In this document: positions 1-64,000 of the stretch, piece after piece
Layout of the letters: the number at the start of each line of letters is the position of its first letter
How positions within the stretch are numbered: the stretch's first letter is position 1
DNA from: Flavobacteriales bacterium
GTDB lineage: Bacteria > Bacteroidota > Bacteroidia > Flavobacteriales_E > Vicingaceae
NCBI GenBank assembly: GCA_015075325.1
Contig: JABTUP010000001.1
Coordinates: 186,001 to 250,000, forward strand
Reading direction: 5' to 3'
Length of the DNA: 64,000 bases
Translations under genes and position numbers: made by a program
The notes under the pieces: generated by a model
Databases searched by the model: none
What the model saw: the letters and a program-made list of their open reading frames with translations, nothing else
What the model was told of the DNA's origin: nothing

Positions 1-37
1 TGTTAGCTCCTTTTCGAATTTTTATTTCTTTTGACAT
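1..37 (-). CDS. nqrA: NqrA N-terminus (Na+-translocating NADH:quinone reductase subunit A), partial
   Basis: An ATG on the minus strand opens a frame to the window edge reading MSKEIKIRKGAN. This resembles the N-terminus of subunit A of the sodium-pumping NADH:quinone reductase in Bacteroidota, a peripheral subunit of the membrane complex. Only 12 codons are visible, so identity rests on this short match and on a TAATTTTG -7 motif 27 nt upstream on the same strand. The rest lies outside the window, and the gene is divergent from the type IX plug gene. Confidence 0.5.
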   Translation of the reverse strand, partial: MSKEIKIRKGAN

Positions 38-63
38 GTGTCAGTTTTTATAAAATCTGGGAA

Positions 64-71
64 CAAAATTA
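64..71 (-). promoter_or_regulatory. -7 promoter element for nqrA
   Basis: Minus-strand TAATTTTG matches the Bacteroidota -7 consensus TAnnTTTG and lies 27 nt upstream of the nqrA ATG. No clear -33 TTG was confirmed. Confidence 0.45.
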
Positions 72-154
72 TAAAATAGAAATTGGTAAGCAACTTTTTT
101 GGCATAATTTTAATAGAAATTATTCAAGACACAATAAACCATCGCTAAAAGTGC

Positions 155-162
155 TAATTTTA
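155..162 (+). promoter_or_regulatory. Possible -7 element (TAATTTTA) before the type IX plug gene
   Basis: TAATTTTA deviates from TAnnTTTG only at the last base and ends 20 nt before the GTG start at 183. The same octamer stands 4 nt before the GTG start at 2175. Confidence 0.3.
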
Positions 163-182
163 CAGATAAAAAATACCATAAA

Positions 183-1541
183 GTGCTAAAAAAATCAATC
201 AATTTCCATTCGTTTTTCATGTGTTTTATAACATGTTTTTTTTGTTTAAAATCAACTTTTGCTTCTTCTTTTCAACAAACCACAAAAAGTGATAGCGTTA
301 ACGATTATGTTGAATCAAATTACCTCCGCTTCGACGATTATACTTACCATAATAAAATAAAATCGGTACAGTTTTTTAATACAAAAAACGTCATGAGTTA
401 TCCGATTATGAGTTTAGATGGAGGAGATAAACTTAAATTGATGTTTGACGATTTAGATATCGATTTAAAATACTACCACTACACCCTTATACATTGCAAT
501 GCCAATTGGCAACCTTCCGACCTGGTTCAAAAACAATATTTAGCAGGAAATTTTGATGATGAAATTAGAAATTACAAGTATTCTATGAATAGTGGAATTC
601 AGTACATTAATTACAGTGTTGAATTTCCAAATGAATTTATTACACCTCTGGTAAGTGGAAACTACATTTTAAAGGTTTACAATGGCTATAATAGTGATGA
701 AGTGGTAATAACCCGTCGTTTTATGGTGGTAAACAACAAAGTAGAAATAAAACCTACTGTAAAAGAAGCCACTAACGTTACCGAGCGTTTTGCTCGACAA
801 GAAGTTGATTTTACAGTGAATCATCAAAACACACCTATATTAAATCCTTACGATAACATTAAAGTGGTATTAATGCAAAATTACCGTTGGGACAATGCTA
901 TTACGGGGTTAGTCCCAAGATACATTAATGGCTCATTGCTCGATTACAATTACGAAGAAGAAAATGTTTTTGACGGTACTAACGAATTTAGAAACTTCGA
1001 TATCAAATCATTAATATCACAAACCATTAACATTAAACAAATTCAATACAACGAAAAAGATAAATTGCTTCATGTTTACATCAACGATGATGAAAATAGG
1101 TCGTTTAAACGCTACCTCTCTATGCCCGATTTAAACGGAAATTACTTGATTAAAAAAGATGAAAGTTTAACTGATAGTGATATTGAAGCGACTTATGTAA
1201 AAGTTCATTTTTCGCTAAAACAATACCCTGCATTAAAAGAAGGCAACGTGTATGTTTTTGGAAAACTGACCGACTGGAAGTTTAAAGATGAATTTAAAAT
1301 GAAATACGACACGCTAAACAATGTTTACGAAGCCGATGTACTACTAAAACAAGGCTACTACAACTACATGTATTGCGTGGTAAAAGATGGTGCAAAAAAC
1401 AAAGGCGATTTAACCCAATACGAAGGCACTTATTTTGAAACCGAAAACGATTACACCATTTTGGTTTATTACCGAAACCCTGTTTTGTATTACGATGAAT
1501 TGATTGGAATACAAACGTTTAATTCGATTAGAAGAAATTAA
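183..1541 (+). CDS. Type IX secretion system plug protein (DUF5103 family)
   Basis: A 452-residue exported protein matching the DUF5103 family, described as the plug that closes the SprA outer-membrane translocon of the type IX secretion system. An N-terminal signal peptide is visible (MLKKSIN followed by a hydrophobic run ending near FASS). The family pattern follows: SYPIMSLDGGDKLKLMFDDL, then the YHYTLIHCNANW segment around residues 98-109 and TRRFMVVN. The start is GTG at 183, kept because its two lysines give a proper signal-peptide n-region; ATG at 219 is the alternative. The length is usual for the family. Two downstream proteins carry type IX sorting domains, which fits a functional system in this genome. 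Confidence 0.82.
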   Translation: MLKKSINFHSFFMCFITCFFCLKSTFASSFQQTTKSDSVNDYVESNYLRFDDYTYHNKIKSVQFFNTKNVMSYPIMSLDGGDKLKLMFDDLDIDLKYYHYTLIHCNANWQPSDLVQKQYLAGNFDDEIRNYKYSMNSGIQYINYSVEFPNEFITPLVSGNYILKVYNGYNSDEVVITRRFMVVNNKVEIKPTVKEATNVTERFARQEVDFTVNHQNTPILNPYDNIKVVLMQNYRWDNAITGLVPRYINGSLLDYNYEEENVFDGTNEFRNFDIKSLISQTINIKQIQYNEKDKLLHVYINDDENRSFKRYLSMPDLNGNYLIKKDESLTDSDIEATYVKVHFSLKQYPALKEGNVYVFGKLTDWKFKDEFKMKYDTLNNVYEADVLLKQGYYNYMYCVVKDGAKNKGDLTQYEGTYFETENDYTILVYYRNPVLYYDELIGIQTFNSIRRN

Positions 1542-1563
1542 AAAATTATAAAATAAAATTTCT

Positions 1564-2103
1564 ATGACTACCGTTAAAAACACTAAAATCAATCTAATAT
1601 TTTATACTTTAATTTGTTCTTGTATATTATTTTTCATAAGTATTCTTGTTGAAATTTTTGGTGAAGGGGCAATAGATAATTCAGGTCCAAAAATTATATT
1701 CGGTCTTTTTTTAATGTTTGGACCTGGTGCAATATTCCTATTACTCCTTTTTATCTTTTACATAAATATTCAAAAGACTAAAATATTTAATTTATTACTA
1801 TTCTTTTTATTGAGTGGGTTAACTTATATTTTTATAGCATTTTATGCTAGTAAAAATCCTGAAATTAAATCATTATTAGCATTAACTGGTGCAATCTTAT
1901 TATTGTCTCTGTTAAAATATCTTATTCAAAAAAAAATATCATTATTTTCTATTATTCTTTCAGCCTTTATTGCCTATATATCATTCTTACCAAAAGTAGG
2001 TCGAGAATTTATGTCCATTAGTTTTAATATTTCACTTTGGTGGGTTGGAATTTCCCTAATTCTTTATTTTGACGATTATTTTAACTCCGACACATCACTA
2101 TAA
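1564..2103 (+). CDS. Uncharacterised integral membrane protein
   Basis: A 179-residue, strongly hydrophobic protein with about five or six predicted transmembrane segments (roughly residues 10-30, 45-68, 75-93, 98-114, 122-142 and 150-168). No family was recognised. It follows the plug gene by 22 nt on the same strand and could be co-transcribed with it. No signal peptide, catalytic motif or charged loop domain stands out. Codon use is very AT-rich, typical of poorly conserved membrane proteins in such genomes. Confidence 0.6.
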   Translation: MTTVKNTKINLIFYTLICSCILFFISILVEIFGEGAIDNSGPKIIFGLFLMFGPGAIFLLLLFIFYINIQKTKIFNLLLFFLLSGLTYIFIAFYASKNPEIKSLLALTGAILLLSLLKYLIQKKISLFSIILSAFIAYISFLPKVGREFMSISFNISLWWVGISLILYFDDYFNSDTSL

Positions 2104-2174
2104 TTAATATCTAAATGTGAATAAGTGTTAGACCAACAATATACATTCTTTAATTAAGTACCTAATTTTACCGT

Positions 2175-3344
2175 GTGAATCTATCAAAAATAGTATTTCT
2201 CGTTTTTATTTACGGCTGCTCTTTTGCACTAAAGGCTGAAGTGCTCAACATTGGCATATTGTCTGGTAAAAAAGTAACATCATTTATTTTTTCGCCACAG
2301 ATTGGCACCTACACCATTTTCACCGAAAACGGAAAACTCACCGAAATTTCTATTGAGGATATTGTTCAGTTAACGTTTTCCAACAATCAAATTGTATTGA
2401 AGAGTTTGGATAAAGATTTAGGCTCATTTAAAAAGGTAAAGTTTATTGGCACTTCGTGGAAAAACTCCTTTAAAATAAAAACCAATAGTCCTGAAGGAAA
2501 AATTACTTATTACGAAGATAATTTATTGGTAAACATAAACAACTACTACAACTACTTTCAGCTGATTAACAACATCGACATCGATAATTATGTTGGTGGT
2601 GTGGTAGAAGCCGAAGTGGGTAGAAGCCCTCCGGCAGAATATTTTAAATTGCAAGCCATTATTTGTAGAACGTATGCATTAAAAAACATCGACCGCCACC
2701 AACCCGAAGGTTTCAGTTTGTGCGACCAAGTGCATTGCCAAGCTTACCATGGAGAGCCAAAATCGGCAATAATAAAACAAGCTGCTGCTGAAACAAAAAA
2801 CGTGGTAATTGTAGATAGCGACATTAACCTTATTACAGCAACTTTTTACTCCAATTGTGGAGGACAAACTGCAAATTCTGAAGATGTATGGCGACAACCC
2901 ATTTATTACCTACGTTCTGTAAAAGATACCTTTTGTACCAAAGAAAACAATGCTGTTTGGACTAAAAAAGTAGCTAAAACCGATTGGGTAAATTACCTAA
3001 CCAACAAACACCAATTTCCGCAAGAACAAGTTCATCAAGAATGTGGATTGGATTATTTTCAATGCAGCAGAGAGCAGCATTTTGAAAATCAAAATATTAA
3101 AATACCATTTATAGATTTACGAAAGGATTGGAACTTAAAATCGGCTTATTTTGATGTAATAACCTCAGAAAATGAAGTAATTATTAAAGGAAAAGGTTAT
3201 GGACATGGTGTTGGGTTATGTCAGGAAGGAGCTATGCGAATGGCAAAATTGGGTTATAGTTACGCCGAAATTTTGCACTACTACTACAAAGATGTGCACA
3301 TGATTGATTTACAAGCGTTGGACTTTTTTAAGGAAGATTTTTAA
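2175..3344 (+). CDS. SpoIID/LytB-domain protein
   Basis: A 389-residue protein with a signal peptide (MNLSKIVFLVFIYGCSFALKA) and a SpoIID/LytB domain over about residues 115-375. Visible hallmarks are VEAEVG, the segment LQAIICRTYAL, and the C-terminal GKGYGHGVGLCQEGAMRMA. SpoIID is a peptidoglycan lytic transglycosylase in Bacillus; Bacteroidota homologues are presumed cell-wall enzymes of the periplasm. The start is GTG at 2175, supported by the signal peptide that follows directly. The TAATTTTA promoter-like octamer lies so close that the message may have almost no leader. Confidence 0.85.
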   Translation: MNLSKIVFLVFIYGCSFALKAEVLNIGILSGKKVTSFIFSPQIGTYTIFTENGKLTEISIEDIVQLTFSNNQIVLKSLDKDLGSFKKVKFIGTSWKNSFKIKTNSPEGKITYYEDNLLVNINNYYNYFQLINNIDIDNYVGGVVEAEVGRSPPAEYFKLQAIICRTYALKNIDRHQPEGFSLCDQVHCQAYHGEPKSAIIKQAAAETKNVVIVDSDINLITATFYSNCGGQTANSEDVWRQPIYYLRSVKDTFCTKENNAVWTKKVAKTDWVNYLTNKHQFPQEQVHQECGLDYFQCSREQHFENQNIKIPFIDLRKDWNLKSAYFDVITSENEVIIKGKGYGHGVGLCQEGAMRMAKLGYSYAEILHYYYKDVHMIDLQALDFFKEDF

Positions 3345-3376
3345 GATTTGTTTCTCGCAGATACTTCAGATTTTCG
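3345..3376 (+). repeat. Degenerate CGCAGAT/TTTTCGC intergenic repeat
   Basis: The stretch after the SpoIID stop contains TTTCTCGCAGATA and GATTTTCGC. A related inverted copy occurs at 58245-58275 (ATATCTGCGAGAAA). Similarity is partial, so this is reported as a probable member of a degenerate repeat family. Confidence 0.4.
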
Positions 3377-3422
3377 CAATTTTTTTTATTCTCGTAAGGG
3401 CGTTCAAAAATTTGAAATTTCT

Positions 3423-3689
3423 TTAAGGAAAAACTTTATAAATGTCACTTCGTTTTAAAAACCGAGTCATTACAATTGTATTTTCTTCTAAATAAAATCC
3501 CAATCGATAATCGCCAATTCTAATTCTATAAGCAAAAGGATGTCCTTTCATCTTTTTAATGCCATTCAACTGATTAATGATTTGAGCATTTTCAGCAGCG
3601 ATGATAACTTCTTTGATTTGTAGTTTTAGTTTAGCATTTGTTAGTCGCTGCAAATCTTTCTTAAAACTATTTAAAAAGACTACTTTCAT
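3423..3689 (-). CDS. RelE/ParE-family toxin of a type II toxin-antitoxin pair
   Basis: An 88-residue protein from the internal start MKVVFLNSFKKDLQRL, with the RelE/ParE fold signature: a first strand, two helices, then YRIRIGDYRLGFY and a closing strand with the basic segment TRFLKRSDIYK. A longer frame opens at 3734, but its extra residues (ATSMCHIKNNRYN) do not fit the fold, so 3689 was chosen. Toxins of this fold either cut mRNA on the ribosome or poison gyrase; which applies here cannot be told. The antitoxin lies 90 nt upstream. Confidence 0.78.
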   Translation of the reverse strand: MKVVFLNSFKKDLQRLTNAKLKLQIKEVIIAAENAQIINQLNGIKKMKGHPFAYRIRIGDYRLGFYLEENTIVMTRFLKRSDIYKVFP

Positions 3690-3779
3690 GTGGTTATATC
3701 TGTTGTTTTTTATATGGCACATGGAGGTCGCCAATATACATCATCTTAAGTGATAAAATTTTCAACATGGCTCGTTTCA

Positions 3780-4031
3780 TTATTTATCCAAAATATTCAT
3801 GATGTCATCACGACTAACTTCATCATTTCTATCGGCTTGTTGCATTAAAAGTAGTAAACCTAAATCTTCCTTCTCTTCTTGAGATAATTTATCTAATCGC
3901 TGTTTCTCTTTATATGCAACAAACCAACTTACAGCTTCCTCCATCAACCCTTTAACACTGTTGTTTTCAAAAACAGATAGAATTTTTAATTTGGTTAATG
4001 TTGCTTCATCTATATCTATATTCTTTCTCAT
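3780..4031 (-). CDS. Antitoxin partner of the RelE/ParE-type toxin
   Basis: An 83-residue protein beginning MRKNIDIDEATLTKLKILS, a short strand then helix typical of ribbon-helix-helix DNA-binding antitoxins. It continues with SVKGLMEEAVSWFV and ends in an acidic, helical C-terminus suited to toxin wrapping. It is the first gene of the pair, upstream of the toxin. The spacing of 90 nt to the toxin is wider than usual. A run of four 9-bp direct repeats upstream (4056-4091) is a candidate autoregulatory operator. Confidence 0.72.
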   Translation of the reverse strand: MRKNIDIDEATLTKLKILSVFENNSVKGLMEEAVSWFVAYKEKQRLDKLSQEEKEDLGLLLLMQQADRNDEVSRDDIMNILDK

Positions 4032-4055
4032 TTTGTTATTATTAAGAATTTAACA

Positions 4056-4091
4056 CAAATATACAAAATATACATGATATACAAAAAATAC
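4056..4091 (-). promoter_or_regulatory. Four 9-bp direct repeats, candidate antitoxin operator
   Basis: Four consecutive 9-mers (caaatatac, aaaatatac, atgatatac, aaaaaatac on the plus strand) precede the antitoxin start by 24 nt. Each carries a TATAC-like core. Tandem cores upstream of a ribbon-helix-helix antitoxin are a common autorepression arrangement. Confidence 0.45.
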
Positions 4092-4102
4092 TTTTTTACC
4101 AT

Positions 4103-5383
4103 CTATTCCAAAATCAATTTCATTTTTGGCGATTGTTCTACTTCTACTTGATTTTCTTTTTCAATAAACATGGTGGGAACACCATCAAAATCGGTTATTT
4201 TACCTTTAACAGTGAGTTGCTTACCCATAAATTCGGTAAGCGGATTGTAGCTAAAATTGACAATATTCTTTGCCATTATCATAACACTAAAAATTTGGTT
4301 GGGACTGCTTTTGTCTAGGTTGAAAAACAAGTGTCCGTTTTTAGTTTCTTTGGCATCTACCACCGTTCCTGTTACACTAACTGCTTTACCCGATTTAATA
4401 TGGTTTTTAGCAACAACTGTATTAAATGTTCCTGGCGGTAATGAGGGCTGATAAATAGGATCAACATCATTTTTTTGTTTTTCGGGTAACCAATCTGCAA
4501 TTATTTTCTGCGATTCCAATACTTCTTCCAACGAATCGTTGAGTTGGTAAAAGAAATTAATGCCCGTAATTTTTTCAACATCGTTTATTGTTACGGCATA
4601 AGAAGTTATTGGGTATTCCACTTTTTTATTAGGCATAATAAACCCGATGGCTTTGTTGTTGGTTAAATCAACCGCTACTTTGTAATAAAATTCTGGAATG
4701 GTTACTTTGTTTTTTCCACGTTCTAATTTGGGTAACGTATCATACAAAATAGGTCCTGTTACTACATACAACTGTGTTTCGGTATGCGTGGTAACATATT
4801 CTCTAAAAGTGGCTTCTAAACTTGCCCATTTTTGTCGGTTAAAATCGGGTTGTTGTGGCGACATGTTTGAATAATAATACGATTCGGACAATGCTTTTTT
4901 AGACCATCTAAAATCGGCAGATGGAGCCAAATGACCTCTGTCGTAGCCAAAACCATCGTATTTTATTTTTCCATCGGGTTGTTTTATCTTTAAGAAATAA
5001 TCATCATCATCAGCTGTTCCTGTTTTCACTAGAGTATCTTTTCTAAAATCATCTGTTCTCCCCTCTTTTCCTTTTACAATATCAGGCAAAATAATGTGGG
5101 CTACCCATTTGGCTTGTTCGTGTTTTTCTTCATAAACCAAACACATAGCAGAATGGCAAATAATTTCCTCTCCAACAGTTGTTTCGGGCATTCCAACCAA
5201 ATGTAAATCTTCTCTAATTTTTTCGAGTTTGAGGTCATTTAATTCTTCATTGAGTTTAGCATTTTTATTTCCTACTAACTCAATTTCTTGTTCAAGTTTG
5301 GTTATTCGCTCGGTAAGTGTTTGAGAAAATACTACTATCGGTATTAATAATAAAAAAGAAAAAAAACTTCTCATTAAAATCAT
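4103..5383 (-). CDS. Secreted DNA/RNA non-specific endonuclease with C-terminal OB-fold region
   Basis: A 426-residue exported nuclease of the NUC1/S. marcescens nuclease superfamily. After a signal peptide (FFSFLLLIPIVVFSQ) comes a short coiled coil (TERITKLEQEIE). The endonuclease domain follows at about residues 90-290, with the catalytic motif DRGHLAPSAD, whose His is the general base, and the SNMSPQ metal-site region. The last 100 residues (AVSVTGTVVDAKETKNGHLF and beyond) look like an OB-fold. The frame is open from 5422, but a TATTTTTG promoter at 5395-5402 excludes that start; ATG 5383 or 5374 is real. It is divergent from comEC. Confidence 0.85.
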   Translation of the reverse strand: MILMRSFFSFLLLIPIVVFSQTLTERITKLEQEIELVGNKNAKLNEELNDLKLEKIREDLHLVGMPETTVGEEIICHSAMCLVYEEKHEQAKWVAHIILPDIVKGKEGRTDDFRKDTLVKTGTADDDDYFLKIKQPDGKIKYDGFGYDRGHLAPSADFRWSKKALSESYYYSNMSPQQPDFNRQKWASLEATFREYVTTHTETQLYVVTGPILYDTLPKLERGKNKVTIPEFYYKVAVDLTNNKAIGFIMPNKKVEYPITSYAVTINDVEKITGINFFYQLNDSLEEVLESQKIIADWLPEKQKNDVDPIYQPSLPPGTFNTVVAKNHIKSGKAVSVTGTVVDAKETKNGHLFFNLDKSSPNQIFSVMIMAKNIVNFSYNPLTEFMGKQLTVKGKITDFDGVPTMFIEKENQVEVEQSPKMKLILE

Positions 5384-5394
5384 TTTTGTTTTAT

Positions 5395-5402
5395 CAAAAA
5401 TA
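5395..5402 (-). promoter_or_regulatory. -7 promoter element for the secreted nuclease
   Basis: Minus-strand TATTTTTG fits TAnnTTTG and lies 11 nt upstream of ATG 5383. It decides against the longer reading frame beginning at 5422. Confidence 0.45.
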
Positions 5403-5420
5403 AGATAAATTAGCCGAATC

Positions 5421-7541
5421 ATGAGTCATTTAAACCAACTCCCAATTTTAAGGTTTTTAATACCTCTCATTGCAGGAATTGTTGTTGCTGTTTATTTTCC
5501 TTCACAAAATCCACTTCAATTTTATGTTTTCGGGAGTCTATTTCTTCTCTTTGGAATTTCATTGATTATTAAACCGCTCAACTCTAATTTTGCTTTTCGA
5601 TGGTTTTTTGGAGTTTTAATTTACTTTTTGTTTTTTAATTTAGGTTATGGATTAACCAATAATCAATCATTAAAAGCCACACATAATCTTTCAAGTTTAA
5701 ACGAACAAGTGGTTATAGGCGAAATTGCTGAGCCACCAGTAGTAAAAGATAAAATAGTAAAGTGTGTTTTATCGATAACAGGAACAAAGCAACAAGAAAA
5801 TTGGCAAGCTACCAAAGGAAAGACTATTGTTTTCTTGCAAAAAGATAACGAATCAGAAAAACTAACTGTTGGTGATGTTATTTCATTTCAGCCCGAATTT
5901 AAAGATGTTCCTACAACTAAAAATCCATTGGAGTTTGATTACAAAAAATACCTATCGTTTCATTTAATCAACCAACAAGCGTTTTTAAAATCATTGAATT
6001 GGAAACTGCTCGATAAACCTGATAAGAACAACATTTTTGTACTTGCCGATGTTATTCGCCGAAAAATGATTTTTACTCTTGAAAAATTAGGGTTAACCAA
6101 TAACGAATTGGGCGTTGCTTCGGCATTGATACTTGGCTACAAAAACAACATTGAAGCACAACTCAAAAGTGCTTATTCGAGTGCCGGAGCAATGCACGTT
6201 TTGGCTGTTTCAGGTTTACACGTTGGCATTATTTTTATGATTTTTAATGTGTTGCTGAAATTTACCGAAAAGTTTAAATACGGCGGAATTATTAAAGGTA
6301 TTATATTACTTCTAGTGCTTTGGTTTTATGCGTTAATTACTGGGCTTTCTCCTTCTGTATTAAGATCTGCAACCATGTTTAGTTTTGTGGTTGCGGCAAA
6401 AATGATTAATCGAAGAACCAATTTTTTCAACACCCTTTCGGCATCGGCATTACTTCTTTTATTAGTAAATCCATTTTTGATTTTCGATGTTGGTTTTCAA
6501 CTTTCCTACTCAGCTGTTATCGGCATTGTTTTAATTCAACCTTGGTTTAGTAAATGGCTTTCTCCAACTACTTGGCTTGGAAATTATACTTGGGATTTGG
6601 TAACGGTTTCATTAGCTGCACAAATTGCAACATTTCCATTGGGATTGTATTATTTTCATCAGTTCCCCAATTATTTTTTGTTAGCTAATTTATTGGTTAT
6701 TCCTTTTGCTGTTATTATTCTTTGTTTGGGTCTTTTTACTTTAGCAGCTTCCTTTATCCCTGTTCTTTCAGTTTATATAGGAATGGGATTAAAATGGACT
6801 ATCTTTGGATTAAATTGGGTGGTAACTTACATCGACCAGCTGCCTTATGCAGTAACCAATAAAATCAAATTTACTTTAAGCGATACCATTTTTGTTTACT
6901 TAATAATTGGCTTTATTTTATTGCTTTTTGTTTATCGAAAATTCTATTATTTCGCTTTAGCAAGTATAACAACGCTTATGTTGTTAACCACCATTGGTTT
7001 TGATAAATTTAAACTATTAAACCAGAAAAAATTAATCGTGTACAACATTCCTAAACACACGGCAATCAATTTTATTGATGGAAACGATAATATTTTGATT
7101 TCTGATATTATGTTGAGTAAAGATAAACTAAAATTTCACGTTGAAAACAATTGGATAGACAAAGGGATAAAAGCAGAAAAAGTAGTGAATTTAGAAAACC
7201 TAAAGAAAGAACACCTCATTTCAAATCTGTACAAAATTGACAACCAAAATCTCTTTACCAAACGAAACTATTTTCAATATTACAACCATAAAATTGCCAT
7301 CATAGATAAAAACTTTAGAGCATTTATTCCACAAGAAAAACTGAATGTTGACTTTATAATATGGACACAAAACTGTAAAATTCCGTTAGAAAAATTGATA
7401 CAAACCTTTCAGTTTAAAAAACTCATTATTGATTCCTCTAATTCGACCTATATAAACGACAAATTAGTAAACGAAGCCAAACAACTAAAGATGGAATATT
7501 GGTCGGTTCAAGAAAACGGAGCTTTTGAAATAGATGTTTAA
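5421..7541 (+). CDS. comEC: ComEC/Rec2-family DNA uptake channel protein
   Basis: A 706-residue polytopic membrane protein matching ComEC/Rec2, the channel that carries single-stranded DNA across the inner membrane during natural transformation. N-terminal membrane segments and a soluble DUF4131-like region are followed by the competence domain with AMHVLAVSGLHVGIIF near residue 248 and LSPSVLRSATMF. The C-terminal 180 residues take the place of the metallo-beta-lactamase domain found in many ComEC proteins but show no HxHxDH motif, so that part is missing or degenerate. It starts at an ATG two bases into the longest opposite-strand frame of the nuclease gene. Confidence 0.9.
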   Translation: MSHLNQLPILRFLIPLIAGIVVAVYFPSQNPLQFYVFGSLFLLFGISLIIKPLNSNFAFRWFFGVLIYFLFFNLGYGLTNNQSLKATHNLSSLNEQVVIGEIAEPPVVKDKIVKCVLSITGTKQQENWQATKGKTIVFLQKDNESEKLTVGDVISFQPEFKDVPTTKNPLEFDYKKYLSFHLINQQAFLKSLNWKLLDKPDKNNIFVLADVIRRKMIFTLEKLGLTNNELGVASALILGYKNNIEAQLKSAYSSAGAMHVLAVSGLHVGIIFMIFNVLLKFTEKFKYGGIIKGIILLLVLWFYALITGLSPSVLRSATMFSFVVAAKMINRRTNFFNTLSASALLLLLVNPFLIFDVGFQLSYSAVIGIVLIQPWFSKWLSPTTWLGNYTWDLVTVSLAAQIATFPLGLYYFHQFPNYFLLANLLVIPFAVIILCLGLFTLAASFIPVLSVYIGMGLKWTIFGLNWVVTYIDQLPYAVTNKIKFTLSDTIFVYLIIGFILLLFVYRKFYYFALASITTLMLLTTIGFDKFKLLNQKKLIVYNIPKHTAINFIDGNDNILISDIMLSKDKLKFHVENNWIDKGIKAEKVVNLENLKKEHLISNLYKIDNQNLFTKRNYFQYYNHKIAIIDKNFRAFIPQEKLNVDFIIWTQNCKIPLEKLIQTFQFKKLIIDSSNSTYINDKLVNEAKQLKMEYWSVQENGAFEIDV

Positions 7542-7584
7542 CTACTTTTAACTACCGTTTTAATAACAGCCAAAATAAAATGAA

Positions 7585-7592
7585 TAACTTTG
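7585..7592 (+). promoter_or_regulatory. -7 promoter element very close to a start codon
   Basis: TAACTTTG matches TAnnTTTG and ends 4 nt before the ATG at 7597. Use of this promoter would give an almost leaderless message. Confidence 0.35.
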
Positions 7593-7596
7593 TCAA

Positions 7597-8346
7597 ATGA
7601 AAAATCTAATAAAAATATTGAGCTTTTTACTTGTAGTTTCAGCAATAAATCCAGTATTAGCACAATACAAACAACTTGATATCCATTCAAAAATTTTAAG
7701 CAAAAAAGATTCGAGTGTAATTGGTTTTGTACACATTATTAATTTAACAACAAAACATGGTGTAATTAGCGATTACAATGGAGAGTTTCATTTTACGGTA
7801 AACGAAAACGACACCATTAAACTTTCAGTTTTAGGTTATGAGCAACTCAAATTAAATGCAAAAATGGTTCCTTCAACCATTTATTTATCTCCAAAAAATT
7901 ATGAGTTGGATGAATTTACCGTAATTCCTTACAAAGATTTTGAAGAATTTAAAGAAGCCTTTATTAATCTGGTAATTATCGATACAACATTAAAAATGAA
8001 CCAGAGCTTGTTTATGTTTGAAGAAGATTTGTTTTTATTCAACAACAACGGTCGTTTTGGAGTTGTAGTACAAGGACCAATTTCTTCGCTTTACGATTAT
8101 TTTAGCAAAAGAGGAAAAAGCAAAAAACGCTACGAAGAACTGCTAGCAAAAGAGAAATACAAATCATATCTAGCAACAAAATACAACAACAAATTGGTTG
8201 CTGAAGTAACTAAATTAGAAGATGAGAAGAAAATTGATGAATTTATGAAGTATTGTAATTTTACTGATGAATTTATCTACAAATCAAACGATTACGACAT
8301 CATTAAAGCCATTCAAGATAACTTTAAAACATTCTCAGAAAAGTAA
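7597..8346 (+). CDS. Secreted protein with carboxypeptidase-regulatory-like domain
   Basis: A 249-residue exported protein. After a signal peptide (ILSFLLVVSAINPVLAQ) an N-terminal beta-sandwich of the carboxypeptidase D regulatory-like type spans about residues 25-105 (IHSKILSKKDSSVIGFVHII, GVISDYNGEFHF, LSVLGYEQ). This domain is common in Bacteroidota surface proteins and TonB-dependent receptors. The remaining 140 residues are charged and helical with no recognised motif. The function is unknown. Its stop directly abuts the convergent arsenate-reductase-like gene. Confidence 0.65.
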   Translation: MKNLIKILSFLLVVSAINPVLAQYKQLDIHSKILSKKDSSVIGFVHIINLTTKHGVISDYNGEFHFTVNENDTIKLSVLGYEQLKLNAKMVPSTIYLSPKNYELDEFTVIPYKDFEEFKEAFINLVIIDTTLKMNQSLFMFEEDLFLFNNNGRFGVVVQGPISSLYDYFSKRGKSKKRYEELLAKEKYKSYLATKYNNKLVAEVTKLEDEKKIDEFMKYCNFTDEFIYKSNDYDIIKAIQDNFKTFSEK

Positions 8347-8961
8347 TTAGCATTTTACCAGCGAAAAAGCATAAAAAGTTTCTGTAGCTATTTGCTTAAA
8401 ACGCTCCATGTAAACTTGCTTTTGATTTGGTGTATTATCGGCTATTTTGGGGTCTTCATAAGTTGTTCCAATTCTTAACTCTACACCCGGAATAAAAGGG
8501 CAATTTTCTTCTACATCAGAACAGGTCATTATTGCTGCAAAATTGTTTTTTGGATTAGTTTTATAATGATAAACTTTTGAAAAACAAGTAGTAAACTCTT
8601 CTTCACCAAAATAAACACGGTAAATTGGGTTGGTTTCTTCCGTTTTTTTCTCGATAATAAAACCGAATTGAACCAATGCCTCAATCGCATTAGGGTGAAA
8701 GGCAGTAGTTTCTGTTCCTCCTGAATACGAATTTATGTTTTTCAATTGATAATAATTTGCTGCAAATGTAGCAGCTATTTGCCCAAAATGGCTTCTACGT
8801 GAGTTGTGTGTGCAGATGTAAACCAAATTTACAGTTTCGTTTTTTTGAAGCTTTTCGGTAATGTAGTTACTAATTTTGATAAGTAAATCCTTTCGTTTTT
8901 GAGGAATAAAATCGAATTCTTGTTCCAGCTTCTTTGCTAATTTTTCAAGTTCTGTATTCAT
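8347..8961 (-). CDS. Low-molecular-weight phosphatase / arsenate reductase-like protein
   Basis: A 204-residue protein of the low-molecular-weight tyrosine phosphatase fold. The P-loop CX5R is seen as CTHNSRR (Cys near residue 50), preceded by strand VNLVYI and followed by GQIAATFAA. Further cysteines (AIMTCSD, EENCPF) lie where thioredoxin-coupled arsenate reductases have resolving residues. The start at 8961 is chosen because GGAGGT stands 8 nt upstream, one of few clear Shine-Dalgarno sequences here; the frame opens at 8976. As last gene of the arsenic operon it probably reduces arsenate to arsenite, though a phosphatase role is possible. Confidence 0.75.
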   Translation of the reverse strand: MNTELEKLAKKLEQEFDFIPQKRKDLLIKISNYITEKLQKNETVNLVYICTHNSRRSHFGQIAATFAANYYQLKNINSYSGGTETTAFHPNAIEALVQFGFIIEKKTEETNPIYRVYFGEEEFTTCFSKVYHYKTNPKNNFAAIMTCSDVEENCPFIPGVELRIGTTYEDPKIADNTPNQKQVYMERFKQIATETFYAFSLVKC

Positions 8962-8963
8962 TA

Positions 8964-9974
8964 TTAATACCTCCATTTATTTGCTAATGCAACTAACGAC
9001 AACATTACTGGAACTTCGATTAAAACCCCAACAACGGTTGCTAAACTTGCTCCAGAATTTAACCCAAACAACGAAATTGCAACAGCAACAGCTAATTCGA
9101 AAAAATTACTTGCTCCAATCATGGCTGCTGGTGCACAAACATTATGTTGTAACTTTAAATACTTTCCAATAAACCAACTTATAAAAAAGATAAAATAAGT
9201 TTGAATTGTTAAGGGAATTGCAATCAACAAAATATCAAAAGGCTGGCTTACAATTTTTTCTCCTTGAAAAGCAAAAAGCAACACCAATGTAGTTAATAAT
9301 GCTAGAATAGAAATGGGTTTTAACTTTGCTAGAAATACTTCCTTAAACCAAGTCATTCCTTTTGCTTTAATTAAATATTTGTTGGATAAATAACCTGCAG
9401 CTAAAGGTATTACTACAAAAATAATAACCGAAGAAATTAACACATCATAAGGTATTTCAATAGCAGTAATTCCCAACAAAAACCGAACTATGGGAATAAA
9501 TAACAGCAACAAAATTAAATCGTTTACAGAAACCTGAACCAACGTGTAATTAGCATCGCCTTTTACTAAATACGACCATACAAATACCATAGCTGTACAA
9601 GGTGCTGCTCCTAATAAAATAGCTCCAGCTATATATTGTTCAGCATCTTCGGGCGAAAGCCAAGCTGAATAAAGTTTGGAAAAAAATATCCAGGCAAAAA
9701 ATGCCATTGTAAAAGGTTTTACCACCCAATTAATTACAACGGTTAGCCACAATCCTTTTAAGTTTTTGGAAACATCTTTTATTGATGAAAAATCGATTTG
9801 AACCATCATCGGATAAATCATTAGCCAAACCAAAATGGCTACAGGAATATTAACTGTTGATATATTCCAATTGCTGATAACTTCAATAGAGTTTCCAACT
9901 AATTTACCTATTGCAATACCTAAAGCAATGCAACCAATTACCCAAAGGGTTAAATAACGCTCAAAAAATCCCAT
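8964..9974 (-). CDS. acr3: ACR3-family arsenite efflux transporter
   Basis: A 336-residue inner-membrane protein with about ten transmembrane helices, matching the ACR3 branch of the bile/arsenite/riboflavin transporter superfamily. Recognisable segments are the N-terminal FFERYLTLWVIGCIALGIA, GAAPCTAMVFVWSYL with the conserved transport cysteine, and AAMIGASNFFELAVAVAIS. It exports arsenite by the proton motive force. It sits between arsM (14 nt downstream of its stop) and the reductase-like gene, 2 nt before the latter's start. The length is usual. Confidence 0.93.
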   Translation of the reverse strand: MGFFERYLTLWVIGCIALGIAIGKLVGNSIEVISNWNISTVNIPVAILVWLMIYPMMVQIDFSSIKDVSKNLKGLWLTVVINWVVKPFTMAFFAWIFFSKLYSAWLSPEDAEQYIAGAILLGAAPCTAMVFVWSYLVKGDANYTLVQVSVNDLILLLLFIPIVRFLLGITAIEIPYDVLISSVIIFVVIPLAAGYLSNKYLIKAKGMTWFKEVFLAKLKPISILALLTTLVLLFAFQGEKIVSQPFDILLIAIPLTIQTYFIFFISWFIGKYLKLQHNVCAPAAMIGASNFFELAVAVAISLFGLNSGASLATVVGVLIEVPVMLSLVALANKWRY

Positions 9975-9988
9975 GTTTTACTATATAA

Positions 9989-10828
9989 CTAAGAACAACA
10001 GCCAGAGTTTGGTTTACACAAAGGCTTTTCAGCAAAAACAGTAACACTAAAAATTCCAAAAATATTTTCGGTTTTGTACCTTTTTATTTCATCCTGACTT
10101 AAGTATTGGCTTAAAATTTCGTCTGGCAGTAAAATGGGTTTCTCTTTTTGAACAACAATATTTACAAAGCCTGTTTGTTTAATTATGTTCAAATATTCAT
10201 CTAATTGAATAGCTCCAGAAACACATCCTGCGTACATTTCAGCATCATTTTTTAGTTTTTCGGGCAAATTACCTTTTAAAACCACATCGGACACACTAAA
10301 ATGCCCACCTTGTTTTAATACGCGAAAGGTTTCTGTAAAAGCTTTTTGTTTATCTGGAACCAAGTTTAAAACACAATTACTGATAACCACATCAATTGAA
10401 TTGCCTCCAATTGGTAAATTTTCAATATCGCCTTTCCTAAATTCTACATTATTGAAATTTAATTTTTCGGCATTTTCTCTAGCTTTTTCAATCATTAAAT
10501 CGGTCATATCAACACCAATAACTTTACCCGAATTGCCAACAATAGCACGAGCAACAAAACAATCGTTTCCAGCACCAGAACCTAAATCCAGCACCTTATC
10601 TCCTTCTTTTAGCTGAGCAAATTCAGTTGGAATTCCACAACCTAAACCTAAATCGGCAGATTCGTTATAACCTTTTAGTTTACTGTAATCTTCTGCAAAA
10701 ATTGCATAATCAACGGTTGAACAACCACCAACTCCGCAACACGAAACCGTATTATCATCTTTTGATTGATTGGCAATTTCGGCATATTTATCCTGAACCA
10801 TTTTTTTAATTTCTTCGCCTGTATTCAT
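9989..10828 (-). CDS. arsM: Arsenite methyltransferase ArsM
   Basis: A 279-residue SAM-dependent methyltransferase. Motif I reads VLDLGSGAGNDCFVA, followed by VIGVDMTDLMIEKA, with NLPIGGNSIDVVISNCVLNL further along. Cysteines typical of arsenite binding are visible: the early SCCGVGGC cluster, the SNCVLN cysteine, YAGCVSGA and the C-terminal CKPNSGCCS. ArsM methylates trivalent arsenic to methylated, partly volatile forms. It lies 18 nt after arsR and before acr3, so one transcript gives regulator, methylation, export and reduction. Confidence 0.92.
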   Translation of the reverse strand: MNTGEEIKKMVQDKYAEIANQSKDDNTVSCCGVGGCSTVDYAIFAEDYSKLKGYNESADLGLGCGIPTEFAQLKEGDKVLDLGSGAGNDCFVARAIVGNSGKVIGVDMTDLMIEKARENAEKLNFNNVEFRKGDIENLPIGGNSIDVVISNCVLNLVPDKQKAFTETFRVLKQGGHFSVSDVVLKGNLPEKLKNDAEMYAGCVSGAIQLDEYLNIIKQTGFVNIVVQKEKPILLPDEILSQYLSQDEIKRYKTENIFGIFSVTVFAEKPLCKPNSGCCS

Positions 10829-10846
10829 TTTATTTAATGTTTTAAT

Positions 10847-11179
10847 TTAACAACAAGTTGATTTTTGATTATTGATTTGATTGGAAATCGTTGAAAAATA
10901 TTGAGCCAACTTTTCTATTACCTCTTTTTCGAGACAGTAACAAATTGCAGTTCCTTCAACACTTCCTTTAATTATACCTGCGTTTTTTAGTTCTTTTAAA
11001 TGCTGCGAAATAGTTGCCTGAGCTAATGGTAATTCGCTAACAATATCGCCACAAATACACGATTGAACTTTAAGTAAATGTTCAACTATAGCAATTCTTG
11101 CAGGATGTGCGATGGCTTTTAAAAGTAATGCCGTTTCGTTTTGTTGAACTGTAAACGATTCTGATTTAGTTATTCCCAT
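10847..11179 (-). CDS. arsR: ArsR-family transcriptional repressor
   Basis: A 110-residue winged-helix protein of the ArsR/SmtB family. It shows [18 protein letters not shown], the metalloid-binding SCICGDIV (CxC in helix alpha-3) and the recognition helix [16 protein letters not shown]. The C-terminal CC and the cysteine in TAICYCLE may add ligands. Members release DNA upon binding arsenite. It heads the arsenic operon, and a palindrome just upstream of its start (11193-11210) is the likely operator. Confidence 0.93.
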
Positions 11180-11192
11180 TTTTTATTTAATT

Positions 11193-11220
11193 GTTATATT
11201 GCAATATTACGATAAATGTA
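11193..11220 (-). promoter_or_regulatory. arsR operon promoter and operator
   Basis: A perfect 12-bp palindrome ATATTGCAATAT (11196-11207), extended with one mismatched pair to 11193-11210, lies 13-30 nt upstream of the arsR start. Minus-strand TACATTTA (11213-11220), close to the -7 motif, stands directly before it. This is the classical position for a repressor covering the transcription start. Confidence 0.55.
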
Positions 11221-11266
11221 ATTCAAAAATGATTTTAGTTAAAAAAATGTTCTATTTTACTTCTCA

Positions 11267-11389
11267 TGCCACAAATTTCACTTATTTCTCACAGATTTTT
11301 TTCACAAATTAACCTAGAAAGAACACAAACAATCACCACGCCATGACGTGGTGATTTTAATCTGTATAAATCTGTGTAATCTGTGGCAA
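11267..11389. repeat. TGCCACA...TGTGGCA inverted-repeat element, copy 1
   Basis: A 123-bp non-coding element that begins TGCCACAAATTTCAC and ends GTGTAATCTGTGGCA, so the termini are imperfect inverted repeats. In the middle is a perfect 10-bp stem AATCACCACG/CGTGGTGATT (11331-11356). It fills the gap between arsR and the YkgJ-type gene. A second copy is at 55709-55816. The structure suggests a miniature inverted-repeat element without coding capacity. Confidence 0.6.
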
Positions 11390-11394
11390 TAAAT

Positions 11395-11886
11395 CTAAGA
11401 ATACACTTTTTTAAGCTGTTCAAAAACATCGGCAACGGCTGGGCATATCTCCGTGTTTTTTAACGATAAATCGAGAATTTGATAAAAGCGTTTTCGATTG
11501 GTGTGTGGATATTCACGACAAGCTGTTGGACGGCTTTCGTAAACAGTACAATAGTTTTCATAATCTAAAAATGGGCAAGGAGCGGTTCGCAAAACATAAT
11601 CGCCCACGTTGTCTTTTTGTAAATAACTAGCAATAAAAGCTGATGGTTTTATTCTTAAATGTTTTGCTAATCGGTCAATGTCTCGTTCATAAAAAGTAGG
11701 GCTGGTAGTTTTACAGCAATTAGCACATTGCAAACAATCAATTTTTTTAAAAACAGCTTCATGTGCTTGATGCGTAACATCATCTAAATTTTTAGGTTTA
11801 GTACGCTTTAGTTTGTTGTTCGTTTTAACCAACTCTTGCTTGTTTTGAGCCGCTAAATCCAATTTTTGTTGAAGTTCTTTTTTCAT
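11395..11886 (-). CDS. YkgJ-family cysteine-cluster protein
   Basis: A 163-residue soluble protein of the CxxCxxCC family, presumed to bind zinc or iron. Cysteines are seen in CLQCANCCKTT, CPFLDYENYC and RPTACREYP. The N-terminus (MKKELQQKLDLAAQNKQELV) is helical and charged. The frame is open seven codons further to 11907, but that part is formed by the upstream repeat, so ATG 11886 is preferred. The physiological role of the family is unknown. It lies downstream of mnmD on the same strand. Confidence 0.8.
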   Translation of the reverse strand: MKKELQQKLDLAAQNKQELVKTNNKLKRTKPKNLDDVTHQAHEAVFKKIDCLQCANCCKTTSPTFYERDIDRLAKHLRIKPSAFIASYLQKDNVGDYVLRTAPCPFLDYENYCTVYESRPTACREYPHTNRKRFYQILDLSLKNTEICPAVADVFEQLKKVYS

Positions 11887-11892
11887 TTTTTT

Positions 11893-11921
11893 CTCGCAAA
11901 GCCGCAAAGGACGCTAAGCCG
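11893..11921. repeat. CGCAAAG-type short intergenic repeat
   Basis: Units CGCAAAGC, CGCAAAGG and ACGCTAAG follow one another directly before the YkgJ-type start. The composition is more GC-rich than the surroundings. Confidence 0.45.
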
Positions 11922-11927
11922 TTTTTC

Positions 11928-11955
11928 TAATCACTAATTACTATTCACTAATCAC
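11928..11955. repeat. Heptad array overlapping the mnmD stop codon
   Basis: Four 7-bp units with period exactly seven (taatcac, taattac, tattcac, taatcac). The array encodes the last residues VISE and the stop of mnmD on the minus strand and runs toward the YkgJ-type gene. Confidence 0.6.
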
Positions 11956-12621
11956 TTTTACTGCCCTAATCATTTCTCTTTTTCCTGGAGGACCAGCCAA
12001 AGTTTCTAAATTAAATCCAACTTCTTTTATGGTTCGTTTTACCACTCCTTTTGCACAATAGGTGACCAAAACACCTTCTGGTTTAAGGGCTTTAAACATC
12101 GATTCAAAAACTTCTTTGGTCCACAACTCAGGTTGAATATTGGGAGCAAAAGCATCAAAAAATATCACATCAATACTATTCTCCAAAACCACATCCTTTA
12201 GCTCTTGATGAAGTTTAGTTAAGGTAAAATATTCATCTATTTCAACTACTTTGTTCCACTCTACTTCGTGTAATTTTAAAAATAACGATTGTTCGGATGG
12301 TATTAATTCCGAATAATTCAATTGTTGGATAATACTTAAATCTAAAGGATGAGCTTCTATCGAAATATAATCTATTTTCAATTGATGTTGTTTTGCAAAA
12401 AGGTGTGCCAAATGAGCATTTAAACCTGTTCCGAAACCAACTTCAAAAACTTTTAACTTTTTACAATTTGTTTTTACAATATAATCGTTCAATCCTCTTT
12501 GCATAAAAACATGCAAGGCTTCGTTAATTGCTCCTTTGGTTGAATGATAGGTTTCATTCAACTCTTTAACCAATAAAGTATGAGAATTATCGCCTGTTAT
12601 TTTAAATTCGAGATGAAACAT
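11941..12621 (-). CDS. mnmD: tRNA (5-methylaminomethyl-2-thiouridine) methyltransferase MnmD
   Basis: A 226-residue SAM-dependent methyltransferase, the stand-alone form of the methyltransferase half of MnmC, which finishes mnm5s2U at the tRNA wobble position. Motifs are the N-terminal GDNSHTLLV and LNETYHSTKGAINEALHVF, motif I KVFEVGFGTGLNAHLA, catalytic-site DVIFFDAFAPNIQPELW and the C-terminal AGPPGKREMIRA. The final codons and stop lie within a heptad repeat. The length is normal for MnmD. Confidence 0.9.
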   Translation of the reverse strand: MFHLEFKITGDNSHTLLVKELNETYHSTKGAINEALHVFMQRGLNDYIVKTNCKKLKVFEVGFGTGLNAHLAHLFAKQHQLKIDYISIEAHPLDLSIIQQLNYSELIPSEQSLFLKLHEVEWNKVVEIDEYFTLTKLHQELKDVVLENSIDVIFFDAFAPNIQPELWTKEVFESMFKALKPEGVLVTYCAKGVVKRTIKEVGFNLETLAGPPGKREMIRAVKVISE

Positions 12622-12662
12622 TTTTATATGATATTTATCATATATAATTATTTATATATATG

Positions 12663-12670
12663 TATCTTTG
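12663..12670 (+). promoter_or_regulatory. -7 promoter element before the thioredoxin-like gene
   Basis: TATCTTTG is an exact TAnnTTTG match, 17 nt before the ATG at 12688. The region upstream is a run of TATATA, making it a flexible divergent promoter region with mnmD. Confidence 0.55.
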
Positions 12671-12687
12671 TACAAAATTAATTTATT

Positions 12688-13296
12688 ATGGTAACAAAGA
12701 AAGATATTGAAAGAAGTATTTCATTTAACGAATACTATGATTTAGTAGAAAAATTAGCCAACGAAGGTGGAACTACTGGCGACGACCAATCACAAGCAAT
12801 GATTGATTATACCAAACTGAATTATTCGAGAATGAAACGAATAATGAAAACAACCGAAGTTATAGCTGAAGTAAAAAACACAACAACTTGTTTTGATGAT
12901 AAAATTATTTGGTTGGTAATTGCCGAAAGCTGGTGTGGAGATGCAGGTCAAAATTTACCTGTTATGGCTAAAATGGCTGAAGCAAATCCCAACATTGAAC
13001 TTAAAGTAATATTACGCGACGAAAACCCAGATTTAATGAATCAATACCTAACCAATGGAGGAAAATCAATTCCAAAATTGATTTGTTTAGACGAAAATTT
13101 AAACGAATTGGGTACTTGGGGTCCACGCCCTCAATTTTTACAAGATTGGATGAAAAATGAAAAAGCCAATCCTACCATGACAATGGATGAACTAAAAGAA
13201 CAATTTCAGGTTTGGTACACCAAAGACAAAGGACAAACCCTCCAAAAAGAAATGCTTGAATTGATGAAAGGTTGGTTAAAAAAAGAATGTTTTTAA
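12688..13296 (+). CDS. Thioredoxin-like family protein
   Basis: A 202-residue cytoplasmic protein with a thioredoxin-like fold. The active-site-like loop reads AESWCGDAGQNLPVM with one cysteine instead of CxxC, followed by the cis-proline-type segment GGKSIPKLICLD. Members of this bacterial family are uncharacterised; the single cysteine argues against a classical disulphide oxidoreductase. A helical C-terminus (TKDKGQTLQKEMLELMKGWL) closes the protein. The gene is monocistronic, ending just before a TAGAGAC palindrome pair. Confidence 0.75.
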   Translation: MVTKKDIERSISFNEYYDLVEKLANEGGTTGDDQSQAMIDYTKLNYSRMKRIMKTTEVIAEVKNTTTCFDDKIIWLVIAESWCGDAGQNLPVMAKMAEANPNIELKVILRDENPDLMNQYLTNGGKSIPKLICLDENLNELGTWGPRPQFLQDWMKNEKANPTMTMDELKEQFQVWYTKDKGQTLQKEMLELMKGWLKKECF

Positions 13297-13300
13297 TTCG

Positions 13301-13367
13301 TAGAGACGGATAATTATCCGTCTCGCCTAAAATCGTGCATAATTAAACGCACAATTGTGCGTCTCTA
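13301..13367. repeat. TAGAGAC...GTCTCTA paired palindromes, copy A
   Basis: A 67-bp segment opening TAGAGACG and closing CGTCTCTA. It contains a 22-bp perfect palindrome from GAGACGGATAA to TTATCCGTCTC (13303-13324) and a second palindrome ACGCACAATTGTGCGT (13347-13362). It lies between convergent genes; its right end supplies the TAG stop of the kinase gene. A related 78-bp copy is at 63068-63145 and a half copy at 33453-33477. Confidence 0.7.
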
Positions 13368-14198
13368 CGTATGGAATTTCACCAACCCATCAATGGGCTG
13401 TTTTATTACAATACCCATGTTTACACCAAAATGAGTTGCCAATTGTTCAATTTCATTTTTAAATACAAAACCAATGCTACCCACCATGTTTAATGGATAT
13501 TGTTGGTAATTTTCGTATTTGCAAATGTGTTTTTCAAAAAACTGACTAAAACATGCGTTAATAATTGCTGCTATTTGTGGATGCTGTTTATGTTCCAACA
13601 CAAAAGGTGCAAACTGAGCCAAAAACCGATTGGGCAATGGTTTTTTATAAACAGCATCTAATATATCGAGCAGTGTTAGTTGGTATTTTTGCTGAAATGC
13701 CTGATGAAGGTCCTCTGTTAGTTCGTTATTTAAATAAGCTGTAACAAGAGTTTTTCCTAAGTGAGCTCCACTACCTTCATCGCCCAAAATAAAACCTAAC
13801 GACGACACATTTTTTACAATGGTGGTTCCATCAAAAAAACAAGTGTTGGAACCAGTTCCCAAAATAGCAACTAACCCAGCTTTATTGCCCGATAGCGAAC
13901 GAGCTGCAGCAAGCAAATCGTGGTCAACTTCAATAGTGGCTTTGGTAAAAAACTGTTGTAACGCTTGTTTTATTTCTCCACTTTTAGCCTCCGACGAGCA
14001 ACCTGCTCCGTAAAAAAACACTTGAGTAACTTGTTGCTTTATCTCGGTAAGTGCCGATTTAGATAATTCGTCTAAAATTTGTTGTTCGGAAATATAATAC
14101 GGATTAAATCCAATGGTTTGAAACGACTTTACTTGTTCAGTTTCGTTAACCAATCTCCAATCGGTTTTTGTTGAGCCGCTGTCTGCTATTAAAATCAT
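13365..14198 (-). CDS. BadF/BadG/BcrA/BcrD-type sugar kinase-like ATPase
   Basis: A 277-residue ASKHA-fold protein of the N-acetylglucosamine kinase-like BadF/BadG/BcrA/BcrD family. The phosphate-1 motif is ILIADSGSTKTDWRLV, phosphate-2 is LVAILGTGSNTCFFDG, and LGDEGSGAHLGK is the family signature near residue 141. A soluble amino-sugar kinase is the usual annotation in Bacteroidota; the substrate is not proven. Its TAG stop is the first codon of a repeat palindrome. A TATCTTTA motif at 14219-14226 on its strand may be its promoter. Confidence 0.82.
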   Translation of the reverse strand: MILIADSGSTKTDWRLVNETEQVKSFQTIGFNPYYISEQQILDELSKSALTEIKQQVTQVFFYGAGCSSEAKSGEIKQALQQFFTKATIEVDHDLLAAARSLSGNKAGLVAILGTGSNTCFFDGTTIVKNVSSLGFILGDEGSGAHLGKTLVTAYLNNELTEDLHQAFQQKYQLTLLDILDAVYKKPLPNRFLAQFAPFVLEHKQHPQIAAIINACFSQFFEKHICKYENYQQYPLNMVGSIGFVFKNEIEQLATHFGVNMGIVIKQPIDGLVKFHT

Positions 14199-14261
14199 TT
14201 ATTGAGCTTTAGTTCATGTAAAGATAGTGTAAGAAATACAACTTTATCCATATATTAATGG

Positions 14262-14269
14262 TACTTTTG
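14262..14269 (+). promoter_or_regulatory. -7 promoter element for slyD
   Basis: TACTTTTG matches TAnnTTTG and lies 18 nt before ATG 14288. Its position inside the longest open frame (from 14258) rules that longer start out. Confidence 0.5.
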
Positions 14270-14287
14270 CAAAAAAAAATTAAAAAA

Positions 14288-14791
14288 ATGACTCAAATTA
14301 AACACAAAGTAATTTCTGTGAACTATAATTTACACAGAGATAATGAACAAGGAGAAATGATTGAATCTACAGTTGGTCACGCTCCTTTAACTTTTTTATC
14401 TGGAATGGGACAAATGATTCCTGATTTCGAAAATAACATTATTAACTTGGCTGTTGGCGATACTTTTTCATTCGGAATAAAATCAGCAAATGCTTATGGA
14501 TCAAAAACTGATGAAGCAATTATTGAATTGCCACACGAAATTTTTATTCAAGATGGTAAATTAGTTGACGAAGTTTTTGTTGGAAACTTATTACCTCTTC
14601 AAGATCAACACGGAAATGTGGTTCCTGGAACAGTTGTAAAAATTAATGAAACAACTATTACCATGGACATTAACCACCCATTAGCTGACCAAGATTTACA
14701 TTTTACTGGAACAGTATTAAATATTAGAGAAGCTACTGAAGAAGAAATTAGCCACGGACATGTTCATGGCGAAGGTGGGCATCATCATTAA
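14288..14791 (+). CDS. slyD: SlyD-type FKBP peptidyl-prolyl isomerase
   Basis: A 167-residue FKBP-fold isomerase and chaperone of the SlyD class. It shows VISVNYNL, the active-site stretch LTFLSGMGQMIPDFE, then the inserted flap region (AYGSKTDEAIIELP to VPGTVVKINE) and the return to the FKBP core at MDINHPLADQDLHFTG. The C-terminus is histidine-rich (HGHVHGEGGHHH), as in metal-binding SlyD. It accelerates proline isomerisation and may handle nickel. The start is set by the upstream promoter. Confidence 0.9.
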   Translation: MTQIKHKVISVNYNLHRDNEQGEMIESTVGHAPLTFLSGMGQMIPDFENNIINLAVGDTFSFGIKSANAYGSKTDEAIIELPHEIFIQDGKLVDEVFVGNLLPLQDQHGNVVPGTVVKINETTITMDINHPLADQDLHFTGTVLNIREATEEEISHGHVHGEGGHHH

Positions 14792-14792
14792 A

Positions 14793-14809
14793 TAGTAATT
14801 AGTAATTAG
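14793..14809. repeat. Short heptad array after slyD
   Basis: Two full units TAGTAAT plus a partial third begin 1 nt after the slyD stop. Confidence 0.4.
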
Positions 14810-14843
14810 GCGAAAGGCTTTAGTCTAATTGTGTGATTTAAAA

Positions 14844-14877
14844 AAGAAACCCTTCGGAATTATCCGAAGGGTTTCTT
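14844..14877. terminator. Bidirectional intrinsic terminator
   Basis: A perfect 14-bp stem (AAGAAACCCTTCGG and its complement) with loop AATTAT is followed by T-runs on both strands. It sits between convergent slyD and the phospholipase-like gene and can end both transcripts. Confidence 0.85.
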
Positions 14878-14912
14878 TTTAGATATCTAGTAACTTAATA
14901 CTTACCTCTTAT

Positions 14913-14954
14913 GCCTTTCGCCTTAAGCCTTTCGACTGTTTCCTAATGCCTTAT
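14913..14954. repeat. Heptad array downstream of the phospholipase-like gene
   Basis: Six 7-bp units in phase (gcctttc, gccttaa, gcctttc, gactgtt, tcctaat, gccttat) end 3 nt from the stop of the minus-strand gene at 14958. Confidence 0.55.
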
Positions 14955-14957
14955 AAA

Positions 14958-15953
14958 CTAGTCACATGCTCTACCTTTTGCTTTATCTTTTTCAAAAAGT
15001 TTGTCCAATTCTGTATCTTCTTTTATCAATTGTTCTGAAGGTTCTTTCCCCATCAAATCATTTAAATTGGGCTGACCAGCATTTACCCAAGCGGTGTACC
15101 AATAACTGCCCACCTTTATTATCGATTGTGTTAATCTTCTTTCCACCATGCCGTTTAGCATGTCGTGGTAGGCACTAGAATATTCTTCCGAATAGGTTTT
15201 CATTACCACAGTTCCTCTATTTTCAAAAGCATACTTTCTGTCGTTCGGAAATTCATTATTCAGTTTACGTTCCAAGTCTAAAACAGAATCTTTTGCAGCA
15301 AAACTTTCTCTAACCGATTGCCATTCGTCTTCTAAAATATCTTCAACATAAACGGCTCTTCCAACAAAATAATCATACTCTTTTGCTTTTAATTCTGGCA
15401 AACGCGATTCCCAAAAACCGTGTATTCCTTTTTGGTTGGTTAGTTGTCCGTTATAGTTTTTTGTGGTATGTAAGGGCACGTGCGAATCGCCAATGTAATG
15501 ACCTAAATCGGCAGAAACTCGAAGTATTTTATCTACATCTTTCTCTTCAAAAGCTTTGGTTAAACGCATTACCATAAGATTTACGTGCCAAGGAACTATT
15601 CCATAAGCTTGTAACGTATCTTCAGTAAATTTTTCAACGGCTTTAGTCCATGGTTTGGGAACGACATCAAATGGGTCTTCTCCATCTTTAACATAATGGT
15701 CTAAATCGATGTAATGACGAGGAGCTTCTCCTTCAACAGCGTATCTTCTTTTATCAGGATCAACAGCATGTTCGGTAATGTATTCAATGTTATTTTTGTA
15801 AAAGCCAATCATTTCAGGAGGCAAGGTAAAAACCGCCATTCGGTTTATTTTTTTATGACCGAAAAAACCCCAAGAGTACATGGCTGGTTGAAAAACAACT
15901 GCCAAAATCACAAAAAACAAAAGTCCAATAAAGTATTTGGTTATGAATTTCAT
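14958..15953 (-). CDS. Zinc-dependent phospholipase C / S1-P1 nuclease superfamily protein
   Basis: A 331-residue exported protein. A hydrophobic leader ends before YSWGFFGHKKINRMAVF; in this superfamily the first Trp and His of the mature enzyme are zinc ligands. Further candidate ligands are seen in RHYIDLDHY, DLGHYIGDSHVPLHTT and GIHGFWESRLPE, the order expected for the tri-zinc site. Substrate (phospholipid or nucleic acid) cannot be decided. A heptad array abuts its start codon on the upstream side and another follows its stop. Confidence 0.78.
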   Translation of the reverse strand: MKFITKYFIGLLFFVILAVVFQPAMYSWGFFGHKKINRMAVFTLPPEMIGFYKNNIEYITEHAVDPDKRRYAVEGEAPRHYIDLDHYVKDGEDPFDVVPKPWTKAVEKFTEDTLQAYGIVPWHVNLMVMRLTKAFEEKDVDKILRVSADLGHYIGDSHVPLHTTKNYNGQLTNQKGIHGFWESRLPELKAKEYDYFVGRAVYVEDILEDEWQSVRESFAAKDSVLDLERKLNNEFPNDRKYAFENRGTVVMKTYSEEYSSAYHDMLNGMVERRLTQSIIKVGSYWYTAWVNAGQPNLNDLMGKEPSEQLIKEDTELDKLFEKDKAKGRACD

Positions 15954-15956
15954 TTG

Positions 15957-15984
15957 TTGCTGGTTGCTTGTTACTGGTTACTAG
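15957..15984. repeat. Heptad array in the leader of the phospholipase-like gene
   Basis: Four units with period seven (gttgctg, gttgctt, gttactg, gttacta) lie 3 nt upstream of the start codon of the minus-strand gene. Confidence 0.55.
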
Positions 15985-16029
15985 ATTTTTGTTTCTACTG
16001 ACTTACGCCTAGCGACTTTTACCTTTACA

Positions 16030-16767
16030 CTACCCTTTCACAATTTTACCATTACTGAGTACAGGCACACTAGTAGATTTGTTCAATTTAAGACAATAAA
16101 TAATGTCTTCTTCTAGGTTTAACCTGCTCAATCTTTTTCGATGCGATGACTCACCTAAAAAACCATACATGTCGTCTTTTGCTGCATTGTATAATTTTAT
16201 TGCTGCTTGTGTTGAATCTGCCAAATCGGTAAACCGTAAATTTTGTGCTAATTTTTCTGCCAAGGCACCTGCAAACAAGGTATCTTCTAAGTTAAAACGG
16301 TCTTTCCAACCGGCACACAATAATATTACGTTTTTATCTTCACGCTCTATATATTCAGAAACTACATCTAAATTACTAAACGAACCTATAACTACTTTGT
16401 AAGCATCTTTTGCCATATCTATAGCTTTTGTTCCATTGGTAGTGGTTAACACAATGGTTTTACCAGCATGTTTTCCATCTTTAAAAAACAACGGTGAATT
16501 TCCAAAATCAAACCCTTCTACTACTTCAGCCGAACGTTCGGCACCAACAATAAATCCTTTTTGTTTGTAATCTATAGCTTCTTCAATTGTGGCAACAGGA
16601 ATAACAGCTTCAACACCACTATCAATAGCAGCACAAATAGCTGTGGTAGCTCTAAAAACATCAATAACTACTACCACACAATTTTTATCCTGAAAATATA
16701 CAGGAAACAACGCTGGAGAAAAGCAAACTTCTACTGTATTTGAAAATCCTGATGATTCTTCTCCCAT
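16030..16767 (-). CDS. comB: 2-phosphosulfolactate phosphatase family protein
   Basis: A 245-residue protein of the ComB family. It shows VVVIDVFRATTAICAAID, the segment GAERSAEVVEGFDFGNSP, TIVLTTTNGTKAID and ILLCAGWKDRFNLEDTLFAGAL. The founding enzyme removes phosphate from 2-phosphosulfolactate in coenzyme M synthesis; bacterial members occur without that pathway, so the in vivo substrate here is uncertain. It lies 79 nt downstream of gcvT with a heptad array in the spacer. Confidence 0.85.
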   Translation of the reverse strand: MGEESSGFSNTVEVCFSPALFPVYFQDKNCVVVVIDVFRATTAICAAIDSGVEAVIPVATIEEAIDYKQKGFIVGAERSAEVVEGFDFGNSPLFFKDGKHAGKTIVLTTTNGTKAIDMAKDAYKVVIGSFSNLDVVSEYIEREDKNVILLCAGWKDRFNLEDTLFAGALAEKLAQNLRFTDLADSTQAAIKLYNAAKDDMYGFLGESSHRKRLSRLNLEEDIIYCLKLNKSTSVPVLSNGKIVKG

Positions 16768-16774
16768 TTTCTTA

Positions 16775-16809
16775 AGTTGAAAGTTAAAAGTTGAAAATTG
16801 AAAGTTGTT
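16775..16809. repeat. Heptad array between gcvT and comB
   Basis: Five 7-bp units in phase (agttgaa, agttaaa, agttgaa, aattgaa, agttgtt) begin 7 nt upstream of the comB start codon. Confidence 0.6.
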
Positions 16810-16846
16810 TTACCAACCTTTCAATTTCAACCAAAAACGTAGTTTC

Positions 16847-17944
16847 TTAATTTGCTTTATAAAATGGCATGCTTACCACTTTTGCTTTAACTTTTTTATC
16901 TCTAATTAAGATGTAAATTTCTGAATCTACTTTTGAAAACTCAGTTTTTACATAACCCATACCAATTGGAATGTTTAATGATGGCGATTGAGTTCCTGAA
17001 GTTACAACACCAATGTTATTTCCGTTGGCATCAACTATTTCGTAATCGTGACGAGGAATACCTCTTTCCACTAATTCAAAACCAACTAATTTTTTGGTTA
17101 CTCCTATTTCTTTTTGGTTTTTTAAATATTCTGAATTCACAAAATCTTTAGTGAATTTAGTAATCCAACCTAAACCTGCTTCAATTGGCGATGTGGTATC
17201 ATTAATGTCGTTTCCGTACAAGCAAAATCCCATTTCCAATCGTAAGGTATCTCTACAAGCCAAACCAGCCATTTTAGCTCCAACAGCCTCACCAGCTTTC
17301 AATACTGCATTCCAAATGGTTTCTGCATCGTTGTTTTTAAAATAAACTTCGTAACCACCTGCTCCAGTATATCCTGTTGAAGAAACAATAACATTATCAA
17401 CTCCTGCGAAAATTCCTTTTTGAACAGTATAATAAGACATTTCTAAATCCATGTTGGTTAAAGGTTGTAACATTTTTTGTGCATTTGGACCTTGTATTGC
17501 CAATAATGAAATTGTATCAGAAATGTTTTTAATATCTACTCCGTTGGTGTTGTGTTTAACCACCCAATCCCAATCTTTATCAATGTTAGCACCGTTAACT
17601 ACCAGTAAGTAATCGTTTACACCCATCATATACACCAATAAATCGTCAACAATACCTCCTTCGTTATTCGGAAAACATGAATATTGTACTTTTCCTGGGA
17701 CAAGTTTAGATGCGTCGTTGGAAGTAATTCGCTGAATTAAATCTAATGCCCCATCGCCTTTAACTGTAAATTCACCCATGTGAGAAACATCAAATATTCC
17801 TACATTATTTCTTACGTTTAAATGTTCATCGATTAAACCGGTGTATTGCAATGGCATGTTAAAACCAGCAAACGGAACCATTTTAGCTCCCAAATCGATG
17901 TGTTTTTGCTTTAAAGCAATGTCTTTTAATTCTAGTACTTCCAT
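16847..17944 (-). CDS. gcvT: Aminomethyltransferase (glycine cleavage T protein)
   Basis: A 365-residue folate-dependent protein that moves the aminomethyl group from lipoylated H protein to tetrahydrofolate, releasing ammonia. Family segments: [55 protein letters not shown] and ARDT-like [17 protein letters not shown]. The C-terminal [20 protein letters not shown] closes the barrel domain. The start is at ATG 17944, 22 nt after a TACATTTG promoter element. Other glycine cleavage genes are not in the window. Confidence 0.95.
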
Positions 17945-17966
17945 AACTTTTTGATTTTAAAAGAAA

Positions 17967-17974
17967 CAAATGTA
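17967..17974 (-). promoter_or_regulatory. -7 promoter element for gcvT
   Basis: Minus-strand TACATTTG matches TAnnTTTG, 22 nt before the gcvT ATG. Confidence 0.5.
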
Positions 17975-17983
17975 GAATTTTAA

Positions 17984-18124
17984 AGTAGATTGTGGAATGT
18001 AGATTGTGGAAAGTTTTTAACCGTTATTCAGTTGTCAGTTTTCAGTTGTCAGTTTTCAGTTCACCCCCGAAAGTTTTCTGGGGCGGTCTTCCAACTTCGG
18101 TCTTCGGTCTTCGGTCTTCCAACT
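17984..18124. repeat. Compound heptad array with internal C-rich/G-rich palindrome
   Basis: From 17984 two 14-bp units occur, each GTAGAT+TGTGGAA-like. From 18028 to 18062 there are five TCAGTTN units, and from 18087 to 18121 five units of TCTTCGG/TCTTCCA type. Between the last two blocks lies a C5/G4 palindrome with A/T-rich core (18064-18083). It fills most of the 266-bp gcvT-pruA divergent spacer. Read on the minus strand the order is GAAGACC-type then GAAAACT-type, as at 40390-40459. Confidence 0.65.
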
Positions 18125-18210
18125 CTAAAAAACAGACTTGTAACTTGAAACGAGATTTAGTAATTTAGCCATCTTAAAATTTATCATTCACACATAAAAA
18201 TATAAAGCTC

Positions 18211-19836
18211 ATGGCAAACGCATTTTTTAACGTACCAACAGCAGTTAACGAGCCAGTAAAATCTTATGCTCCAGGAAGCCCTGAAAGAAAAGAATTACAG
18301 GAAATGATTGCTAAATTAAAAAACACTACAGTTGATTTACCAATGGTTATTGGTGGAAAAAAAATTAGAACCAATAAAACGGTAAGTATGCATCCTCCTC
18401 ACGAAATTGCTCACCATTTGGGTAATTACCATCAAGGAGATGCTCAACATGTAAATGATGCCATTAATGCTACTATGGAAGCTCGTAAAACTTGGGCAAA
18501 CACTCCTTGGCAAGATCGTGCTGCCATCTTTTTAAAAGCTGCCGAATTGCTTGCTGGACCTTACCGTGCAAAAATGAATGCGGCAACCATGCTTTGTCAA
18601 AGTAAAAATGCTTTTCAAGCAGAAATTGATGCCGCTTGCGAAATGATTGACTTCTTCCGATTTAATGTGCAGTTTATGACTGAAATTTATGCGGAACAAC
18701 CCATTTCTTCTCCTGGTATTTGGAATAGAATGGAATACCGACCGTTAGAAGGTTTTGTGTTTGCCATTACACCGTTTAACTTTACCTCTATTGCTGCCAA
18801 CCTATGTGCTGCTCCAGCATTAATGGGTAATGTGGTAGTTTGGAAACCATCAAACACTCAAATTTACTCTGCTCATGTTATCATGGACTTGTTTAAAGAA
18901 GCTGGATTGCCTGATGGTGTAATTAACATTGTACACGTAAACAGCTCGGTAATTGCCGACACTATTTTTAAAAGCCCACACTTTTCAGGAGTTCATTTTA
19001 CTGGTTCTACAGGAGTTTTTAACCAATTGTGGAAAACCATCGGAACAAATTTAGAATTGTATAAAGGCTACCCACGCATTGTTGGCGAAACTGGTGGAAA
19101 AGATTTTATTATTGCACACCGTTCTGCCGACCCACGCGAAGTTGCTACTGCAATTGTTAGAGGTGCTTTTGAATATCAAGGACAAAAATGCTCGGCTGCA
19201 TCGAGAGTTTATTTACCATCAAACACTGCCGACGAAATATTGGCTTTAGTTAAAAAAGATGTGGAATCGTTTAAAATTGGTTCGCCTGAAGATTTCAGCA
19301 ACTTTATAAATGCTGTTATCGACGAAAAAAGTTTTGATAAAATTGCCAATTACATTGAATATGTTAAAACTCGCGATGATGCTGATTTTGTTTGTGGCGG
19401 AACATACGATAAAAGCAAAGGATATTTTATTACTCCAACTGTAGTAAAAACCACCAACCCACTTTTTAGAACCATGTGTGAAGAAATTTTTGGTCCATTT
19501 TTAACCGTTTATGTTTACGAAGTCGATAAATATGAAGAAGCTCTTGAAATGCTCGACAACTCATCGGAATATGCGTTAACTGGTGCTATTTTTAGTAAAG
19601 ATCGTGCAGCCATAAACACTGCTACTCGTTTACTAGAAAATGCTGCTGGAAACTTTTACATTAACGACAAACCAACAGGTGCTGTTGTTGGTCAACAGCC
19701 TTTTGGTGGAGCAAGAGCCTCTGGAACAAACGACAAAGCTGGTGCACCACAAAATTTAATGCGTTGGGTAAATTCACGAACCATTAAAGAAACCTTTGTG
19801 CCACCAACTGATTACCGCTACCCATTTTTAGGATAA
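18211..19836 (+). CDS. pruA: L-glutamate gamma-semialdehyde (P5C) dehydrogenase
   Basis: A 541-residue aldehyde dehydrogenase of the long bacterial P5C dehydrogenase type. It oxidises glutamate semialdehyde, the proline breakdown intermediate, to glutamate with NAD+. Catalytic residues are visible: Asn in AITPFNFTS, Glu in VGETGGKDF and Cys in GQKCSAASRVY. NAD-site VVWKPSNTQIYSA and C-terminal QQPFGGARASGTND are typical. No proline dehydrogenase partner is adjacent. A TTG-N20-TAATTTAG arrangement at 18138-18168 may be its promoter. Confidence 0.95.
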   Translation: MANAFFNVPTAVNEPVKSYAPGSPERKELQEMIAKLKNTTVDLPMVIGGKKIRTNKTVSMHPPHEIAHHLGNYHQGDAQHVNDAINATMEARKTWANTPWQDRAAIFLKAAELLAGPYRAKMNAATMLCQSKNAFQAEIDAACEMIDFFRFNVQFMTEIYAEQPISSPGIWNRMEYRPLEGFVFAITPFNFTSIAANLCAAPALMGNVVVWKPSNTQIYSAHVIMDLFKEAGLPDGVINIVHVNSSVIADTIFKSPHFSGVHFTGSTGVFNQLWKTIGTNLELYKGYPRIVGETGGKDFIIAHRSADPREVATAIVRGAFEYQGQKCSAASRVYLPSNTADEILALVKKDVESFKIGSPEDFSNFINAVIDEKSFDKIANYIEYVKTRDDADFVCGGTYDKSKGYFITPTVVKTTNPLFRTMCEEIFGPFLTVYVYEVDKYEEALEMLDNSSEYALTGAIFSKDRAAINTATRLLENAAGNFYINDKPTGAVVGQQPFGGARASGTNDKAGAPQNLMRWVNSRTIKETFVPPTDYRYPFLG

Positions 19837-19848
19837 TAAAAACCAAAA

Positions 19849-19870
19849 AACCTCGCAATATTGCGAGGTT
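19849..19870. terminator. Intrinsic terminator downstream of pruA
   Basis: The perfect palindrome AACCTCGCAATATTGCGAGGTT is followed by a run of T on the plus strand and preceded by a run of A. It can therefore act for pruA and for the convergent rluB-like gene. Confidence 0.8.
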
Positions 19871-19911
19871 TTTTTTTAGAATTTTATTATAGCAATGATA
19901 TTATCAAAAAC

Positions 19912-20883
19912 TTATTTCGGCAGCATTTTTAAGAAATTCACTTCATCTTCAGATAGGTATCGCCATTGTCCGCGAGAGAGGTCTTTTTTGGTTAATCCTG
20001 CAAAATAAACCCTATCCAACTTTACAACAACATAACCTAAATGTTCAAAAATTCGTCGAACAATTCGGTTTTTACCTGAGTGGATTTCAATGCCAATTTC
20101 TCTTCTATCGTCGCCCTTTCCAACATAATTTACTGCATCGGCTTTTATCCAACCGTCTTCTAATTCAATTCCTTCAGCAATTTGATTTAAATGAATTTGT
20201 GGTACATTTTTATCAGTGGTTACCTGATATATTTTCTTTATTCCGTAACGTGGATGAGTTAATTTTTTTGTTAAATCGCCATCGTTGGTAAACATTAAAA
20301 CACCTGTAGTATCTCTATCTAATCGCCCAACTGGATAAACGCGATGCTTCATTTTTCCAACCAATTGCATTACTGTTTTTCTTCCTTGTGGGTCGCTAAC
20401 CGAGGTAATAAAATTTTTAGGCTTGTTCATCAAAATATACACTTTTTGCTCGTGTTTTATCGATTCGTTTCCAACCGTTACTTTATCATCTTCATTAACT
20501 CGCGAACCTAATTCTGTAACTACCACTCCATTAACAGCAACAGCTCCCGATAAAATAAGCGTATCTGCCTCTCTTCTAGAACAAACGCCAGCATTGGCAA
20601 TGTATCGATTTAAACGCATGGTTCCATCATCAACTCTTTTAGGAGTTTTAATAACAGGTTTATTGGGGTCGGTTTTAGTAAGTGGTTTTCGTTTAAAAGG
20701 TAGTTTTGAGCCCTCGCCTGAGCGTGAAGAATAACCTTTTTTGTTCTCAGAAAAATCAGATTGTTCTGAACTTTTTGAAAACGATTTCTTTTTATCAGCA
20801 AATTTAGATTTGCCTTTATCATTTGTAAATGACTTTTTTCTGTCGGTAGCTTTTGGTTTATCGTTTCGTTTTCGGTTTTCCAT
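19912..20883 (-). CDS. rluB: Ribosomal large-subunit pseudouridine synthase, RluB/RsuA family
   Basis: A 323-residue protein. An N-terminal tail of about 85 residues is rich in Lys, Ser, Asp and Arg and low in complexity. An S4 RNA-binding domain follows (MRLNRYIANAGVCSRREAD), then the pseudouridine synthase domain with catalytic Asp in PVGRLDRDTTGVLMFTNDGD and the closing KNRIVRRIFEHLGY. It isomerises a uridine in 23S rRNA, or less likely 16S rRNA as RsuA does. The start at 20883 is preferred over 20913 because the extra residues come from repeat sequence. It lies downstream of metG. Confidence 0.85.
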   Translation of the reverse strand: MENRKRNDKPKATDRKKSFTNDKGKSKFADKKKSFSKSSEQSDFSENKKGYSSRSGEGSKLPFKRKPLTKTDPNKPVIKTPKRVDDGTMRLNRYIANAGVCSRREADTLILSGAVAVNGVVVTELGSRVNEDDKVTVGNESIKHEQKVYILMNKPKNFITSVSDPQGRKTVMQLVGKMKHRVYPVGRLDRDTTGVLMFTNDGDLTKKLTHPRYGIKKIYQVTTDKNVPQIHLNQIAEGIELEDGWIKADAVNYVGKGDDRREIGIEIHSGKNRIVRRIFEHLGYVVVKLDRVYFAGLTKKDLSRGQWRYLSEDEVNFLKMLPK

Positions 20884-20898
20884 TGTTTTATTAGTTTT

Positions 20899-20947
20899 CA
20901 GTTCACAGTTCACAGTTTTCAGACTTCCATCTTCGGTCTTCCAACTT
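20899..20947. repeat. Heptad array filling the metG-rluB spacer
   Basis: Seven consecutive 7-bp units (including cagttca twice, cagtttt, cagactt, ccatctt, cggtctt, ccaactt). It starts 1 nt from the metG stop codon and ends 15 nt before the rluB start. Reverse-complemented, the order of unit types matches that of the array before rel. Confidence 0.7.
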
Positions 20948-20948
20948 C

Positions 20949-23039
20949 TTATCTCACCTCTCCACCATTATCCATGGCTTTTTCGGGCGAAATAAAAGCT
21001 AAACTTCCTTCGTTGTTTTCTGCCATTAAAATCATTCCTTTCGATTCAATTCCTCTGATTTTTCGTGGTGCAAGATTTACCAACATCGAAACTTGTTTTC
21101 CAACCACATCTTCGGGTTTGTAATGTTCTGCAATTCCAGATACAACCGTACGAACATCAATGCCAGTATCAACAGTAAGTTTTAATAACTTATCGGCATC
21201 AGGGTGTTTCTCGGCAGCTAAAATAGTAGCTACTCTAATGTCCATTTTGATAAAATCATCAAAAGTTATTTCGTCTTTCATTGGTTTTGCTTTTGGGTTA
21301 GTCCCATCCCCAACCCTTCCCAATGGGAAGGTAGTTTCCCCTCCTTTGGAGGGGGCAGGGGAGGATATTTTCTTTAATTTCTCTATTTGTGCCTCAATGG
21401 CTTCATCTTCTATTTTTTCAAAAAGCAATTCAGGTTGATTTAATTGATGACCGCTATTTAGTTCTGAAGCATTGCTGTTTAAAAATCCTTTTAATTTTTT
21501 ACTTGTATAAGGCAAAAATGGCTCAAAAATTATACTTAAAGCATTACAAAGTTGCAAACTGATGTTTAAGATGGTTTTAACTCGTTCTTCATCGGTTTTA
21601 ATCAATTTCCAAGGCTCAGTATCAGCAAGGTATTTATTGCCCAATCGAGCTAAAGTCATGGCTTCGGTTTGTGCATCTCTAAAGCGGTAAGTAGCAATTA
21701 GTTCATAAACTTTATGCTGAGTAGATGTTATTGAAGATAATACCTCTTTGTCGTATTCGGTTAAAGTTCCTTGAGAGGGAACTTTACCTTCGAAATACTT
21801 GTGTGTGAGAACCAATGAGCGGTTAACAAAATTTCCAAAAATAGCCACTAACTCATTGTTCACTCTTGCTTGAAAATCTTTCCAAGTAAATTCGCTGTCT
21901 TTGGTTTCAGGAGCGATTGAAGTTAATACGTATCGCAATTCGTCTTGTTTGTTCGGAAAATCTTCTAAATATTCGTGTAACCATACCGCCCAATTTCGTG
22001 AGGTAGAAATTTTATCTCCTTCCAAATTCAGGAATTCGTTGGCAGGGACATTCGTTGGCAAAATAAAATCACCATGCTCTTTTAAAATAATTGGGAAAAT
22101 AATTCCATGAAAAACAATGTTGTCTTTTCCAATAAAATGAATCAACTGCGTGTTGTTATCTTTCCAGTAATCTTCCCAATTTTTACCATTGTCGGCAGCC
22201 CATTGTTTGGTAGCTGAAATGTATCCAATAGGTGCATCAAACCAAACGTACAACACTTTTCCATCGGCACCATCAACGGGTACTTTTACACCCCAATCCA
22301 AATCGCGGGTAATCGAACGCGGTTGTAAACCATTGTCAATCCAACTTTTGCACTGACCAATAACTTGCTTACGCCATTCGCTAGGGTTGTGTTGTTGTTT
22401 GCCATCTAACACTCCCGTTTCAATCCATGTTTTAAGCCATTTTTCGTGCTTGTTCATCGGTAAAAACCAGTGTGTAGTTTCTTTTAAAACTGGAGTTTTA
22501 CCACTTAAAGTTGAAATCGGGTTTATTAAATCGGTTGGACTTAAACTTGAACCACATTTTTCACACTGGTCGCCATAAGCTCCTGCCGAGTTACATTTCG
22601 GACAAGTTCCTGTTACGTATCTATCGGCTAAAAACTGTTGGTGTTCTTGGTCGAAAAACTGCTCTGTAGTTTCTTGAGTAAAAGAACCTTTTTCATACAA
22701 ATTTTTGAAAAAATCAGAAGCTGTTTCGTGATGTAATTTAGACGAAGTTCGGTGGTAAATATCGAAATCAATTCCAAAATTGGAAAAAGATTTTTTGATG
22801 ATTTCGTGGTTTTTATCTACAATTTCTTGAGGTGTACAACCTTCTTTTTTTGCTCTTAAAGTAATGGCTGCTCCGTGTTCGTCCGAACCACAAATAAATG
22901 CCACATCGTTTCCTTTTGCTTTTAAATAGCGGACAAAAATATCAGCAGGCAAATATGCTCCAGCCAAATGCCCCAAATGCAAAGGACCATTTGCATAAGG
23001 CAAAGCTGCAGTAATGGTATATCTTTTTTTTTCTTTCAT
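20949..23039 (-). CDS. metG: Methionyl-tRNA synthetase
   Basis: A 696-residue class I synthetase charging tRNA-Met. The HIGH motif is HLGH in [14 protein letters not shown], the zinc knuckle is [18 protein letters not shown] and the KMSKS loop is KISTS. An anticodon-binding helical domain and a C-terminal OB-fold tRNA-binding domain ([20 protein letters not shown]) complete it. The linker between the last two domains, about residues 559-582, is encoded by a G/C-rich repeat and reads [19 protein letters not shown]. The frame is intact, so the enzyme should be functional. A TACTTTTG promoter lies 49 nt upstream. Confidence 0.95.
21301..21367. repeat. GC-rich repeat read in frame within metG
   Basis: Two adjacent hairpins, CCTTCCCAATGGGAAGG and CCCCTCCTTTGGAGGGG, stand out from the AT-rich coding sequence around them. 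A relative of the second hairpin (CCCCTCCGAAGGAGGGG) is intergenic at 62817-62833. Confidence 0.65.
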
Positions 23040-23088
23040 AAAACCAATATGCCGTAGTTGTTATACAGCAAGATTATTTAACTTCGTG

Positions 23089-23096
23089 CAAAAGTA
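23089..23096 (-). promoter_or_regulatory. -7 promoter element for metG
   Basis: Minus-strand TACTTTTG fits TAnnTTTG, 49 nt before the metG start. The overlapping plus-strand TACATTTA (23095-23102) could serve ldcA. Confidence 0.4.
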
Positions 23097-23128
23097 CATT
23101 TAGTATTGATAATATCAATAACAAGTCT

Positions 23129-24028
23129 ATGGAAAAACCACAACCTCTTTCGAAAGGCGATAAAATAGCGTTGATTTCTACTGCCCGTAAAATTACGTTA
23201 CAAGAAATAGAGCCTGCAATTTCAATACTTAAATTGTGGGGATTGGAACCTGTTTTTGGTAAAAATTTGTTTAAAATTAACCACCAATTTGCTGGAACAA
23301 CCGAAGATAGAATTGCTGACTTGCAAGAAACTTTAGATAACCCAGAGATAAAAGCAATACTTTGTGTAAGAGGTGGATATGGAACTGTTCAATTGATTGA
23401 TGGTATTGATTTTTCCACTTTTAAGAAACAACCAAAATGGATAATTGGTTATAGCGATATAACTGTTTTACATAACCATATCAATAAAAATTTTGGTGTA
23501 TCAACCCTGCATGCAACTATGCCCATTAATTTTACGACCAACACCAAAGAAGCGTTAGAATCATTGAAAGAAACGCTATTTGGAGCGTTACCAATTTATA
23601 CTACCGAAAACCATCAACTCAACAGATTGGGTGAAGCAACAGGAGAATTGGTTGGTGGAAATTTATCCATCATTTACAGTTTAACAGGAACTCCATCGCA
23701 ACTCGATACCAAAGGAAAAATTTTATTTTTAGAAGATTTAGATGAGTACTTGTATCATATCGACCGCATGATGATGAACTTAAAACGTGTAGGAATGTTG
23801 ACTAATTTAAAGGGTTTGATTGTTGGCGGAATGAGCGACATGAAAGACAATACCGTTCCTTTTGGCAAAAGTGCTTTAGAAATTATTTTTGATGCAGTAA
23901 AAGAATACCATTACCCTGTTTGTTTTGATTTTCCAGCAGGGCACGTAAACGATAACCGATCATTAATAATGGGTTCGGAAGTAAATTTAGTGGTTGATAA
24001 AGATTGGACAACATTAGAGTTTATATAA
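23129..24028 (+). CDS. ldcA: LD-carboxypeptidase (peptidase family S66)
   Basis: A 299-residue cytoplasmic serine peptidase that trims the terminal D-alanine from murein tetrapeptides during cell-wall recycling. The nucleophile elbow is IIGYSDITVLHN and the preceding strand AILCVRGGYGTVQLID. The C-terminal catalytic Glu and His are in FLEDLDEYLYHIDRM and DFPAGHVNDNRSLIMG. The length is usual. It is followed closely by yraN in the same direction. Confidence 0.9.
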   Translation: MEKPQPLSKGDKIALISTARKITLQEIEPAISILKLWGLEPVFGKNLFKINHQFAGTTEDRIADLQETLDNPEIKAILCVRGGYGTVQLIDGIDFSTFKKQPKWIIGYSDITVLHNHINKNFGVSTLHATMPINFTTNTKEALESLKETLFGALPIYTTENHQLNRLGEATGELVGGNLSIIYSLTGTPSQLDTKGKILFLEDLDEYLYHIDRMMMNLKRVGMLTNLKGLIVGGMSDMKDNTVPFGKSALEIIFDAVKEYHYPVCFDFPAGHVNDNRSLIMGSEVNLVVDKDWTTLEFI

Positions 24029-24033
24029 AAAAC

Positions 24034-24399
24034 GTGGCTGAGCACAACATACTTGGAAAGAAAGGAGAAGAATTGGCTACTCAATTTTTAAAAAACTTGG
24101 GTTACAAAATTCTTGCAATAAACTGGCAAGAAAAAAAATTTGAAATAGACATCATTGCTCAAGACCAAAACCAACTCGTTTTTGTTGAAGTAAAAACAAG
24201 AGCAACCGATTTTTTTGGAAGCCCTGTTGAAGCTGTAACACCGACAAAAAAAAAGCACCTAATTAAAGGTGCAAATTTTTATGTTGATAAAACCAATATT
24301 GACTTAGAATGTCGGTTTGATGTAATTGCTGTAATTCTCAACAACAATCAACAAAAAATTGAACACTTTAAGGACGCTTTTTATCCCGAGTTAGATTGA
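24034..24399 (+). CDS. yraN: YraN family protein (UPF0102), nuclease-fold
   Basis: A 121-residue protein of the UPF0102 family with an endonuclease-like fold. It shows HNILGKKGEELATQFLKNLG, WQEKKFEIDIIAQD and LVFVEVKTRA, giving the D-ExK pattern of restriction-like nucleases. The start is GTG at 24034, 5 nt after the ldcA stop. The frame runs back to a TTG at 24004, but family members begin near MAEHNILGKKGE. The function is not established. It is convergent with the next gene with one base between stops. Confidence 0.85.
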   Translation: MAEHNILGKKGEELATQFLKNLGYKILAINWQEKKFEIDIIAQDQNQLVFVEVKTRATDFFGSPVEAVTPTKKKHLIKGANFYVDKTNIDLECRFDVIAVILNNNQQKIEHFKDAFYPELD

Positions 24400-24400
24400 G

Positions 24401-25495
24401 TTATTTTATTAAAATCATTTTTTTAGAAAATGAGTTGTCGTCATCAACCATTGATATTACATAACTTCCTTTATTTATCCATTCAGTATTTAAAACAGTT
24501 GAAGAATTTAATTGCTGTTCATAAATTAATTTTCCTGTTAAATCGTGAATGGTAACCTTTAGTTCATAGAAATTTTTACCATTCCAATCAAAAATAAGTT
24601 GTGTATTAAAAGGATTAGGGTAAACACTTAAAACGTCGTAATTGTTTTGCTCAATTATAGAAACAAAAACACACTGATTTAAGATTTCGGCCTCAGTATT
24701 ACATCCAGTTAAATTTAAGTTGATTGTTGAAACAGCTCCTAGCGGAGGATTGTTTAAGTAATTACAAATACTTTGAACAGCACAATCACTTAAAACAGTA
24801 TTACCAGTAATAAACAAATCGCCCAAAATTTCGGTATTATTATTTCCTAAACCATTAAGTGAGGTAAGTGAGGTGTTTAAGTCAATAACCAAAGCACCTT
24901 CTAAGGGGTCGCCAGTTACCAACAACAAATTGCTTAGTGCAGAAACATCAGTAAGGTTGGGATGTTCCACTATTTCTAAAATTCCTTCTACTGAGGTAAG
25001 TTGGTTTAGTCCGTTTAACGATGTAAGAGCAGCATTATCTCTAACAATAGCTCCCATACCAACATGTTTTAAAGAAGAAAATCCGGTTAAGTTGGTTAAT
25101 AATGAATTGGTACGAATAGTAAACTCACCTAAAATGGTATCTAAATTGGAAAAACTAGAGATGTCAATTAATTTAGAATTGTTTCGGATAATTAAATCAG
25201 AACCAGCATAAAGTAGGTTTAATCCAGAGGTAGTAGTTAAATTTGAGTTGTTTCGAATTTCAATAGCTGCAAGAGAAACTTCTATTTGATTTAACCCATT
25301 AAGGTTGGTAATTGTTGAACCAGATATAAGAACATCTGCACCAACAGGAATGGTATCGCAACCTGGGTAGTTTGTTGAGAAATTATCAATGTCGGTTTGT
25401 GTAATTAAGCCAATTGGAGTTACTGGACACTGAGCATTTACTTTTAAGGTAGTAGAAATAAATACTACTACTATAATAGTTGAAATTTTAAACAT
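24401..25495 (-). CDS. Secreted leucine-rich/receptor L-domain-like protein with type IX sorting domain
   Basis: A 364-residue exported protein. A signal peptide (IIVVVFISTTLKVNAQ) is followed by about eight irregular repeats of the kind LTSLNGLNQLTSVEG and IRNNSNLT, resembling a receptor L-domain or leucine-rich beta-helix. A cysteine-flanked segment ends near residue 275. The last 80 residues are a type IX sorting domain (VYPNPFNTQLIFDW, LTGKLIYEQQL, KGSYVISM, KKMILIK). It should be secreted through SprA and anchored or released at the surface. The binding target is unknown. Confidence 0.85.
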   Translation of the reverse strand: MFKISTIIVVVFISTTLKVNAQCPVTPIGLITQTDIDNFSTNYPGCDTIPVGADVLISGSTITNLNGLNQIEVSLAAIEIRNNSNLTTTSGLNLLYAGSDLIIRNNSKLIDISSFSNLDTILGEFTIRTNSLLTNLTGFSSLKHVGMGAIVRDNAALTSLNGLNQLTSVEGILEIVEHPNLTDVSALSNLLLVTGDPLEGALVIDLNTSLTSLNGLGNNNTEILGDLFITGNTVLSDCAVQSICNYLNNPPLGAVSTINLNLTGCNTEAEILNQCVFVSIIEQNNYDVLSVYPNPFNTQLIFDWNGKNFYELKVTIHDLTGKLIYEQQLNSSTVLNTEWINKGSYVISMVDDDNSFSKKMILIK

Positions 25496-25512
25496 GAAAA
25501 TGATTTTTAAAA

Positions 25513-26010
25513 TTAAAGTTTTACAGAAATTCCAATTTTTCCACCAGAAGAAGCATTTCCTCCGCCCAACTCAAGGTTTATTCCAATTTTATCGTTGAAA
25601 TAATATCGACCACCAATTTGTGCACCCAAACCAAGCCCTGAGGTTCTGTTGCCTTTGTATCCGCTAGAAGAACTCCATGCATAAAAACCAACATTTAAAC
25701 CAGCATAAACATCGTAAGTTGGTTCTATGCCCAATAAATTGTTGAAATGATAATTAGCATTACCAGCAAAACCATAAACTTTATGACTGTATTTGGTTCC
25801 CCACACATCATCGTTGTATGAACGAAAAGAGAGTTCTGCCCCAACCGTAATGTCTTCATGAACACCATAATCGAAACCCAAATAAACAGGTAACCCGTAA
25901 TTAGAGAAACCAAAACCAGCGTTCAATTGAGATTGACCAACTTCAATGGGGTTTTGTGCTGTTAAAAGAGATGAAATTGCTAAAAAAACGATAATTATAC
26001 TTTTCTTCAT
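25513..26010 (-). CDS. Small outer-membrane beta-barrel-like protein
   Basis: A 165-residue exported protein with a signal peptide (IIIVFLAISSLLTAQ) and alternating glycine/aromatic strands such as LNAGFGFSNYGLPVYLGFDY, VYAGLNVGFYAW and KIGINLELGGG. It ends KIGISVKL, a typical barrel closing strand. The size suggests an eight-stranded barrel. No function is assigned. It lies 17 nt upstream of the type IX substrate gene on the same strand, so the two may be co-transcribed. A TAGTTTTG promoter stands 19 nt upstream. Confidence 0.68.
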   Translation of the reverse strand: MKKSIIIVFLAISSLLTAQNPIEVGQSQLNAGFGFSNYGLPVYLGFDYGVHEDITVGAELSFRSYNDDVWGTKYSHKVYGFAGNANYHFNNLLGIEPTYDVYAGLNVGFYAWSSSSGYKGNRTSGLGLGAQIGGRYYFNDKIGINLELGGGNASSGGKIGISVKL

Positions 26011-26029
26011 AGTTGATATTTTTTTTTTA

Positions 26030-26037
26030 CAAAACTA
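26030..26037 (-). promoter_or_regulatory. -7 promoter element for the barrel protein
   Basis: Minus-strand TAGTTTTG matches TAnnTTTG, 19 nt before the start at 26010. Confidence 0.45.
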
Positions 26038-26047
26038 AGTTTAATAA

Positions 26048-26938
26048 TTAAAATCCACGCTGATATTGATTTCTCAAATTAGCAATTTCTGGATGATGAA
26101 TAGCCAATTCAATTTGTTTTAAAAATTGTTCTTTATCTTTTCCTAAAACACCCTTTAAAACCAAGTGGTTGGATGCGTGGTCGCTTCTAAAGATGGTTTC
26201 GTTGAGTTCTAAATGATTCATAAATATTTTCATTTCATCAAACAATTCGGGCAAAAAAAGTTGCTGAAAATTGCCCAAGAACCTCGATTTGAAATGTTCT
26301 AATCCTTTATAAGTTGTTAAAACCAACGTAGAAGCATATTTCGGTTGAGTTTCATTTAATACTTTAGCTGAGTTTATGGCGTGTTGTTTCGTAAACAATT
26401 TTCCTCCAATGCCATTAATTATCATCACCGAACTATTAATTTCAGCTTGTTTGGCTTTGTTTAAACCTAAAACTACACTACTAAATGTTTCTCCTTTTTG
26501 AATGGCGTTTAATACTTCATCATCGCCCGACTCTATTCCGACATACAATAAATCTAAGCCTGCATTTTTTAGTTCATGCAATTCTTGAGCAGATTTTCTG
26601 ATTATGTTGGTTGGCGTTGCATAAGTAGAAATGCGTTGAAGTTTAGGAAAAATTGTTTTTAGTTTGTGTAAAATACGTAACAGTCGTTCGGTTGATAAAA
26701 CCATGGGGTCGCCATCGGCTAGAAACACTTTTCGAACTTGGTCTTTGTATGGTAAAAAAGCTTCAATATCTTTAAAAACGTCTTCTTCTTTTCGGGCTTT
26801 AAACTGTTTTGACGTGTACATTTCGCAAAACGCACAATTGTTGTAAGAGCAACCCAATGTAACTTGAATAATTAATGAATAAGCCTCACTGGGTGGGCGA
26901 AACAACGGTTCATCGTAATTAATCGGGTAATGATACAT
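26048..26938 (-). CDS. Radical SAM protein
   Basis: A 296-residue radical SAM enzyme. The cluster motif is CSYNNCAFCEMY (Cx5CxxC spacing) near residues 30-41, unlike the CxxxCxxC of the classical superfamily but seen in a subgroup of coproporphyrinogen-oxidase-like radical SAM proteins. It continues with VFLADGDPMVL (SAM site) and AGLDLLYVGIESGDDEVL. The reaction is unknown. Its ATG overlaps the stop of the RNA helicase gene in TAATG, so the pair is translationally coupled. Confidence 0.82.
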   Translation of the reverse strand: MYHYPINYDEPLFRPPSEAYSLIIQVTLGCSYNNCAFCEMYTSKQFKARKEEDVFKDIEAFLPYKDQVRKVFLADGDPMVLSTERLLRILHKLKTIFPKLQRISTYATPTNIIRKSAQELHELKNAGLDLLYVGIESGDDEVLNAIQKGETFSSVVLGLNKAKQAEINSSVMIINGIGGKLFTKQHAINSAKVLNETQPKYASTLVLTTYKGLEHFKSRFLGNFQQLFLPELFDEMKIFMNHLELNETIFRSDHASNHLVLKGVLGKDKEQFLKQIELAIHHPEIANLRNQYQRGF

Positions 26939-28152
26939 TAATTTGGTTTGTGAGATTTTTTCTTAGGATGAAATTTCTTTTTATGAATTGATGTTTTTCT
27001 GATTGGATTATAAGCAGGTCCTTCATCAAAACCTTCGGGTAATTTAATTTTGGGCACTTCTTTTTCTATTAATTTTTCAATTTTCGAAAATTCGTAACAC
27101 TCGTTTTCGTTTATAAATGTTAATGCCACTCCTTTGTTATCGCCTCTTGCAGTTCGTCCAATTCGGTGTACGTAATCTTCTTCGTCTCTCGGCACTTCGT
27201 AATTAATCACCAAATTAATTCCTTTAATATCAATTCCACGAGCCAAAATATCGGTAGCAACCAAAACGCGAATTTTTTTATTGGCAAAATCCAACAACAC
27301 TTGTTCTCGTTCTTTTTGGTCTAAATCCGATTGAATTCCTTTAGCCTGTATCCCCACTTTCGATAAAGCTTGGGTAATTTCTTTTACCATAATTTTTTTG
27401 CCAGTAAAAATCAATACGTGTTCAAAATTAGTTTTGGTAAGAATAGATTTAATTAAGGCTATTTTTTGTCCGTCGTGAACCAAATAAGCACCTTGTTTAA
27501 TTCCTTCATTAGGTTTTGAAATAGCAATGTTTATGGTTGTAGGTTCTTTTAATAGTTGATTTGCTAGAGCTCTAATTTTAGGAGGAAAGGTTGCCGAAAA
27601 AAGCAGGTTTTGTCTTTTTTTAGGAAGTTTCTCAGCAATTTTCATGATGTCTTCATTAAAACCCATGTCAAGCATTCGATCTGCTTCATCTAAAATAAAA
27701 TGTTTTACGCCCGATGTATCAAAATAACCCATGTTGAGGTGCGACATAAATCTGCCTGGTGTGCAAACAATGATATCGGCGCCAGTTAACAAGGCATTTT
27801 TTTCAGAATCGAAACTTTTACCATCTCCACCACCATAAATTGCTATTGAAGTTGCGTTGGTAAAATAACTCAATCCTTCAATTTGTTGGTCAATTTGTAT
27901 AGCTAATTCGCGAGTTGGGACAATTACTATGGTATTTACTTTTCCGTTGGAAGGATTTTTACAAATTTCGTTTAAAATGGGAAGCACAAATGCAGCAGTT
28001 TTTCCAGTACCTGTTTGAGCACAAGCAATCACATCTTTTTGTTGCATAATGGCTGGTATAGCCTGTTCTTGAATTGGGGTTGGCGTATCAAACCTCATGG
28101 CATCTAATGCTTCTAATACTTGAGGTTCAAAGCCGAGTTCGTTAAATTTCAT
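26938..28152 (-). CDS. DEAD-box RNA helicase, RhlE-like
   Basis: A 404-residue ATP-dependent RNA helicase. Motifs in order: Q motif PTPIQEQAIP, Walker A AQTGTGKT, PTRELAIQ, GG, TPGR, DEAD as LDEADRMLDMGF, SAT as LLFSATFP, and HRIGRTARG. The C-terminus is a short basic tail (HKKKFHPKKKSHKPN). Such proteins remodel rRNA or mRNA, often in ribosome assembly or cold growth; RhlE is the closest type by motif and length. It is followed by the coupled radical SAM gene. Confidence 0.92.
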   Translation of the reverse strand: MKFNELGFEPQVLEALDAMRFDTPTPIQEQAIPAIMQQKDVIACAQTGTGKTAAFVLPILNEICKNPSNGKVNTIVIVPTRELAIQIDQQIEGLSYFTNATSIAIYGGGDGKSFDSEKNALLTGADIIVCTPGRFMSHLNMGYFDTSGVKHFILDEADRMLDMGFNEDIMKIAEKLPKKRQNLLFSATFPPKIRALANQLLKEPTTINIAISKPNEGIKQGAYLVHDGQKIALIKSILTKTNFEHVLIFTGKKIMVKEITQALSKVGIQAKGIQSDLDQKEREQVLLDFANKKIRVLVATDILARGIDIKGINLVINYEVPRDEEDYVHRIGRTARGDNKGVALTFINENECYEFSKIEKLIEKEVPKIKLPEGFDEGPAYNPIRKTSIHKKKFHPKKKSHKPN

Positions 28153-28239
28153 CTGTTTATTCTTTATTTTTAATTTAAGTCAGATGGAACTTCCTTGATA
28201 ATCATTTCTCAGTTTGAGAAGTTTTATCTTGAGGTCGTT

Positions 28240-28764
28240 TCATTTCAGTAAATCAATTAATTTTTTTGCGTGAATTTCGGCATTAGTTCTTGATTTTTCT
28301 TTTGCTTCGTCAGAATAGTTTGCCATTTCGTGCGAATAAACTGCTGAAACAAATTTCATTTTACAGTATTCTGCCAAACCTTTAAACGGAAAAACAATTT
28401 TTTCTACAACATCTTCTGGGTAGTCTTTGCTCGAACTTCCTGTAGTAAACGAAACAATAATTTTTTTGCCTTCCAATTGGTAATTTCCTTTGCCGAAAGC
28501 AAATCCATAAGTAAAAACGCTATCCATCCATTCTTTTAAAATACTTGGCACATTGTACCAAAACAATGGGTATTGAAAAATAATGGTATCGGCATTTAAA
28601 AGAAATTCCTGCTCAGTTTTTACATCAATTTTATAGTCGGGGTAAAGTTGATTTAAATCTCTAATCACCATGTTTTCTTTTTCCAACAATTGGCTAATGT
28701 ATTTATTAGCAATTGATTTTTCCATGTTGGGATGAGCCAAAATAACTAAAGTAGTAGATTGCAT
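28240..28764 (-). CDS. NAD(P)H-dependent oxidoreductase of flavodoxin-2 fold
   Basis: A 174-residue flavoprotein of the quinone reductase group (MdaB/KefF type). It shows TLVILAHPNMEKSIANKYI at the flavin phosphate loop, IIFQYPLFWYNVPSILKEWM and the loop VFTYGFAFG, with IVSFTTGSS near residue 105. It is expected to reduce quinones with two electrons in the cytoplasm; it could instead regulate a potassium efflux channel as KefF does, but no such channel lies nearby. It is divergent from the hydrolase gene. Confidence 0.85.
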   Translation of the reverse strand: MQSTTLVILAHPNMEKSIANKYISQLLEKENMVIRDLNQLYPDYKIDVKTEQEFLLNADTIIFQYPLFWYNVPSILKEWMDSVFTYGFAFGKGNYQLEGKKIIVSFTTGSSSKDYPEDVVEKIVFPFKGLAEYCKMKFVSAVYSHEMANYSDEAKEKSRTNAEIHAKKLIDLLK

Positions 28765-28840
28765 GTTGCTTTTAATGTTTTAAAGCAAAGGTCGGTTTAT
28801 TTTGTGGTATGTTTTTGTAAATGATAACCGTCATAAAACT

Positions 28841-28848
28841 TAATTTTG
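28841..28848 (+). promoter_or_regulatory. -7 promoter element for the alpha/beta hydrolase
   Basis: TAATTTTG is an exact TAnnTTTG match ending 8 nt before ATG 28857. It lies inside the longest open frame (from 28821), which it therefore argues against. Confidence 0.5.
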
Positions 28849-28856
28849 AACCTATC

Positions 28857-29696
28857 ATGGAAAAACAAATCAATTTTATAGCAATAGACAGTAAAGTTAC
28901 TTTAGCCTATCAATTGATTGACAAGCAAAACTCGGCTAAGCCATTGCTTGTTTTTTTACACGAAGGCTTGGGAAGTATAGCTCAATGGAAAAAGTTTCCT
29001 GAAATGTTGTGCAATACGCTAAATTTAGATGGATTGGTTTATGAACGTTACGGTTATGGGCATGCTACTTCGCTTCAAGAAGAAAGAACATCCGATTACC
29101 TTGACGTTGAAGGAAATTATTTTTTACCTAAACTAATTGAAAACTTACAATTAACCAACCGAGAATTAATACTTGTTGGGCATAGCGATGGTGCTAGTAT
29201 AGCTTTAATTTATGCTTCATTATTTCCAAAAAACATTAAAATGGTGGTAAGCATGGCTGCACATGTATTTAACGAGCAAATTAGTGTTGATAGCATTATT
29301 AAATTAAAAAAAGCTTACCAAAGCAACGATAAACTAAAGAAAAGTTTCGAAAAGTACCATTTCGACCATACCGATTCTACCTTTTATGCTTTTGCGAACA
29401 CTATTACACACCCGAGTTTTAAAGAGTGGAACATTGAACATTATTTACCACAAATAATTGCTCCAATTTTTGCAATACAAGGTTTTGATGATGAATATGG
29501 AACAGAATTGCAAGTTGATGCAATTGTAACTAAATCGCCAAACAAAGCAAACAGCAAGTTAATGATTAAAAATTGTGGCCATTCGCCACACCTACAAATG
29601 CAACCTTTGGTAATTTCTAAAATAGTTGAATTTTATACAAAAATAACTTCATCAACCATTAAAAACGAAAAACAACATGAGCAACCAACACTTTAA
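28857..29696 (+). CDS. Alpha/beta-fold hydrolase
   Basis: A 279-residue soluble hydrolase. The oxyanion loop is LVFLHEGLGSIAQWKKFP (HEG variant), the nucleophile elbow LVGHSDGASIALIYAS with Ser in GHSDG, the acid in IFAIQGFDDEYGT and the His in MIKNCGHSPHLQMQP. The substrate is unknown. The start is ATG 28857, set by the promoter. Its end overlaps the thioesterase gene by 20 bp, indicating co-translation. Confidence 0.85.
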   Translation: MEKQINFIAIDSKVTLAYQLIDKQNSAKPLLVFLHEGLGSIAQWKKFPEMLCNTLNLDGLVYERYGYGHATSLQEERTSDYLDVEGNYFLPKLIENLQLTNRELILVGHSDGASIALIYASLFPKNIKMVVSMAAHVFNEQISVDSIIKLKKAYQSNDKLKKSFEKYHFDHTDSTFYAFANTITHPSFKEWNIEHYLPQIIAPIFAIQGFDDEYGTELQVDAIVTKSPNKANSKLMIKNCGHSPHLQMQPLVISKIVEFYTKITSSTIKNEKQHEQPTL

Positions 29697-30111
29697 ATGC
29701 TTAGAAACCATGTTTCATGAAGCACCAATCAATAAACTGATGCAACCCAAACTTAAAGTGGCTAACGGAAAAGCAGAAATTACGATGGATGTAAATCCAC
29801 AATTTTTTCATGCAGCTCAAGCTTTACATGGCTCCATTTATTTTAAGTTGCTTGATGATGCTGCATTTTTTGCTGCCAATTCGGTAATCGACGATGTTTT
29901 TGTTGTTACTGGAACATTTGAAATAAAATTTTTAAAACCCATCACTCAAGGTAAATTGGTTGCCATTGGCGAAATGACTAAAAACTTAGGTTCTAAATTA
30001 GAAGCACGAGCCAAACTTTATAGCGAAAATGGCGATTTATATGCAACAGGTTCGGGAGTATTTGTTAAAACCAAAATTTCGTTAACTTCAATTGAGAGTT
30101 ATAAAATTTAG
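29677..30111 (+). CDS. Hotdog-fold thioesterase, PaaI-like
   Basis: A 144-residue protein with the hotdog signature: ITMDVNPQFFHAAQALHGSIYFKLLDDAAFFAAN, the central helix region of PaaI-type acyl-CoA thioesterases, followed by FEIKFLKPITQGKLVAIGEM. It probably hydrolyses an acyl-CoA in the cytoplasm. It overlaps the upstream hydrolase by 20 bp and precedes a small barrel protein gene, so the three may form one transcript. Confidence 0.82.
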   Translation: MSNQHFKCLETMFHEAPINKLMQPKLKVANGKAEITMDVNPQFFHAAQALHGSIYFKLLDDAAFFAANSVIDDVFVVTGTFEIKFLKPITQGKLVAIGEMTKNLGSKLEARAKLYSENGDLYATGSGVFVKTKISLTSIESYKI

Positions 30112-30124
30112 TATTTTTGGGTTT

Positions 30125-30691
30125 ATGTTAAAACAAATTTTACTTCTACTTCTTATTGTTTCTCCATTCATCACTTTTGCTCAGGCTGATGAAGATTCTT
30201 ACGTGTATGGAGATACTCCTGAAACAAAAACTGATTCGGAAAAAACTGGAAAATTTGATTGGAAAAGGGTTACTGTTGGAGGTGGTTTAGGTGCCACATT
30301 TGGCGATTTAACTTATTTCGAAATTTCGCCAACAGTTGGTTATTACTTAACCGACCAATTTCTTGCTGGTATCGGTGCAACTTACATTTATTACTCTGAT
30401 AACATTTACAAATACAAAACTAACATTTACGGAGGAACTATTTTTACACAATATTTGTTTAAAGATGTGCCCATTTTAGCTCATGCCGAAACCAATTTAA
30501 TGAACTATTTTTCATGGGACAGACAAGCAAGAATTAATGCTATTGGTGTATTTGTTGGCGGTGGTTTAAAACAACAATTGGGCGATGGTCGCTCGTATTT
30601 ATCCATTTTAATTCTTTGGGATGTGAATGAGTCGAAAGATTCGTTTTATCCAAATCCCATCATTAGAGGTGGAATTTCCATTGGTCTATAA
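30125..30691 (+). CDS. Outer-membrane beta-barrel-like protein
   Basis: A 188-residue exported protein with a signal peptide (MLKQILLLLLIVSPFITFAQ) and alternating strands: VTVGGGLGATFGDLTYFEIS, VGYYLTDQFLAGIGATYIYY and AIGVFVGGGLKQQ, ending GGISIGL. This pattern suits a small barrel. The start is ATG 30125, chosen because the signal peptide begins there; the frame is open from 30092, overlapping the thioesterase gene. Function unknown. Confidence 0.7.
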   Translation: MLKQILLLLLIVSPFITFAQADEDSYVYGDTPETKTDSEKTGKFDWKRVTVGGGLGATFGDLTYFEISPTVGYYLTDQFLAGIGATYIYYSDNIYKYKTNIYGGTIFTQYLFKDVPILAHAETNLMNYFSWDRQARINAIGVFVGGGLKQQLGDGRSYLSILILWDVNESKDSFYPNPIIRGGISIGL

Positions 30692-30742
30692 AAAATAGTT
30701 TTTCATCGAAAAATTTATTTTCCTCAACACCTAAAAATTCCC

Positions 30743-30750
30743 TAAATTTG
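30743..30750 (+). promoter_or_regulatory. -7 promoter element for the modular amidase
   Basis: TAAATTTG matches TAnnTTTG, 23 nt before the ATG at 30774. Confidence 0.45.
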
Positions 30751-30773
30751 AATTTTTAACAAAATTCAAAACT

Positions 30774-33455
30774 ATGGTTAAATTTTTACTTTCGTTTTTA
30801 GCGGTTCTATTGCTAAATCTCAACACTTATAGTCAACAAAGCATTTATCCAAAAAACAACTACCAAGCAGCATTTGATGCTGCATACCAACAATATCCAG
30901 CTATTCCTAAAGGCATGTTAGAGGCTGTTGCTTTTACCACATCTCGATTTCAACATTTAGACAACCAAATAGAAAGTTGTGTTGGTTTGCCTGCCGCTTA
31001 TGGCGTAATGGGTTTAACTTTAGACGGCTTAGGTTATTTTAGAAACAACTTAAATTATGTTTCTCAGTTGTCGGGTATTTCGGTTAGCGATATTTTGATT
31101 AATCCTGCACAAAACATTTTAGCTTATGCTAAAGCCTATAACGAATTGTTGCAGTTCGCAAAATTTGATAAAACTCAAGTAGAAAATCATGCTGAAATAT
31201 TGGTAGCTTTAAGCGAATTGCCTTACGATGGTATTCAAAACGACTTTGCATTGAATTCGCATTTGTATTCGGTGTTTAACTTTTTGCATGATGAAGTAGC
31301 TCAAAAAACCTATCATTTCCCAAATCATAACATTAGCTTGGAACGAGTTTTTGGTGAAGAAAATTTAAAAGTACTTTCTTCATCAAGAATTGTGATGACA
31401 GAAAATTCGGTAAGCACCATTGATGGAAAATTATACACCAATTCTAACCAAACGCTCAAATCGGTTGACTATCCTCCAGCATTAACTCAATTAACTCCAT
31501 GCAACTATAATTCAAGAAGTTTACCTATCTCTGCCGTAACAGTCCATACTATACAAGGAACTTACTCAGGAGCAATCTCTTGGGCTGCAAATTGCGTTGA
31601 TGCTAATGTGTCTTACCATTATTGTTTGAGGTCATCTGATGGGCAAGTAACACAAGTGGTTTTAGAAAGCAATCGTGCTTGGCATGTAGGTTCTGAAAAT
31701 GATTATACTATTGGTTTGGAACATGAGGGTTTTGTAAACAATCCAGCTTGGTACACTACAGCCATGTATCAATCTTCGGCAGATTTATCTATTGATGTTA
31801 CGCAAAGTGGTTATGGGATTAGCCCGTTACGTACTGCTTATTTTCCTTGGGCTCCAACCACCAACTACAATGTTACAAACACTCCAGGTAGTTGTGTAAA
31901 AATTAAAGGACACCAACATTACCCTAATCAAACACATACCGACCCAGGTGCTAATTGGGATTGGGATTATTATTACAAACTCATCAACAATTCAACTCCA
32001 ATTACTACCAACAACAATTTATCAGGAACTGTTACCGATTTGGGTGGAACTGGAAATTATGGAAACGACCAACGAAGTTTGTTTTTAATTCAACCAACAG
32101 GGGCAACTTCTATTACATTAAACATTAATGTTTTTAACGTAGAAAACAATTGGGATTACTTGTACATTTATAATGGAACAACGCCTTTTAGTCCTCGTGT
32201 GGGTTATTATACTGGCTCGTCAATTCCATCAACCATAACCGTAAACAGCGGAAATGTGCTGATAGAGTTTCGTTCCGATTGTGCTACTACAGCACCAGGT
32301 TTTGAAATTTCGTGGAATGCAGTTGCTCCAGATGCTATTAAACCTACTACAGCAATTACTCCTATTGCTAATCCTGTAAACGATGATTTTACTGCTACTT
32401 TTACCGATGCCGATAATGTTGGGGGAAGCGGCATTTTACACCAATTTTATCAAGTAATTGATTTTGATGGAACCGACTGGAGAGCCAATGATAACAACGG
32501 TTTTTTTAGCGATAATTTTGATGTAGCCATTCATCCTGATTGGACTACTGCTGTTGGAACTTGGAGCATTGCTGGAGGCTATTTAACTCAAACCGACGAC
32601 ACATTAACCAACACCAATATTTATGCAGCACTTAATCAAAATACATTTGATAAATACTTGTATCATTGGGAAGGGAAAATAGAAGGAACGGGAACCAACA
32701 GAAGAGCAGGTTTTCATTTTATGTGCGATGATGCTTCGCAAAGCAACAGAGGAAACTCGTATTTCGTTTGGTTTAGAGTAGACAACAATAAAATTCAAAT
32801 TTACAAAGTAGTAAACGATGTGTTTACCTTAGAGCAAGATGTTGCTTATACTTTTAATGCGGCTACTTGGTACGATTTTAAAGTAACTTTTGATAAAACT
32901 ACAGGCGAAATAGATGTGTTTGTAAACGATGTGTTTAAAGCCTCATGGCAAGACCCCTCAGCTTACACAACTGGCGACTATGTTTCGTTTAGAAGCGGTG
33001 AAGCGGTTTATACCGTTAACAATTTAAAAGTGTACCACAACAGAGCAAATACAGCATTGGTTACCGTTGGAAATGATACCTTGAGTGATATTCGTTTTGA
33101 AGGAACTCCAGCAGGTAAGGTAAAATCGTTGGTAATTGATAATGCAAAAAACATTTCGCTTTTAGCTGATCAATTGGTCAATGTAGAATGGCTTTCTACT
33201 TCCATTAATCAAGCAGAAAACAATGTCATTCGTTTTTATCCAAATCCAGCAACTGATGTTCTTTTTGTGGAATTCGATTCACCTTTATCTACTAATATTA
33301 TTGTTCGAGATGTTTTGAATAGAGAAGTGTTGGTTGAAAAAACGAATAATTCATTAAAAATAAATATAGATATTTCATCATTAACCAAAGGTGTTTACTT
33401 TTTGGAGTTTGAAAACAACCAAACAAAACATTCCATTAAATTCATCAAACAATAG
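30774..33455 (+). CDS. Secreted multidomain N-acetylmuramoyl-L-alanine amidase with type IX sorting domain
   Basis: An 893-residue exported protein of unusual build. After the signal peptide, residues 25-140 resemble a lytic-transglycosylase-like helical domain (MLEAVAFTTSRFQHL, VMGLTL). An Amidase_2 domain follows at about 250-400, with zinc ligands expected in AVTVHTIQG, RAWHVGSEND, GHQHYP and HTDPG. A CUB domain covers about 416-515 (LFLIQPTGATSITLNINVF, NWDYLYIYNG). A concanavalin-like beta-sandwich covers about 575-755, and a type IX sorting domain ends it (FYPNPATDVLFVEF). It probably digests peptidoglycan outside the cell. Its TAG stop is the first triplet of a TAGAGAC palindrome. Confidence 0.85.
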   Translation: MVKFLLSFLAVLLLNLNTYSQQSIYPKNNYQAAFDAAYQQYPAIPKGMLEAVAFTTSRFQHLDNQIESCVGLPAAYGVMGLTLDGLGYFRNNLNYVSQLSGISVSDILINPAQNILAYAKAYNELLQFAKFDKTQVENHAEILVALSELPYDGIQNDFALNSHLYSVFNFLHDEVAQKTYHFPNHNISLERVFGEENLKVLSSSRIVMTENSVSTIDGKLYTNSNQTLKSVDYPPALTQLTPCNYNSRSLPISAVTVHTIQGTYSGAISWAANCVDANVSYHYCLRSSDGQVTQVVLESNRAWHVGSENDYTIGLEHEGFVNNPAWYTTAMYQSSADLSIDVTQSGYGISPLRTAYFPWAPTTNYNVTNTPGSCVKIKGHQHYPNQTHTDPGANWDWDYYYKLINNSTPITTNNNLSGTVTDLGGTGNYGNDQRSLFLIQPTGATSITLNINVFNVENNWDYLYIYNGTTPFSPRVGYYTGSSIPSTITVNSGNVLIEFRSDCATTAPGFEISWNAVAPDAIKPTTAITPIANPVNDDFTATFTDADNVGGSGILHQFYQVIDFDGTDWRANDNNGFFSDNFDVAIHPDWTTAVGTWSIAGGYLTQTDDTLTNTNIYAALNQNTFDKYLYHWEGKIEGTGTNRRAGFHFMCDDASQSNRGNSYFVWFRVDNNKIQIYKVVNDVFTLEQDVAYTFNAATWYDFKVTFDKTTGEIDVFVNDVFKASWQDPSAYTTGDYVSFRSGEAVYTVNNLKVYHNRANTALVTVGNDTLSDIRFEGTPAGKVKSLVIDNAKNISLLADQLVNVEWLSTSINQAENNVIRFYPNPATDVLFVEFDSPLSTNIIVRDVLNREVLVEKTNNSLKINIDISSLTKGVYFLEFENNQTKHSIKFIKQ

Positions 33456-33477
33456 AGACACACGATTGTGCGTCTTA
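33453..33477. repeat. TAGAGAC palindrome, half copy B
   Basis: A single degenerate palindrome beginning TAGAGACACACG and ending GTGCGTCTTA. Its first three bases are the stop codon of the amidase gene. It corresponds to one arm of the paired copies at 13301-13367 and 63068-63145. Confidence 0.6.
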
Positions 33478-33491
33478 CCTATAAACCAAAT

Positions 33492-33522
33492 AACCTGCAA
33501 GGTTTTAAAAACCTTGCAGGTT
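33492..33522 (+). terminator. Intrinsic terminator after the amidase gene
   Basis: The stem AACCTGCAAGGTTTT with its exact complement, a minimal loop, and a T-run interrupted by one G on the plus strand. Confidence 0.8.
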
Positions 33523-33655
33523 TTTGTTTTCTAAAATTGTTCGTAACTCGTTAATTACTTTATAATTATCGATGAAAATCGATAGTTAATAAATCCTTAA
33601 CTTCCATTTTCATTAGAAGTAAGATAAAAGTTTCACCTTCACACTCAAAAAAAAC

Positions 33656-34993
33656 ATGGCGAAAAAGAAACAATCCAGAATTTATGTGCTCGACACATCA
33701 GTAATTCTTTACGATCACAATGCAATCAACAATTTTGAAGATAACGATATAGCTATTCCAATTACGGTGTTGGAAGAACTCGATAACTTTAAAAAAGGTA
33801 ACGATACCAAAAATTTTGAAGCTCGTGAGTTTATTCGTTTTTTAGATAAGGTGAGTGGAAACAACACTTTACAACAATGGATTACGCTAGATGGCAATAA
33901 AAAAGGACGATTTAAAATTATTATGCATCACGAAAAAACCAAACGCGATGCCGAATCTATTTTTAACGACCACAAAGCCGACCACAAAATTTTAAACGCA
34001 GCCATTGCTTTGCAGGAAGAAAACCCTGATAAAACAGTGGTAATGGTTACCAAAGACATCAACTTACGGTTAAAAGCCAAAGCACTCGATTTGCCTTCGG
34101 AAGATTACCTAACAGGCAAAATACAAGATGTAAAAAATTTGGTGGTTACTGGCAAACAAACTATCGACGATGTTGACCCCGAAATCATTAAAAAGATATT
34201 TAACGGTGGTAAAATTGAAGACCCTGTGATTGGCAAAGTTAAATTTGAGAAAAACTCTTTTTACATTCTTAAAAACGGTAAAAACTCAGCATTAGCTTAT
34301 TACAACCCATTTGAAAACGCTTTAGAACGCGTTGAAAAAGAATATGTTTACGGTATAAAACCAAAAAATGCCGAACAAGCTTTTGCCATTCATGCGTTGT
34401 TGAACAACAATATAAAGCTGGTTGCCTTGCAAGGTGTTGCTGGTACAGGCAAAACTTTGTTGGCGTTAGCAAGTTCGCTAGAGCAAAAAAACTTGTTTAA
34501 ACAAATTATTCTTGCCCGACCAATTGTGCCGCTTAGCAATCGCGACATTGGTTATTTGCCTGGCGATGCCAACGAAAAAATTGGTCCTTACATGGAACCG
34601 CTTTGGGATAATTTAAAATACATAAAAAACCAGTTTGGCGAAAATGAAAAACGCTACCGTTTAATTGATGAAATGCAAAAAGAAGAACGCATTGTAATTA
34701 CTCCATTGGCTTACATTCGTGGGCGAAGTTTGAGCGATGTTTATTTTATTGTGGACGAAGCCCAAAACCTAACACCACACGAAGTAAAAACGATAATTAC
34801 CCGAGCAGGCGAAAACACCAAAATAATTTTTACAGGTGATGTACACCAAATCGACTCGCCTTATTTAGATGAGCAAAGCAACGGGTTAAGTTATTTAATT
34901 GACCGACTAAAAGGGCACGAACTGTTTGCACACATTACCCTCGAAAAAGGAGAACGTAGCGAATTGGCAAACTTAGCGAATGATTTGTTGTAG
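33656..34993 (+). CDS. PhoH family protein with N-terminal PIN domain
   Basis: A 445-residue protein of the YlaK/PhoH2 type: an N-terminal PIN ribonuclease domain (YVLDTSVILYDHNAI, VLEELDNFKK, AESIFNDHKADHKIL, VMVTKDINLRLKA) joined to a PhoH ATPase (Walker A GVAGTGKTLLALA, ARPIVPLSNRDIGYLPG, Walker B FIVDEAQNLTPHEV, FTGDVHQID). PIN-PhoH proteins are RNA helicases coupled to an RNase in the cases studied. It is monocistronic. Confidence 0.92.
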   Translation: MAKKKQSRIYVLDTSVILYDHNAINNFEDNDIAIPITVLEELDNFKKGNDTKNFEAREFIRFLDKVSGNNTLQQWITLDGNKKGRFKIIMHHEKTKRDAESIFNDHKADHKILNAAIALQEENPDKTVVMVTKDINLRLKAKALDLPSEDYLTGKIQDVKNLVVTGKQTIDDVDPEIIKKIFNGGKIEDPVIGKVKFEKNSFYILKNGKNSALAYYNPFENALERVEKEYVYGIKPKNAEQAFAIHALLNNNIKLVALQGVAGTGKTLLALASSLEQKNLFKQIILARPIVPLSNRDIGYLPGDANEKIGPYMEPLWDNLKYIKNQFGENEKRYRLIDEMQKEERIVITPLAYIRGRSLSDVYFIVDEAQNLTPHEVKTIITRAGENTKIIFTGDVHQIDSPYLDEQSNGLSYLIDRLKGHELFAHITLEKGERSELANLANDLL

Positions 34994-35410
34994 GGTCTTA
35001 ATTGTATAATAATATGATAAATAGGCTTTTAATAAATTGCCTTTGTTGGGTGTGGGAATCTATTTGGTCAATTGAAAATTGATAAAAAAGGACTGATGAG
35101 ATAATTGTTTATTTCTAAATTTAGAAAATGAGAAATTTTAAAAGATGGAAGATTCTAAACATGAAAAAATTAAAGGAGAGCCAGTAAAGGATGCTTTAAA
35201 AAGGTTAATTCAGGAATCAGATTGGGTAAAAGAATTAAATGAATCTCTTAAAATAGTTCAAGAAAAGTTGCCAGATGCAAGCTATGAACTATCAAAATCT
35301 GGATGGTACATTGATGGCGAATCATCTCCTGGTCAGACAATAAAACTTAGCCAATGGCTGAACAATGGTGAGATAGACCTGGTGGATGAATGGTTTAAAA
35401 AACGTTATAA

Positions 35411-36434
35411 TAACGTGAGTTCGATATAAAAAAATGAGAAAAAAAATAGAAAATAAGCAGAAAGATTAGTATATTTAACTGGTTCAAAATCAAATATATA
35501 ACTAATAATTCTGCTTATGGAATCCAAAGATAAAGTTATTGAAATTTTCTGTTTAATAGACGATTTTTGTAAAGAATTAAACAAAACCATAGATGAACAT
35601 TCAATAGAAGAAGGTTCATCAACAAAAAAACGTAACAAAAAGTGTCGAATGTCTCAAAGTGAGATAATAACAATTATGCTTCTGTTTCATTTAAAAGGCT
35701 ACCGTTGTCTAAAACACTTCTACATCAATCATGTATGCAAATACATGAAAAGCGAGTTTCCAGAAACAGTTTCCTACAATCGGTTTGTAGAACTACAGCA
35801 AAAAGCTATTGTACCGATGGTTCTGTTTCTTCAAATGCGTTGTTTAGGTAAGTGTTCAGGTATTTCTTTTATGGATTCTACGTTGATTAAAGTATGTCAT
35901 CCAAAAAGAGAACATCAAAACAAAGTATTTAAAAATATTGCAGAAAAAGGTAAGGGTTCAATGGGATGGTTCTTTGGTTTTAAACTTCACATTATCATTA
36001 ATGAACGAGGTGAAATAATTGATTTTTTAATCACAAAAGGCAATGTGGATGATAGGCAGCCATTGAAAGATAAAGCATTTCACAATAAAGTTTTTGGAAA
36101 AATATTTGCCGACAGAGGATATTTGGGACAGGATTTATTCGAACAACTTTTTGTGGATGGAATCCATCTTGTTACCAAGATAAAAAAGAATATGAAAAAC
36201 GCTTTAATGAATATTTACGATAAAATATTGTTAAGAAAAAGAGCTGTTGTTGAAAGTGTTAATGACATCTTAAAGAACCAGTGCCAAATTGAACACACTA
36301 GACACAGAAGTTTTAACAACTTCATAATCAATCTGATATCAGGTCTTATTGCTTATTCTTTTTATCCTACTAAACCAAACATTAATATTGATAAACTTCA
36401 AAGAATCGGTTAATCTTATATCGAACTCACGTTA
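35411..36434 (+). mobile_element. IS982-family insertion sequence, complete
   Basis: A 1024-bp element with perfect 19-bp terminal inverted repeats, TAACGTGAGTTCGATATAA at the left and its complement at the right. It is flanked by a TAA direct repeat (35408-35410 and 36435-36437). Because the target itself contains ACGTTATAA, an alternative reading with a 9-bp duplication is possible. One intact transposase gene lies inside. The exact repeats and the in-frame halves of the broken host gene point to recent insertion. Confidence 0.9.
35517..36413 (+). CDS. IS982-family transposase
   Basis: A 298-residue DDE transposase matching IS982 in length and motifs: the N-terminal IFCLIDDFCKELNK, then FMDSTLIKVCHPKR with Asp120, GWFFGFKLHIIINERGEI, KIFADRGYLGQ with Asp199 and RAVVESVNDILKN with Glu246. 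It cuts and joins the element ends. The reading frame is complete, so the element could still be active. Confidence 0.92.
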   Translation: MESKDKVIEIFCLIDDFCKELNKTIDEHSIEEGSSTKKRNKKCRMSQSEIITIMLLFHLKGYRCLKHFYINHVCKYMKSEFPETVSYNRFVELQQKAIVPMVLFLQMRCLGKCSGISFMDSTLIKVCHPKREHQNKVFKNIAEKGKGSMGWFFGFKLHIIINERGEIIDFLITKGNVDDRQPLKDKAFHNKVFGKIFADRGYLGQDLFEQLFVDGIHLVTKIKKNMKNALMNIYDKILLRKRAVVESVNDILKNQCQIEHTRHRSFNNFIINLISGLIAYSFYPTKPNINIDKLQRIG

Positions 36435-36921
36435 TAATAGAAAGAGAATTAAATCAATAGAAAGAAGACTTGTTGAGAAGTACCCAAATAGAGAAAAGAT
36501 TATTAAAACGGCTATTAAACAACATTTCAAATCGGATTATATATCATCAATTACTATCTTATTAACTCAAGTTGATGGCCTATTTTTTGATGTGACAAAA
36601 AAGAAGTATTTTTCTAAAGATAGGTCTTCGGAAATTAAGAAGTTTAATATCATTAAATCTGGCTTAGTGGATTTATTAATTAAACCATTTAAAGAGTATA
36701 CTGCTATAAATGCTTCAGAAGAATATTTACATGATTACCCTGTGAAACTAAACCGACACGAAATTCTTCATGGAGCTGTAACAGATTTTGATACCGAGCT
36801 AAATAGCTTGAAGATAATTTCGTTGGTTAACTTTATGGATGAAATGCTTGGTCAGCCAATTAAGAAAACAGATAGATAATTTTTTTTGGCTTAAAATCAT
36901 CTTTCAAATTCATTAACTTTT

Positions 36922-36961
36922 TCCCCGCTGCCGCGAGTTTAGCATCGCGTAACTCGTGGTA
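36922..36961. repeat. GC-rich short palindromic repeat
   Basis: A 40-bp GC-rich block within AT-rich sequence, with arms CGAGTT (36934-36939) and AACTCG (36951-36956) around ATCGCG. It resembles a small repetitive extragenic palindrome; no second copy was found in the window. Confidence 0.35.
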
Positions 36962-37002
36962 AAATAAATTCGTTTTTAAAAAAAAGAAATATATAAAACT
37001 AA

Positions 37003-37032
37003 AAAGTCCTCCGTTAGTTAACGGAGGACTTT
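37003..37032 (-). terminator. Intrinsic terminator after the tRNA-Phe remnant
   Basis: A perfect 13-bp stem AAAGTCCTCCGTT/AACGGAGGACTTT with a 4-nt loop, followed by T-rich sequence on the minus strand. It stands 7 nt downstream of the tRNA 3' remnant and looks like the tRNA gene's own terminator. Confidence 0.75.
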
Positions 37033-37039
37033 TAGCAAG

Positions 37040-37078
37040 TGGTGCCTGCTGGAATCGAACCAGCGACACAAGGATTTT
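37040..37078 (-). other. 3' fragment of tRNA-Phe, attachment-site-like remnant
   Basis: On the minus strand the sequence runs AAAATCCTTGTGTC (3' anticodon stem and variable loop of tRNA-Phe), then the T arm GCTGGTTCGATTCCAGC, then AGGCACC plus A (3' acceptor strand and discriminator). The matching 5' acceptor GGTGCCT, D arm and the anticodon itself are absent: homology stops in the anticodon loop. Integrases commonly recombine within tRNA 3' halves, leaving such a copy. No intact tRNA-Phe or integrase is in the window. Confidence 0.65.
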
Positions 37079-37093
37079 AAAAGGGAACTTCTT

Positions 37094-37351
37094 TTAATCG
37101 TAATGAAACCTACATTTTGCAATTAAAATTTCATCATCTTTAACTTGATAAATCAACCGATGTTCGTCGTTTATTCTTCGAGACCAAAAACCTGCGTATT
37201 TATATTTTAAAGGCTCGGGGTTTCCTATACCTGTAAACGGATTTCTTGAAATATCTTTTAATAAATCATTAATTCGTTTTACCATTTTTTTATCGATTTT
37301 TTGCCAATACAAATAATCTTCCCACGACTCATCAACAAATATGTATTTCAT
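37094..37351 (-). CDS. yoeB: YoeB/Txe-family mRNA interferase toxin
   Basis: An 85-residue toxin that aligns with E. coli YoeB in number and position of catalytic residues: Glu46 in GNPEPLK, Arg65 in DEHRLIYQV, His83 and Tyr84 in the C-terminal CRFHYD. The family cleaves mRNA in the ribosomal A site. It overlaps the antitoxin gene by one nucleotide, the usual coupling. It lies beside the tRNA remnant and the IS, in accessory sequence. Confidence 0.93.
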   Translation of the reverse strand: MKYIFVDESWEDYLYWQKIDKKMVKRINDLLKDISRNPFTGIGNPEPLKYKYAGFWSRRINDEHRLIYQVKDDEILIAKCRFHYD

Positions 37352-37602
37352 TAGTCTATCAAGTCTTTTTGGAATGAAGTACCATTTTTTAGTTTTTCAA
37401 TGGCTGAATCGAGTCTTTTTTCGTTTGCTTTTGAAGAAAGTTCATGCTGGGTTGTACATAATGAATTGTATTCCTCTAGCGACATCACAACAACGCCACT
37501 ATCTTTACCTCTATTGATAATCAGTGTTTCGAAGTTGGTCGTTACATTATCAAGATATTTTTTTATATCTTTTCTAAAATCGGATATGGTTGTTGTTAAC
37601 AT
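37351..37602 (-). CDS. yefM: YefM/Phd-family antitoxin
   Basis: An 83-residue antitoxin with the Phd/YefM N-terminal DNA-binding domain: TTISDFRKDIKKYLDNVT, TLIINRGKDSGVVVMSLEEYNSL, then an acidic-basic helical tail that wraps the toxin. It is first in the operon and represses it together with YoeB. Palindromic TGTAC/GTACA boxes upstream form the expected operator. Confidence 0.92.
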   Translation of the reverse strand: MLTTTISDFRKDIKKYLDNVTTNFETLIINRGKDSGVVVMSLEEYNSLCTTQHELSSKANEKRLDSAIEKLKNGTSFQKDLID

Positions 37603-37614
37603 ATTTTTACTATT

Positions 37615-37646
37615 TTGTACGTTATCATGTACAAATATAAGTACAA
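37615..37646 (-). promoter_or_regulatory. yefM-yoeB operator with TGTAC/GTACA boxes
   Basis: TTGTAC (37615-37620) and GTACAA (37629-37634) form an inverted repeat, and another GTACAA follows at 37641-37646. YefM is known to recognise TGTACA cores, so position and sequence both fit an autorepression site 12-44 nt upstream of yefM. Confidence 0.65.
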
Positions 37647-37686
37647 TATTTTAATTAAAACAAATTTTGGTTGTTTTTGTTAAATG

Positions 37687-37745
37687 AACCCGTTGGATGT
37701 AATTATTAAAAATGTCAATTCATTTTTAATTATACCCAACGGGTT
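37687..37745. repeat. 59-bp imperfect hairpin in a divergent spacer
   Basis: AACCCGTTGG (37687-37696) pairs with CCAACGGGTT (37736-37745), and the inner arms ATTAAAAATG/CATTTTTAAT extend the pairing to a 6-nt loop. TTAAATGAA occurs at both borders. It lies between the divergent yefM and the gene at 37874, where a terminator is not needed. Confidence 0.6.
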
Positions 37746-37873
37746 AAATGAATAATTTTCTGAAATGCAATGTTAAACTCATCAATTAATAAATTCCGAT
37801 TTGTGATTTTAAGCATAAGTTTAAACTAAGATTATACCTAAATTCGCAACTGGTTTAGTATTAAAACAGTTAA

Positions 37874-38989
37874 ATGAAAAAAATTGTATTCCTTATTTTT
37901 ATAACGATTTCGTCAATCGCTTATGCCCAAAATATAGTTCATGTTATTAAGTTAAATCCCGATTCTGCTCTTAAAAACAGACGATTTTCTTGTTTAGAAG
38001 TAATGGATGCCCGAATCAATAAAGAAAATATTGGTTCTGCTATTGGTAATGCAAATGCAATAGCACAATTAGCTGGAGATTTTGTTTCGCATTTAACAAC
38101 CGCAATCAACAAAATGCTGCCTCAGGACGAAGGTAAACCAAGGTTAATAATTATTGTTAGAAACTTATCGATTACCGAAAAAACAGAATCAACTGAAAAA
38201 CTGGCATTTTGTAAAGTTGAAATAGAATTTGCAAAAAAAGTTGATTCAACACTGTATTCATTAGGTGTTTTTGATGCAAACATTATTGGAAAAGGCAATG
38301 ATGTAACAAATTTTCATGATAAAAGAATATTACTCGGCTTAGAAGAATGTTTTAAAAAACTAGACGAAACCAATTGGGAAAATGCCGAAGAATTTATAAT
38401 TGAAGACATTCATCGTAAATTGATGTATGATTTTAAAACTGTTCCTCCAGAAGGTGCATATTTTAATTTTGAACAAATGGTTAGAAGAATACCAGTTGAC
38501 ACTTTTAAAATAGATATTAGACAATACAATTCGTCACAAAAAAATCCTATTTATGCAGCAAAATCTAACAAAATTGATCTTCCAAGAGAAATTCAATATA
38601 TTTCAGATGGCGAAAATATTTATCTACATTTTAGCAAATATGAATTTGCTAAATCAACATTCCTTGGTAAATACATTTATTTTCGAGGCAAATTTCAACC
38701 ATTCTCAAATACTGAAATAAACTTAGCATCAGGTGCGGCTTATGTTGCTGCAGGTATTATTACAGGTGTGTTAGGTGGTTTTGTTATTATTCCAACAGGA
38801 AACTCAAATGCACCAATTAACGGATTGGTTTTAGATACAGAAACTGGCGAATTAAAAGGACTTACAGATTATTATATTACCAACATAACTAAATCCTATC
38901 CAGAAATTTTTAAAGAATATAGAGCATCAAAAAGAAATTTAGAAGCAAAAGAAATGGTAATAAAAAAGCTAAACAGTAAATTTAACTAG
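37874..38989 (+). CDS. Secreted protein of unknown function
   Basis: A 371-residue exported protein with a clear signal peptide (MKKIVFLIFITISSIAYAQ). The mature part has mixed alpha/beta composition; segments GDFVSHLTTAINKMLPQDE and PRLIIIVRNLSI look folded and soluble. A glycine/alanine-rich hydrophobic stretch, ASGAAYVAAGIITGVLGGFV near residue 295, could be a membrane insertion or loop. No family was recognised. It is isolated, without operon partners. Confidence 0.6.
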   Translation: MKKIVFLIFITISSIAYAQNIVHVIKLNPDSALKNRRFSCLEVMDARINKENIGSAIGNANAIAQLAGDFVSHLTTAINKMLPQDEGKPRLIIIVRNLSITEKTESTEKLAFCKVEIEFAKKVDSTLYSLGVFDANIIGKGNDVTNFHDKRILLGLEECFKKLDETNWENAEEFIIEDIHRKLMYDFKTVPPEGAYFNFEQMVRRIPVDTFKIDIRQYNSSQKNPIYAAKSNKIDLPREIQYISDGENIYLHFSKYEFAKSTFLGKYIYFRGKFQPFSNTEINLASGAAYVAAGIITGVLGGFVIIPTGNSNAPINGLVLDTETGELKGLTDYYITNITKSYPEIFKEYRASKRNLEAKEMVIKKLNSKFN

Positions 38990-39168
38990 CCTTCTATAAG
39001 ATAACGCTGAATTAAACTACATCTAACAATAAACAATCAATCAAACTTATGTAGTTTTAATAAGTGAAGTTACCCAATCAGTTTTTTTTTCAACAAATTA
39101 AACTCGTTTTCAAAGCCTCAAAATTTTATTACCTTTACTCACTATTTTAACATAAACGTATTTAAAGC

Positions 39169-40377
39169 ATGAAAGAAGCATTTATTGTTGATGCCGTAAG
39201 AACTCCAATTGGGAGTTTGGGTGGTTCGTTAGCATTAGTAAGAACAGATGATTTGGGAGCTCTGGTTATTAGCGAATTAATAAAAAGAAACCCCAATTTA
39301 GTTACCGAAGAAATTGAAGACGTTATTTTAGGTTGTGCCAATCAGGCTGGAGAAGACAACAGAAACGTTGCCCGTATGTGCGGTTTGTTGGCAGGATTGC
39401 CTTGGCAAGTAGGTGGCGAAACAGTTAACCGTTTGTGTTCTTCTGGTATGGCATCGGTTATTAATGCTTCCAGAGCAATAAAATTAGGCGATGGCGATGT
39501 TTACATTGCTGGAGGAGTTGAAAACATGACTCGCGGGCCGTGGGTAATTTCAAAATCATCAAAACCATTTGGAACCGATGTAGAAATGCACGATTCTACT
39601 TTTGGATGGCGATTTATTAACCCAAAAATGGCAGCATTATATGGTGTAGATGGCATGGGGCAAACTGCCGAAAATTTAGTGGATTTGTATAAAATTAGTA
39701 GAGAAGATCAAGACAAATTTGCCTACTGGAGCCAAATGAAAGCCACTACAGCTCAAAAAAATGGACGACTGGCTGAAGAAATTGTACCTGTAGCAATTCC
39801 GCAACGCAAAGGCGACCCAATACTATTTTCGAACGACGAATTTATAAAACCATCCACCACATTGGATGTGTTGGCAGGATTGCGACCCGCTTTTAGAAAA
39901 GAAGGTGGAACAGTAACAGCAGGAAATGCTTCTGGATTGAATGATGGAGCTGTTGCTGTGTTGGTTGCTTCTACCGATGCTCTAAAAAAATACAACATGA
40001 AACCAATAGCACGAATTGTTTCGAGTGCAATTGTTGGTGTAGAACCTCGTATTATGGGGATAGGCCCAGTTTATGCTTCAGAAAAAGCGTTAAAACGTGC
40101 AGGATTAACGCTTAACGACATGGATATTATTGAAATAAACGAAGCTTTTGCTGCTCAAAGTTTGGCTTGCACACGTAAAATGGGCTTGGCAGATAACGAC
40201 CCAAGAATAAATCCAAATGGAGGAGCAATTGCTTTAGGGCATCCGCTTGGAATGACAGGTGCAAGAATTTTACAAACGGCAGCGTTGGAATTACAAAAAA
40301 CCAACAAAAAATACGCATTAGTTACCTTGTGTATTGGTGTTGGACAAGGTTATGCAACTATTATAGAAAGAGTATAG
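39169..40377 (+). CDS. Thiolase (acetyl-CoA acyltransferase), 3-oxoadipyl-CoA thiolase-like
   Basis: A 402-residue thiolase. The nucleophile is Cys90 in VNRLCSSGMASV; the other catalytic motifs are EINEAFAAQ, GGAIALGHPLGMTGAR and CIGVGQGYA. Stretches such as VILGCANQAGEDNRNVARM and GWRFINPKMAALYG strongly resemble the PaaJ/PcaF group, which cleaves 3-oxoadipyl-CoA; fatty acid or general acyl-CoA thiolysis is also possible since no aromatic degradation genes are near. A TACCTTTA octamer at 39130 may be its promoter. Confidence 0.9.
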   Translation: MKEAFIVDAVRTPIGSLGGSLALVRTDDLGALVISELIKRNPNLVTEEIEDVILGCANQAGEDNRNVARMCGLLAGLPWQVGGETVNRLCSSGMASVINASRAIKLGDGDVYIAGGVENMTRGPWVISKSSKPFGTDVEMHDSTFGWRFINPKMAALYGVDGMGQTAENLVDLYKISREDQDKFAYWSQMKATTAQKNGRLAEEIVPVAIPQRKGDPILFSNDEFIKPSTTLDVLAGLRPAFRKEGGTVTAGNASGLNDGAVAVLVASTDALKKYNMKPIARIVSSAIVGVEPRIMGIGPVYASEKALKRAGLTLNDMDIIEINEAFAAQSLACTRKMGLADNDPRINPNGGAIALGHPLGMTGARILQTAALELQKTNKKYALVTLCIGVGQGYATIIERV

Positions 40378-40389
40378 AGTTAGATGCCC

Positions 40390-40459
40390 GAAGTTGGAAG
40401 TTGGAAGTTGGAAGATGGAAGCTGAAAACTGAGGACTGAGAACTGACACCTGAAGACTA
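40390..40459. repeat. Ten-unit heptad array filling the thiolase-rel spacer
   Basis: Exactly ten 7-bp units in one phase: three GAAGTTG, then GAAGATG, GAAGCTG, AAAACTG, AGGACTG, AGAACTG, ACACCTG and AAGACTA. It starts 12 nt after the thiolase stop and ends 4 nt before the rel ATG. Confidence 0.75.
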
Positions 40460-40463
40460 AAAA

Positions 40464-42674
40464 ATGGAAATCGATTTAGAAAAAGAGAAATTAGAGATAG
40501 AACAAGCTTTTCAAGCCATGCTTGAATCGGCTAAACATTGTAAAAAAACTCCCGAAAATTTAGCACGAATTAAAAAAGCTTTTGATGTAGCTTATGAAGC
40601 TCACAAAGATGTTAGAAGAAAATCGGGAGAACCTTATATTTATCATCCCATAGCTGTTGCACGTATTTGTACTGAAGAAATTGGCTTAGGAGCAACTTCA
40701 ATTATTTGTGCTTTGTTGCACGATACAGTTGAAGATACCGACCTTACTTTGGAAGATGTTGAGCGAATGTTCGGCAAAAAAGAAGCCCAAATTATTGATG
40801 GGTTAACTAAAATTTCAGACGTAGTGGATTTTAATGTTTCCATTCAGGCCGAAAATTTTAGAAAGATATTACTTACACTTTCGGAAGATGTAAGGGTTAT
40901 TTTAATAAAACTTGCCGATCGTTTGCACAACATGCGAACATTGGGTTCGATGAAGCGAGATAAACAACTAAAAATTGCTTCTGAAACATTGTTTTTGTAT
41001 GCTCCAATGGCTCACCGTTTGGGCTTACATAGCATGAAAACCGAATTGGAAGATTTGTCGCTTAAAATTCAAGAACCCGAAGCTTATGACGAAATTGTTA
41101 CCAAACTAGAAAAAACAGAGGAAGTACGCACACGATTTATCAAACAATTTTCGCTGCCCATTAAAAAAGCATTGGAGCAAAGCGGAATGAAATTCGAAAT
41201 TAAAGGTCGCCCTAAGTCGATTTATTCCATCTGGAATAAAATGCAAAAAAAACAAGTGCCTTTCGAAGAAGTTTATGACCTTTTTGCACTTCGAATAATT
41301 TTAGATTCTGAACCTCAAAACGAAAAAACAGATTGCTGGAGAGCTTATTCAATTGTTACTGATTATTACCAACCAAACATTGATAGATTAAGGGATTGGA
41401 TTTCAGCACCTAAAGCAAATGGTTACGAATCGCTTCATACAACAGTAATGAGTCCGACAGGAATGTGGGTAGAGGTTCAAATTAGAAGCAAACGAATGGA
41501 CGAAATTGCTGAAAAAGGATTCGCAGCACATTGGAAATACAAAGAAGGAGATCAGGAAAGTAGGTTTGATAAGTGGATTACACAAATCAGAGAATTGTTA
41601 GAAAATAACAATGCCGATGCACTTGAATTTATTGATGATTTTAAAATGAATCTGTACGACGATGAAATTTTTGTATTCACCCCTAATGGTGATATGAAAG
41701 GTTTGCCGTCGGGAGCAAGTGCATTAGATTTTGCTTTTGCAGTACATACCGAACTCGGTGTAAATTGTTTGGGAGCAAAGGTAAACAACAAATTAGTTCC
41801 ATTAAGTTACGAACTAAAAAGTGGCGACCAGGTTGAGATTTTAACCTCACACAACCAAAAACCAAAAGAAGATTGGTTGAATTTTGTTAAAACCCATAAA
41901 GCAAAAACTCGAATAAAAGCTTTTTTAAATGATGAGAAAAAAGAAACTGCCGATTTGGGTAAAGAAATACTAGAAAAAGAATTTAAACGATTAAAAATTG
42001 CCTATCAAAACATTAGTCTAAAAGAGCTTCAAAGTTATTATAAAGTTAGCTCTCCTACCGATTTATATTATCGAGTGGCAAAAGGAGAAATCGACTTAAA
42101 CCATTTAAAAGCATTTGAAGTTAAAAACGGTGTATTGCAGCCAAAACGTTCAATTAAAACAAGAGTTACCAGCTATTTAGGACAGCGATTAGTTAGAAAA
42201 GAGAAGAAAGAAGGAACTCCAAACGAAATGTTGGTAATTGGCGACAACATGCAAAAATTAGATTACCAGTTGGCAACTTGTTGCAACCCAATACCTGGTG
42301 ATGAGGTTTTTGGTTTTGTAACCGTAAACGAAGGAATAAAAATTCATAAAACAAAGTGCCCAAATGCTGTTCAGCTTTTGTCTAACTACGCTTACCGAGT
42401 AATTAAAGCCCGTTGGTTAGACGAACAAAAATTAGCATTTTTAGCAGGTATAAAAATATTAGGTATTGATGATGTTGGTATTGTTAACACCATTACACAA
42501 GTAATATCAAATGAGTTGCACGTAAACATGCGTTCTATTAGTTTTGATAGCAATGACGGTATTTTTGAAGGAATGATAACGGTTTTTGTTCACGATACTG
42601 AACATTTAAAAAACCTAATCAAAAAACTAGAAAAAATAAACGGTGTTACTCGAGTTGAACGAGTAGATAAATAA
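40464..42674 (+). CDS. rel: RelA/SpoT-family (p)ppGpp synthetase/hydrolase
   Basis: A 736-residue long Rel enzyme controlling the stringent response alarmone. Domains in order: HD hydrolase (YIYHPIAVARI, ALLHDTVEDTD, LIKLADRLHNMRTL), nucleotidyltransferase synthetase (GRPKSIYSIWNKM, RLRDWISAPKANGYESLHTT), TGS (FVFTPNGDMKGLPSGASALD) at about 395-455, a zinc-finger-like region with CCNPIPGDEVFGF, and a C-terminal ACT domain (MRSISFDSNDGIFEGMITVF). The hydrolase motif is intact, so it is likely bifunctional. Its leader is a heptad array. Confidence 0.94.
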   Translation: MEIDLEKEKLEIEQAFQAMLESAKHCKKTPENLARIKKAFDVAYEAHKDVRRKSGEPYIYHPIAVARICTEEIGLGATSIICALLHDTVEDTDLTLEDVERMFGKKEAQIIDGLTKISDVVDFNVSIQAENFRKILLTLSEDVRVILIKLADRLHNMRTLGSMKRDKQLKIASETLFLYAPMAHRLGLHSMKTELEDLSLKIQEPEAYDEIVTKLEKTEEVRTRFIKQFSLPIKKALEQSGMKFEIKGRPKSIYSIWNKMQKKQVPFEEVYDLFALRIILDSEPQNEKTDCWRAYSIVTDYYQPNIDRLRDWISAPKANGYESLHTTVMSPTGMWVEVQIRSKRMDEIAEKGFAAHWKYKEGDQESRFDKWITQIRELLENNNADALEFIDDFKMNLYDDEIFVFTPNGDMKGLPSGASALDFAFAVHTELGVNCLGAKVNNKLVPLSYELKSGDQVEILTSHNQKPKEDWLNFVKTHKAKTRIKAFLNDEKKETADLGKEILEKEFKRLKIAYQNISLKELQSYYKVSSPTDLYYRVAKGEIDLNHLKAFEVKNGVLQPKRSIKTRVTSYLGQRLVRKEKKEGTPNEMLVIGDNMQKLDYQLATCCNPIPGDEVFGFVTVNEGIKIHKTKCPNAVQLLSNYAYRVIKARWLDEQKLAFLAGIKILGIDDVGIVNTITQVISNELHVNMRSISFDSNDGIFEGMITVFVHDTEHLKNLIKKLEKINGVTRVERVDK

Positions 42675-42710
42675 AATTTCTAATAATAAGTCAATAAAAT
42701 TCTTAAAAAA

Positions 42711-43580
42711 ATGAAAGTTTGTGGATTTACCATTATTAGAAACGCCATTAAATTTGATTACCCAGTAATTGAATCCATTACTTCCATTTTACCCATTTGC
42801 GACGAGTTTTTGGTTGCTGTTGGAAATTCTGATGATGAAACACTACAACTCATACAATCCATCAATTCACCAAAAATTAAAATTATTGAAACCGTTTGGG
42901 ACGACAGTTTACGAGAAGGAGGAAAAGTATTAGCTAACGAAACCAATAAAGCATTCGATGCCATTTCGAAAGATTTTGATTGGTGTTTTTACATACAAAG
43001 CGATGAAGTGGTTAATGAAAACGACCACAAAACAATAATTGATGCCATGAAACAATACCAAAACTCAACTGAAGTAGATGGATTATTGTTTAATTATATT
43101 CATTTTTATGGTTCGTACGATTATGTAGGTGTTTCTAGAAGATGGTATCGAAAAGAAATTCGTATCATCAAAAACAATAAAATCATTCGTTCATACAAAG
43201 ATGCCCAAGGTTTTAGAAAAAACAATGATAAACTTGCTGTAAAACAAATAAATGCAACAATTTATCACTACGGCTGGGTAAAACATCCAAAATTTCAACA
43301 AGCCAAACAACAAAGTTTTAATAAAATGTGGCACGACGATAATTGGATGAAAGAACATGTTGCAGATGTTGATGAATTTGATTATTCAAGAGTAGATTTG
43401 CTCACAAAATTTAATGGAAATCATCCAGAAGTAATGAAAAACCGAATTGAAAAAATGAATTGGAAATTCTCATTCGACCCCACTCAAATTAAACTTCCGT
43501 TAAAACTTAAATTAACTCACTTTATTGAAAAAACTACTGGAAAACGAATTGGCGAATACAAAAACTATCGTATCATTTAA
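42711..43580 (+). CDS. Glycosyltransferase family 2-like protein
   Basis: A 289-residue GT-A-fold protein. The N-terminus reads VCGFTIIRNAIKFDYPVIES, followed by DEFLVAVGNSDDETLQLI and the acidic pair in CFYIQSDEVVNEND, the usual place of the DxD-like metal-sugar site. A C-terminal stretch with KMWHDDNWMKEHV follows. It probably transfers a sugar to a cell-surface glycan; acceptor and donor are unknown. It starts 36 nt after rel but no other glycan genes adjoin. Confidence 0.75.
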   Translation: MKVCGFTIIRNAIKFDYPVIESITSILPICDEFLVAVGNSDDETLQLIQSINSPKIKIIETVWDDSLREGGKVLANETNKAFDAISKDFDWCFYIQSDEVVNENDHKTIIDAMKQYQNSTEVDGLLFNYIHFYGSYDYVGVSRRWYRKEIRIIKNNKIIRSYKDAQGFRKNNDKLAVKQINATIYHYGWVKHPKFQQAKQQSFNKMWHDDNWMKEHVADVDEFDYSRVDLLTKFNGNHPEVMKNRIEKMNWKFSFDPTQIKLPLKLKLTHFIEKTTGKRIGEYKNYRII

Positions 43581-43615
43581 ATAATTATTACTTTTAAATC
43601 AAAAAACTTAAAACC

Positions 43616-44065
43616 ATGCTTAAAAAATTAACCTTCGTTTGCATCCTTGCTTTTACTGTATATTCATGTGCTTCAGATACTACTGTTGAAGCTGAATTAA
43701 CTGACTCAACTGCGGTTGTTGTTGACGACCCCAACGCAGAATTTACAGCTGCCGACACCAGTTCAACAGGTGTTTACCAAGAAGAGGTTGACGATTCGAA
43801 AGAAATGACTTTGCAAGAAGCCATGAAGGCAAATAATGCAGAACCAAAAGTGGAAGAAGGAGGAATGTCGTTTTGCGATTGTGTTAAAAAACAACAAAAA
43901 TTAGAAAAAATAGTATTAGAATCGGAAGATGAAGCCGAATCTGACAAAGCATTGGAAGAACTTAATGCTATGAAAACGGGCGAATGTAAAATTTTGTTTG
44001 AAGGAAATCAATCAACATTAGAGGCAAAACAAGCACACGAAAAGAAAGTAAAAGCTTGTAAATAA
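43616..44065 (+). CDS. Small lipoprotein of unknown function
   Basis: A 149-residue protein with a lipoprotein signal: LTFVCILAFTVYSCASD, where the lipobox cysteine is residue 18. The mature N-terminus is acidic and Ser/Thr-rich, probably disordered (ELTDSTAVVVDDPNAEF). The C-terminal half carries the cysteine pattern FCDCVKKQQKLEK, TGECKILF and VKACK in a helical context. No family was recognised. It lies just upstream of the chaperone-like cluster, with a 155-bp gap. Confidence 0.65.
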   Translation: MLKKLTFVCILAFTVYSCASDTTVEAELTDSTAVVVDDPNAEFTAADTSSTGVYQEEVDDSKEMTLQEAMKANNAEPKVEEGGMSFCDCVKKQQKLEKIVLESEDEAESDKALEELNAMKTGECKILFEGNQSTLEAKQAHEKKVKACK

Positions 44066-44220
44066 AATTATTACCATCGTGTTAAATTAAAAACAGAACT
44101 TAAAATTTAAAAAAAGTCTAGTAAAATCAACTAAAAAGAAACTTTTTATTATCTCTTGCGTATTAGCAAAGTAATCAAAAAAACTTATATTAGCGGATAA
44201 CTTTTAAATTCAATATTTAA

Positions 44221-45120
44221 ATGAATAGATTTTTTACTTTTTTTACTTTTTATGTTCTAGTTTCATCAGTTGTTTTTGCTCAAACAGATTCTGCAATTAC
44301 AACATTACCTGACACTTCAAAAACGAATATTCAAAAAACTAGGAGTTCCAACGAAGATTTTCAAACTAAAGGAATTTCAGTTTCACCATCGCATTTTCAT
44401 TTAACTCAAAAACCAGGCGAAGTTAAAACATACAAAATATCTGTAAAAAACGATACTGAATCAGCAAAACAATTTAAAGTAAATATTTATGATTTTGACA
44501 TGAACGGTAAGGGTAAAAGTAGTTTTATTCAACCCGGTCAAGGTAAATTTTCGTTATCAAGATGGTTAAATATTTCACCCACATTTATAGAAGTAAAACC
44601 TGGAGAAAAGAAAGAAGTAAAATTTACGGTAAGCGTTCCAAATGATGAAAAAGGAAATAAATCGGCTTGGAGCATAATAATGATAGAACAAGAAGAACCA
44701 AGAAAAACATTAGAACCAGCATCAAAATCAGAAAATACAGTTGCTCTAGGAGTTATTCCAACATTTGCTTTCGGTGTTTTTATATATCAAAACCCTCCAA
44801 ATGTTGTTACTAATAATGTCGAAATTACCAACTTCCAATTTCTAGAAAAAGATACTACAAAATCAATTGTTATTGAAGCGGCTAATAAAGGAGATGGAAT
44901 AGCATATTGCACATCTTATATCGACTTAACAAACCTTTCTAACGGTAAACAACAACGTGTTACAGTAAAAAAGTTCACCATTTTACCCGAACTAGTACGC
45001 GACTTTACTTTTATTCTGCCCAACTATTTAGAAAAGGGTAAATACCTGGCTATTGGTGTATTAGATTATGAAAATTCAGAAGAAATACAAGCAGCCAAAC
45101 TCAATTTTGAAATTAAATAA
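44221..45120 (+). CDS. Periplasmic chaperone-like Ig-fold protein (DUF916/fimbrial chaperone type)
   Basis: A 299-residue exported protein with a signal peptide (FYVLVSSVVFAQ). After a linker, two Ig-like beta-sandwiches are suggested: the first with ISVSPSHFHLTQKPGEVKTY, VKNDTESAKQFKVNIYDFD and IEVKPGEKKEVKFTVSVP, the second from about residue 190. The pattern P-GE-K-Y-I-V-N resembles fimbrial chaperones and the peptidoglycan-binding DUF916 domain of WxL proteins. It opens a cluster with two small exported beta-proteins and a large outer-membrane protein, so a subunit-binding chaperone role is inferred. Confidence 0.6.
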   Translation: MNRFFTFFTFYVLVSSVVFAQTDSAITTLPDTSKTNIQKTRSSNEDFQTKGISVSPSHFHLTQKPGEVKTYKISVKNDTESAKQFKVNIYDFDMNGKGKSSFIQPGQGKFSLSRWLNISPTFIEVKPGEKKEVKFTVSVPNDEKGNKSAWSIIMIEQEEPRKTLEPASKSENTVALGVIPTFAFGVFIYQNPPNVVTNNVEITNFQFLEKDTTKSIVIEAANKGDGIAYCTSYIDLTNLSNGKQQRVTVKKFTILPELVRDFTFILPNYLEKGKYLAIGVLDYENSEEIQAAKLNFEIK

Positions 45121-45164
45121 CCATTATAAATTAAAAATCAATTATTAACCAAAATCAAACAATT

Positions 45165-45947
45165 ATGAAAAAACTATCTTATTTGTGCGGTGCTTTATTA
45201 ATATTAGGCTCTGCAAGTAGTTTAAAAGCACAGTTAATCGATGAAAAAGATGTTACTGTGACAATGGATCTTCAGCCTGTTTTGCAGCTGGATATGACTA
45301 CACCAGATCAAATCGAATTTGTATTCGATGAAATTAATGAGTACTATGCTGGTATTACTAAGTATGGTGCTACAGTTTTAAGAGTTAGCTCAACAGTTAG
45401 CTGGGATTTATACGCTGTTGGTCGTTCAACAGGTACTAATGGTCCTGAGTTTTGGGATCAACAAATTGAATACGGTAACAACAACCCGAATGCAATTCCA
45501 GATTTACCTTTAAGCTTATTAGAATTACGTCAAGCACAACCAAATAACGGTGCTGCTGCTGCTGCTGGTTTGTTTGCAGATTATTCTCAAGCATTTTCTC
45601 CAGCAACAGCTCCTAGTGCAGGAAACAGCTTGTATGTAAATGGTGGTACTAATACACCTCCAACAACTAACGACAAGTACATTGGCGGTCACGCAGGTAC
45701 TTCGGGTGTACCTGGGCAAGATTTCTTACCAGGAGGTAGTTACTTAACTCAAACAGGTGTAACTTCTGATTATTTTTATGTAATCGACTACAGAATTTTA
45801 CCTGGTTTACCTGCAATTTTCCCAAATGCAGCAGACGCTGATGGTGCTACTTTTGAGGATTTAATAACTGTTAATGGTGCTGGAGCTTATGCTGAGCCAG
45901 GTGTTTACACCATGTATGTTCAATACATTTTATTAGAAGACCAATAA
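45165..45947 (+). CDS. Exported beta-rich protein, candidate major fibre subunit
   Basis: A 260-residue exported protein (signal ALLILGSASSLKAQ). The mature part starts EKDVTVTMDLQPVLQLDM and has a long Gly/Asn/Pro/Ala-rich central region (NPNAIPDLPLSLLELRQAQP, NGAAAAAGLFADYSQAFSP). The end, AEPGVYTMYVQYILLEDQ, matches in pattern the end of the next exported protein and recalls the last strand of spore-coat-U and archaic pilus subunits. Codon choice is markedly less AT-rich than in its neighbours, suggesting high expression. A strong stem-loop follows. Subunit role is inference. Confidence 0.55.
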   Translation: MKKLSYLCGALLILGSASSLKAQLIDEKDVTVTMDLQPVLQLDMTTPDQIEFVFDEINEYYAGITKYGATVLRVSSTVSWDLYAVGRSTGTNGPEFWDQQIEYGNNNPNAIPDLPLSLLELRQAQPNNGAAAAAGLFADYSQAFSPATAPSAGNSLYVNGGTNTPPTTNDKYIGGHAGTSGVPGQDFLPGGSYLTQTGVTSDYFYVIDYRILPGLPAIFPNAADADGATFEDLITVNGAGAYAEPGVYTMYVQYILLEDQ

Positions 45948-45967
45948 AATAGGCAAGCAATTATTTT

Positions 45968-46000
45968 AAAGGATGTGTTTGTTTTTCAAACACATCCTTT
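45968..46000 (+). other. Intercistronic stem-loop between the two candidate subunits
   Basis: A perfect 14-bp stem AAAGGATGTGTTTG/CAAACACATCCTTT with loop TTTTT. No T-run follows on the plus strand, so it looks like an mRNA-protecting hairpin or weak attenuator. Confidence 0.7.
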
Positions 46001-46015
46001 AATAATTCTATAAAA

Positions 46016-46630
46016 ATGATTTCTAAAGCAACTTTATTTTCATTTCTATTTCTTATAGCTTCAAATGTTATTGAAGCTCAAATTCATTGTGGATTAGTAG
46101 AAATTACTCCAAACACTTCTGTTAATGCACTGATGACATTTGATAATTTTACCAGCTACAATGGAGGAATGATTATAAATAGTGTAGCTAAAATTAGAAT
46201 AAAAGTAGAAGACCAAGCTATTCCAGACCCACTTTGTTCTTGGAGTTTAATAATGACCATAGATAACAATCCAGGAGGAGGAACTCCTGCCAATGAATGG
46301 GAAGAATTAAATCAATACGGAAGTGGATTAGGAACAAACCCTCCTATTGATGTTTTAGAAATTAAAGTTAGAAATTCATGTACAACATCTCCTATTGATG
46401 GTGTTTTTCAAACATTTAATAACCATGGAGATATAATTGACATCATTGCTCCTATGCTACCAATTACCCCAGCTGGTAGTTGTGGATTAAATGTTAATGG
46501 GCCTGGAAGCTTTTTATCAAATTACGATGAGTTTAATTTTGATATCGATATTAGGGTTAAACCAAACTTTAGTTATAATCCAGGTATTTATCAGCTAAAT
46601 ATAAGATTTCATTTAGAAGAAAATCCTTAG
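46016..46630 (+). CDS. Exported beta-rich protein, candidate minor fibre subunit
   Basis: A 204-residue exported protein (signal ATLFSFLFLIASNVIEAQ). Mature sequence starts IHCGLVEITPNTSVNALMTF and has cysteines at CGLV, DPLCSW, NSCTTS and SCGLN that could pair. It ends YNPGIYQLNIRFHLEENP, the same PG-V/I-Y plus alternating strand plus LE-D/E ending as the preceding protein. Length and fold suggest a single beta-sandwich. It is followed 6 nt later by the usher-like gene. Role as minor or tip subunit is inferred from position. Confidence 0.55.
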   Translation: MISKATLFSFLFLIASNVIEAQIHCGLVEITPNTSVNALMTFDNFTSYNGGMIINSVAKIRIKVEDQAIPDPLCSWSLIMTIDNNPGGGTPANEWEELNQYGSGLGTNPPIDVLEIKVRNSCTTSPIDGVFQTFNNHGDIIDIIAPMLPITPAGSCGLNVNGPGSFLSNYDEFNFDIDIRVKPNFSYNPGIYQLNIRFHLEENP

Positions 46631-46636
46631 TGTAGC

Positions 46637-49600
46637 TTGAATAATAAAACACATACTCACTTTATAAGAATAGCATTAGTTCTTGCTCTGAACTTGTGCT
46701 TTTTAGGCATAAGTTATACTCAAAACGATTCCATTTTAGGTTCTCCAATTGAAGATTTATTGGGTAAAGACTCTCTACTCAACACTCCATCTCAACCATT
46801 AAATAAAACCGATACTGCAAACAATAATTCTGTATTAGAAGGCGGAGAAACCGATTTACTGTTAACAGGATTTAATTCCAAAAATATTGAATTAAAACAA
46901 GGAGAAATTATTTCCAATGTTTTAAAAGTATATAATAATTCAAGAGAAAATATAAAGTTTACACTCGATTTAATTTATCCAGGAAGTTGGCAACAACTAA
47001 ATGATGCTTCAACCGAATACGAAGCTATTGTTGGCGACACCATTTACATTCCTATTGTTTTAATTCCGAATAAATTAATTAATGGAAACACAGAGGTTAT
47101 TATCAATGCATTTTTAATTAACCTCGATAAACAACAAATTGCAAATAATTATTTCAACCTTCGAACCAAGAAAAAAATTTCATGGGATGTGCAAGTTGAA
47201 CCTTCAAATACATTCTATTTTAAAAACGGTGAAACAACCAAAGATTTTGTTTACCGAATTGAAAATACAGGAAACTATAAACAAGATATATTTGTTAATT
47301 ACTCTACTCTTAGAGGAGATTTAATGTTGAATGATACAAACGACTTAATAATTAAAAATCCAAACTTTACCATGAGTTTGGAAAGTCATGAAGATACCAC
47401 ATTAAAATATAGAGCATCAATAATTACCGATAGAGAAAGAAATTTTAGAAAAATTCCAATCAACACCTATATTCCAAACACCAATTTATATTATAAAAAA
47501 TACAGTTTATATGTAAACAGTAGCGAGCCAAAAGGTGTTGACGAAACTACCTTTAAAAAGGGGAATAAAGTTGATTTTGTAAAGTTGCCAAACGAAACAA
47601 AAGTAGAAGAATTTGGTTACCCTCACCTTCCTTTAATTGTTGAGGCTACTGCACAAAATCTATTAGATGTAAATTCGTTTATGTCGCTTAACATGCGTGG
47701 TTTTAAGCAATTGAATCAAAGAGCAAGTTTATCGTATTTCGCACAACTCAACTACAACCAAAATTATTACACAAACAATTTCTTAACTAATTCACCATGG
47801 TATGTTGGTTATTTCGATCACAACAAAACAATAGAGGTAGGACAAATTAGCGGAAATGTTATTGGAATTACAGGTTATGGAAAAGGAATTAAAGCTTCAT
47901 ATTCCTATTTACAAAAACATAAAACAGGTGTGTTTTATGTAAAATCTCCAGGCTTTTTTGGTCAGGTTAGAACAGAGTCGTATGGATTATTTCATACCTA
48001 CACTCACAACGAATATTTTAATGTAACAGGTAAGTTTGGCAGACAAACCTCATACATTAGCAACAAATCAATTAACTCGTTTTCGCTTTTACCAAATTTC
48101 AATATTCAACGTAGGCATTTTTTTAGTTTTGTTGGAGCGTTAACTGCTCGTGAAGATTATAATCCAACCACTTCTAACAAACCTTTTTATGGTTATTTAA
48201 TTGGTGGTAATTATTCCAGTCAGTTTTTAGAAAAAAAATTACGAGTAAATTTAGGTAGTAGATTTAACGATAGAAATTTTAGTACAGGTGCATTTCAACG
48301 GTTTAGTATTAATCATAGAACAAGTTACAACATTAATGATAAATGGGACACCTATTTATCTAACAATTATCAAAATCTTCAAACCTATAATACGTTTACT
48401 AATTTACCAGGATTTAAACAAGAAATGTTGTTTAACAATTTGGTTTTTTCTACAAGAACAAACAGAGGTTCTTATCAACCTGGTATTTATTACGATTACA
48501 GAGATTATTTAGCAAACAGAATCCATGCTAGAGGTATTACTTTTAGATACTCAACCTATAATTTTCTTCAAAATATGCTAGCATCGGCATTCATAAAAAC
48601 AGGTTATAGTTTACCTATTGATTTTGAAGAAAGAAAAAACTATTACACATTTGAATTTAGTTCACTTTTACGTTATAAGGTGTGGAATTTTTCAACTCGA
48701 TATAATTATGGAGCATTATCTACAACTGCTTTTCAAAACCAAAATTACAAAGGAATAACACCTCAAATGGTTCGATTATCTCTTCAAAATCAACATCAGT
48801 TTAAAAATAAACATTTGGTTCTTGAATCTAACTTGGTTTATAATTATTCAAATGTTTTTAAAACGCACAGCATTGGATTGTTTCCCGAAATTTTTTATTT
48901 CACCAATTCAGGATGGCGATTTAGCATAAGAGGTAATTATGCTATAAATACAAGCAACTATGGTTCGGTTTACTCTACCGACACATTGGTTATAGCAAGC
49001 TACGATGAGCGGGAAAGAGATTTTGTTCAAAATTTCACTCTAGGAGCAACCGTAAGAAAAGAGTTTGGTATTCCTATCCCATTTATTAAAAAAATGGCTG
49101 CTTCAGTTAATTTTATTTCTTTTTATGATATTAACGGAAATGGCTTTAAAGACAAAGACGAACCATCAATAGAAAATGTAGTGGTAAGAATGGGAGGTAA
49201 AGAAGTTTTAACCAACAACAAAGGAGAAGCCGATATTAAAAATATTCCAATGCAAACCTATCCTCTTTTTGTTAAGTCTTTAGACGATTTAACAGGATGG
49301 TTTCCAAACGCAAAAGATTCAATTCAAATTATTGCTAATGCTGTACATTACATTCCTTTTGTTAGAGGAGTTAAAGTTTATGGAGATGTTGTTTTAGATC
49401 GTCAAAAAATTGCTGTTGCCGATACTAGTAAACCGTTTGATTTATCAAGAATAAAAATTACTGCAACCAACGGACAAACCTTTAATACACTTACCGATAT
49501 CAAAGGTAAATTTGAATTTTATATGCCAAATGGTGATTACATCATAACCATGGATGAGAGTATTTTAGGAAATAAGTATAAACTAACAAGAAACAATATT

Positions 49601-49705
49601 CCTATTACATTAAAAAACACTCAAGACGGTGTTTATGTTTCGTTTTACATCATAGAAAACAGAAAAAAAGTAGTTGTAAAAGAATTTGGAACGCCTAATG
49701 AATGA
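46637..49705 (+). CDS. Large usher-like outer-membrane protein
   Basis: A 1022-residue exported protein. The start is TTG, 6 nt after the previous stop, fixed by the signal peptide IALVLALNLCFLGISYTQ with no in-frame ATG before it. Residues 50-300 are Ig-like (NIELKQGEIISNVLKVYNNS). Residues about 320-840 show dense aromatic alternation (FMSLNMRGFKQLNQRASLSY) expected for a 20-plus-stranded barrel. An SdrD-B-like domain (SFYDINGNGFKDKDEPSIEN) and a carboxypeptidase-regulatory-like domain end it. The domain order resembles a pilus usher, though no usher family signature was confirmed. Confidence 0.6.
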   Translation: MNNKTHTHFIRIALVLALNLCFLGISYTQNDSILGSPIEDLLGKDSLLNTPSQPLNKTDTANNNSVLEGGETDLLLTGFNSKNIELKQGEIISNVLKVYNNSRENIKFTLDLIYPGSWQQLNDASTEYEAIVGDTIYIPIVLIPNKLINGNTEVIINAFLINLDKQQIANNYFNLRTKKKISWDVQVEPSNTFYFKNGETTKDFVYRIENTGNYKQDIFVNYSTLRGDLMLNDTNDLIIKNPNFTMSLESHEDTTLKYRASIITDRERNFRKIPINTYIPNTNLYYKKYSLYVNSSEPKGVDETTFKKGNKVDFVKLPNETKVEEFGYPHLPLIVEATAQNLLDVNSFMSLNMRGFKQLNQRASLSYFAQLNYNQNYYTNNFLTNSPWYVGYFDHNKTIEVGQISGNVIGITGYGKGIKASYSYLQKHKTGVFYVKSPGFFGQVRTESYGLFHTYTHNEYFNVTGKFGRQTSYISNKSINSFSLLPNFNIQRRHFFSFVGALTAREDYNPTTSNKPFYGYLIGGNYSSQFLEKKLRVNLGSRFNDRNFSTGAFQRFSINHRTSYNINDKWDTYLSNNYQNLQTYNTFTNLPGFKQEMLFNNLVFSTRTNRGSYQPGIYYDYRDYLANRIHARGITFRYSTYNFLQNMLASAFIKTGYSLPIDFEERKNYYTFEFSSLLRYKVWNFSTRYNYGALSTTAFQNQNYKGITPQMVRLSLQNQHQFKNKHLVLESNLVYNYSNVFKTHSIGLFPEIFYFTNSGWRFSIRGNYAINTSNYGSVYSTDTLVIASYDERERDFVQNFTLGATVRKEFGIPIPFIKKMAASVNFISFYDINGNGFKDKDEPSIENVVVRMGGKEVLTNNKGEADIKNIPMQTYPLFVKSLDDLTGWFPNAKDSIQIIANAVHYIPFVRGVKVYGDVVLDRQKIAVADTSKPFDLSRIKITATNGQTFNTLTDIKGKFEFYMPNGDYIITMDESILGNKYKLTRNNIPITLKNTQDGVYVSFYIIENRKKVVVKEFGTPNE

Positions 49706-49710
49706 GAAAA

Positions 49711-51141
49711 TTAATTTTTAAAAAATTCCTCATTAAAATTAACTAAGTAGAGTGTTTTTTTTGCTCTGGTAACTGCCGTGTACAACCATCTAAGGTATTC
49801 CATGTTTATCATTTCTTCGGTTAAATAACCCTGTTCAACAAAAACCACATCCCATTGCCCGCCTTGCGATTTATGGCAAGTAACAGCATTTGCAAATTTT
49901 ACTTGTAACGCTTGATAATATGGGTTTTTACGAATCAATTCGTTTCGTTTCTTTCGATTGGGCTCATAACTGTACTCTTCCGAAATGGCATCATACAATT
50001 CTCTAAAACGAGTTGATGAAAGTGATGGTGATTCTGCTAAAATACTTTCCAATAAAATTTTTACTTCCAAATCTTTTTCCTCAGGGTAATCGAGCATTCG
50101 AACTGTAACGGTTGCAAATCGAAACCCATATTGCTCCTCCTCTCCCCTAATTTTTAAAATCTCAATAATATCGCCATTAGCAATAAAACCAGCTTTAGAA
50201 GAACTATCTAACCAAAAATAGTTGTTTTTTACAACCATCATTAAATCACTCGAAGCAATTTCGTCTTCCAACCATTTTATTCTCGACCTAATTTGAAGAT
50301 TAAACAAATTTGCTCGTTTATTACTTCTGCAAATAACCATTACATTTTCATCTCCAAATTTGCCATAAGAAGTGTTTAACTCGTCTTCAAGATCTATTCC
50401 TGAAATAATTTTTACATCAATACCAGATGATTTGATATTAAAAAGAGGCAATTGATAATTTTTCTCCTGAATTTTTTGACGAAGTGATGTGGCTAACTTT
50501 AATATTCCGGAAGTTTTTTGTTGTCGAACAACTTCGTTTAACTCAAAAAAAATAAGATTTAAATAATAGGTTTTATACATAAAATCTTCGTCCAAAGCAG
50601 GACTTAAATCTGTTCCAACAGGAGGAAGCTGAGCTGTATCGCCAATTAAAATAAGTTTGCAGTTTTTCCCAGCAAAAACATAACTGAGTAAATCGTCTAA
50701 CAAACTTTTGGTTTCGCCCCAACTTGCCTGAGTTAAACCCGATCCATCACCAATCATTGAAGCTTCATCAACAATAAAAAGAGTGTTTTCAAATTTGTTT
50801 TCGTTTAACACAAAACGAGTGTAACCATCGCCACTGGTTTTTAACTGATAAATCATTTTATGTATAGTAAACGCAGTTTTATCAGAATAATTGGAGAGTA
50901 CTTTTGCTGCTCTACCCGTTGGGGCAAGCAAAACGGAACTAAAATTAAAATCGGGGAGTGTTTTTACCAAAGCACCAACAATGGAGGTTTTTCCAGTTCC
51001 TGCATAACCTTTTAATATAAAAGTACTTTTGGGAGTAGTAGAAAAAGTAAAATCGGTAAGTTCTCCAATAACTTTTTGCTGGTTTTTGGTTGGTTTAAAA
51101 CCAAAATATGAGAGTAGCGATTGATAAAACAGGTTGTGCAT
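49711..51141 (-). CDS. RecD-like superfamily 1 DNA helicase
   Basis: A 476-residue ATPase: Walker A FILKGYAGTGKTSIVGAL, motif Ia VLLAPTGRAAKVL, DEAS-type Walker B LFIVDEASMIGDGSG, motif III LILIGDTAQLPPVG, the UvrD_C_2 region VTCHKSQGGQWDVVFVE and motif VI WLYTAVTRAKKTLYLVN. This is the stand-alone RecD2-like type without RecBC genes near. It should unwind DNA 5' to 3' in repair or recombination. It ends 6 bases from the convergent usher-like gene. Confidence 0.9.
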   Translation of the reverse strand: MHNLFYQSLLSYFGFKPTKNQQKVIGELTDFTFSTTPKSTFILKGYAGTGKTSIVGALVKTLPDFNFSSVLLAPTGRAAKVLSNYSDKTAFTIHKMIYQLKTSGDGYTRFVLNENKFENTLFIVDEASMIGDGSGLTQASWGETKSLLDDLLSYVFAGKNCKLILIGDTAQLPPVGTDLSPALDEDFMYKTYYLNLIFFELNEVVRQQKTSGILKLATSLRQKIQEKNYQLPLFNIKSSGIDVKIISGIDLEDELNTSYGKFGDENVMVICRSNKRANLFNLQIRSRIKWLEDEIASSDLMMVVKNNYFWLDSSSKAGFIANGDIIEILKIRGEEEQYGFRFATVTVRMLDYPEEKDLEVKILLESILAESPSLSSTRFRELYDAISEEYSYEPNRKKRNELIRKNPYYQALQVKFANAVTCHKSQGGQWDVVFVEQGYLTEEMINMEYLRWLYTAVTRAKKTLYLVNFNEEFFKN

Positions 51142-51259
51142 AATGAAAAAACAGAGCCTAAAGTTACCGTTAATTATAAAAATTCAACCTAATATGAATT
51201 AATATAATTAATCGAATATTAATTTTTAATTAAGCGTTTTAATAGGATAAAAAAAATTG

Positions 51260-51267
51260 TAGATTTG
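51260..51267 (+). promoter_or_regulatory. -7 promoter element
   Basis: TAGATTTG matches TAnnTTTG, 32 nt before the ATG at 51300. Confidence 0.45.
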
Positions 51268-51299
51268 TGTACAATTAAAAAACAACTTAAACTAGACTT

Positions 51300-51896
51300 A
51301 TGAAATTAGTAATTCAACTTGTTCTTATTGTAGCTTCAGCCTTTATGGGTTATTTAATTTACGATAGCATTAACGGTAAAATTCAATTAGAAAAAGAAGT
51401 AAAAGAACGTAAATTAGTAGTTATTGAACGATTAGAGCAAGTTAAAGAAGCTCAAATTAATTACAAAAAAGTACGTGGCGAATATGCTAAATCGTTTGAG
51501 CAACTAAGAAATTTTTTATTAAACGATTCACTTATTGTGGTAAAAGCAATTGGAGTTGTGCCAGATAGTTTAATTGGACAAGAAGCAAAAGCATTAGCAA
51601 TGGGAATTATTGTTCGTGATACTAGCAAAATTGCTGTAAGAGAAGAATTATTTAAAGAAAATTTCCAACAAGTAGTTGATTCTTTAGATATTATTCCTTT
51701 TTCAGGTGGAACAAAATTTGGAATAAATGCAGGTGAAGTAGAAAAAGGTAAAGTAAAAGTAAAAGTATTTGAAGTTACTGCTCCTTATACCGAAATTTTT
51801 AAAGGTTTAAAAACAGATAACGAAGGTATTGATATGACTCAATCCATGATTCTTGGTTCAATGACTGAGCCTTCTATTAATGGTAACTGGGATTAA
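51300..51896 (+). CDS. Membrane-anchored protein of unknown function
   Basis: A 198-residue protein with one N-terminal transmembrane segment (VIQLVLIVASAFMGYLIY) followed by a predicted coiled coil (EKEVKERKLVVIERLEQVKEAQ) and a small C-terminal domain ending SMTEPSINGNWD. Such proteins recur in Bacteroidota next to DUF3822 and rsmD to my knowledge, but no function is known. A terminator separates it from DUF3822, so it forms its own transcript. Confidence 0.65.
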   Translation: MKLVIQLVLIVASAFMGYLIYDSINGKIQLEKEVKERKLVVIERLEQVKEAQINYKKVRGEYAKSFEQLRNFLLNDSLIVVKAIGVVPDSLIGQEAKALAMGIIVRDTSKIAVREELFKENFQQVVDSLDIIPFSGGTKFGINAGEVEKGKVKVKVFEVTAPYTEIFKGLKTDNEGIDMTQSMILGSMTEPSINGNWD

Positions 51897-51917
51897 TCGC
51901 TATAAAAAATGAATTTA

Positions 51918-51942
51918 AAAGGATATGAAATTCATATCCTTT
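51918..51942 (+). terminator. Intrinsic terminator
   Basis: A 12-bp perfect stem AAAGGATATGAA/TTCATATCCTTT with a one-base centre is followed by eight further T on the plus strand. Confidence 0.75.
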
Positions 51943-51963
51943 TTTTTTAATTAAAAACTAGAA

Positions 51964-52827
51964 ATGGCTAGCCAACAAAAACAAACCAGTTTTTTTGATA
52001 AATCGTTTTCCGATACAAAAACTTCGGATTATCAGTTGTTTTTACAATTGAGTAAAAGCGGTTTGAGCTACACCATTTTTAACACACAAACCAATACTTA
52101 TATTGGCTTTGAAAGCTTTTTGTTTAATGATGTTTACAACGATTACTCTATTTTAAACCCACTAAACCAAGTTATTGAACAAACTCCATTGTTTAAAAAA
52201 TCGTTCAGCAAATTTGTGGTTTCGTATGTAAACAATCGTTCTACATTAATTCCAAAACCTCTTTACAAAGCCGACGAACTTAAAAAATATCATTTATTCA
52301 ATTTTGCCGAACAAGAAGAAGATGTTTATTTATCAGATTTTGTTTTAAACCTTTCGGCATACAATATTTACAGTATTCCTGATTTTATTGTAAATACATT
52401 TAAAAATATTGACAATTTTACCTTTCATCATTTTTCTACTGCTTTAATTGAAGCATCGTTGCTGCATGCAAAAAAATCATCAGCCTTATCGCTAATTGAT
52501 GTTCACGTTTTGCCCCAATCGTTTCAAATTATTTCAGTAAAAAATCAAACACTAGAGCTTTACAACTCTTTTAACTACCAAACCAGCGAAGACTTTATTT
52601 ATTATTTGTTGTTTGTACTGAATCAGCTTAATACCAAAGGCAACGAAGCAACTATTCGATTAACTGGAGAAGTAGATAAAAATTCGGCGATTTACGACAT
52701 GTTGTACAAATACATTCAAACCATCGAATTTTGTGAAACACCAAACGAACTAAAGTATAGTTACGTTTTCGAACAAACCCAAAAGCATTACCATTATGCA
52801 TTATTTAATCAATATTTGTGCGAATAA
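51964..52827 (+). CDS. DUF3822 family protein
   Basis: A 287-residue cytoplasmic protein of the DUF3822 family, found in Bacteroidota. Features: DYQLFLQLSKSGLSYTIFN at the N-terminus, VVSYVNNRSTLIPKPLY, and repeated strand-helix units (FVLNLSAYNIYSIPD, NFTFHHFSTALIEASLL) suggestive of an actin-like ATPase fold, though no nucleotide motif is obvious. It overlaps rsmD by 10 bp, indicating translational coupling and a possible link to ribosome maturation. Confidence 0.82.
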   Translation: MASQQKQTSFFDKSFSDTKTSDYQLFLQLSKSGLSYTIFNTQTNTYIGFESFLFNDVYNDYSILNPLNQVIEQTPLFKKSFSKFVVSYVNNRSTLIPKPLYKADELKKYHLFNFAEQEEDVYLSDFVLNLSAYNIYSIPDFIVNTFKNIDNFTFHHFSTALIEASLLHAKKSSALSLIDVHVLPQSFQIISVKNQTLELYNSFNYQTSEDFIYYLLFVLNQLNTKGNEATIRLTGEVDKNSAIYDMLYKYIQTIEFCETPNELKYSYVFEQTQKHYHYALFNQYLCE

Positions 52828-53348
52828 TTTCAGGAATACATAAAGGAAAGGCTATTCAAGCTCCTAAAAACTTACCCGTAAGACCAACTACCGATTTTGC
52901 GAAAGAAGCTTTGTTTAATATTATTGAAAATAACTTTGAAATTGACGAACTAGATGTATTGGATTTATTTGCTGGAACAGGAAATATTACTTACGAATTT
53001 GCATCGCGAGGAGCAAAAACCGTAACAAGTATCGACCAAAACTCGAATTGTTACAACTTTATAAAACGAACTACAAAAGAATTGAATTTCGATTCAGTTC
53101 AGGTGTTTAGAGCTGATGTTTTTAAATTCTTGCACAACCACAAAAATCAATATGACTTTATTTTTGCCGACCCACCGTTCGACCTAAAAAACATTCCTGA
53201 AATTGCTCAATTGGTTTTCGATAATAATATATTAAAAGAAAATGGCTGGTTGGTAATTGAACACGATAAACGTACCGACTTTAGTAAACATCCCAACTTT
53301 CTACAACATCGTAAATACGGGCACGTAAACTATAGCTTTTTTGGGTGA
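52818..53348 (+). CDS. rsmD: 16S rRNA (guanine966-N2)-methyltransferase RsmD
   Basis: A 176-residue SAM-dependent methyltransferase that modifies guanine 966 of 16S rRNA. It shows MRIISGIHKGKAIQAPKNL, RPTTDFAKEALFNII, motif I VLDLFAGTGNITYEFASRGA and catalytic motif IV as FADPPFD. The start is GTG at 52818, inside the DUF3822 gene. The stop TGA falls in the first unit of a heptad array. Confidence 0.93.
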   Translation: MRIISGIHKGKAIQAPKNLPVRPTTDFAKEALFNIIENNFEIDELDVLDLFAGTGNITYEFASRGAKTVTSIDQNSNCYNFIKRTTKELNFDSVQVFRADVFKFLHNHKNQYDFIFADPPFDLKNIPEIAQLVFDNNILKENGWLVIEHDKRTDFSKHPNFLQHRKYGHVNYSFFG

Positions 53349-53421
53349 TGAGTATTGAGTGATGGGTATTTTGTGAACTGAGAACTGATTACTATAAACT
53401 ATGAACTGACTACTAATAACT
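53343..53421. repeat. Heptad array filling the rsmD-MATE spacer
   Basis: Four units of GGGTGAT/GAGTATT type, a 2-base phase slip, then seven units ending in ACT (gtgaact, gagaact, gattact, ataaact, atgaact, gactact, aataact). It begins at the rsmD stop and ends 2 nt before the MATE ATG. Confidence 0.7.
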
Positions 53422-53423
53422 AA

Positions 53424-54755
53424 ATGACTAAACTCTATTCCTATAAAACCATTTGGCAAATAGCTTTTCCAATTATTATTAGTGGAATTGCTCAAAATGT
53501 GGTAAATGTTACTGATACTGCTTTTTTAGGTCAGGTTAGTAATGCTGCCATGGGAGCAGCAGGAAATGCAGGTATTTTTTATTTTGTTTTAATTATTACC
53601 GGCATGGGTTTTACCACTGGAGCTCAAATAATAATAGGACGAAGAAATGGAGAAAACAACCCACTAGAAATTGGAAAAATTGTTGACCATGCATTTTACT
53701 TTATAATACCATTAGCAGTTCTGCTTTTTGGATTGGTACAGCTTTTCTCACATCATTTTTTTAATGCTATTGTACAATCCGAAACTATTTTAGTTTTAGC
53801 TAATGATTTTACCAAAGTCCGAATTTGGGGTATTTTGTTTGCTTTCTTAAACTTCACATTCATAGCTTTTTATGTGGGTATTACCAAAACTAAAATTTTG
53901 AGTTATGTAACCATTGTAATGATGTTGGTAAATGTAGTACTCGATTACGTACTTATTTTTGGTCACTTTGGTTTTCCCGAAATGGGCGTTAAAGGAGCTG
54001 CTTTAGCTTCGGTTATTTCTGAAGGTTGTGCCTTTTTGTTTTTTTTAATTTACACCATCAAAACCGTCGACCTCAACAAATACGATTTGTTTGGGTTTAA
54101 ACCCTTCAATTTATCCATACTATCGCGTATGTTTAATGTGAGCTTTCCCATCATGTTACAAAACTTTTTATCGCTCAGTTCTTGGTTTATCTTTTTTATG
54201 ATTATTGAAAAAATGGGGGAAGACGAATTAGCCATTTCACACATTGTTCGAAGCATATACATGGTACTGATGATTCCATTGTTCGGTTTTAGTAACGCAA
54301 CCAACACCTTGGTAAGTAATTTAATTGGTGAAGGACGGAGCAACGAAGTACTCTCCATGATTAAAAAAATAATTTGGATGAGTTTAGGATTTACGTTTAT
54401 TCTCTCATTCATTAGCTTTTTTATTCCCGAATTTTTAGCCAGCTTTTACACCTCAAATGCTGATATAATTGTTAGAACAGCAGAATCGCTACACGTAATT
54501 AATTTCACCATGTTTTTCTTTTGCATTTCGTTTATCCTTTTCAATGGAGTAACAGGTACGGGTAACACCAGAACTTCGATGGTAATTGAGGCAACAAATA
54601 TTGTTATTTATTTGTCTTCTGCCTACTTTATTGCCATTGTATTAAAATCAAGTTTACCTGTGGTTTGGGCTTCCGAATTTATCTACTTTGGGTTTTTAGG
54701 CTTGTTTTCTTATCTTTATTTAAAATACGGAAACTGGAAAAAGAAAAAAATTTAA
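53424..54755 (+). CDS. MATE family efflux transporter
   Basis: A 443-residue inner-membrane protein with twelve predicted helices in two similar halves, the MATE arrangement. The N-terminus IWQIAFPIIISGIAQNVVNV and AFLGQVSNAAMGAAGNAG, plus the second-half counterpart FPIMLQNFLSLSSWFIFFM, are typical. It exports cationic compounds or drugs against Na+ or H+. Substrate unknown. Transcription may continue from rsmD through the heptad spacer. Confidence 0.9.
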   Translation: MTKLYSYKTIWQIAFPIIISGIAQNVVNVTDTAFLGQVSNAAMGAAGNAGIFYFVLIITGMGFTTGAQIIIGRRNGENNPLEIGKIVDHAFYFIIPLAVLLFGLVQLFSHHFFNAIVQSETILVLANDFTKVRIWGILFAFLNFTFIAFYVGITKTKILSYVTIVMMLVNVVLDYVLIFGHFGFPEMGVKGAALASVISEGCAFLFFLIYTIKTVDLNKYDLFGFKPFNLSILSRMFNVSFPIMLQNFLSLSSWFIFFMIIEKMGEDELAISHIVRSIYMVLMIPLFGFSNATNTLVSNLIGEGRSNEVLSMIKKIIWMSLGFTFILSFISFFIPEFLASFYTSNADIIVRTAESLHVINFTMFFFCISFILFNGVTGTGNTRTSMVIEATNIVIYLSSAYFIAIVLKSSLPVVWASEFIYFGFLGLFSYLYLKYGNWKKKKI

Positions 54756-54789
54756 AGAAGCAAAGCTTTTTAAAAAAGCTTTGCTTCTT
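54755..54789 (+). terminator. Long stem-loop overlapping the MATE stop codon
   Basis: A 17-bp perfect stem AAGAAGCAAAGCTTTTT and its complement with almost no loop, beginning at the last base of the stop codon. No T-run follows, so termination strength is uncertain. Confidence 0.65.
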
Positions 54790-54843
54790 GCAAACAAAAA
54801 CAAAACCTATTTTATTATTTTTACAATACTTATTTTTTTATAA

Positions 54844-55680
54844 ATGAAAAACCGCTACATATTCATCATTTTTATCATACTCGGTTCTACAACATTAACT
54901 GCACAAACCTATAAACCAGGAAAATCTGGTGGACTTTACCGAACAGGTGACGAAAAATTAGATAAAGGCTGGTTTTTTGGTATTGGTATTACTTACATGT
55001 TGCCCTATTTAGAAGAAAGTGAAACCATAAATTTTACCGACACGCTAAATCAAACATATACACAAAACTATTCAGCAAACCCAACTGGCAAAATTGGGTT
55101 ATTTGCCGAAATTGGAAAGTTTAAAATAAACAGCCGACGAATCATTAATTACCACGATTTTGGCTTATCGTACAAATGGTTTCGTGGTGGAGAAGATTTT
55201 ACTTCAACCACTTTACTTAACAACAATCCGTATACAACTACCTCTACTCAAGGTTCATACAGCGACCATGCCATTTCATTGCATTACAATATTGGACATA
55301 GTGTTGATGTATCCGACAAAACATTTATAGTAAACGGATTAGGTTTAAATGCTGATTATTTTATTATTAAAAGTAGAGCTGATGGCGGAAATGTATTAAA
55401 TCAACCACATAATTTTGTATCCGATTTTGTTGGAGAAGCTCATTACTTTTTTGGCGTTGGATTTAAAACAGGTAAACGATTAATGATAATGCCCATGATA
55501 GAAACTCCCATTTTTGCACTCTATGAATTTAATCACATTAAATCAACCCACGATTATTTCAATACCCGTTCACGACCAATTATTTTTCGAATACGATTTA
55601 TGATTTTAAAGAAAGGTTCCACCTCTTGTCCGGCTGTATTTAATCCTATGGGTATTGACCCTATGAACCAAAAAGAGTAA
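54844..55680 (+). CDS. Outer-membrane beta-barrel-like protein of unknown function
   Basis: A 278-residue exported protein (signal IIFIILGSTTLTAQ). The mature chain alternates glycine and aromatic residues: WFFGIGITYMLPYLE, HDFGLSYKWFRGGEDF, AISLHYNIGHSVDV and FFGVGFKTGKRLMIMP. This fits an outer-membrane barrel of about ten or twelve strands. The C-terminus ends in a short loop with a cysteine (TSCPAVFNPMGIDPM). No family recognised; it may share the transcript of the MATE gene. Confidence 0.62.
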   Translation: MKNRYIFIIFIILGSTTLTAQTYKPGKSGGLYRTGDEKLDKGWFFGIGITYMLPYLEESETINFTDTLNQTYTQNYSANPTGKIGLFAEIGKFKINSRRIINYHDFGLSYKWFRGGEDFTSTTLLNNNPYTTTSTQGSYSDHAISLHYNIGHSVDVSDKTFIVNGLGLNADYFIIKSRADGGNVLNQPHNFVSDFVGEAHYFFGVGFKTGKRLMIMPMIETPIFALYEFNHIKSTHDYFNTRSRPIIFRIRFMILKKGSTSCPAVFNPMGIDPMNQKE

Positions 55681-55708
55681 ATTTAATTTTAATTACTTTA
55701 AAAAATTA

Positions 55709-55816
55709 TGCCACAGATTACGCCAATTTACACCGATTACTTTTCACAAATTAATTTTAATTATTATCACGCTATTAGCGTGGTAAAATCTGCGAAAATC
55801 TGTGTAATCAGTGGCA
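55709..55816. repeat. TGCCACA...TGTGGCA inverted-repeat element, copy 2
   Basis: A 108-bp element starting TGCCACAGATTACGCC and ending GTGTAATCAGTGGCA, with a central hairpin TATCACGC/GCGTGGTA (55765-55785). It shares termini and layout with 11267-11389 but the hairpin bases differ. Confidence 0.6.
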
Positions 55817-55850
55817 ACCATTTACAACATAATTGAAGGTAAATTATTTT

Positions 55851-57377
55851 ATGAAGAAAAGGTTATCCATATTATTTCTACTTACTTTCATTACTTCAGT
55901 AATAGCTTTTGCTCAGCTTTCTGGCACAAAACAAGAAGATGTTATTGATCAGGATAACGTATTTTTAGACGGAGTAGTTTCTGATTATTATACTGGAGAA
56001 AAACTATCCTATGTAAGCATTCAAGCTGTTGCTGACGGAAAAGTAGTTGCTTCAGGAACGTCTGACGGAAAAGGCGAATACAAAATGGTGTTAGAGTTTG
56101 ATAAAGAATATAAAATAACCTTTTCAAGAGCAGGATTGATTGGAAAAACCATTATTGTAACCACATTTGGAGTTCCTGACGATAAAAAACACAAAGTACC
56201 AGATATGGGTGCAGAGATTACTCTTTTTAAGCCCAACGATTGTATTAAATCGGAAATGTTAAATGCTCCTGTTGGTAAAGCCATTTATTTTGTTGATAGA
56301 AACGAAATGGATTGGGACATGAATTACTCCATGGATAAATTAGCTGCATTAAATAAAATGCTCGACGATTGCTCAAAACAAGTTGAAAAACAAGAAAAAG
56401 ACTATGCTGCAGCCATGAAATTGGCAGACCAAGCTTTTGCAAAACGAGATTGGGAAAATGCAAAAATAGGTTACCAAAAAGCATTAACCATATTTGCCGA
56501 TAAACCCGAACCAAAAGACCGATTAAAACTAATTGAAACCGAATTAACAAAAAAAGCAGAAGCCGAAAAACAACGAGCAGAAGAAAAAGCAAGAGCCGAA
56601 GCCGAAGCTAAAGCTAAAGCAGAAAAAGAAGCTGCTGCTAAAAAAGAAGAGCAAGAACGCTTAGCCAAAGAAAAAGCCGAAGCAACAGCTCTTGCCAAAG
56701 CCGAAGCAGAAAAGGCTGAACTTGCTAAAGCCGAAGCTGCTGCTAAAAAAGCCGAAGAAGAGCGTTTAGCGAAAGAGAAAAAAGAAGCCGAAGCTAAACT
56801 TGCCCAAGAAGCAGCTGCAAAAGCTCAACTAGAAAAAGACGAGGCCATAAAAAAGAAAGAAGAAGAAAAACTAATTGCACAAAAAGAGGCTGAAAAACAA
56901 AAAGCACTTGCCGAAAAAACAAAACTAGAAAAAGAAGCTGCAAGCAACAAAAAAGAAGAAGTGGAGGCAAAAAAAGATGAAGTAATTGCCACCAACAATG
57001 CTAAAAAAGAAGAAAAAGAGAAACTTATTGCCCAAAAAGAAGCCGAAAAAAGAGCTGCTGAGGAAACCAAAGCTAAAGAAGAAAAAGAAGCCGCAGCTAA
57101 AAAAGAAGAACAAGAACGCATAGCAAAAGAACAAGCTGCCAACCTTGCTAAAAAAGCAGAAGACGAACGTGCTGAAAATAAAGTAGTTTTACTCGAAGAA
57201 AAAGAAGAAGTAGAACAACAAATTGCTACACAAGTTGAAGAAGAGAAAAAAGCACCCATAAAAGGCTCCTCAACCATTAAAATAAAAAGAACCAACAAAG
57301 GCAGACACCTTTACGAAAAACCAAACAAAACAGGCAAAGGTGATGGACCACGCCCCCGTAAACACATGGTGCTTTAA
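55851..57377 (+). CDS. Exported protein with carboxypeptidase-like domain and long Lys/Glu/Ala coiled coil
   Basis: A 508-residue exported protein. After the signal peptide (ILFLLTFITSVIAFAQ) comes a carboxypeptidase-regulatory-like domain at about residues 35-110 (FLDGVVSDYYTGEKLSYVSI). A TPR-like helical segment (AFAKRDWENAKIGYQKALTI) follows near 195. From about 225 to 470 the chain is almost only Lys, Glu, Ala and Gln, a TolA-like helix that could span the periplasm. A basic tail (KRTNKGRHLYEKPNKTGKG) ends it. The start is ATG 55851; the frame is open from 55833 but the signal peptide begins at 55851. The task may be linking envelope layers, by inference. Confidence 0.7.
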   Translation: MKKRLSILFLLTFITSVIAFAQLSGTKQEDVIDQDNVFLDGVVSDYYTGEKLSYVSIQAVADGKVVASGTSDGKGEYKMVLEFDKEYKITFSRAGLIGKTIIVTTFGVPDDKKHKVPDMGAEITLFKPNDCIKSEMLNAPVGKAIYFVDRNEMDWDMNYSMDKLAALNKMLDDCSKQVEKQEKDYAAAMKLADQAFAKRDWENAKIGYQKALTIFADKPEPKDRLKLIETELTKKAEAEKQRAEEKARAEAEAKAKAEKEAAAKKEEQERLAKEKAEATALAKAEAEKAELAKAEAAAKKAEEERLAKEKKEAEAKLAQEAAAKAQLEKDEAIKKKEEEKLIAQKEAEKQKALAEKTKLEKEAASNKKEEVEAKKDEVIATNNAKKEEKEKLIAQKEAEKRAAEETKAKEEKEAAAKKEEQERIAKEQAANLAKKAEDERAENKVVLLEEKEEVEQQIATQVEEEKKAPIKGSSTIKIKRTNKGRHLYEKPNKTGKGDGPRPRKHMVL

Positions 57378-57602
57378 GTTTTTCGCAATAATCTTTAACG
57401 AAAACTATTTTAGAACTTCTGTTTTAAGGATAAAATCCTATTTTTTAATTTACTCTACTTGAAAGTAAGCATACCATGCTCACACAACACGTTTTAAGTG
57501 AAATTACCTAAAACATCAGAGCATTTACTTACTGTAATAACCGTTGTATTACTCTTTTCAAAAACTTATTTAACGTCTAACTTAGTCTAAAAAAAATAAG
57601 CG

Positions 57603-58106
57603 ATGAAATATATAATAACAACATATTTAATCTTTTCTATTTCGTTTTTAATGGCTCAAACACAAAAAAAATTAAAAATAGAAGGCATAACTACAAATGG
57701 AGAAACGATAAATACTAGTGCGTTGAAAAATGTTACTATAAACATATACGAATACAACGACAAAATAGCTTCTTATGAATCGAATCTTAAAGGACAATTT
57801 GAATTTGAGATTGACATGAACTCTTACATTATGCTGGAATTCTTAAAAGAAGGTTTTCTAACAAAAAGAATATTGTTTGACACCAGAAACAAAAACATTG
57901 ACTATGGTAAAAATTACATCCCATTTAATTTTGAAATTGTAATGCTACTCAAAGTTGAAGGAATAGATGCTGATGATATTGATTTTCCAATTACCAAGAT
58001 TGAATACTTTCCAGAAGAAAAGGAATTTTTATTCGTTGAAAAATACACCAACGACATGATTAAACTTCAAGAAAAAATCATCAATAAACGGACAAAAGAA
58101 CATTAA
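57603..58106 (+). CDS. Small exported protein, probable beta-sandwich
   Basis: A 167-residue exported protein (signal ITTYLIFSISFLMAQ). The mature part reads KLKIEGITTNGETINTSALK, VTINIYEYNDKIASYESNLK and GQFEFEIDMNSYIMLEFLKE, matching the strand order of carboxypeptidase-regulatory-like domains. The C-terminal 40 residues are charged and helical. The 225-bp gap upstream holds no gene I can see. Function unknown. Confidence 0.58.
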   Translation: MKYIITTYLIFSISFLMAQTQKKLKIEGITTNGETINTSALKNVTINIYEYNDKIASYESNLKGQFEFEIDMNSYIMLEFLKEGFLTKRILFDTRNKNIDYGKNYIPFNFEIVMLLKVEGIDADDIDFPITKIEYFPEEKEFLFVEKYTNDMIKLQEKIINKRTKEH

Positions 58107-58175
58107 TAAATTTGAAATAACTTTCTGTTGTTAATTACTATTTTTCTTTAGTATTTCTCAAAACCTTTACAACAT

Positions 58176-58183
58176 TACCTTTG
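58176..58183 (+). promoter_or_regulatory. -7 promoter element
   Basis: TACCTTTG is an exact TAnnTTTG match, 100 nt before the AsmA-like start; the leader then contains the CGCAGAT-type repeat. Confidence 0.4.
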
Positions 58184-58244
58184 AGTAAAATACAAACTAT
58201 ACTTTTTTGTTTGTAATAGCGTTTTATTGATTTAACTTTTCACT

Positions 58245-58275
58245 GCGGAAATCAGCGATATCTGCGAGAAAGAAC
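58245..58275. repeat. CGCAGAT-type repeat, inverted copy
   Basis: ATATCTGCGAGAAA is the complement of the TTTCTCGCAGATA found at 3349-3362. It lies in the leader of the AsmA-like gene. Confidence 0.4.
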
Positions 58276-58283
58276 CTAAATGA

Positions 58284-60941
58284 ATGTCGGTATATAAAAA
58301 AGTTGCCATAACCTTTTCCATCATCATTTCTTTACTGTTTGGTGCTGGATGGTACATTTCGTCTGTTTACGAAGATGAAGTTAAGAACTTTATTTTATCC
58401 GAAATAAACAACCGCCTAAACACCAAAGTGGACATGGAGGAAATTAATTTCTCCGTTTTTAAAAAATTTCCTTACGCCTCGTTAGAATTAAAAAATGTTC
58501 GTGCCGATGAAGTAATATCGAAAGAAAAAAAAGACGATTTATTTAAAATTAAATCCATTTTTCTGCAGTTCAACATCATTGACATCATTAAAGAAAACTA
58601 TACCATTAAAAAAATTGCAGTTGAAGATGGTTTTATTAATTTATCTATCGACAAAAAAGGAAACGATAATTTCCATTTTTGGAAAAAAGACACCGCTCAA
58701 ACTGCAAATGCTTTTCAAATAGAACTATCAAAACTCGATTTTGAAAACATTTCCATTTCAATGGTTAACGATTTTAAAAAACTCGATTTTTTTGTTTTGG
58801 TTGACCAACTCAATTTATCAGGAAATTTTTCAGATAAAGACTACACGCTTAACACCGATGCGAAATTGCTTTTACAAGAACTCAATAGCAACAACCAAAA
58901 ATGGATAAAAAATAAAAAAATAAAGTTGTCTACTGCATTAGCTGTAAATCAAGAAACAGGAAAATACACCATAGAAAATGGTAAGGTTGCAATTGAAGAT
59001 TTGAGTTTCAACTTATCGGGAAATTTTATCGACAAGAAAAATTATACGGTTTTAGACATTGTATCGAAAGGTAACAACCTATCAATTGAATCTATTTTTT
59101 CGTTATTTCCACCCGAACAACAAGAAAAATTAAAATCGTATAAAACAACAGGAGACATTACGTACAACGCAAACATAAAAGGAAACTATTCATTTACCGA
59201 AAGCCCCAATTTTGAAGCTTCATTCAGCATTTTAAACGGAGAAATTGTAGAGCAAAACTCTGAATTATCGTTAACACAATTGAGCGTAAATGGAAGGTTT
59301 ATTAACGTAAAAAGCAATCCCACAAAATTAGAATTGAAAAATTTTAATGCCAATTTTGGTGCTGGTCACATTGCCGGAGATTACACTATTACTGATTTAA
59401 ACAATCCTCATGTGGTTTTAAAATCGGTTGCAAATATTGATATTTTGTCGGCAAAAAGTTTTTTTAAAATTGACACCCTTGAACTTGCCGAAGGAAAACT
59501 CGAATTAAATATCGAATACAACGGATACATTAGTGAATTGAGCAATATAAAAGCACAAGATTTGCAAAAATTAGCTGCAACAGGAAATGTAAAACTTTCC
59601 GAAACCAATTTAAAGCTAGTTAACTATCCTCATTTGCTTTCCAATTTAAATGCTTCATTTCAGTTTAACAACAACGAAATAATTATCGACTCGCTTCAAA
59701 CCAACTTTAATAAAAGTGCAATTTCGTTAAACGGAAGTTTTAAAAACCTGTTGGCATACCTTTTTATCGAAGACCAAAAACTATTGGTAAATGCTAATTT
59801 TCATGCAAAAAAAATTATTCTTGATGATTTGTTGACGAGTAACAACAATACTAAAAACAATAACGATTATAGTTTAATTCTTCCTCAAAACATTTCATTT
59901 CAACTCAATACAAAAATTGATTCATTTTATTTTAGAAAATTTGAAGCCAAAAATTTTTCCTCACAACTTAAACTTCACAACAAACAATTTACTGCTTCCA
60001 ACATTCAGTTTAACGCCATGCAGGGTTCAGCAAAGGGCGAACTTTACATTGATGAATCAGACAGTACTAAAACCATTATAACCAGCACCGCAAATCTGGA
60101 AAACATAAACATAAATCAACTGTTTTATCAATTTGAAAACTTCGGGCAAAACTACTTTGTTGCTGAAAACATTAAAGGCAATGTTAGTTCAGCAATTCAA
60201 TTTGCATCTGTTTGGGACAAAAATTTAAAACTCAACAAAGATAAACTTTACGTTTTAGCCGATTTAACCATAAAAAAAGGAGAGTTGATTAACTATAAAC
60301 CTGCTTTGGCTTTGAGTAAATTTATTGAAATAAATGAATTGGAACACATTAAATTTTCGACCTTACAAACACAATTAGAAATAAAAAATCAAATCATATC
60401 TATTCCAAAAACAGAAATAAAATCATCGGCATTAGATTTAACCATTTCTGGAACACACACGTTCGACAACGAAATTGACTATCGTTTTAAATTATTAATG
60501 AGCGATGTGTTATGGAAAAAGGCAAAATCGAAAAAGAAAGAAAACTCAGAATTCGGTTATGAAGAAGAAGATGGCTTAGGTAAAGCAGTACTGTTTTTAA
60601 GAATGACTGGAACAGTTAAAAACCCGAAAATTAGCTACGACACCAAAAGTTTAAAAGAAAAATGGAGCGATGATATTAAAGAAGAAAAACGAACCTTAAA
60701 ACAGATTTTAAAAGATGAGTTTGGTTGGTTTAAAAAAGACAGCACACTTACCGACCCCAAAAAACCTAAAAAAGATGGATTTTTAATTGAGTGGGAAGAA
60801 GATACGAGAAAGTCGGAAGTGGGAAGTTCGAAGACCGAAGACCGAAGTGGTAAGCCAGAGGAGAAAAAAGGCTTAGGAAAACTTATAGATAAGATTGCCA
60901 AACCTGATGCTGAAGAGTACGAAGAAAGTGATGATTTTTAA
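58284..60941 (+). CDS. AsmA-like / AsmA C-terminal-domain protein
   Basis: An 885-residue envelope protein with an N-terminal membrane anchor (KVAITFSIIISLLFGAGWYI) and long beta-rich body of the AsmA/TamB/VPS13-like type. The early segment LNTKVDMEEINFSVFKKFPY and ASLELKNVRAD is typical of AsmA family members in Bacteroidota, as is LSGTHTFDNEIDYRFKLLMS near the end. Such proteins bridge membranes and are linked to phospholipid transport. The C-terminal tail (about residues 842-858) is encoded by a heptad array and is likely disordered. Confidence 0.85.
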   Translation: MSVYKKVAITFSIIISLLFGAGWYISSVYEDEVKNFILSEINNRLNTKVDMEEINFSVFKKFPYASLELKNVRADEVISKEKKDDLFKIKSIFLQFNIIDIIKENYTIKKIAVEDGFINLSIDKKGNDNFHFWKKDTAQTANAFQIELSKLDFENISISMVNDFKKLDFFVLVDQLNLSGNFSDKDYTLNTDAKLLLQELNSNNQKWIKNKKIKLSTALAVNQETGKYTIENGKVAIEDLSFNLSGNFIDKKNYTVLDIVSKGNNLSIESIFSLFPPEQQEKLKSYKTTGDITYNANIKGNYSFTESPNFEASFSILNGEIVEQNSELSLTQLSVNGRFINVKSNPTKLELKNFNANFGAGHIAGDYTITDLNNPHVVLKSVANIDILSAKSFFKIDTLELAEGKLELNIEYNGYISELSNIKAQDLQKLAATGNVKLSETNLKLVNYPHLLSNLNASFQFNNNEIIIDSLQTNFNKSAISLNGSFKNLLAYLFIEDQKLLVNANFHAKKIILDDLLTSNNNTKNNNDYSLILPQNISFQLNTKIDSFYFRKFEAKNFSSQLKLHNKQFTASNIQFNAMQGSAKGELYIDESDSTKTIITSTANLENININQLFYQFENFGQNYFVAENIKGNVSSAIQFASVWDKNLKLNKDKLYVLADLTIKKGELINYKPALALSKFIEINELEHIKFSTLQTQLEIKNQIISIPKTEIKSSALDLTISGTHTFDNEIDYRFKLLMSDVLWKKAKSKKKENSEFGYEEEDGLGKAVLFLRMTGTVKNPKISYDTKSLKEKWSDDIKEEKRTLKQILKDEFGWFKKDSTLTDPKKPKKDGFLIEWEEDTRKSEVGSSKTEDRSGKPEEKKGLGKLIDKIAKPDAEEYEESDDF
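60808..60856. repeat. Heptad array inside the AsmA-like coding sequence
   Basis: Seven in-phase units (gaaagtc, ggaagtg, ggaagtt, cgaagac twice, cgaagtg, gtaagcc) of the same type as the spacer arrays. They are translated as RKSEVGSSKTEDRSGKP. Confidence 0.65.
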
Positions 60942-60977
60942 ATTGTTTCATTAAAAAAAAGCATACTTTTAACTACG

Positions 60978-61460
60978 ATGAAAGAATATAAAATTGTTGT
61001 AGTGACAAATAAGTTAAATAAGATTGTTAAATACTTATTTCATTCAATATTGTTATTCAATTTTATTATTTCAATTTATCTTTTTATTAATGATGTCTCT
61101 ATCTATTTTGGTAAATCGCTTATTTCTTTAGTGATTTTAGGTGCTATTTTCTCAGTTATTTTAAGAAAGAGTAATGTTATTAAAGTACTTGGTGATTTTC
61201 AGATTTCTAAAAATGATATTATTATTAATATTGATGGAAACTTGTATCAAAAAAATAATTTGAAGGATTTTATTATTCTAATAGATGGATACACAAATCA
61301 AATAACCTTTTTATATGATTCATTTTTAATTAGCAAAGGATTTGAAAATAAGATTTCTTTTACTTTGTCGACCAATAAACATTTTGAGTATTTTTTTATT
61401 ATTAAAAACAAAGAGGATTTTGAATTTATTAATGAATGTGAATTAATCTATTTATCTTGA
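60978..61460 (+). CDS. Small membrane protein of unknown function
   Basis: A 160-residue protein with two N-terminal transmembrane helices (YLFHSILLFNFIISIYLFI and SLISLVILGAIFSVILR) and a C-terminal soluble domain of about 95 residues that begins VLGDFQISKNDIIINIDGN. The arrangement resembles bacterial PH-domain-like membrane proteins, but this is not certain. It stands alone between AsmA-like gene and rarA. Very AT-rich. Confidence 0.55.
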   Translation: MKEYKIVVVTNKLNKIVKYLFHSILLFNFIISIYLFINDVSIYFGKSLISLVILGAIFSVILRKSNVIKVLGDFQISKNDIIINIDGNLYQKNNLKDFIILIDGYTNQITFLYDSFLISKGFENKISFTLSTNKHFEYFFIIKNKEDFEFINECELIYLS

Positions 61461-61525
61461 AGCATTAATAATCTTTAGAATCAGAACTTCTTTTTCTAAT
61501 TTAGCACTAAACAAACTTTAATTTT

Positions 61526-62806
61526 TTGACTCCACAAACCCCATTAGCAGAACGGTTACGACCAACTACTTTCGATAATTATGTTGGACAAGAACATTTG
61601 ATTGGACAAAATTCCACATTACGTAATGTAATCGAAAAAGGAATTATTCCTTCCATGATTTTTTGGGGTCCACCTGGAGTTGGAAAAACTACCTTGGCTA
61701 ACATTATTGCCAACTACACCAAACAACCTTTTTATACGTTGAGTGCAATCAACTCTGGAGTAAAAGACATTCGTGAGATTATTGACAAAGCCAAATCGCA
61801 ACAACTTTTCGGCACAAAAAACCCGGTGTTGTTTATTGATGAAATTCATCGTTTTAGTAAATCACAACAAGATTCATTACTAGGTGCAGTAGAAAAAGGA
61901 ACGGTTACTTTAATTGGTGCAACTACCGAAAATCCTTCGTTTGAAGTGATTTCTGCTTTACTATCGCGTTGTCAGGTTTACATACTAAAAGAACAAACCA
62001 AAGAAGATTTAACCAAACTATTGCACATCGCTTTAGAAAAAGACGAATTTCTAAATAAGAAAAAAATCAACATTTTAGAGTACGAGGCTTTGCTGCAACT
62101 TTCGGGTGGAGATGCTCGAAAACTACTCAATACCTTAGAAATTGTTGTCAATAATTTTGAAACCGAACCCATAGACATTACCAACGACAAGGTAATTGAA
62201 ATTGTACAACAAAACATGGTTCGGTACGATAAAACTGGCGACCAACATTATGATATTATTTCTGCCTACATCAAATCCATTCGTGGTAGCGACCCAAATG
62301 CAGCAGTGTATTGGTTGGCTCGAATGCTCGAAGGCGGTGAAGACCCTAAATTTATTGCACGAAGATTACTGATTTTATCCTCAGAAGATATTGGAAACGC
62401 TAACCCAACAGCATTGGTTATTGCCAACAATTGCTTTCAAGCCATTAATGTAATTGGCATGCCCGAAGCACGAATTATTTTATCACAAGCCACCATTTAT
62501 TTAGCTACCTCACCCAAAAGCAATGCGTCTTACCAAGCCATTAATGAAGCGATGGATTTGGTTCGAAAAACTGGTAATTTGTCTGTTCCTCTTCACTTAA
62601 GAAATGCACCAACAAAATTGATGAAAGACATTGGTTATGGTGCTAATTATGCTTATTCACACAGCTACGAAGGAAACTTTAAAGCACAAGAATATTTACC
62701 TGATGAAATAAAAAATGCCAAGTTTTACGAACCGGGTAAAAATGCAAAAGAAGACAGCATCAGAAAGTTCTTAAAAGACAATTGGAAAGACAAGTATAAT
62801 TATTAG
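61526..62806 (+). CDS. rarA: Replication-associated recombination protein RarA
   Basis: A 426-residue AAA+ ATPase of the RarA/MgsA/WRNIP1 family, acting at stalled replication forks. It shows PLAERLRPTTFDNYVGQEHL, Walker A FWGPPGVGKTTLANII, Walker B LFIDEIHRFSKSQQDSLL, sensor 1 IGATTENPSFEV and the C-terminal ILSSEDIGNANPTALVIAN and LPLHLRNAPTKLM-like LRNAPTKLMKDIGYG. The start is TTG at 61526, fixed because family members begin at TPLAERLRP. A GC-rich repeat follows its stop. Confidence 0.95.
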   Translation: MTPQTPLAERLRPTTFDNYVGQEHLIGQNSTLRNVIEKGIIPSMIFWGPPGVGKTTLANIIANYTKQPFYTLSAINSGVKDIREIIDKAKSQQLFGTKNPVLFIDEIHRFSKSQQDSLLGAVEKGTVTLIGATTENPSFEVISALLSRCQVYILKEQTKEDLTKLLHIALEKDEFLNKKKINILEYEALLQLSGGDARKLLNTLEIVVNNFETEPIDITNDKVIEIVQQNMVRYDKTGDQHYDIISAYIKSIRGSDPNAAVYWLARMLEGGEDPKFIARRLLILSSEDIGNANPTALVIANNCFQAINVIGMPEARIILSQATIYLATSPKSNASYQAINEAMDLVRKTGNLSVPLHLRNAPTKLMKDIGYGANYAYSHSYEGNFKAQEYLPDEIKNAKFYEPGKNAKEDSIRKFLKDNWKDKYNY

Positions 62807-62833
62807 CCTCCCCAACCCCTCCGAAGGAGGGGC
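62807..62833. repeat. GC-rich CCCCTCC...GGAGGGG hairpin repeat
   Basis: Beginning directly after the rarA stop, CCCCTCCGAAGGAGGGG forms a short perfect palindrome. It is related to the repeat that is translated inside metG. Confidence 0.6.
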
Positions 62834-62896
62834 TTATGTAGAGGAACGAAAATGGAATATATAGGGGTAATTTATTAACTATTTAAAATTTAAACC

Positions 62897-63070
62897 ATGA
62901 ACTACAATTTAGAAGAAAGAAAGTACAACGAAATTGCAAAATTGATTGAAAGCGATGGACCTGTAGGAATTGATGCAAAAAAAACACACATCATTATTAT
63001 CAATGCTTTGGCTGAATTACATACAAAAATTGATAAGTTAGAAAAAGAAATTGCTGAGTTGAAAAAGTAG
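62897..63070 (+). CDS. Small coiled-coil protein, 57 residues
   Basis: A short frame starting ATG at 62897 and ending TAG at 63068. It begins MNYNLEERKYNEIAKLIESD, continues with GPVGIDAKKTHIIIINALAE and ends with a heptad-type helix (LHTKIDKLEKEIAELKK). Two helices joined by a short turn are likely, with the last forming a leucine-zipper-like dimer. Codon use is normal for this genome, and the protein has a clear hydrophobic core. The last codon is the TAG of the TAGAGAC palindrome. Real gene by coding character; function unknown. Confidence 0.6.
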   Translation: MNYNLEERKYNEIAKLIESDGPVGIDAKKTHIIIINALAELHTKIDKLEKEIAELKK

Positions 63071-63145
63071 AGACAGATGATTATCTGTCTCAAAAATAAG
63101 ACAATTAACTATCTCAAAAATAAGACGCATAATTATGCGTCTCTA
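63068..63145. repeat. TAGAGAC...GTCTCTA paired palindromes, copy C
   Basis: A 78-bp segment with palindrome GAGACAGAT/ATCTGTCTC at the left and GACGCATAATTATGCGTC (63124-63141) at the right. It starts with the stop codon of the 57-residue gene and contains the stop codon of convergent folD. Confidence 0.7.
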
Positions 63146-64000
63146 CGAACTGCCAACAACGTATTTTTCAATAAACTCGCTATTGTCATTGGACCTACTC
63201 CACCAGGAACAGGCGATATAAAAGCACATTTTGGTGCAACTTCATCAAATTTTACATCACCAATTAATCGAAAACCCGATTTTTTGGTAGCGTCTTCAAT
63301 TCGATGAATACCCACATCAATAACTGTAGCACCTTCTTTAACCATGTTGGCAGTTAAAAATTCAGGTTTACCAATGGCAACAATTAGGATGTCGGCTTGT
63401 TTGGTTATTTCTGCTAAGTTTTGGGTTTTGCTGTGTGTGAGTGTTACGGTACAGTTGCCTGGATAAGTATTACGAGCCATTAAAATGCTCATGGGCGAAC
63501 CCACAATATTGCTTCTTCCAATTACCACACAATGTTTTCCTTCGGTTGAAATGTTATAATGGCGGAGCATTTCAACAATACCGTAAGGAGTTGCTGGTAA
63601 AAAGCTCGGTAAGTTCAACACCATTTTACCCAAACTTACTGGATGAAACCCATCTACATCTTTTAATGGAGAAATGGCTTCGGTTACTTTTTGTTCGTTA
63701 ATGTGTTTAGGTAATGGCAGCTGAACAATAAAACCATCTATTTCTTTATTGTTGTTTAGTTTTTCTATTTCATTCAATAAATCAGTTTCAGAAATAGTTG
63801 CTGGTAATTCTACTAAAGTTGAACCAAAACCCACTTTTTCGCAAGCCTTAACTTTTGCATTTACATAAGTTTGACTAGCACCATCGTTACCAACCAACAC
63901 AGCAGCTAAATGTGGAACTTTTCCGCCTCTCAACTTTATAGCTTCAACTTCTAAGGCAATATCGCTTTTAATTTTATCTGAAACTTCTATTCCGCTAATT
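63133..64000 (-). CDS. folD: Bifunctional methylenetetrahydrofolate dehydrogenase/cyclohydrolase, partial
   Basis: The minus-strand frame runs to the window edge and begins (as seen) ISGIEVSDKIKSDIALEVEA, so the true start is beyond 64000; only about 288 residues are present. Motifs: VGNDGASQTYVNAKVKACEK with the catalytic Tyr-Lys pair, GFIVQLPLPKHI, DVDGFHPVSLGKM, VIGRSNIVGSPMSILM and PVPGGVGPMTIASLLKN. It interconverts methylene-, methenyl- and formyl-tetrahydrofolate with NADP. The C-terminal RRDA and stop codon are encoded by the paired-palindrome repeat. Confidence 0.95.
   Translation of the reverse strand, partial: ISGIEVSDKIKSDIALEVEAIKLRGGKVPHLAAVLVGNDGASQTYVNAKVKACEKVGFGSTLVELPATISETDLLNEIEKLNNNKEIDGFIVQLPLPKHINEQKVTEAISPLKDVDGFHPVSLGKMVLNLPSFLPATPYGIVEMLRHYNISTEGKHCVVIGRSNIVGSPMSILMARNTYPGNCTVTLTHSKTQNLAEITKQADILIVAIGKPEFLTANMVKEGATVIDVGIHRIEDATKKSGFRLIGDVKFDEVAPKCAFISPVPGGVGPMTIASLLKNTLLAVRRDA

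Follow-up and report, generated by a model that had tools for sequence, protein, structure and literature searches.

Degenerate heptamer arrays at gene edges in a Flavobacteriales genome, probably expanding simple-sequence repeats copied between loci

Known heptamer repeats and the arrays of the window

Cyanobacteria carry dispersed intergenic arrays of heptamers, the short tandemly repeated repetitive sequences (STRR), whose units are few and well conserved. The first-pass annotation of the window (the whole 64,000-nucleotide stretch analyzed here, G000:C1:186001-250000, from a low-GC draft genome of 3.32 Mb) named STRR as the analogue of a family of degenerate 7-bp arrays. The analogy is sound in that both are dispersed intergenic heptamer arrays, whereas the units described here drift and stand in order. 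The same annotation knew of no described function in Bacteroidota, which overlooks the TAACTGA arrays, mixed with other heptamers, of five Bacteroidetes (MacGregor 2015, PMC4679880). These direct repeats also occur in marine Beggiatoaceae and Cyanobacteria; they are intergenic, in Beggiatoaceae mostly forward and ending a few nucleotides before start codons, and their presence among relatives is patchy, the longest Bacteroidetes arrays being missing from close relatives (PMC4679880). The arrays of the window genome (G000) and of its array-bearing congener G001 resemble them in having an AACTGA core, an intergenic position, sometimes mixed heptamers and a patchy presence, since two further congeners, G002 and G003, are array-free. 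In contrast to perfect head-to-tail TAACTGA repeats, beside which related heptamers are rarely repeated, units with the AACTGA core are here mixed with AAAACTG, GTGAACT, GAAGTTG and many unrelated heptamers. The units are degenerate and diverse and stand in two zones of fixed order; the arrays are found in every gene orientation and also within ORFs, and at a given site their unit type differs between congeners.

A second described group comprises the GGGAATC repeats of Xanthomonas and the GGGGA(C/T)T repeats of Nostoc, in which the G-rich strand is the coding strand just after stop codons and the non-coding strand just before start codons; their neighbors belong to general metabolism, and sites are common to several species with variation in length and sequence (PMC4692102). 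The arrays studied here share the heptamer period, the placement rule, the general-metabolism neighbors and the cross-species sites with variation. They differ in their units, which are near-uniform and G4-forming in Xanthomonas and Nostoc, whereas GAAG, ACTG and many other units found here have no G-runs. As cited in both papers (PMC4679880, PMC4692102), Mrazek (2007) reported over-abundant heptanucleotide repeats in prokaryotes and proposed slippage over the 7-nt contact of the polymerase. To judge from these citations, that survey sought long simple repeats, and degenerate, drifting arrays may largely escape it. No publication on GAAG-type arrays in Flavobacteria turned up in the literature searches. 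Since TAACTGA repeats, mixed heptamer assemblages and a heptanucleotide excess have already been described, the broad class is known; the features that seem to be new are a polar composite of two zones, a wide range of units within a single genome, the replacement of units at one and the same site from congener to congener, and a skew rule that links composition to start codons.

The arrays of the window and the genes flanking the focal array are listed in Table 1. Gene borders were taken from a simple codon-usage gene finder, and the closest relatives of the rel product were found in uncultured Flavobacteriales/Bacteroidetes genomes (87-90% protein identity). The array at 11928 overlaps the 3' end of ORF 11941-12621(-) and precedes ORF 11395-11907(-); a related unit order occurs at C1:104360. 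On the minus strand, the array at 18028 consists of GAAGTTG/GAAGACC units (18084-18124) followed by ACTGACA/ACTGAAA units (18028-18061), with a CCCC..GGGG hairpin between the zones. The rluB-metG array reads GAAGTTG, GAAGACC, GAAGATG, GAAGTCT, then GAAAACT, GTGAACT, GTGAACT, GAAAACT, while the focal array contains GAAGTTG three times, GAAGATG, GAAGCTG, AAAACTG, AGGACTG, AGAACTG, ACACCTG and AAGACTA.

Table 1. Heptamer arrays of the window and genes flanking the focal array (scores out of 28 are matches at lag 7).
Position	Strand	Feature	Evidence
11928..11955	-	Heptad array, CTAATCA/CTAATTA units (GTGATTA-type on - strand)	20/28, reached by 0/2000 shuffles
14913..14954	.	Weak heptad array GCCTTTC/GCCTTAA, between convergent genes, by stop of ORF 14958-15953(-)	18/28, P=0.0025
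15957..15984	-	Heptad array GTTACTG/GTTGCTG, immediately before start of ORF 14958-15953(-)	20/28, P=0.0005
16775..16809	-	Heptad array AGTTGAA (TTCAACT on coding strand), immediately before start of ORF 16030-16767(-)	23/28
17984..18011	.	Perfect 14-bp repeat in two copies (GTAGATTGTGGAAT), double the heptad period	Repeat finding
18028..18124	-	Two-zone array between gcvT(-) and aldehyde dehydrogenase gene(+), divergent	24/28; TRF 14-bp period 100%
20899..20947	-	Two-zone array, metG stop (20949) to start of rluB-like gene	22/28
39169..40377	+	Thiolase gene, upstream of focal array	Pfam Thiolase_N/C
40390..40459	+	Focal two-zone array, thiolase stop (40377) to rel start (40464)	26/28
40464..42674	+	rel (RelA/SpoT) gene, downstream of focal array	Pfam HD_4, RelA_SpoT, TGS, ACT_4
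53343..53421	+	Array before MATE gene, GGGTGAT/GAGTATT units then GAACTGA/AACTAAATG	20/28, P=0.0005
60808..60856	+	GAAGTGG/GAAGACC heptad array within ORF 58284-60941	23/28

The window also contains a 24-bp repeat in two copies (63080-63126, 91% match) beside a pair of 21-bp repeats (63027-63067). After the MATE gene lies a perfect long palindrome with a T-tail (54755-54789, AAGAAGCAAAGC...GCTTTGCTTCTT); it is scattered, on either strand, over several places of G001 and also occurs on one contig of G003.

Periodicity and shared order of the units

At each of the nine loci for which strict 7-bp periodicity had been proposed, the lag-7 signal exceeded that of 2,000 dinucleotide shuffles (P <0.0005 to 0.0025); at lags 5, 6 and 8-11 it did not rise above background. 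Ten segments of the window showed at least 20/28 matches at lag 7, against 0-3 at non-harmonic lags. The wider scan for 7-bp autocorrelation suggested by the first-pass annotation, made over 863 kb of stretches (26% of G000), yielded 42 intergenic lag-7 segments; the harmonics 14, 21 and 28 gave 24, 14 and 8 segments and other lags 0-8. Equal autocorrelation in shuffled spacers had been named as grounds for dismissing the arrays, and here 26 spacers reached at least 21/28 lag-7 matches compared with 0.27 in shuffles. Genome-wide, GAAGTTGGAAGTTGGAAG at up to 3 mismatches gave 107 matches versus 7 for the reversed pattern, and AACTGANAACTGANAACTGA gave 99 versus 10. As expected of heptanucleotide simple-sequence repeats, period 7 exceeded both other periods and shuffles. 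That the arrays arise by chance or from assembly can hardly be credited: the assembly is a draft of low GC, but the shuffle, other-lag and reversed-pattern controls and the independent recurrence in G001 refute it. These results confirmed that the heptamer arrays are real.

The first account of them was, however, too narrow, since the units include many heptamers unrelated to one another and some of the arrays sit within ORFs. Besides GAAG and ACTG types, the arrays of G000 are built of CTAATCA, GTTACTG, AATTGAT, TATTTGC, TTTTGTG, GGCGTTA, AAACATT, TTCTAAT and other units, which behave in the same way. At C1:115169 and C12:129003 of G000, near-identical CAGTAACCAGCAAC heptad stretches (AACGCTAGCAACCAG...) were placed in coding DNA by the gene finder.

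The proposal that arrays share an order of unit types was borne out. Among distinct ordered sites, counted by hand from match listings, GAAG..GAAG preceded ACTG..ACTG at 11 sites in G000 versus 0 with the reverse order, and at 22 versus 1 in G001. The order runs from GAAGTTG/GAAGACC through GAAGACT to GTGAACTG/AAACTAA, and the in-register composite is GAAGTTG-GAAGACC-GAAGTTT-GAAGACT-GTGAACT-GTGAACT-GAAAACT-AA. When 64 arrays were compared with one another, 13 had a best cross-match of at least 24, compared with 2-6 after permutation of the units, so that order exceeds chance. Since the cross-match depends on unit order, copying between loci probably covers several heptamer families. In a survey of 395 genomes of the class, the composite was seldom found in register elsewhere, GAAG-to-ACTG occurring in genus g4 and a few others. 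Of the reverse-order matches outside the genus, most are ACTGAAG units of ambiguous type or chance matches that are out of register; the ordered composite is thus common only in G000 and G001. Heptamer arrays with GAAGTCG, GAAGCTG/GAAGCCG and GAAGAGA units were seen in genomes of other families of the class (G023, G026 and G019, respectively), those of G023 and G026 being without an ACTG zone.

With respect to gene orientation, 11 ordered arrays are co-oriented with both neighboring genes, 7 lie between convergent genes, 6 are antisense to both and 0 lie between divergent genes. As the order is also found in antisense and convergent settings, start codons downstream do not dictate it, and it is a property of the repeat lineage. 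Nor do the array-free congeners, whose rel spacers measure 4 and 35 bp, support the suggestion that order reflects a leader function.

A composite of fixed polarity, dispersed over at least 33 loci in two species and with an inter-locus similarity that depends on unit order, might alternatively be a miniature element of the REP or MITE kind, moved by a transposase and then locally expanded. Other dispersed palindromes are also present in the spacers. Nevertheless, no terminal inverted repeats, fixed ends or target duplications were visible by eye in 67 oriented copies, other heptamers behave alike without the GAAG-to-ACTG composite, and neither Y1_Tnp nor reverse transcriptase genes track array abundance among 31 genomes. 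We therefore regard such an element as unlikely. The Y1_Tnp protein (RAYT) was rejected as a REP-type mover, strong Y1_Tnp matches being also found in the array-poor G003, G024 and G030, and reverse transcriptase as an array maker, its distribution among the 31 genomes not matching the arrays.

Comparison with congeners and placement relative to genes

About 100 GAAG-type matches were found in each of G000 and G001, compared with 2 each in G002 and G003, and lag-7 segments in comparable stretches numbered 8, 8, 1 and 1 (G000, G001, G002 and G003). The array-bearing spacers of G000 measure 54-86 bp, while those of G002 and G003 are mostly far shorter (-5 to 49 bp, mostly <35). The thiolase-rel spacer has 86 bp in G000, 4 in G002 and 35 in G003; the MATE spacer 75 bp versus 49 in G002 and 8 in G003; the spacer of the array at 15957 has 76 bp in G000, 45 in G001, 0 in G002 and 19 in G003; and that of the array at 16775 has -1 bp in G002 and 34 bp in G003. 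Promoter-type spacers are of equal length in all four genomes and without arrays. The divergent gcvT/aldehyde dehydrogenase spacer (17945-18210) is an exception, being long in all four genomes.

In G001, the same gene pairs often enclose an array of other units, an inverted array or one split by an insert. CAGTTTA/CAGTCTTC units stand in place of the CTAATCA units of 11928, GTTTAAA/GTTTCGG units in the spacer of 16775, and GAAGTCG/GAAGACC then GTGAACT..ACTAAATG before the MATE gene. The gcvT/aldehyde dehydrogenase spacer has GAAG then ACTG on the opposite strand, the rluB-metG array keeps both ends around a palindromic insert of about 100 bp, and the counterpart of ORF 58284-60941 contains a different GAAG array at the matching place. 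CCCCTCC...GGAGGGG palindromic elements were observed nested in or beside GAAG arrays at the G001 rluB-metG site (L129) and at L085 and L007 of G000. Between thiolase and rel, where G000 has the focal array, G001 has an additional ORF (L115:5213-5814), by eye a putative YdeI/DUF1801-type gene. When G001 was compared with an 88%-identical species, the spacer after rel was unrelated and its flanks aligned. In a table of 18 orthologous spacer pairs, arrays co-occurred in G000 and G001 in 5/7 versus 2/11 cases (threshold 17, one-sided P ~0.04), which is only suggestive of shared presence above chance. Such sharing could mean that selection keeps the array; old age or tolerance of the site would predict the same.

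Arrays had been described as filling spacers from stop to start codon. This is nearly so before rel (40378-40463) and MATE, but the median array takes up 52% of its spacer. The claimed position before start codons is likewise partly upheld. Among arrays in co-directional spacers, 29 of 45 lie within 15 nt of a start codon, compared with 18.2 expected from random placement of arrays in those very spacers; on the stop side, 20 arrays versus 18.3 expected lie near the stop. Ordered arrays are, however, also found antisense, between convergent genes and in ORFs, and in the window the arrays at 60808 (in an ORF), 14913 (convergent, by a stop) and 18028-18124 (divergent) depart from the start-side pattern. 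In some cases array units provide the stop codon of an ORF. The GAAG end of arrays follows a sense stop codon at a median distance of 4 nt (n=34); in antisense arrays its median distance from the start codon is 56 nt (n=14; P=6e-6).

Composition also differs between the two gene ends. Coding-strand GC skew of start-touching arrays, all unit types included, was -0.46 versus -0.13 in controls (P=3e-5), while that of stop-touching arrays was +0.12 versus -0.05, which is not significant (P=0.06); the two groups differ from each other at P=2e-5. In leaders that consist of arrays, A makes up 50% and G 4.5% of the bases, compared with 43% and 9.6% in other leaders. In Flavobacterium johnsoniae, which has no Shine-Dalgarno sequences, A at -3, -6, -12 and -13 promotes initiation and A-3G is especially harmful (PMC6847099). 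From their composition, we infer that the start-side arrays have passed a translation filter.

The genes beside arrays are ordinary housekeeping genes, namely rel, metG and MATE in the window and rpsH, atpG, nuoA, coaD, gmk, folB, ribE, lepA and lpxC elsewhere, and no common functional class was found among the genes examined. Together with the enrichment within 15 nt of starts and the A-rich, G-poor leaders, the location of arrays ahead of rpsH, atpG and other housekeeping genes would fit a post-transcriptional regulon, in which a protein (S1, a cold-shock or a CsrA-like protein) would bind the repeated sites of the leader array and so tune translation of the next gene; MacGregor's proposal for TAACTGA repeats is a precedent (PMC4679880). 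However, unit order is unchanged in antisense and between convergent genes, arrays occur within ORFs, units are very diverse, another unit may occupy the same site in G001, arrays are absent with tiny spacers in G002 and G003, and the last unit of ordered arrays has no fixed distance to the start codon. A regulon of this kind is thus improbable. Promoter and terminator scans revealed no excess around the focal array, and an Rfam search of the window gave no match. RNA folding gave z values near 0 for the rel and rluB arrays and -3.5 only for the 16768-16846 spacer; no common structure was found, and most arrays fold no better than shuffles. A structured RNA leader or riboswitch was rejected, with no Rfam match and no stable conserved fold.

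Long GAAG/CTTC hairpins were observed at L011, L209, L028, L128 and L119, one being followed by a T-run in the manner of a terminator. The first four of these hairpins, and the 4-nt median distance past sense stop codons, are what would be expected if G-rich GAAG blocks acted after translation stop, for example as transcription terminators or protectors of RNA ends. Against this, most arrays are without an inverted partner and fold no better than their shuffles, and many stand inside operons, in front of rpsH or atpG for instance, where it would be detrimental to stop transcription. Such a function is very unlikely.

Origin and persistence of the arrays

Taken together, these features suggest, with a probability of roughly 0.6, that the arrays are lineage-specific, expanding heptamer simple-sequence repeats copied between loci, and not a dedicated control element. 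On this reading they are tolerated repeat DNA that spread recently, changes fast and is shaped by the demands of neighboring start codons. Whole 7-bp units would be gained and lost through slippage or unequal exchange. Exact higher-order repeats of 14 and 21 bp in the window speak for growth by 7 bp at a time. In another phylum, whole-unit change in copy number is directly seen on Enterobacter IncFIB plasmids, where the AAAACTG array that precedes a DUF1778/GNAT operon comprises between 5 and 11 copies, with 0 differences over 200 nt of flank on each side. That array is two-zoned (AAAATCGAAAAACTG then AAAACTG), and on the Enterobacter hormaechei plasmid p4-20710 (L270:1496-1569) it is a perfect (AAAACTG)10.6; Buttiauxella has a different 12-bp array at this place. 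It was the sole plasmid match, and no match was found in the phage vectors searched. It resembles the arrays described here in the AAAACTG unit, the position between genes, the two zones and the whole-unit copy changes, but it is a single locus of near-perfect units.

Arrays, including the ordered GAAG-to-ACTG composite, would be copied between loci, for example by template switching between heptads; this is suggested by the order common to many unrelated loci. Selection would decide which copies survive: arrays would be kept where a spacer has no conserved content or a protein stretch is tolerant. Next to a start codon, persistence would be limited to A-rich, G-poor units, since initiation in Bacteroidota requires adenines and does not involve Shine-Dalgarno pairing, whereas the G-rich GAAG units would be tolerated immediately after stop codons. 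The start-side enrichment above random placement is also a prediction of leader function, and it counts against this explanation by repeat expansion and copying. A more speculative and quite unlikely extension is a dispersal system that copies and extends heptamer arrays into gene edges in some Flavobacteriales. Such a system would follow a strand rule, the G-rich strand pointing away from gene ends, which is also seen with other, unrelated heptamers in Xanthomonas and Nostoc, and a putative dedicated enzyme with a 7-nt step would explain the period, the polarity and the same-site replacement of units.

An excess of heptamers in scattered bacteria has been noted for decades without an explanation of its period or of its closeness to gene ends. 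The genus studied here is a natural experiment, with two species full of arrays, two without, and matching gene pairs. Their comparison shows that the arrays are added DNA, that the units at a site are replaced faster than arrays come and go, and that composition beside start codons follows a known rule of Bacteroidota initiation. The origin of the arrays (7-bp step and copying) and their selection (translation) can thereby be tested separately.

Follow-up and report, generated by a model that had tools for sequence, protein, structure and literature searches.

Results

Within the window, that is, the whole stretch of 64,000 nucleotides analysed, four co-oriented ORFs occupy positions 44221-49705 of the forward strand, separated by gaps of 44, 68, and 6 bp. 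Each of the four proteins begins with a hydrophobic, signal-like stretch, in agreement with the first-pass annotation, which had described four exported genes at these positions. The four families keep this order at dozens of loci across the Bacteroidota, where the neighbouring genes differ and identities are roughly 20-92%, and because of this recurrence we regard the four ORFs as real genes. Moreover, the cassette can be delimited as an insertion (44066-49710) between a lipoprotein gene (43616-44065) and a helicase gene (49711-51141), since the flanking genes adjoin each other at a clean empty site in two genomes of the same genus (G001, locus L135; G003, locus L137). An origin from a mobile plasmid or phage was considered and rejected, as the subunit had no match in plasmids and the barrel had no relatives in viral contigs. 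A scan for promoters and terminators gave no enrichment when compared against shuffled sequences.

The first gene (44221-45120, forward strand) encodes a putative periplasmic chaperone of 299 aa, with a signal-like N-terminus and two Ig-like domains. This protein (44221) matched PF06030, the PGBD domain of WxLIP, over the cut-off (E 4e-8), as did 27 of 30 homologues, and was aligned by hhalign to WxLIP (DUF916) over both Ig domains (96.8%). The link to the PapD family also covered both domains and was weak (68%), with Pfam PapD_N (PF00345) being matched by 3/30 homologues (best value, 0.0013). Furthermore, in profile comparisons 44221 was related (97.7%) to a Bacteroidota chaperone family encoded beside PF00577-matching outer-membrane proteins, and this bridge family was in turn related to PapD (77%). 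The Ig-fold chaperone proposed for this gene from the sequence is linked by these profiles to WxLIP, the bridge family and, weakly, PapD. A C-terminal transmembrane helix, as in WxLIP, was not detected in 44221, which stops after the second Ig domain. Regarding the Arg in strand A1 and the Lys in G1 of PapD-type chaperones, no invariant basic residue was found in A1 of the 44221 family, and the Arg/Lys161 conserved in 29/30 members is located before the putative G1 strand. Searches with phmmer against PDB sequences returned no meaningful matches for either this chaperone or the barrel protein 46637.

The second gene (45165-45947, forward strand) encodes the putative major fibre subunit, of 260 aa; this protein (45165) and the barrel 46637 are the two that were modelled. 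The model of 45165 matched PDB entries 9ikj and 9ikk (Foldseek E 5e-21, VIA Z 26.5, 38% identity), which were also the only two matches of a profile search against PDB sequences (E 9e-58 and 3e-59), so that 45165 is a sequence and fold homologue of the TLP-1 protomer. TLP-1a and TLP-1b are described as fibres solved by cryo-EM from unpurified pond water in the CryoSeek report (Wang et al., 2024, doi 10.1073/pnas.2417046121). In each of the two entries, the helical fibre is represented by 16 chains of the protein. The donor strand in these fibres is reportedly supplied by protomer n+4. Weaker structural matches of the 45165 model included CfaB, TasA, CsuA/B, PapK, and FimF among many fibre subunits.

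The most conserved parts of 45165 are its two ends. The N-terminal extension QLIDEKDVTVTMDLQPVL (residues 23-40; 45231-45284, forward strand) has a mean pairwise identity of 82%, compared with 54% for the central part of 45165, and is aligned to the N-terminus of TLP-1, with which it has the segment LI.E..VTVTMDLQPVLQL in common. Residues 24-39 are unstructured when 45165 is modelled as a monomer, and a long N-terminus is retained in 38/38 major subunits. From conservation and the monomer model, we propose that this free segment may act as a donor strand. At the other end, the C-terminal beta strand (residues 244-260; 45894-45944, forward strand), with a mean pairwise identity of 84%, is common to 45165, 46016, and TLP-1, and its conservation suggests that it may form the edge of the acceptor groove and the chaperone-binding strand. 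Neither FimA/Mfa-type Pfam families (38 major and 35 second subunits searched) nor a lipobox at the predicted cleavage site was detected in the subunits; likewise, they carry no type IX C-terminal domain, and the conserved C-terminal strand constitutes their last residues.

The third gene (46016-46630, forward strand) encodes a second subunit of 204 aa, with a short N-terminus and four Cys. This protein (46016) and 45165 are paralogues (hhalign, 99.7%, E 6e-26), and its profile search matched TLP-1/2 (E 3e-9). The C-terminal strand motif that the first-pass annotation had noticed in both small beta-rich proteins (GVYTMYVQYILLEDQ and GIYQLNIRFHLEENP) was confirmed. The distance from the mature N-terminus to the core is 20 residues in 46016 and 31 in 45165; second subunits in general are mostly about 11-15 residues shorter at the N-terminus than major ones, although in a few (L010, L080) the N-terminus is longer and of another type. 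Since about 11 residues of the N-terminal extension are missing, 46016 probably forms the tip of the fibre, as judged from sequence.

The fourth gene (46637-49705, forward strand) has a TTG start 6 bp past the previous stop and encodes a usher-like outer-membrane protein of 1022 aa (AF2 model, pLDDT 82.8). The predicted layout of an Ig-like N-terminus, a barrel-like centre and two C-terminal beta domains was recovered in this model, with two Ig-like domains at residues 75-296 (46859-47524), a beta barrel of about 26 strands by DSSP at residues 307-813 (47555-49075), and SdrD_B-like and carboxypeptidase-regulatory-like domains, also matched by Pfam, at residues 821-1007 (49097-49657), all on the forward strand. 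Ig-type Pfam families were matched in homologues (FixG_C and NPCBM_assoc, each in 7/39). In some homologues a SPOR or OmpA domain follows the C-terminal beta domains, so the C-terminus of the barrel is probably periplasmic. A plug was sought as a beta insertion between barrel strands (DSSP of the model) and none was found, a small helix at residues 696-705 being the sole candidate. A barrel of about 26 strands into which no plug is inserted does not fit the textbook plugged, 24-stranded usher that had been expected for 46637. Nor do we consider 46637 an ordinary porin, given that its N- and C-terminal domains are conserved.

FimD and PapC led the Foldseek fold search with the barrel model, and the alignments to FimD (Foldseek, VIA) span the barrel and the C-terminal domains, with TM-scores of only about 0.3. 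By VIA, the best match was MtrB (Z 19.5), with FimD at Z 16.1. PF00577 (Usher) was matched neither by the cassette proteins or the barrel homologues nor anywhere else in the organism's own genome, consistent with the earlier remark that no FimC or PapC signature was evident. A sequence-detectable usher was likewise rejected by hhalign against ushers (4.5%), and the profile match to the bridge ushers was weak (7.5%) and restricted to the C-terminal domains.

Among 396 genomes of the class, the subunit was found in 46, and all 46 also have the barrel. Conversely, 7 of about 53 barrel-positive genomes have no recognisable subunit, and where no chaperone gene is adjacent, one is present elsewhere in the genome (8/8). 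The four proteins have correlated distance matrices (r 0.81-0.91), an agreement to which shared species ancestry also contributes. In a survey of the phylum with the barrel profile, many matches outside the class were left uncounted, as they extended over nothing more than the widespread SdrD_B domain. The PF00577 cut-off was exceeded in 1/392 Bacteroidota genomes, in keeping with the rarity of canonical pili that the first-pass annotation had stated for this phylum.

Discussion

TLP-1-type fibres are likely to be encoded by cassettes of this kind, and we consider it quite probable that its four genes work like a chaperone-usher pathway and make fibres of the TLP-1 kind. In this context, the chaperone profiles, the TLP-1 match and a fold search led by FimD and PapC favour the system without canonical components suggested in the first-pass annotation. 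All four proteins would be exported by Sec; chaperone 44221 would then hold the subunits in the periplasm, where its own strand probably completes their open Ig-like sandwich. Barrel 46637 would take in the chaperone-subunit complexes through its N-terminal Ig and C-terminal periplasmic domains. Subunit 46016, without a donor extension, would exit first and become the tip, followed by 45165 subunits, the incoming N-terminal extension displacing the chaperone strand in the earlier subunit, and the result would be a fibre joined by donor strands. Against this reading stand the missing sequence match between barrel and ushers, the higher VIA score of MtrB, the low TM-scores to FimD, the plugless model, the longer N-termini of a few second subunits, and the barrel-positive genomes in which no subunit was recognised.

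Compared with TLP-1a/b, which come from pond water, the cassette offers a clearly homologous major subunit, with the same N-terminal segment, in an organismal context and beside candidate assembly genes. With the classical and archaic Fim, Pap, and Csu pili it shares a chaperone, subunits and an outer-membrane barrel in one operon, the modelled order of an N-terminal domain, a large barrel and two C-terminal beta domains, and a subunit whose structure weakly matches those of pilins. It differs from them in the unmatched PF00577, the plugless barrel model, and the missing conserved basic residue in the first strand of the chaperone. For the subunits, an identity as type 1-like pilins was rejected because their profiles matched none of the E. 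coli K-12 set; they also differ from those of the type V (FimA/Mfa1) fimbriae of Bacteroidota by the missing FimA/Mfa match and lipobox.

The relation of 44221 to WxLIP, its closest family, raises the alternative of a surface coat or anchor of the WxL kind, in which the WxLIP-like protein would be a lasting structural partner and the barrel would anchor or display the complex, with no long fibre. The usual Gram-positive cluster consists of one WxLIP and two WxL proteins, with WxLIP predicted to contribute the strand that completes the WxL sandwich (PMC10599100); in the cassette, likewise, a single WxLIP-like protein accompanies two small beta proteins, and the SPOR and OmpA domains of some barrels bind the wall. 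We nevertheless regard such a coat as quite unlikely, given that 45165 has a homologue whose solved structure is a helical fibre, that 44221 lacks the transmembrane helix, and that the subunits do not match WxL domains; in fact, although they contain W-x-L-like motifs and resemble WxL domains in their C-terminal strand, neither a profile match nor Pfam WxL (PF13731) was obtained. The outer-membrane barrel and the Gram-negative host also set the cassette apart. Alternatively, the fibre could form after export by another route (e.g., BAM, type IX secretion, or TasA-like self-assembly), leaving the barrel as an accessory porin or anchor. The missing plug, the missing sequence homology to ushers, and the fact that generic large barrels such as MtrB match at least as well as FimD, speak for this reading, which we judge very unlikely because the barrel accompanies the subunit in 46/46 genomes and adjoins its gene, its domain order is usher-like, and the subunits have no type IX domain.

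A further reading concerns ancestry rather than mechanism: the cassette could be a highly diverged direct descendant of the classical pathway, with PapD, PapC, and pilins as homologues of all its parts. The DUF4402-type chaperone-usher loci of other Bacteroidota lineages (L112-L115) are informative here, since their chaperone is related to 44221 (97.7%) and, through the 77% link, to PapD, their usher is related to E. coli ushers (profiles, 94.9%), and their outer-membrane proteins end in carboxypeptidase-regulatory-like (L112) or SPOR (L114) domains, as in the barrel family. However, it was by PF00577 that these outer-membrane proteins were identified (L112 scoring above the cut-off), the small proteins of the loci include DUF4402 members, and no TLP-1-type subunit was found there. 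With the barrel link (7.5%, C-terminal domains only) and the pilin link both missing, direct descent seems to us possible but rather doubtful. Its likelihood and that of the favoured reading are not additive, since the claim of ancestry overlaps with it on mechanism. We also put forward, tentatively, that the cassette may represent a distinct assembly class, in which a barrel with about 26 strands and lacking a plug, non-homologous to PF00577 ushers, and a WxLIP-type chaperone export TLP-1 fibres. In that case, Gram-positive WxL systems, the cassette, and chaperone-usher pili would have branched from a single ancient family based on donor-strand complementation.

The structure of TLP-1 was solved before its producers were known, and the cassette names candidate producers among the Bacteroidota, including the isolates Flavicella sediminum and Geofilum rhodophaeum. 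Consequently, the TLP-1 family gains a candidate chaperone, tip and export pore, which makes its biology testable by genetics, together with a possible link between Gram-positive WxLIP proteins and pilus chaperones, and a usher-like pore whose gating may need no plug, within a phylum nearly devoid of canonical ushers.

Results and Discussion

The cassette at 44221-49705 probably works like a chaperone-usher pathway, with TLP-1-type fibres as its putative product, in which subunits would be exported and joined by strand exchange. The four co-oriented genes claimed by the first-pass annotation were all found there, separated by gaps of 44, 68 and 6 bp: chaperone (44221, 299 aa), major subunit (45165, 260 aa), second subunit (46016, 204 aa) and barrel (46637, 1022 aa), the latter starting with TTG 6 bp past the preceding stop. 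A lipoprotein gene (43616-44065) bounds the cassette upstream, and a convergent helicase gene (49711-51141) bounds it on the other side. In two congeneric genomes (G001 and G003) the lipoprotein gene adjoins the helicase gene, ~10-20 bp apart, without the cassette; therefore, the whole block was gained or lost as one unit. A transposase-like ORF, IS982-like by eye, lies ~8 kb upstream (35517-36413). Judged from translations, 8347-11179 (minus strand) holds an arsenic-resistance-like cluster (phosphatase-type reductase, Acr3-like permease, methyltransferase, ArsR-like regulator), and a similar cluster adjoins the cassette of locus L012 (12156-14449).

The major subunit, present as a single copy in this genome, belongs to the TLP-1 protomer family. 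Neither subunit had a convincing match among Pfam families. The AlphaFold2 monomer model of 45165 (38 sequences, pLDDT 82) presents a beta-rich fold with an N-terminal stretch devoid of secondary structure. Against the PDB, this model retrieved TLP-1a and TLP-1b (E 5e-21 and 2e-20, respectively; TM 0.84 by target) in Foldseek, with Z 26.5 to TLP-1 in VIA-align, and the profile matched TLP-1a and TLP-1b only among PDB sequences (E 9e-58 and 3e-59). Further matches of the model, to CfaB, TasA, CsuA/B, PapK and FimF, were weak (Foldseek, VIA-align). The CryoSeek study reportedly found TLP-1 fibres in pond water that had been filtered; in these fibres, the Ig-like domain of protomer n is reported to be completed by a strand from the N-terminus of protomer n+4. 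Mean identity among major subunits was 82% in the N-terminal extension, 84% in the C-terminal strand and 54% in the middle.

The second-subunit profile also matches TLP-1 (PDB sequences, E 3e-9) and aligns with the major-subunit profile at 99.7% probability (hhalign). Between mature N-terminus and conserved core, major subunits have 31 residues and second subunits usually 15-20, with cleavage sites set by a simple rule that mis-set a few rows; because of this short N-terminus, the second subunit could accept but hardly donate a strand. Together with the four cysteines of 46016, this suggests a tip subunit.

Regarding the chaperone, Pfam assigns PF06030 (WxLIP peptidoglycan-binding domain, DUF916) above cut-off, as in 27 of 30 homologues, with weak PapD_N matches in three of the 30. 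In hhalign, where percentages denote pairwise comparisons and not database searches, 44221 scored 96.8% with WxLIP across both Ig domains and 68% with E. coli K-12 chaperones. Chaperone-usher-like loci from elsewhere in the Bacteroidota (L112-L115) supply a bridging family: besides a chaperone and outer-membrane proteins picked up by PF00577, they hold small beta proteins that are exported, among them DUF4402 proteins at L112 and L115. Their chaperones match both the 44221 family (97.7%) and PapD (77%), and their ushers match E. coli ushers (94.9%, all pairwise); on these sequence comparisons, therefore, 44221 groups with usher-system chaperones, although the basic residue of strand A1, canonical in classical chaperones, is unconserved in its homologues. 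The L112 locus spans 5814-13481; outer-membrane proteins of L112-L115 measure 987-1505 aa, and those of L114 carry SPOR domains.

In the sampled genomes, the barrel was detected in 7/41 relatives (single-sequence search) and, by our count, in ~53/396 class genomes (profile search, E < 1e-10, leaving out weaker matches, which reflect the common SdrD_B domain). A species-genome scan named 50 barrel loci, including Flavobacteriales, Bacteroidales, Crocinitomicaceae, Vicingaceae, Polaribacter, Flavicella sediminum and Geofilum rhodophaeum. Most loci with enough flank keep the order chaperone, major subunit, second subunit, barrel, and in eight genomes lacking an adjacent chaperone gene, a search of the rest of the genome found one in each. 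The major-subunit profile matched 46/396 class genomes, all 46 barrel-positive. Distance matrices of the four proteins correlate across 23 loci (r 0.81-0.91; 0/2000 permutations as high), shared species ancestry contributing part. Mean pairwise identity was 57% for the major subunit, 41% for the chaperone, 39% for the second subunit and 32% for the barrel. Additional major-subunit copies lie away from the cassette in G388, G109 and L116 (7557-8348, amid unrelated genes).

The barrel model (monomer, 39 sequences, pLDDT 82.8, pTM 0.61) bears out the proposed barrel-like centre, Ig-like N-terminus (two domains) and two C-terminal beta domains. The proposed 24-stranded plugged barrel does not hold, since the model has ~26 strands with no domain inserted between them. 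FimD and PapC led the Foldseek matches (E 2e-13 to 2e-10), with Ig-repeat proteins interspersed and TM-scores around 0.3; in VIA, the top match was MtrB (Z 19.5), which covered the barrel alone, followed by FimD (Z 16.1), whose alignment took in barrel and C-terminal domains. Pairwise hhalign gave no match to E. coli ushers and, with L112-L115 ushers, none beyond the C-terminal domains. As had been claimed, no PapC-type signature was evident, and no PF00577 usher occurs in this genome. Classical pathways have a PF00577 usher with plug; both were sought for 46637 and neither was found, hence we keep the cassette outside the classical family. The chaperone and the usher-like barrel layout agree with the suggested chaperone/usher-like system without canonical components, which would export the subunits and form fibres. 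TLP-1 fibres were resolved by cryo-EM (PDB 9ikj/9ikk); a fibre of the homologous cassette protomer is predicted from genes and monomer models.

Divergent barrel relatives (~930-955 aa) occur in G044, G061, G269, G280, G312, G655, G666 and G674, several near-complete; the major-subunit profile had no match in the first five, and these barrels may be part of a machine of this kind that handles different fibre proteins. Barrel ORFs of L048 and L050 (1779 and 1505 aa) have N-termini ~500-800 residues longer than usual, and that of L089 (382-3980) is spread over five ORFs, either because the gene is broken or through an assembly error.

Finally, five barrel homologues end in a SPOR domain and one in OmpA, being found among L010, L011 (and other members of that alignment group) and L092. 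The C-terminus is therefore placed in the periplasm, as in ushers, and such domains would attach the base of the fibre to peptidoglycan.
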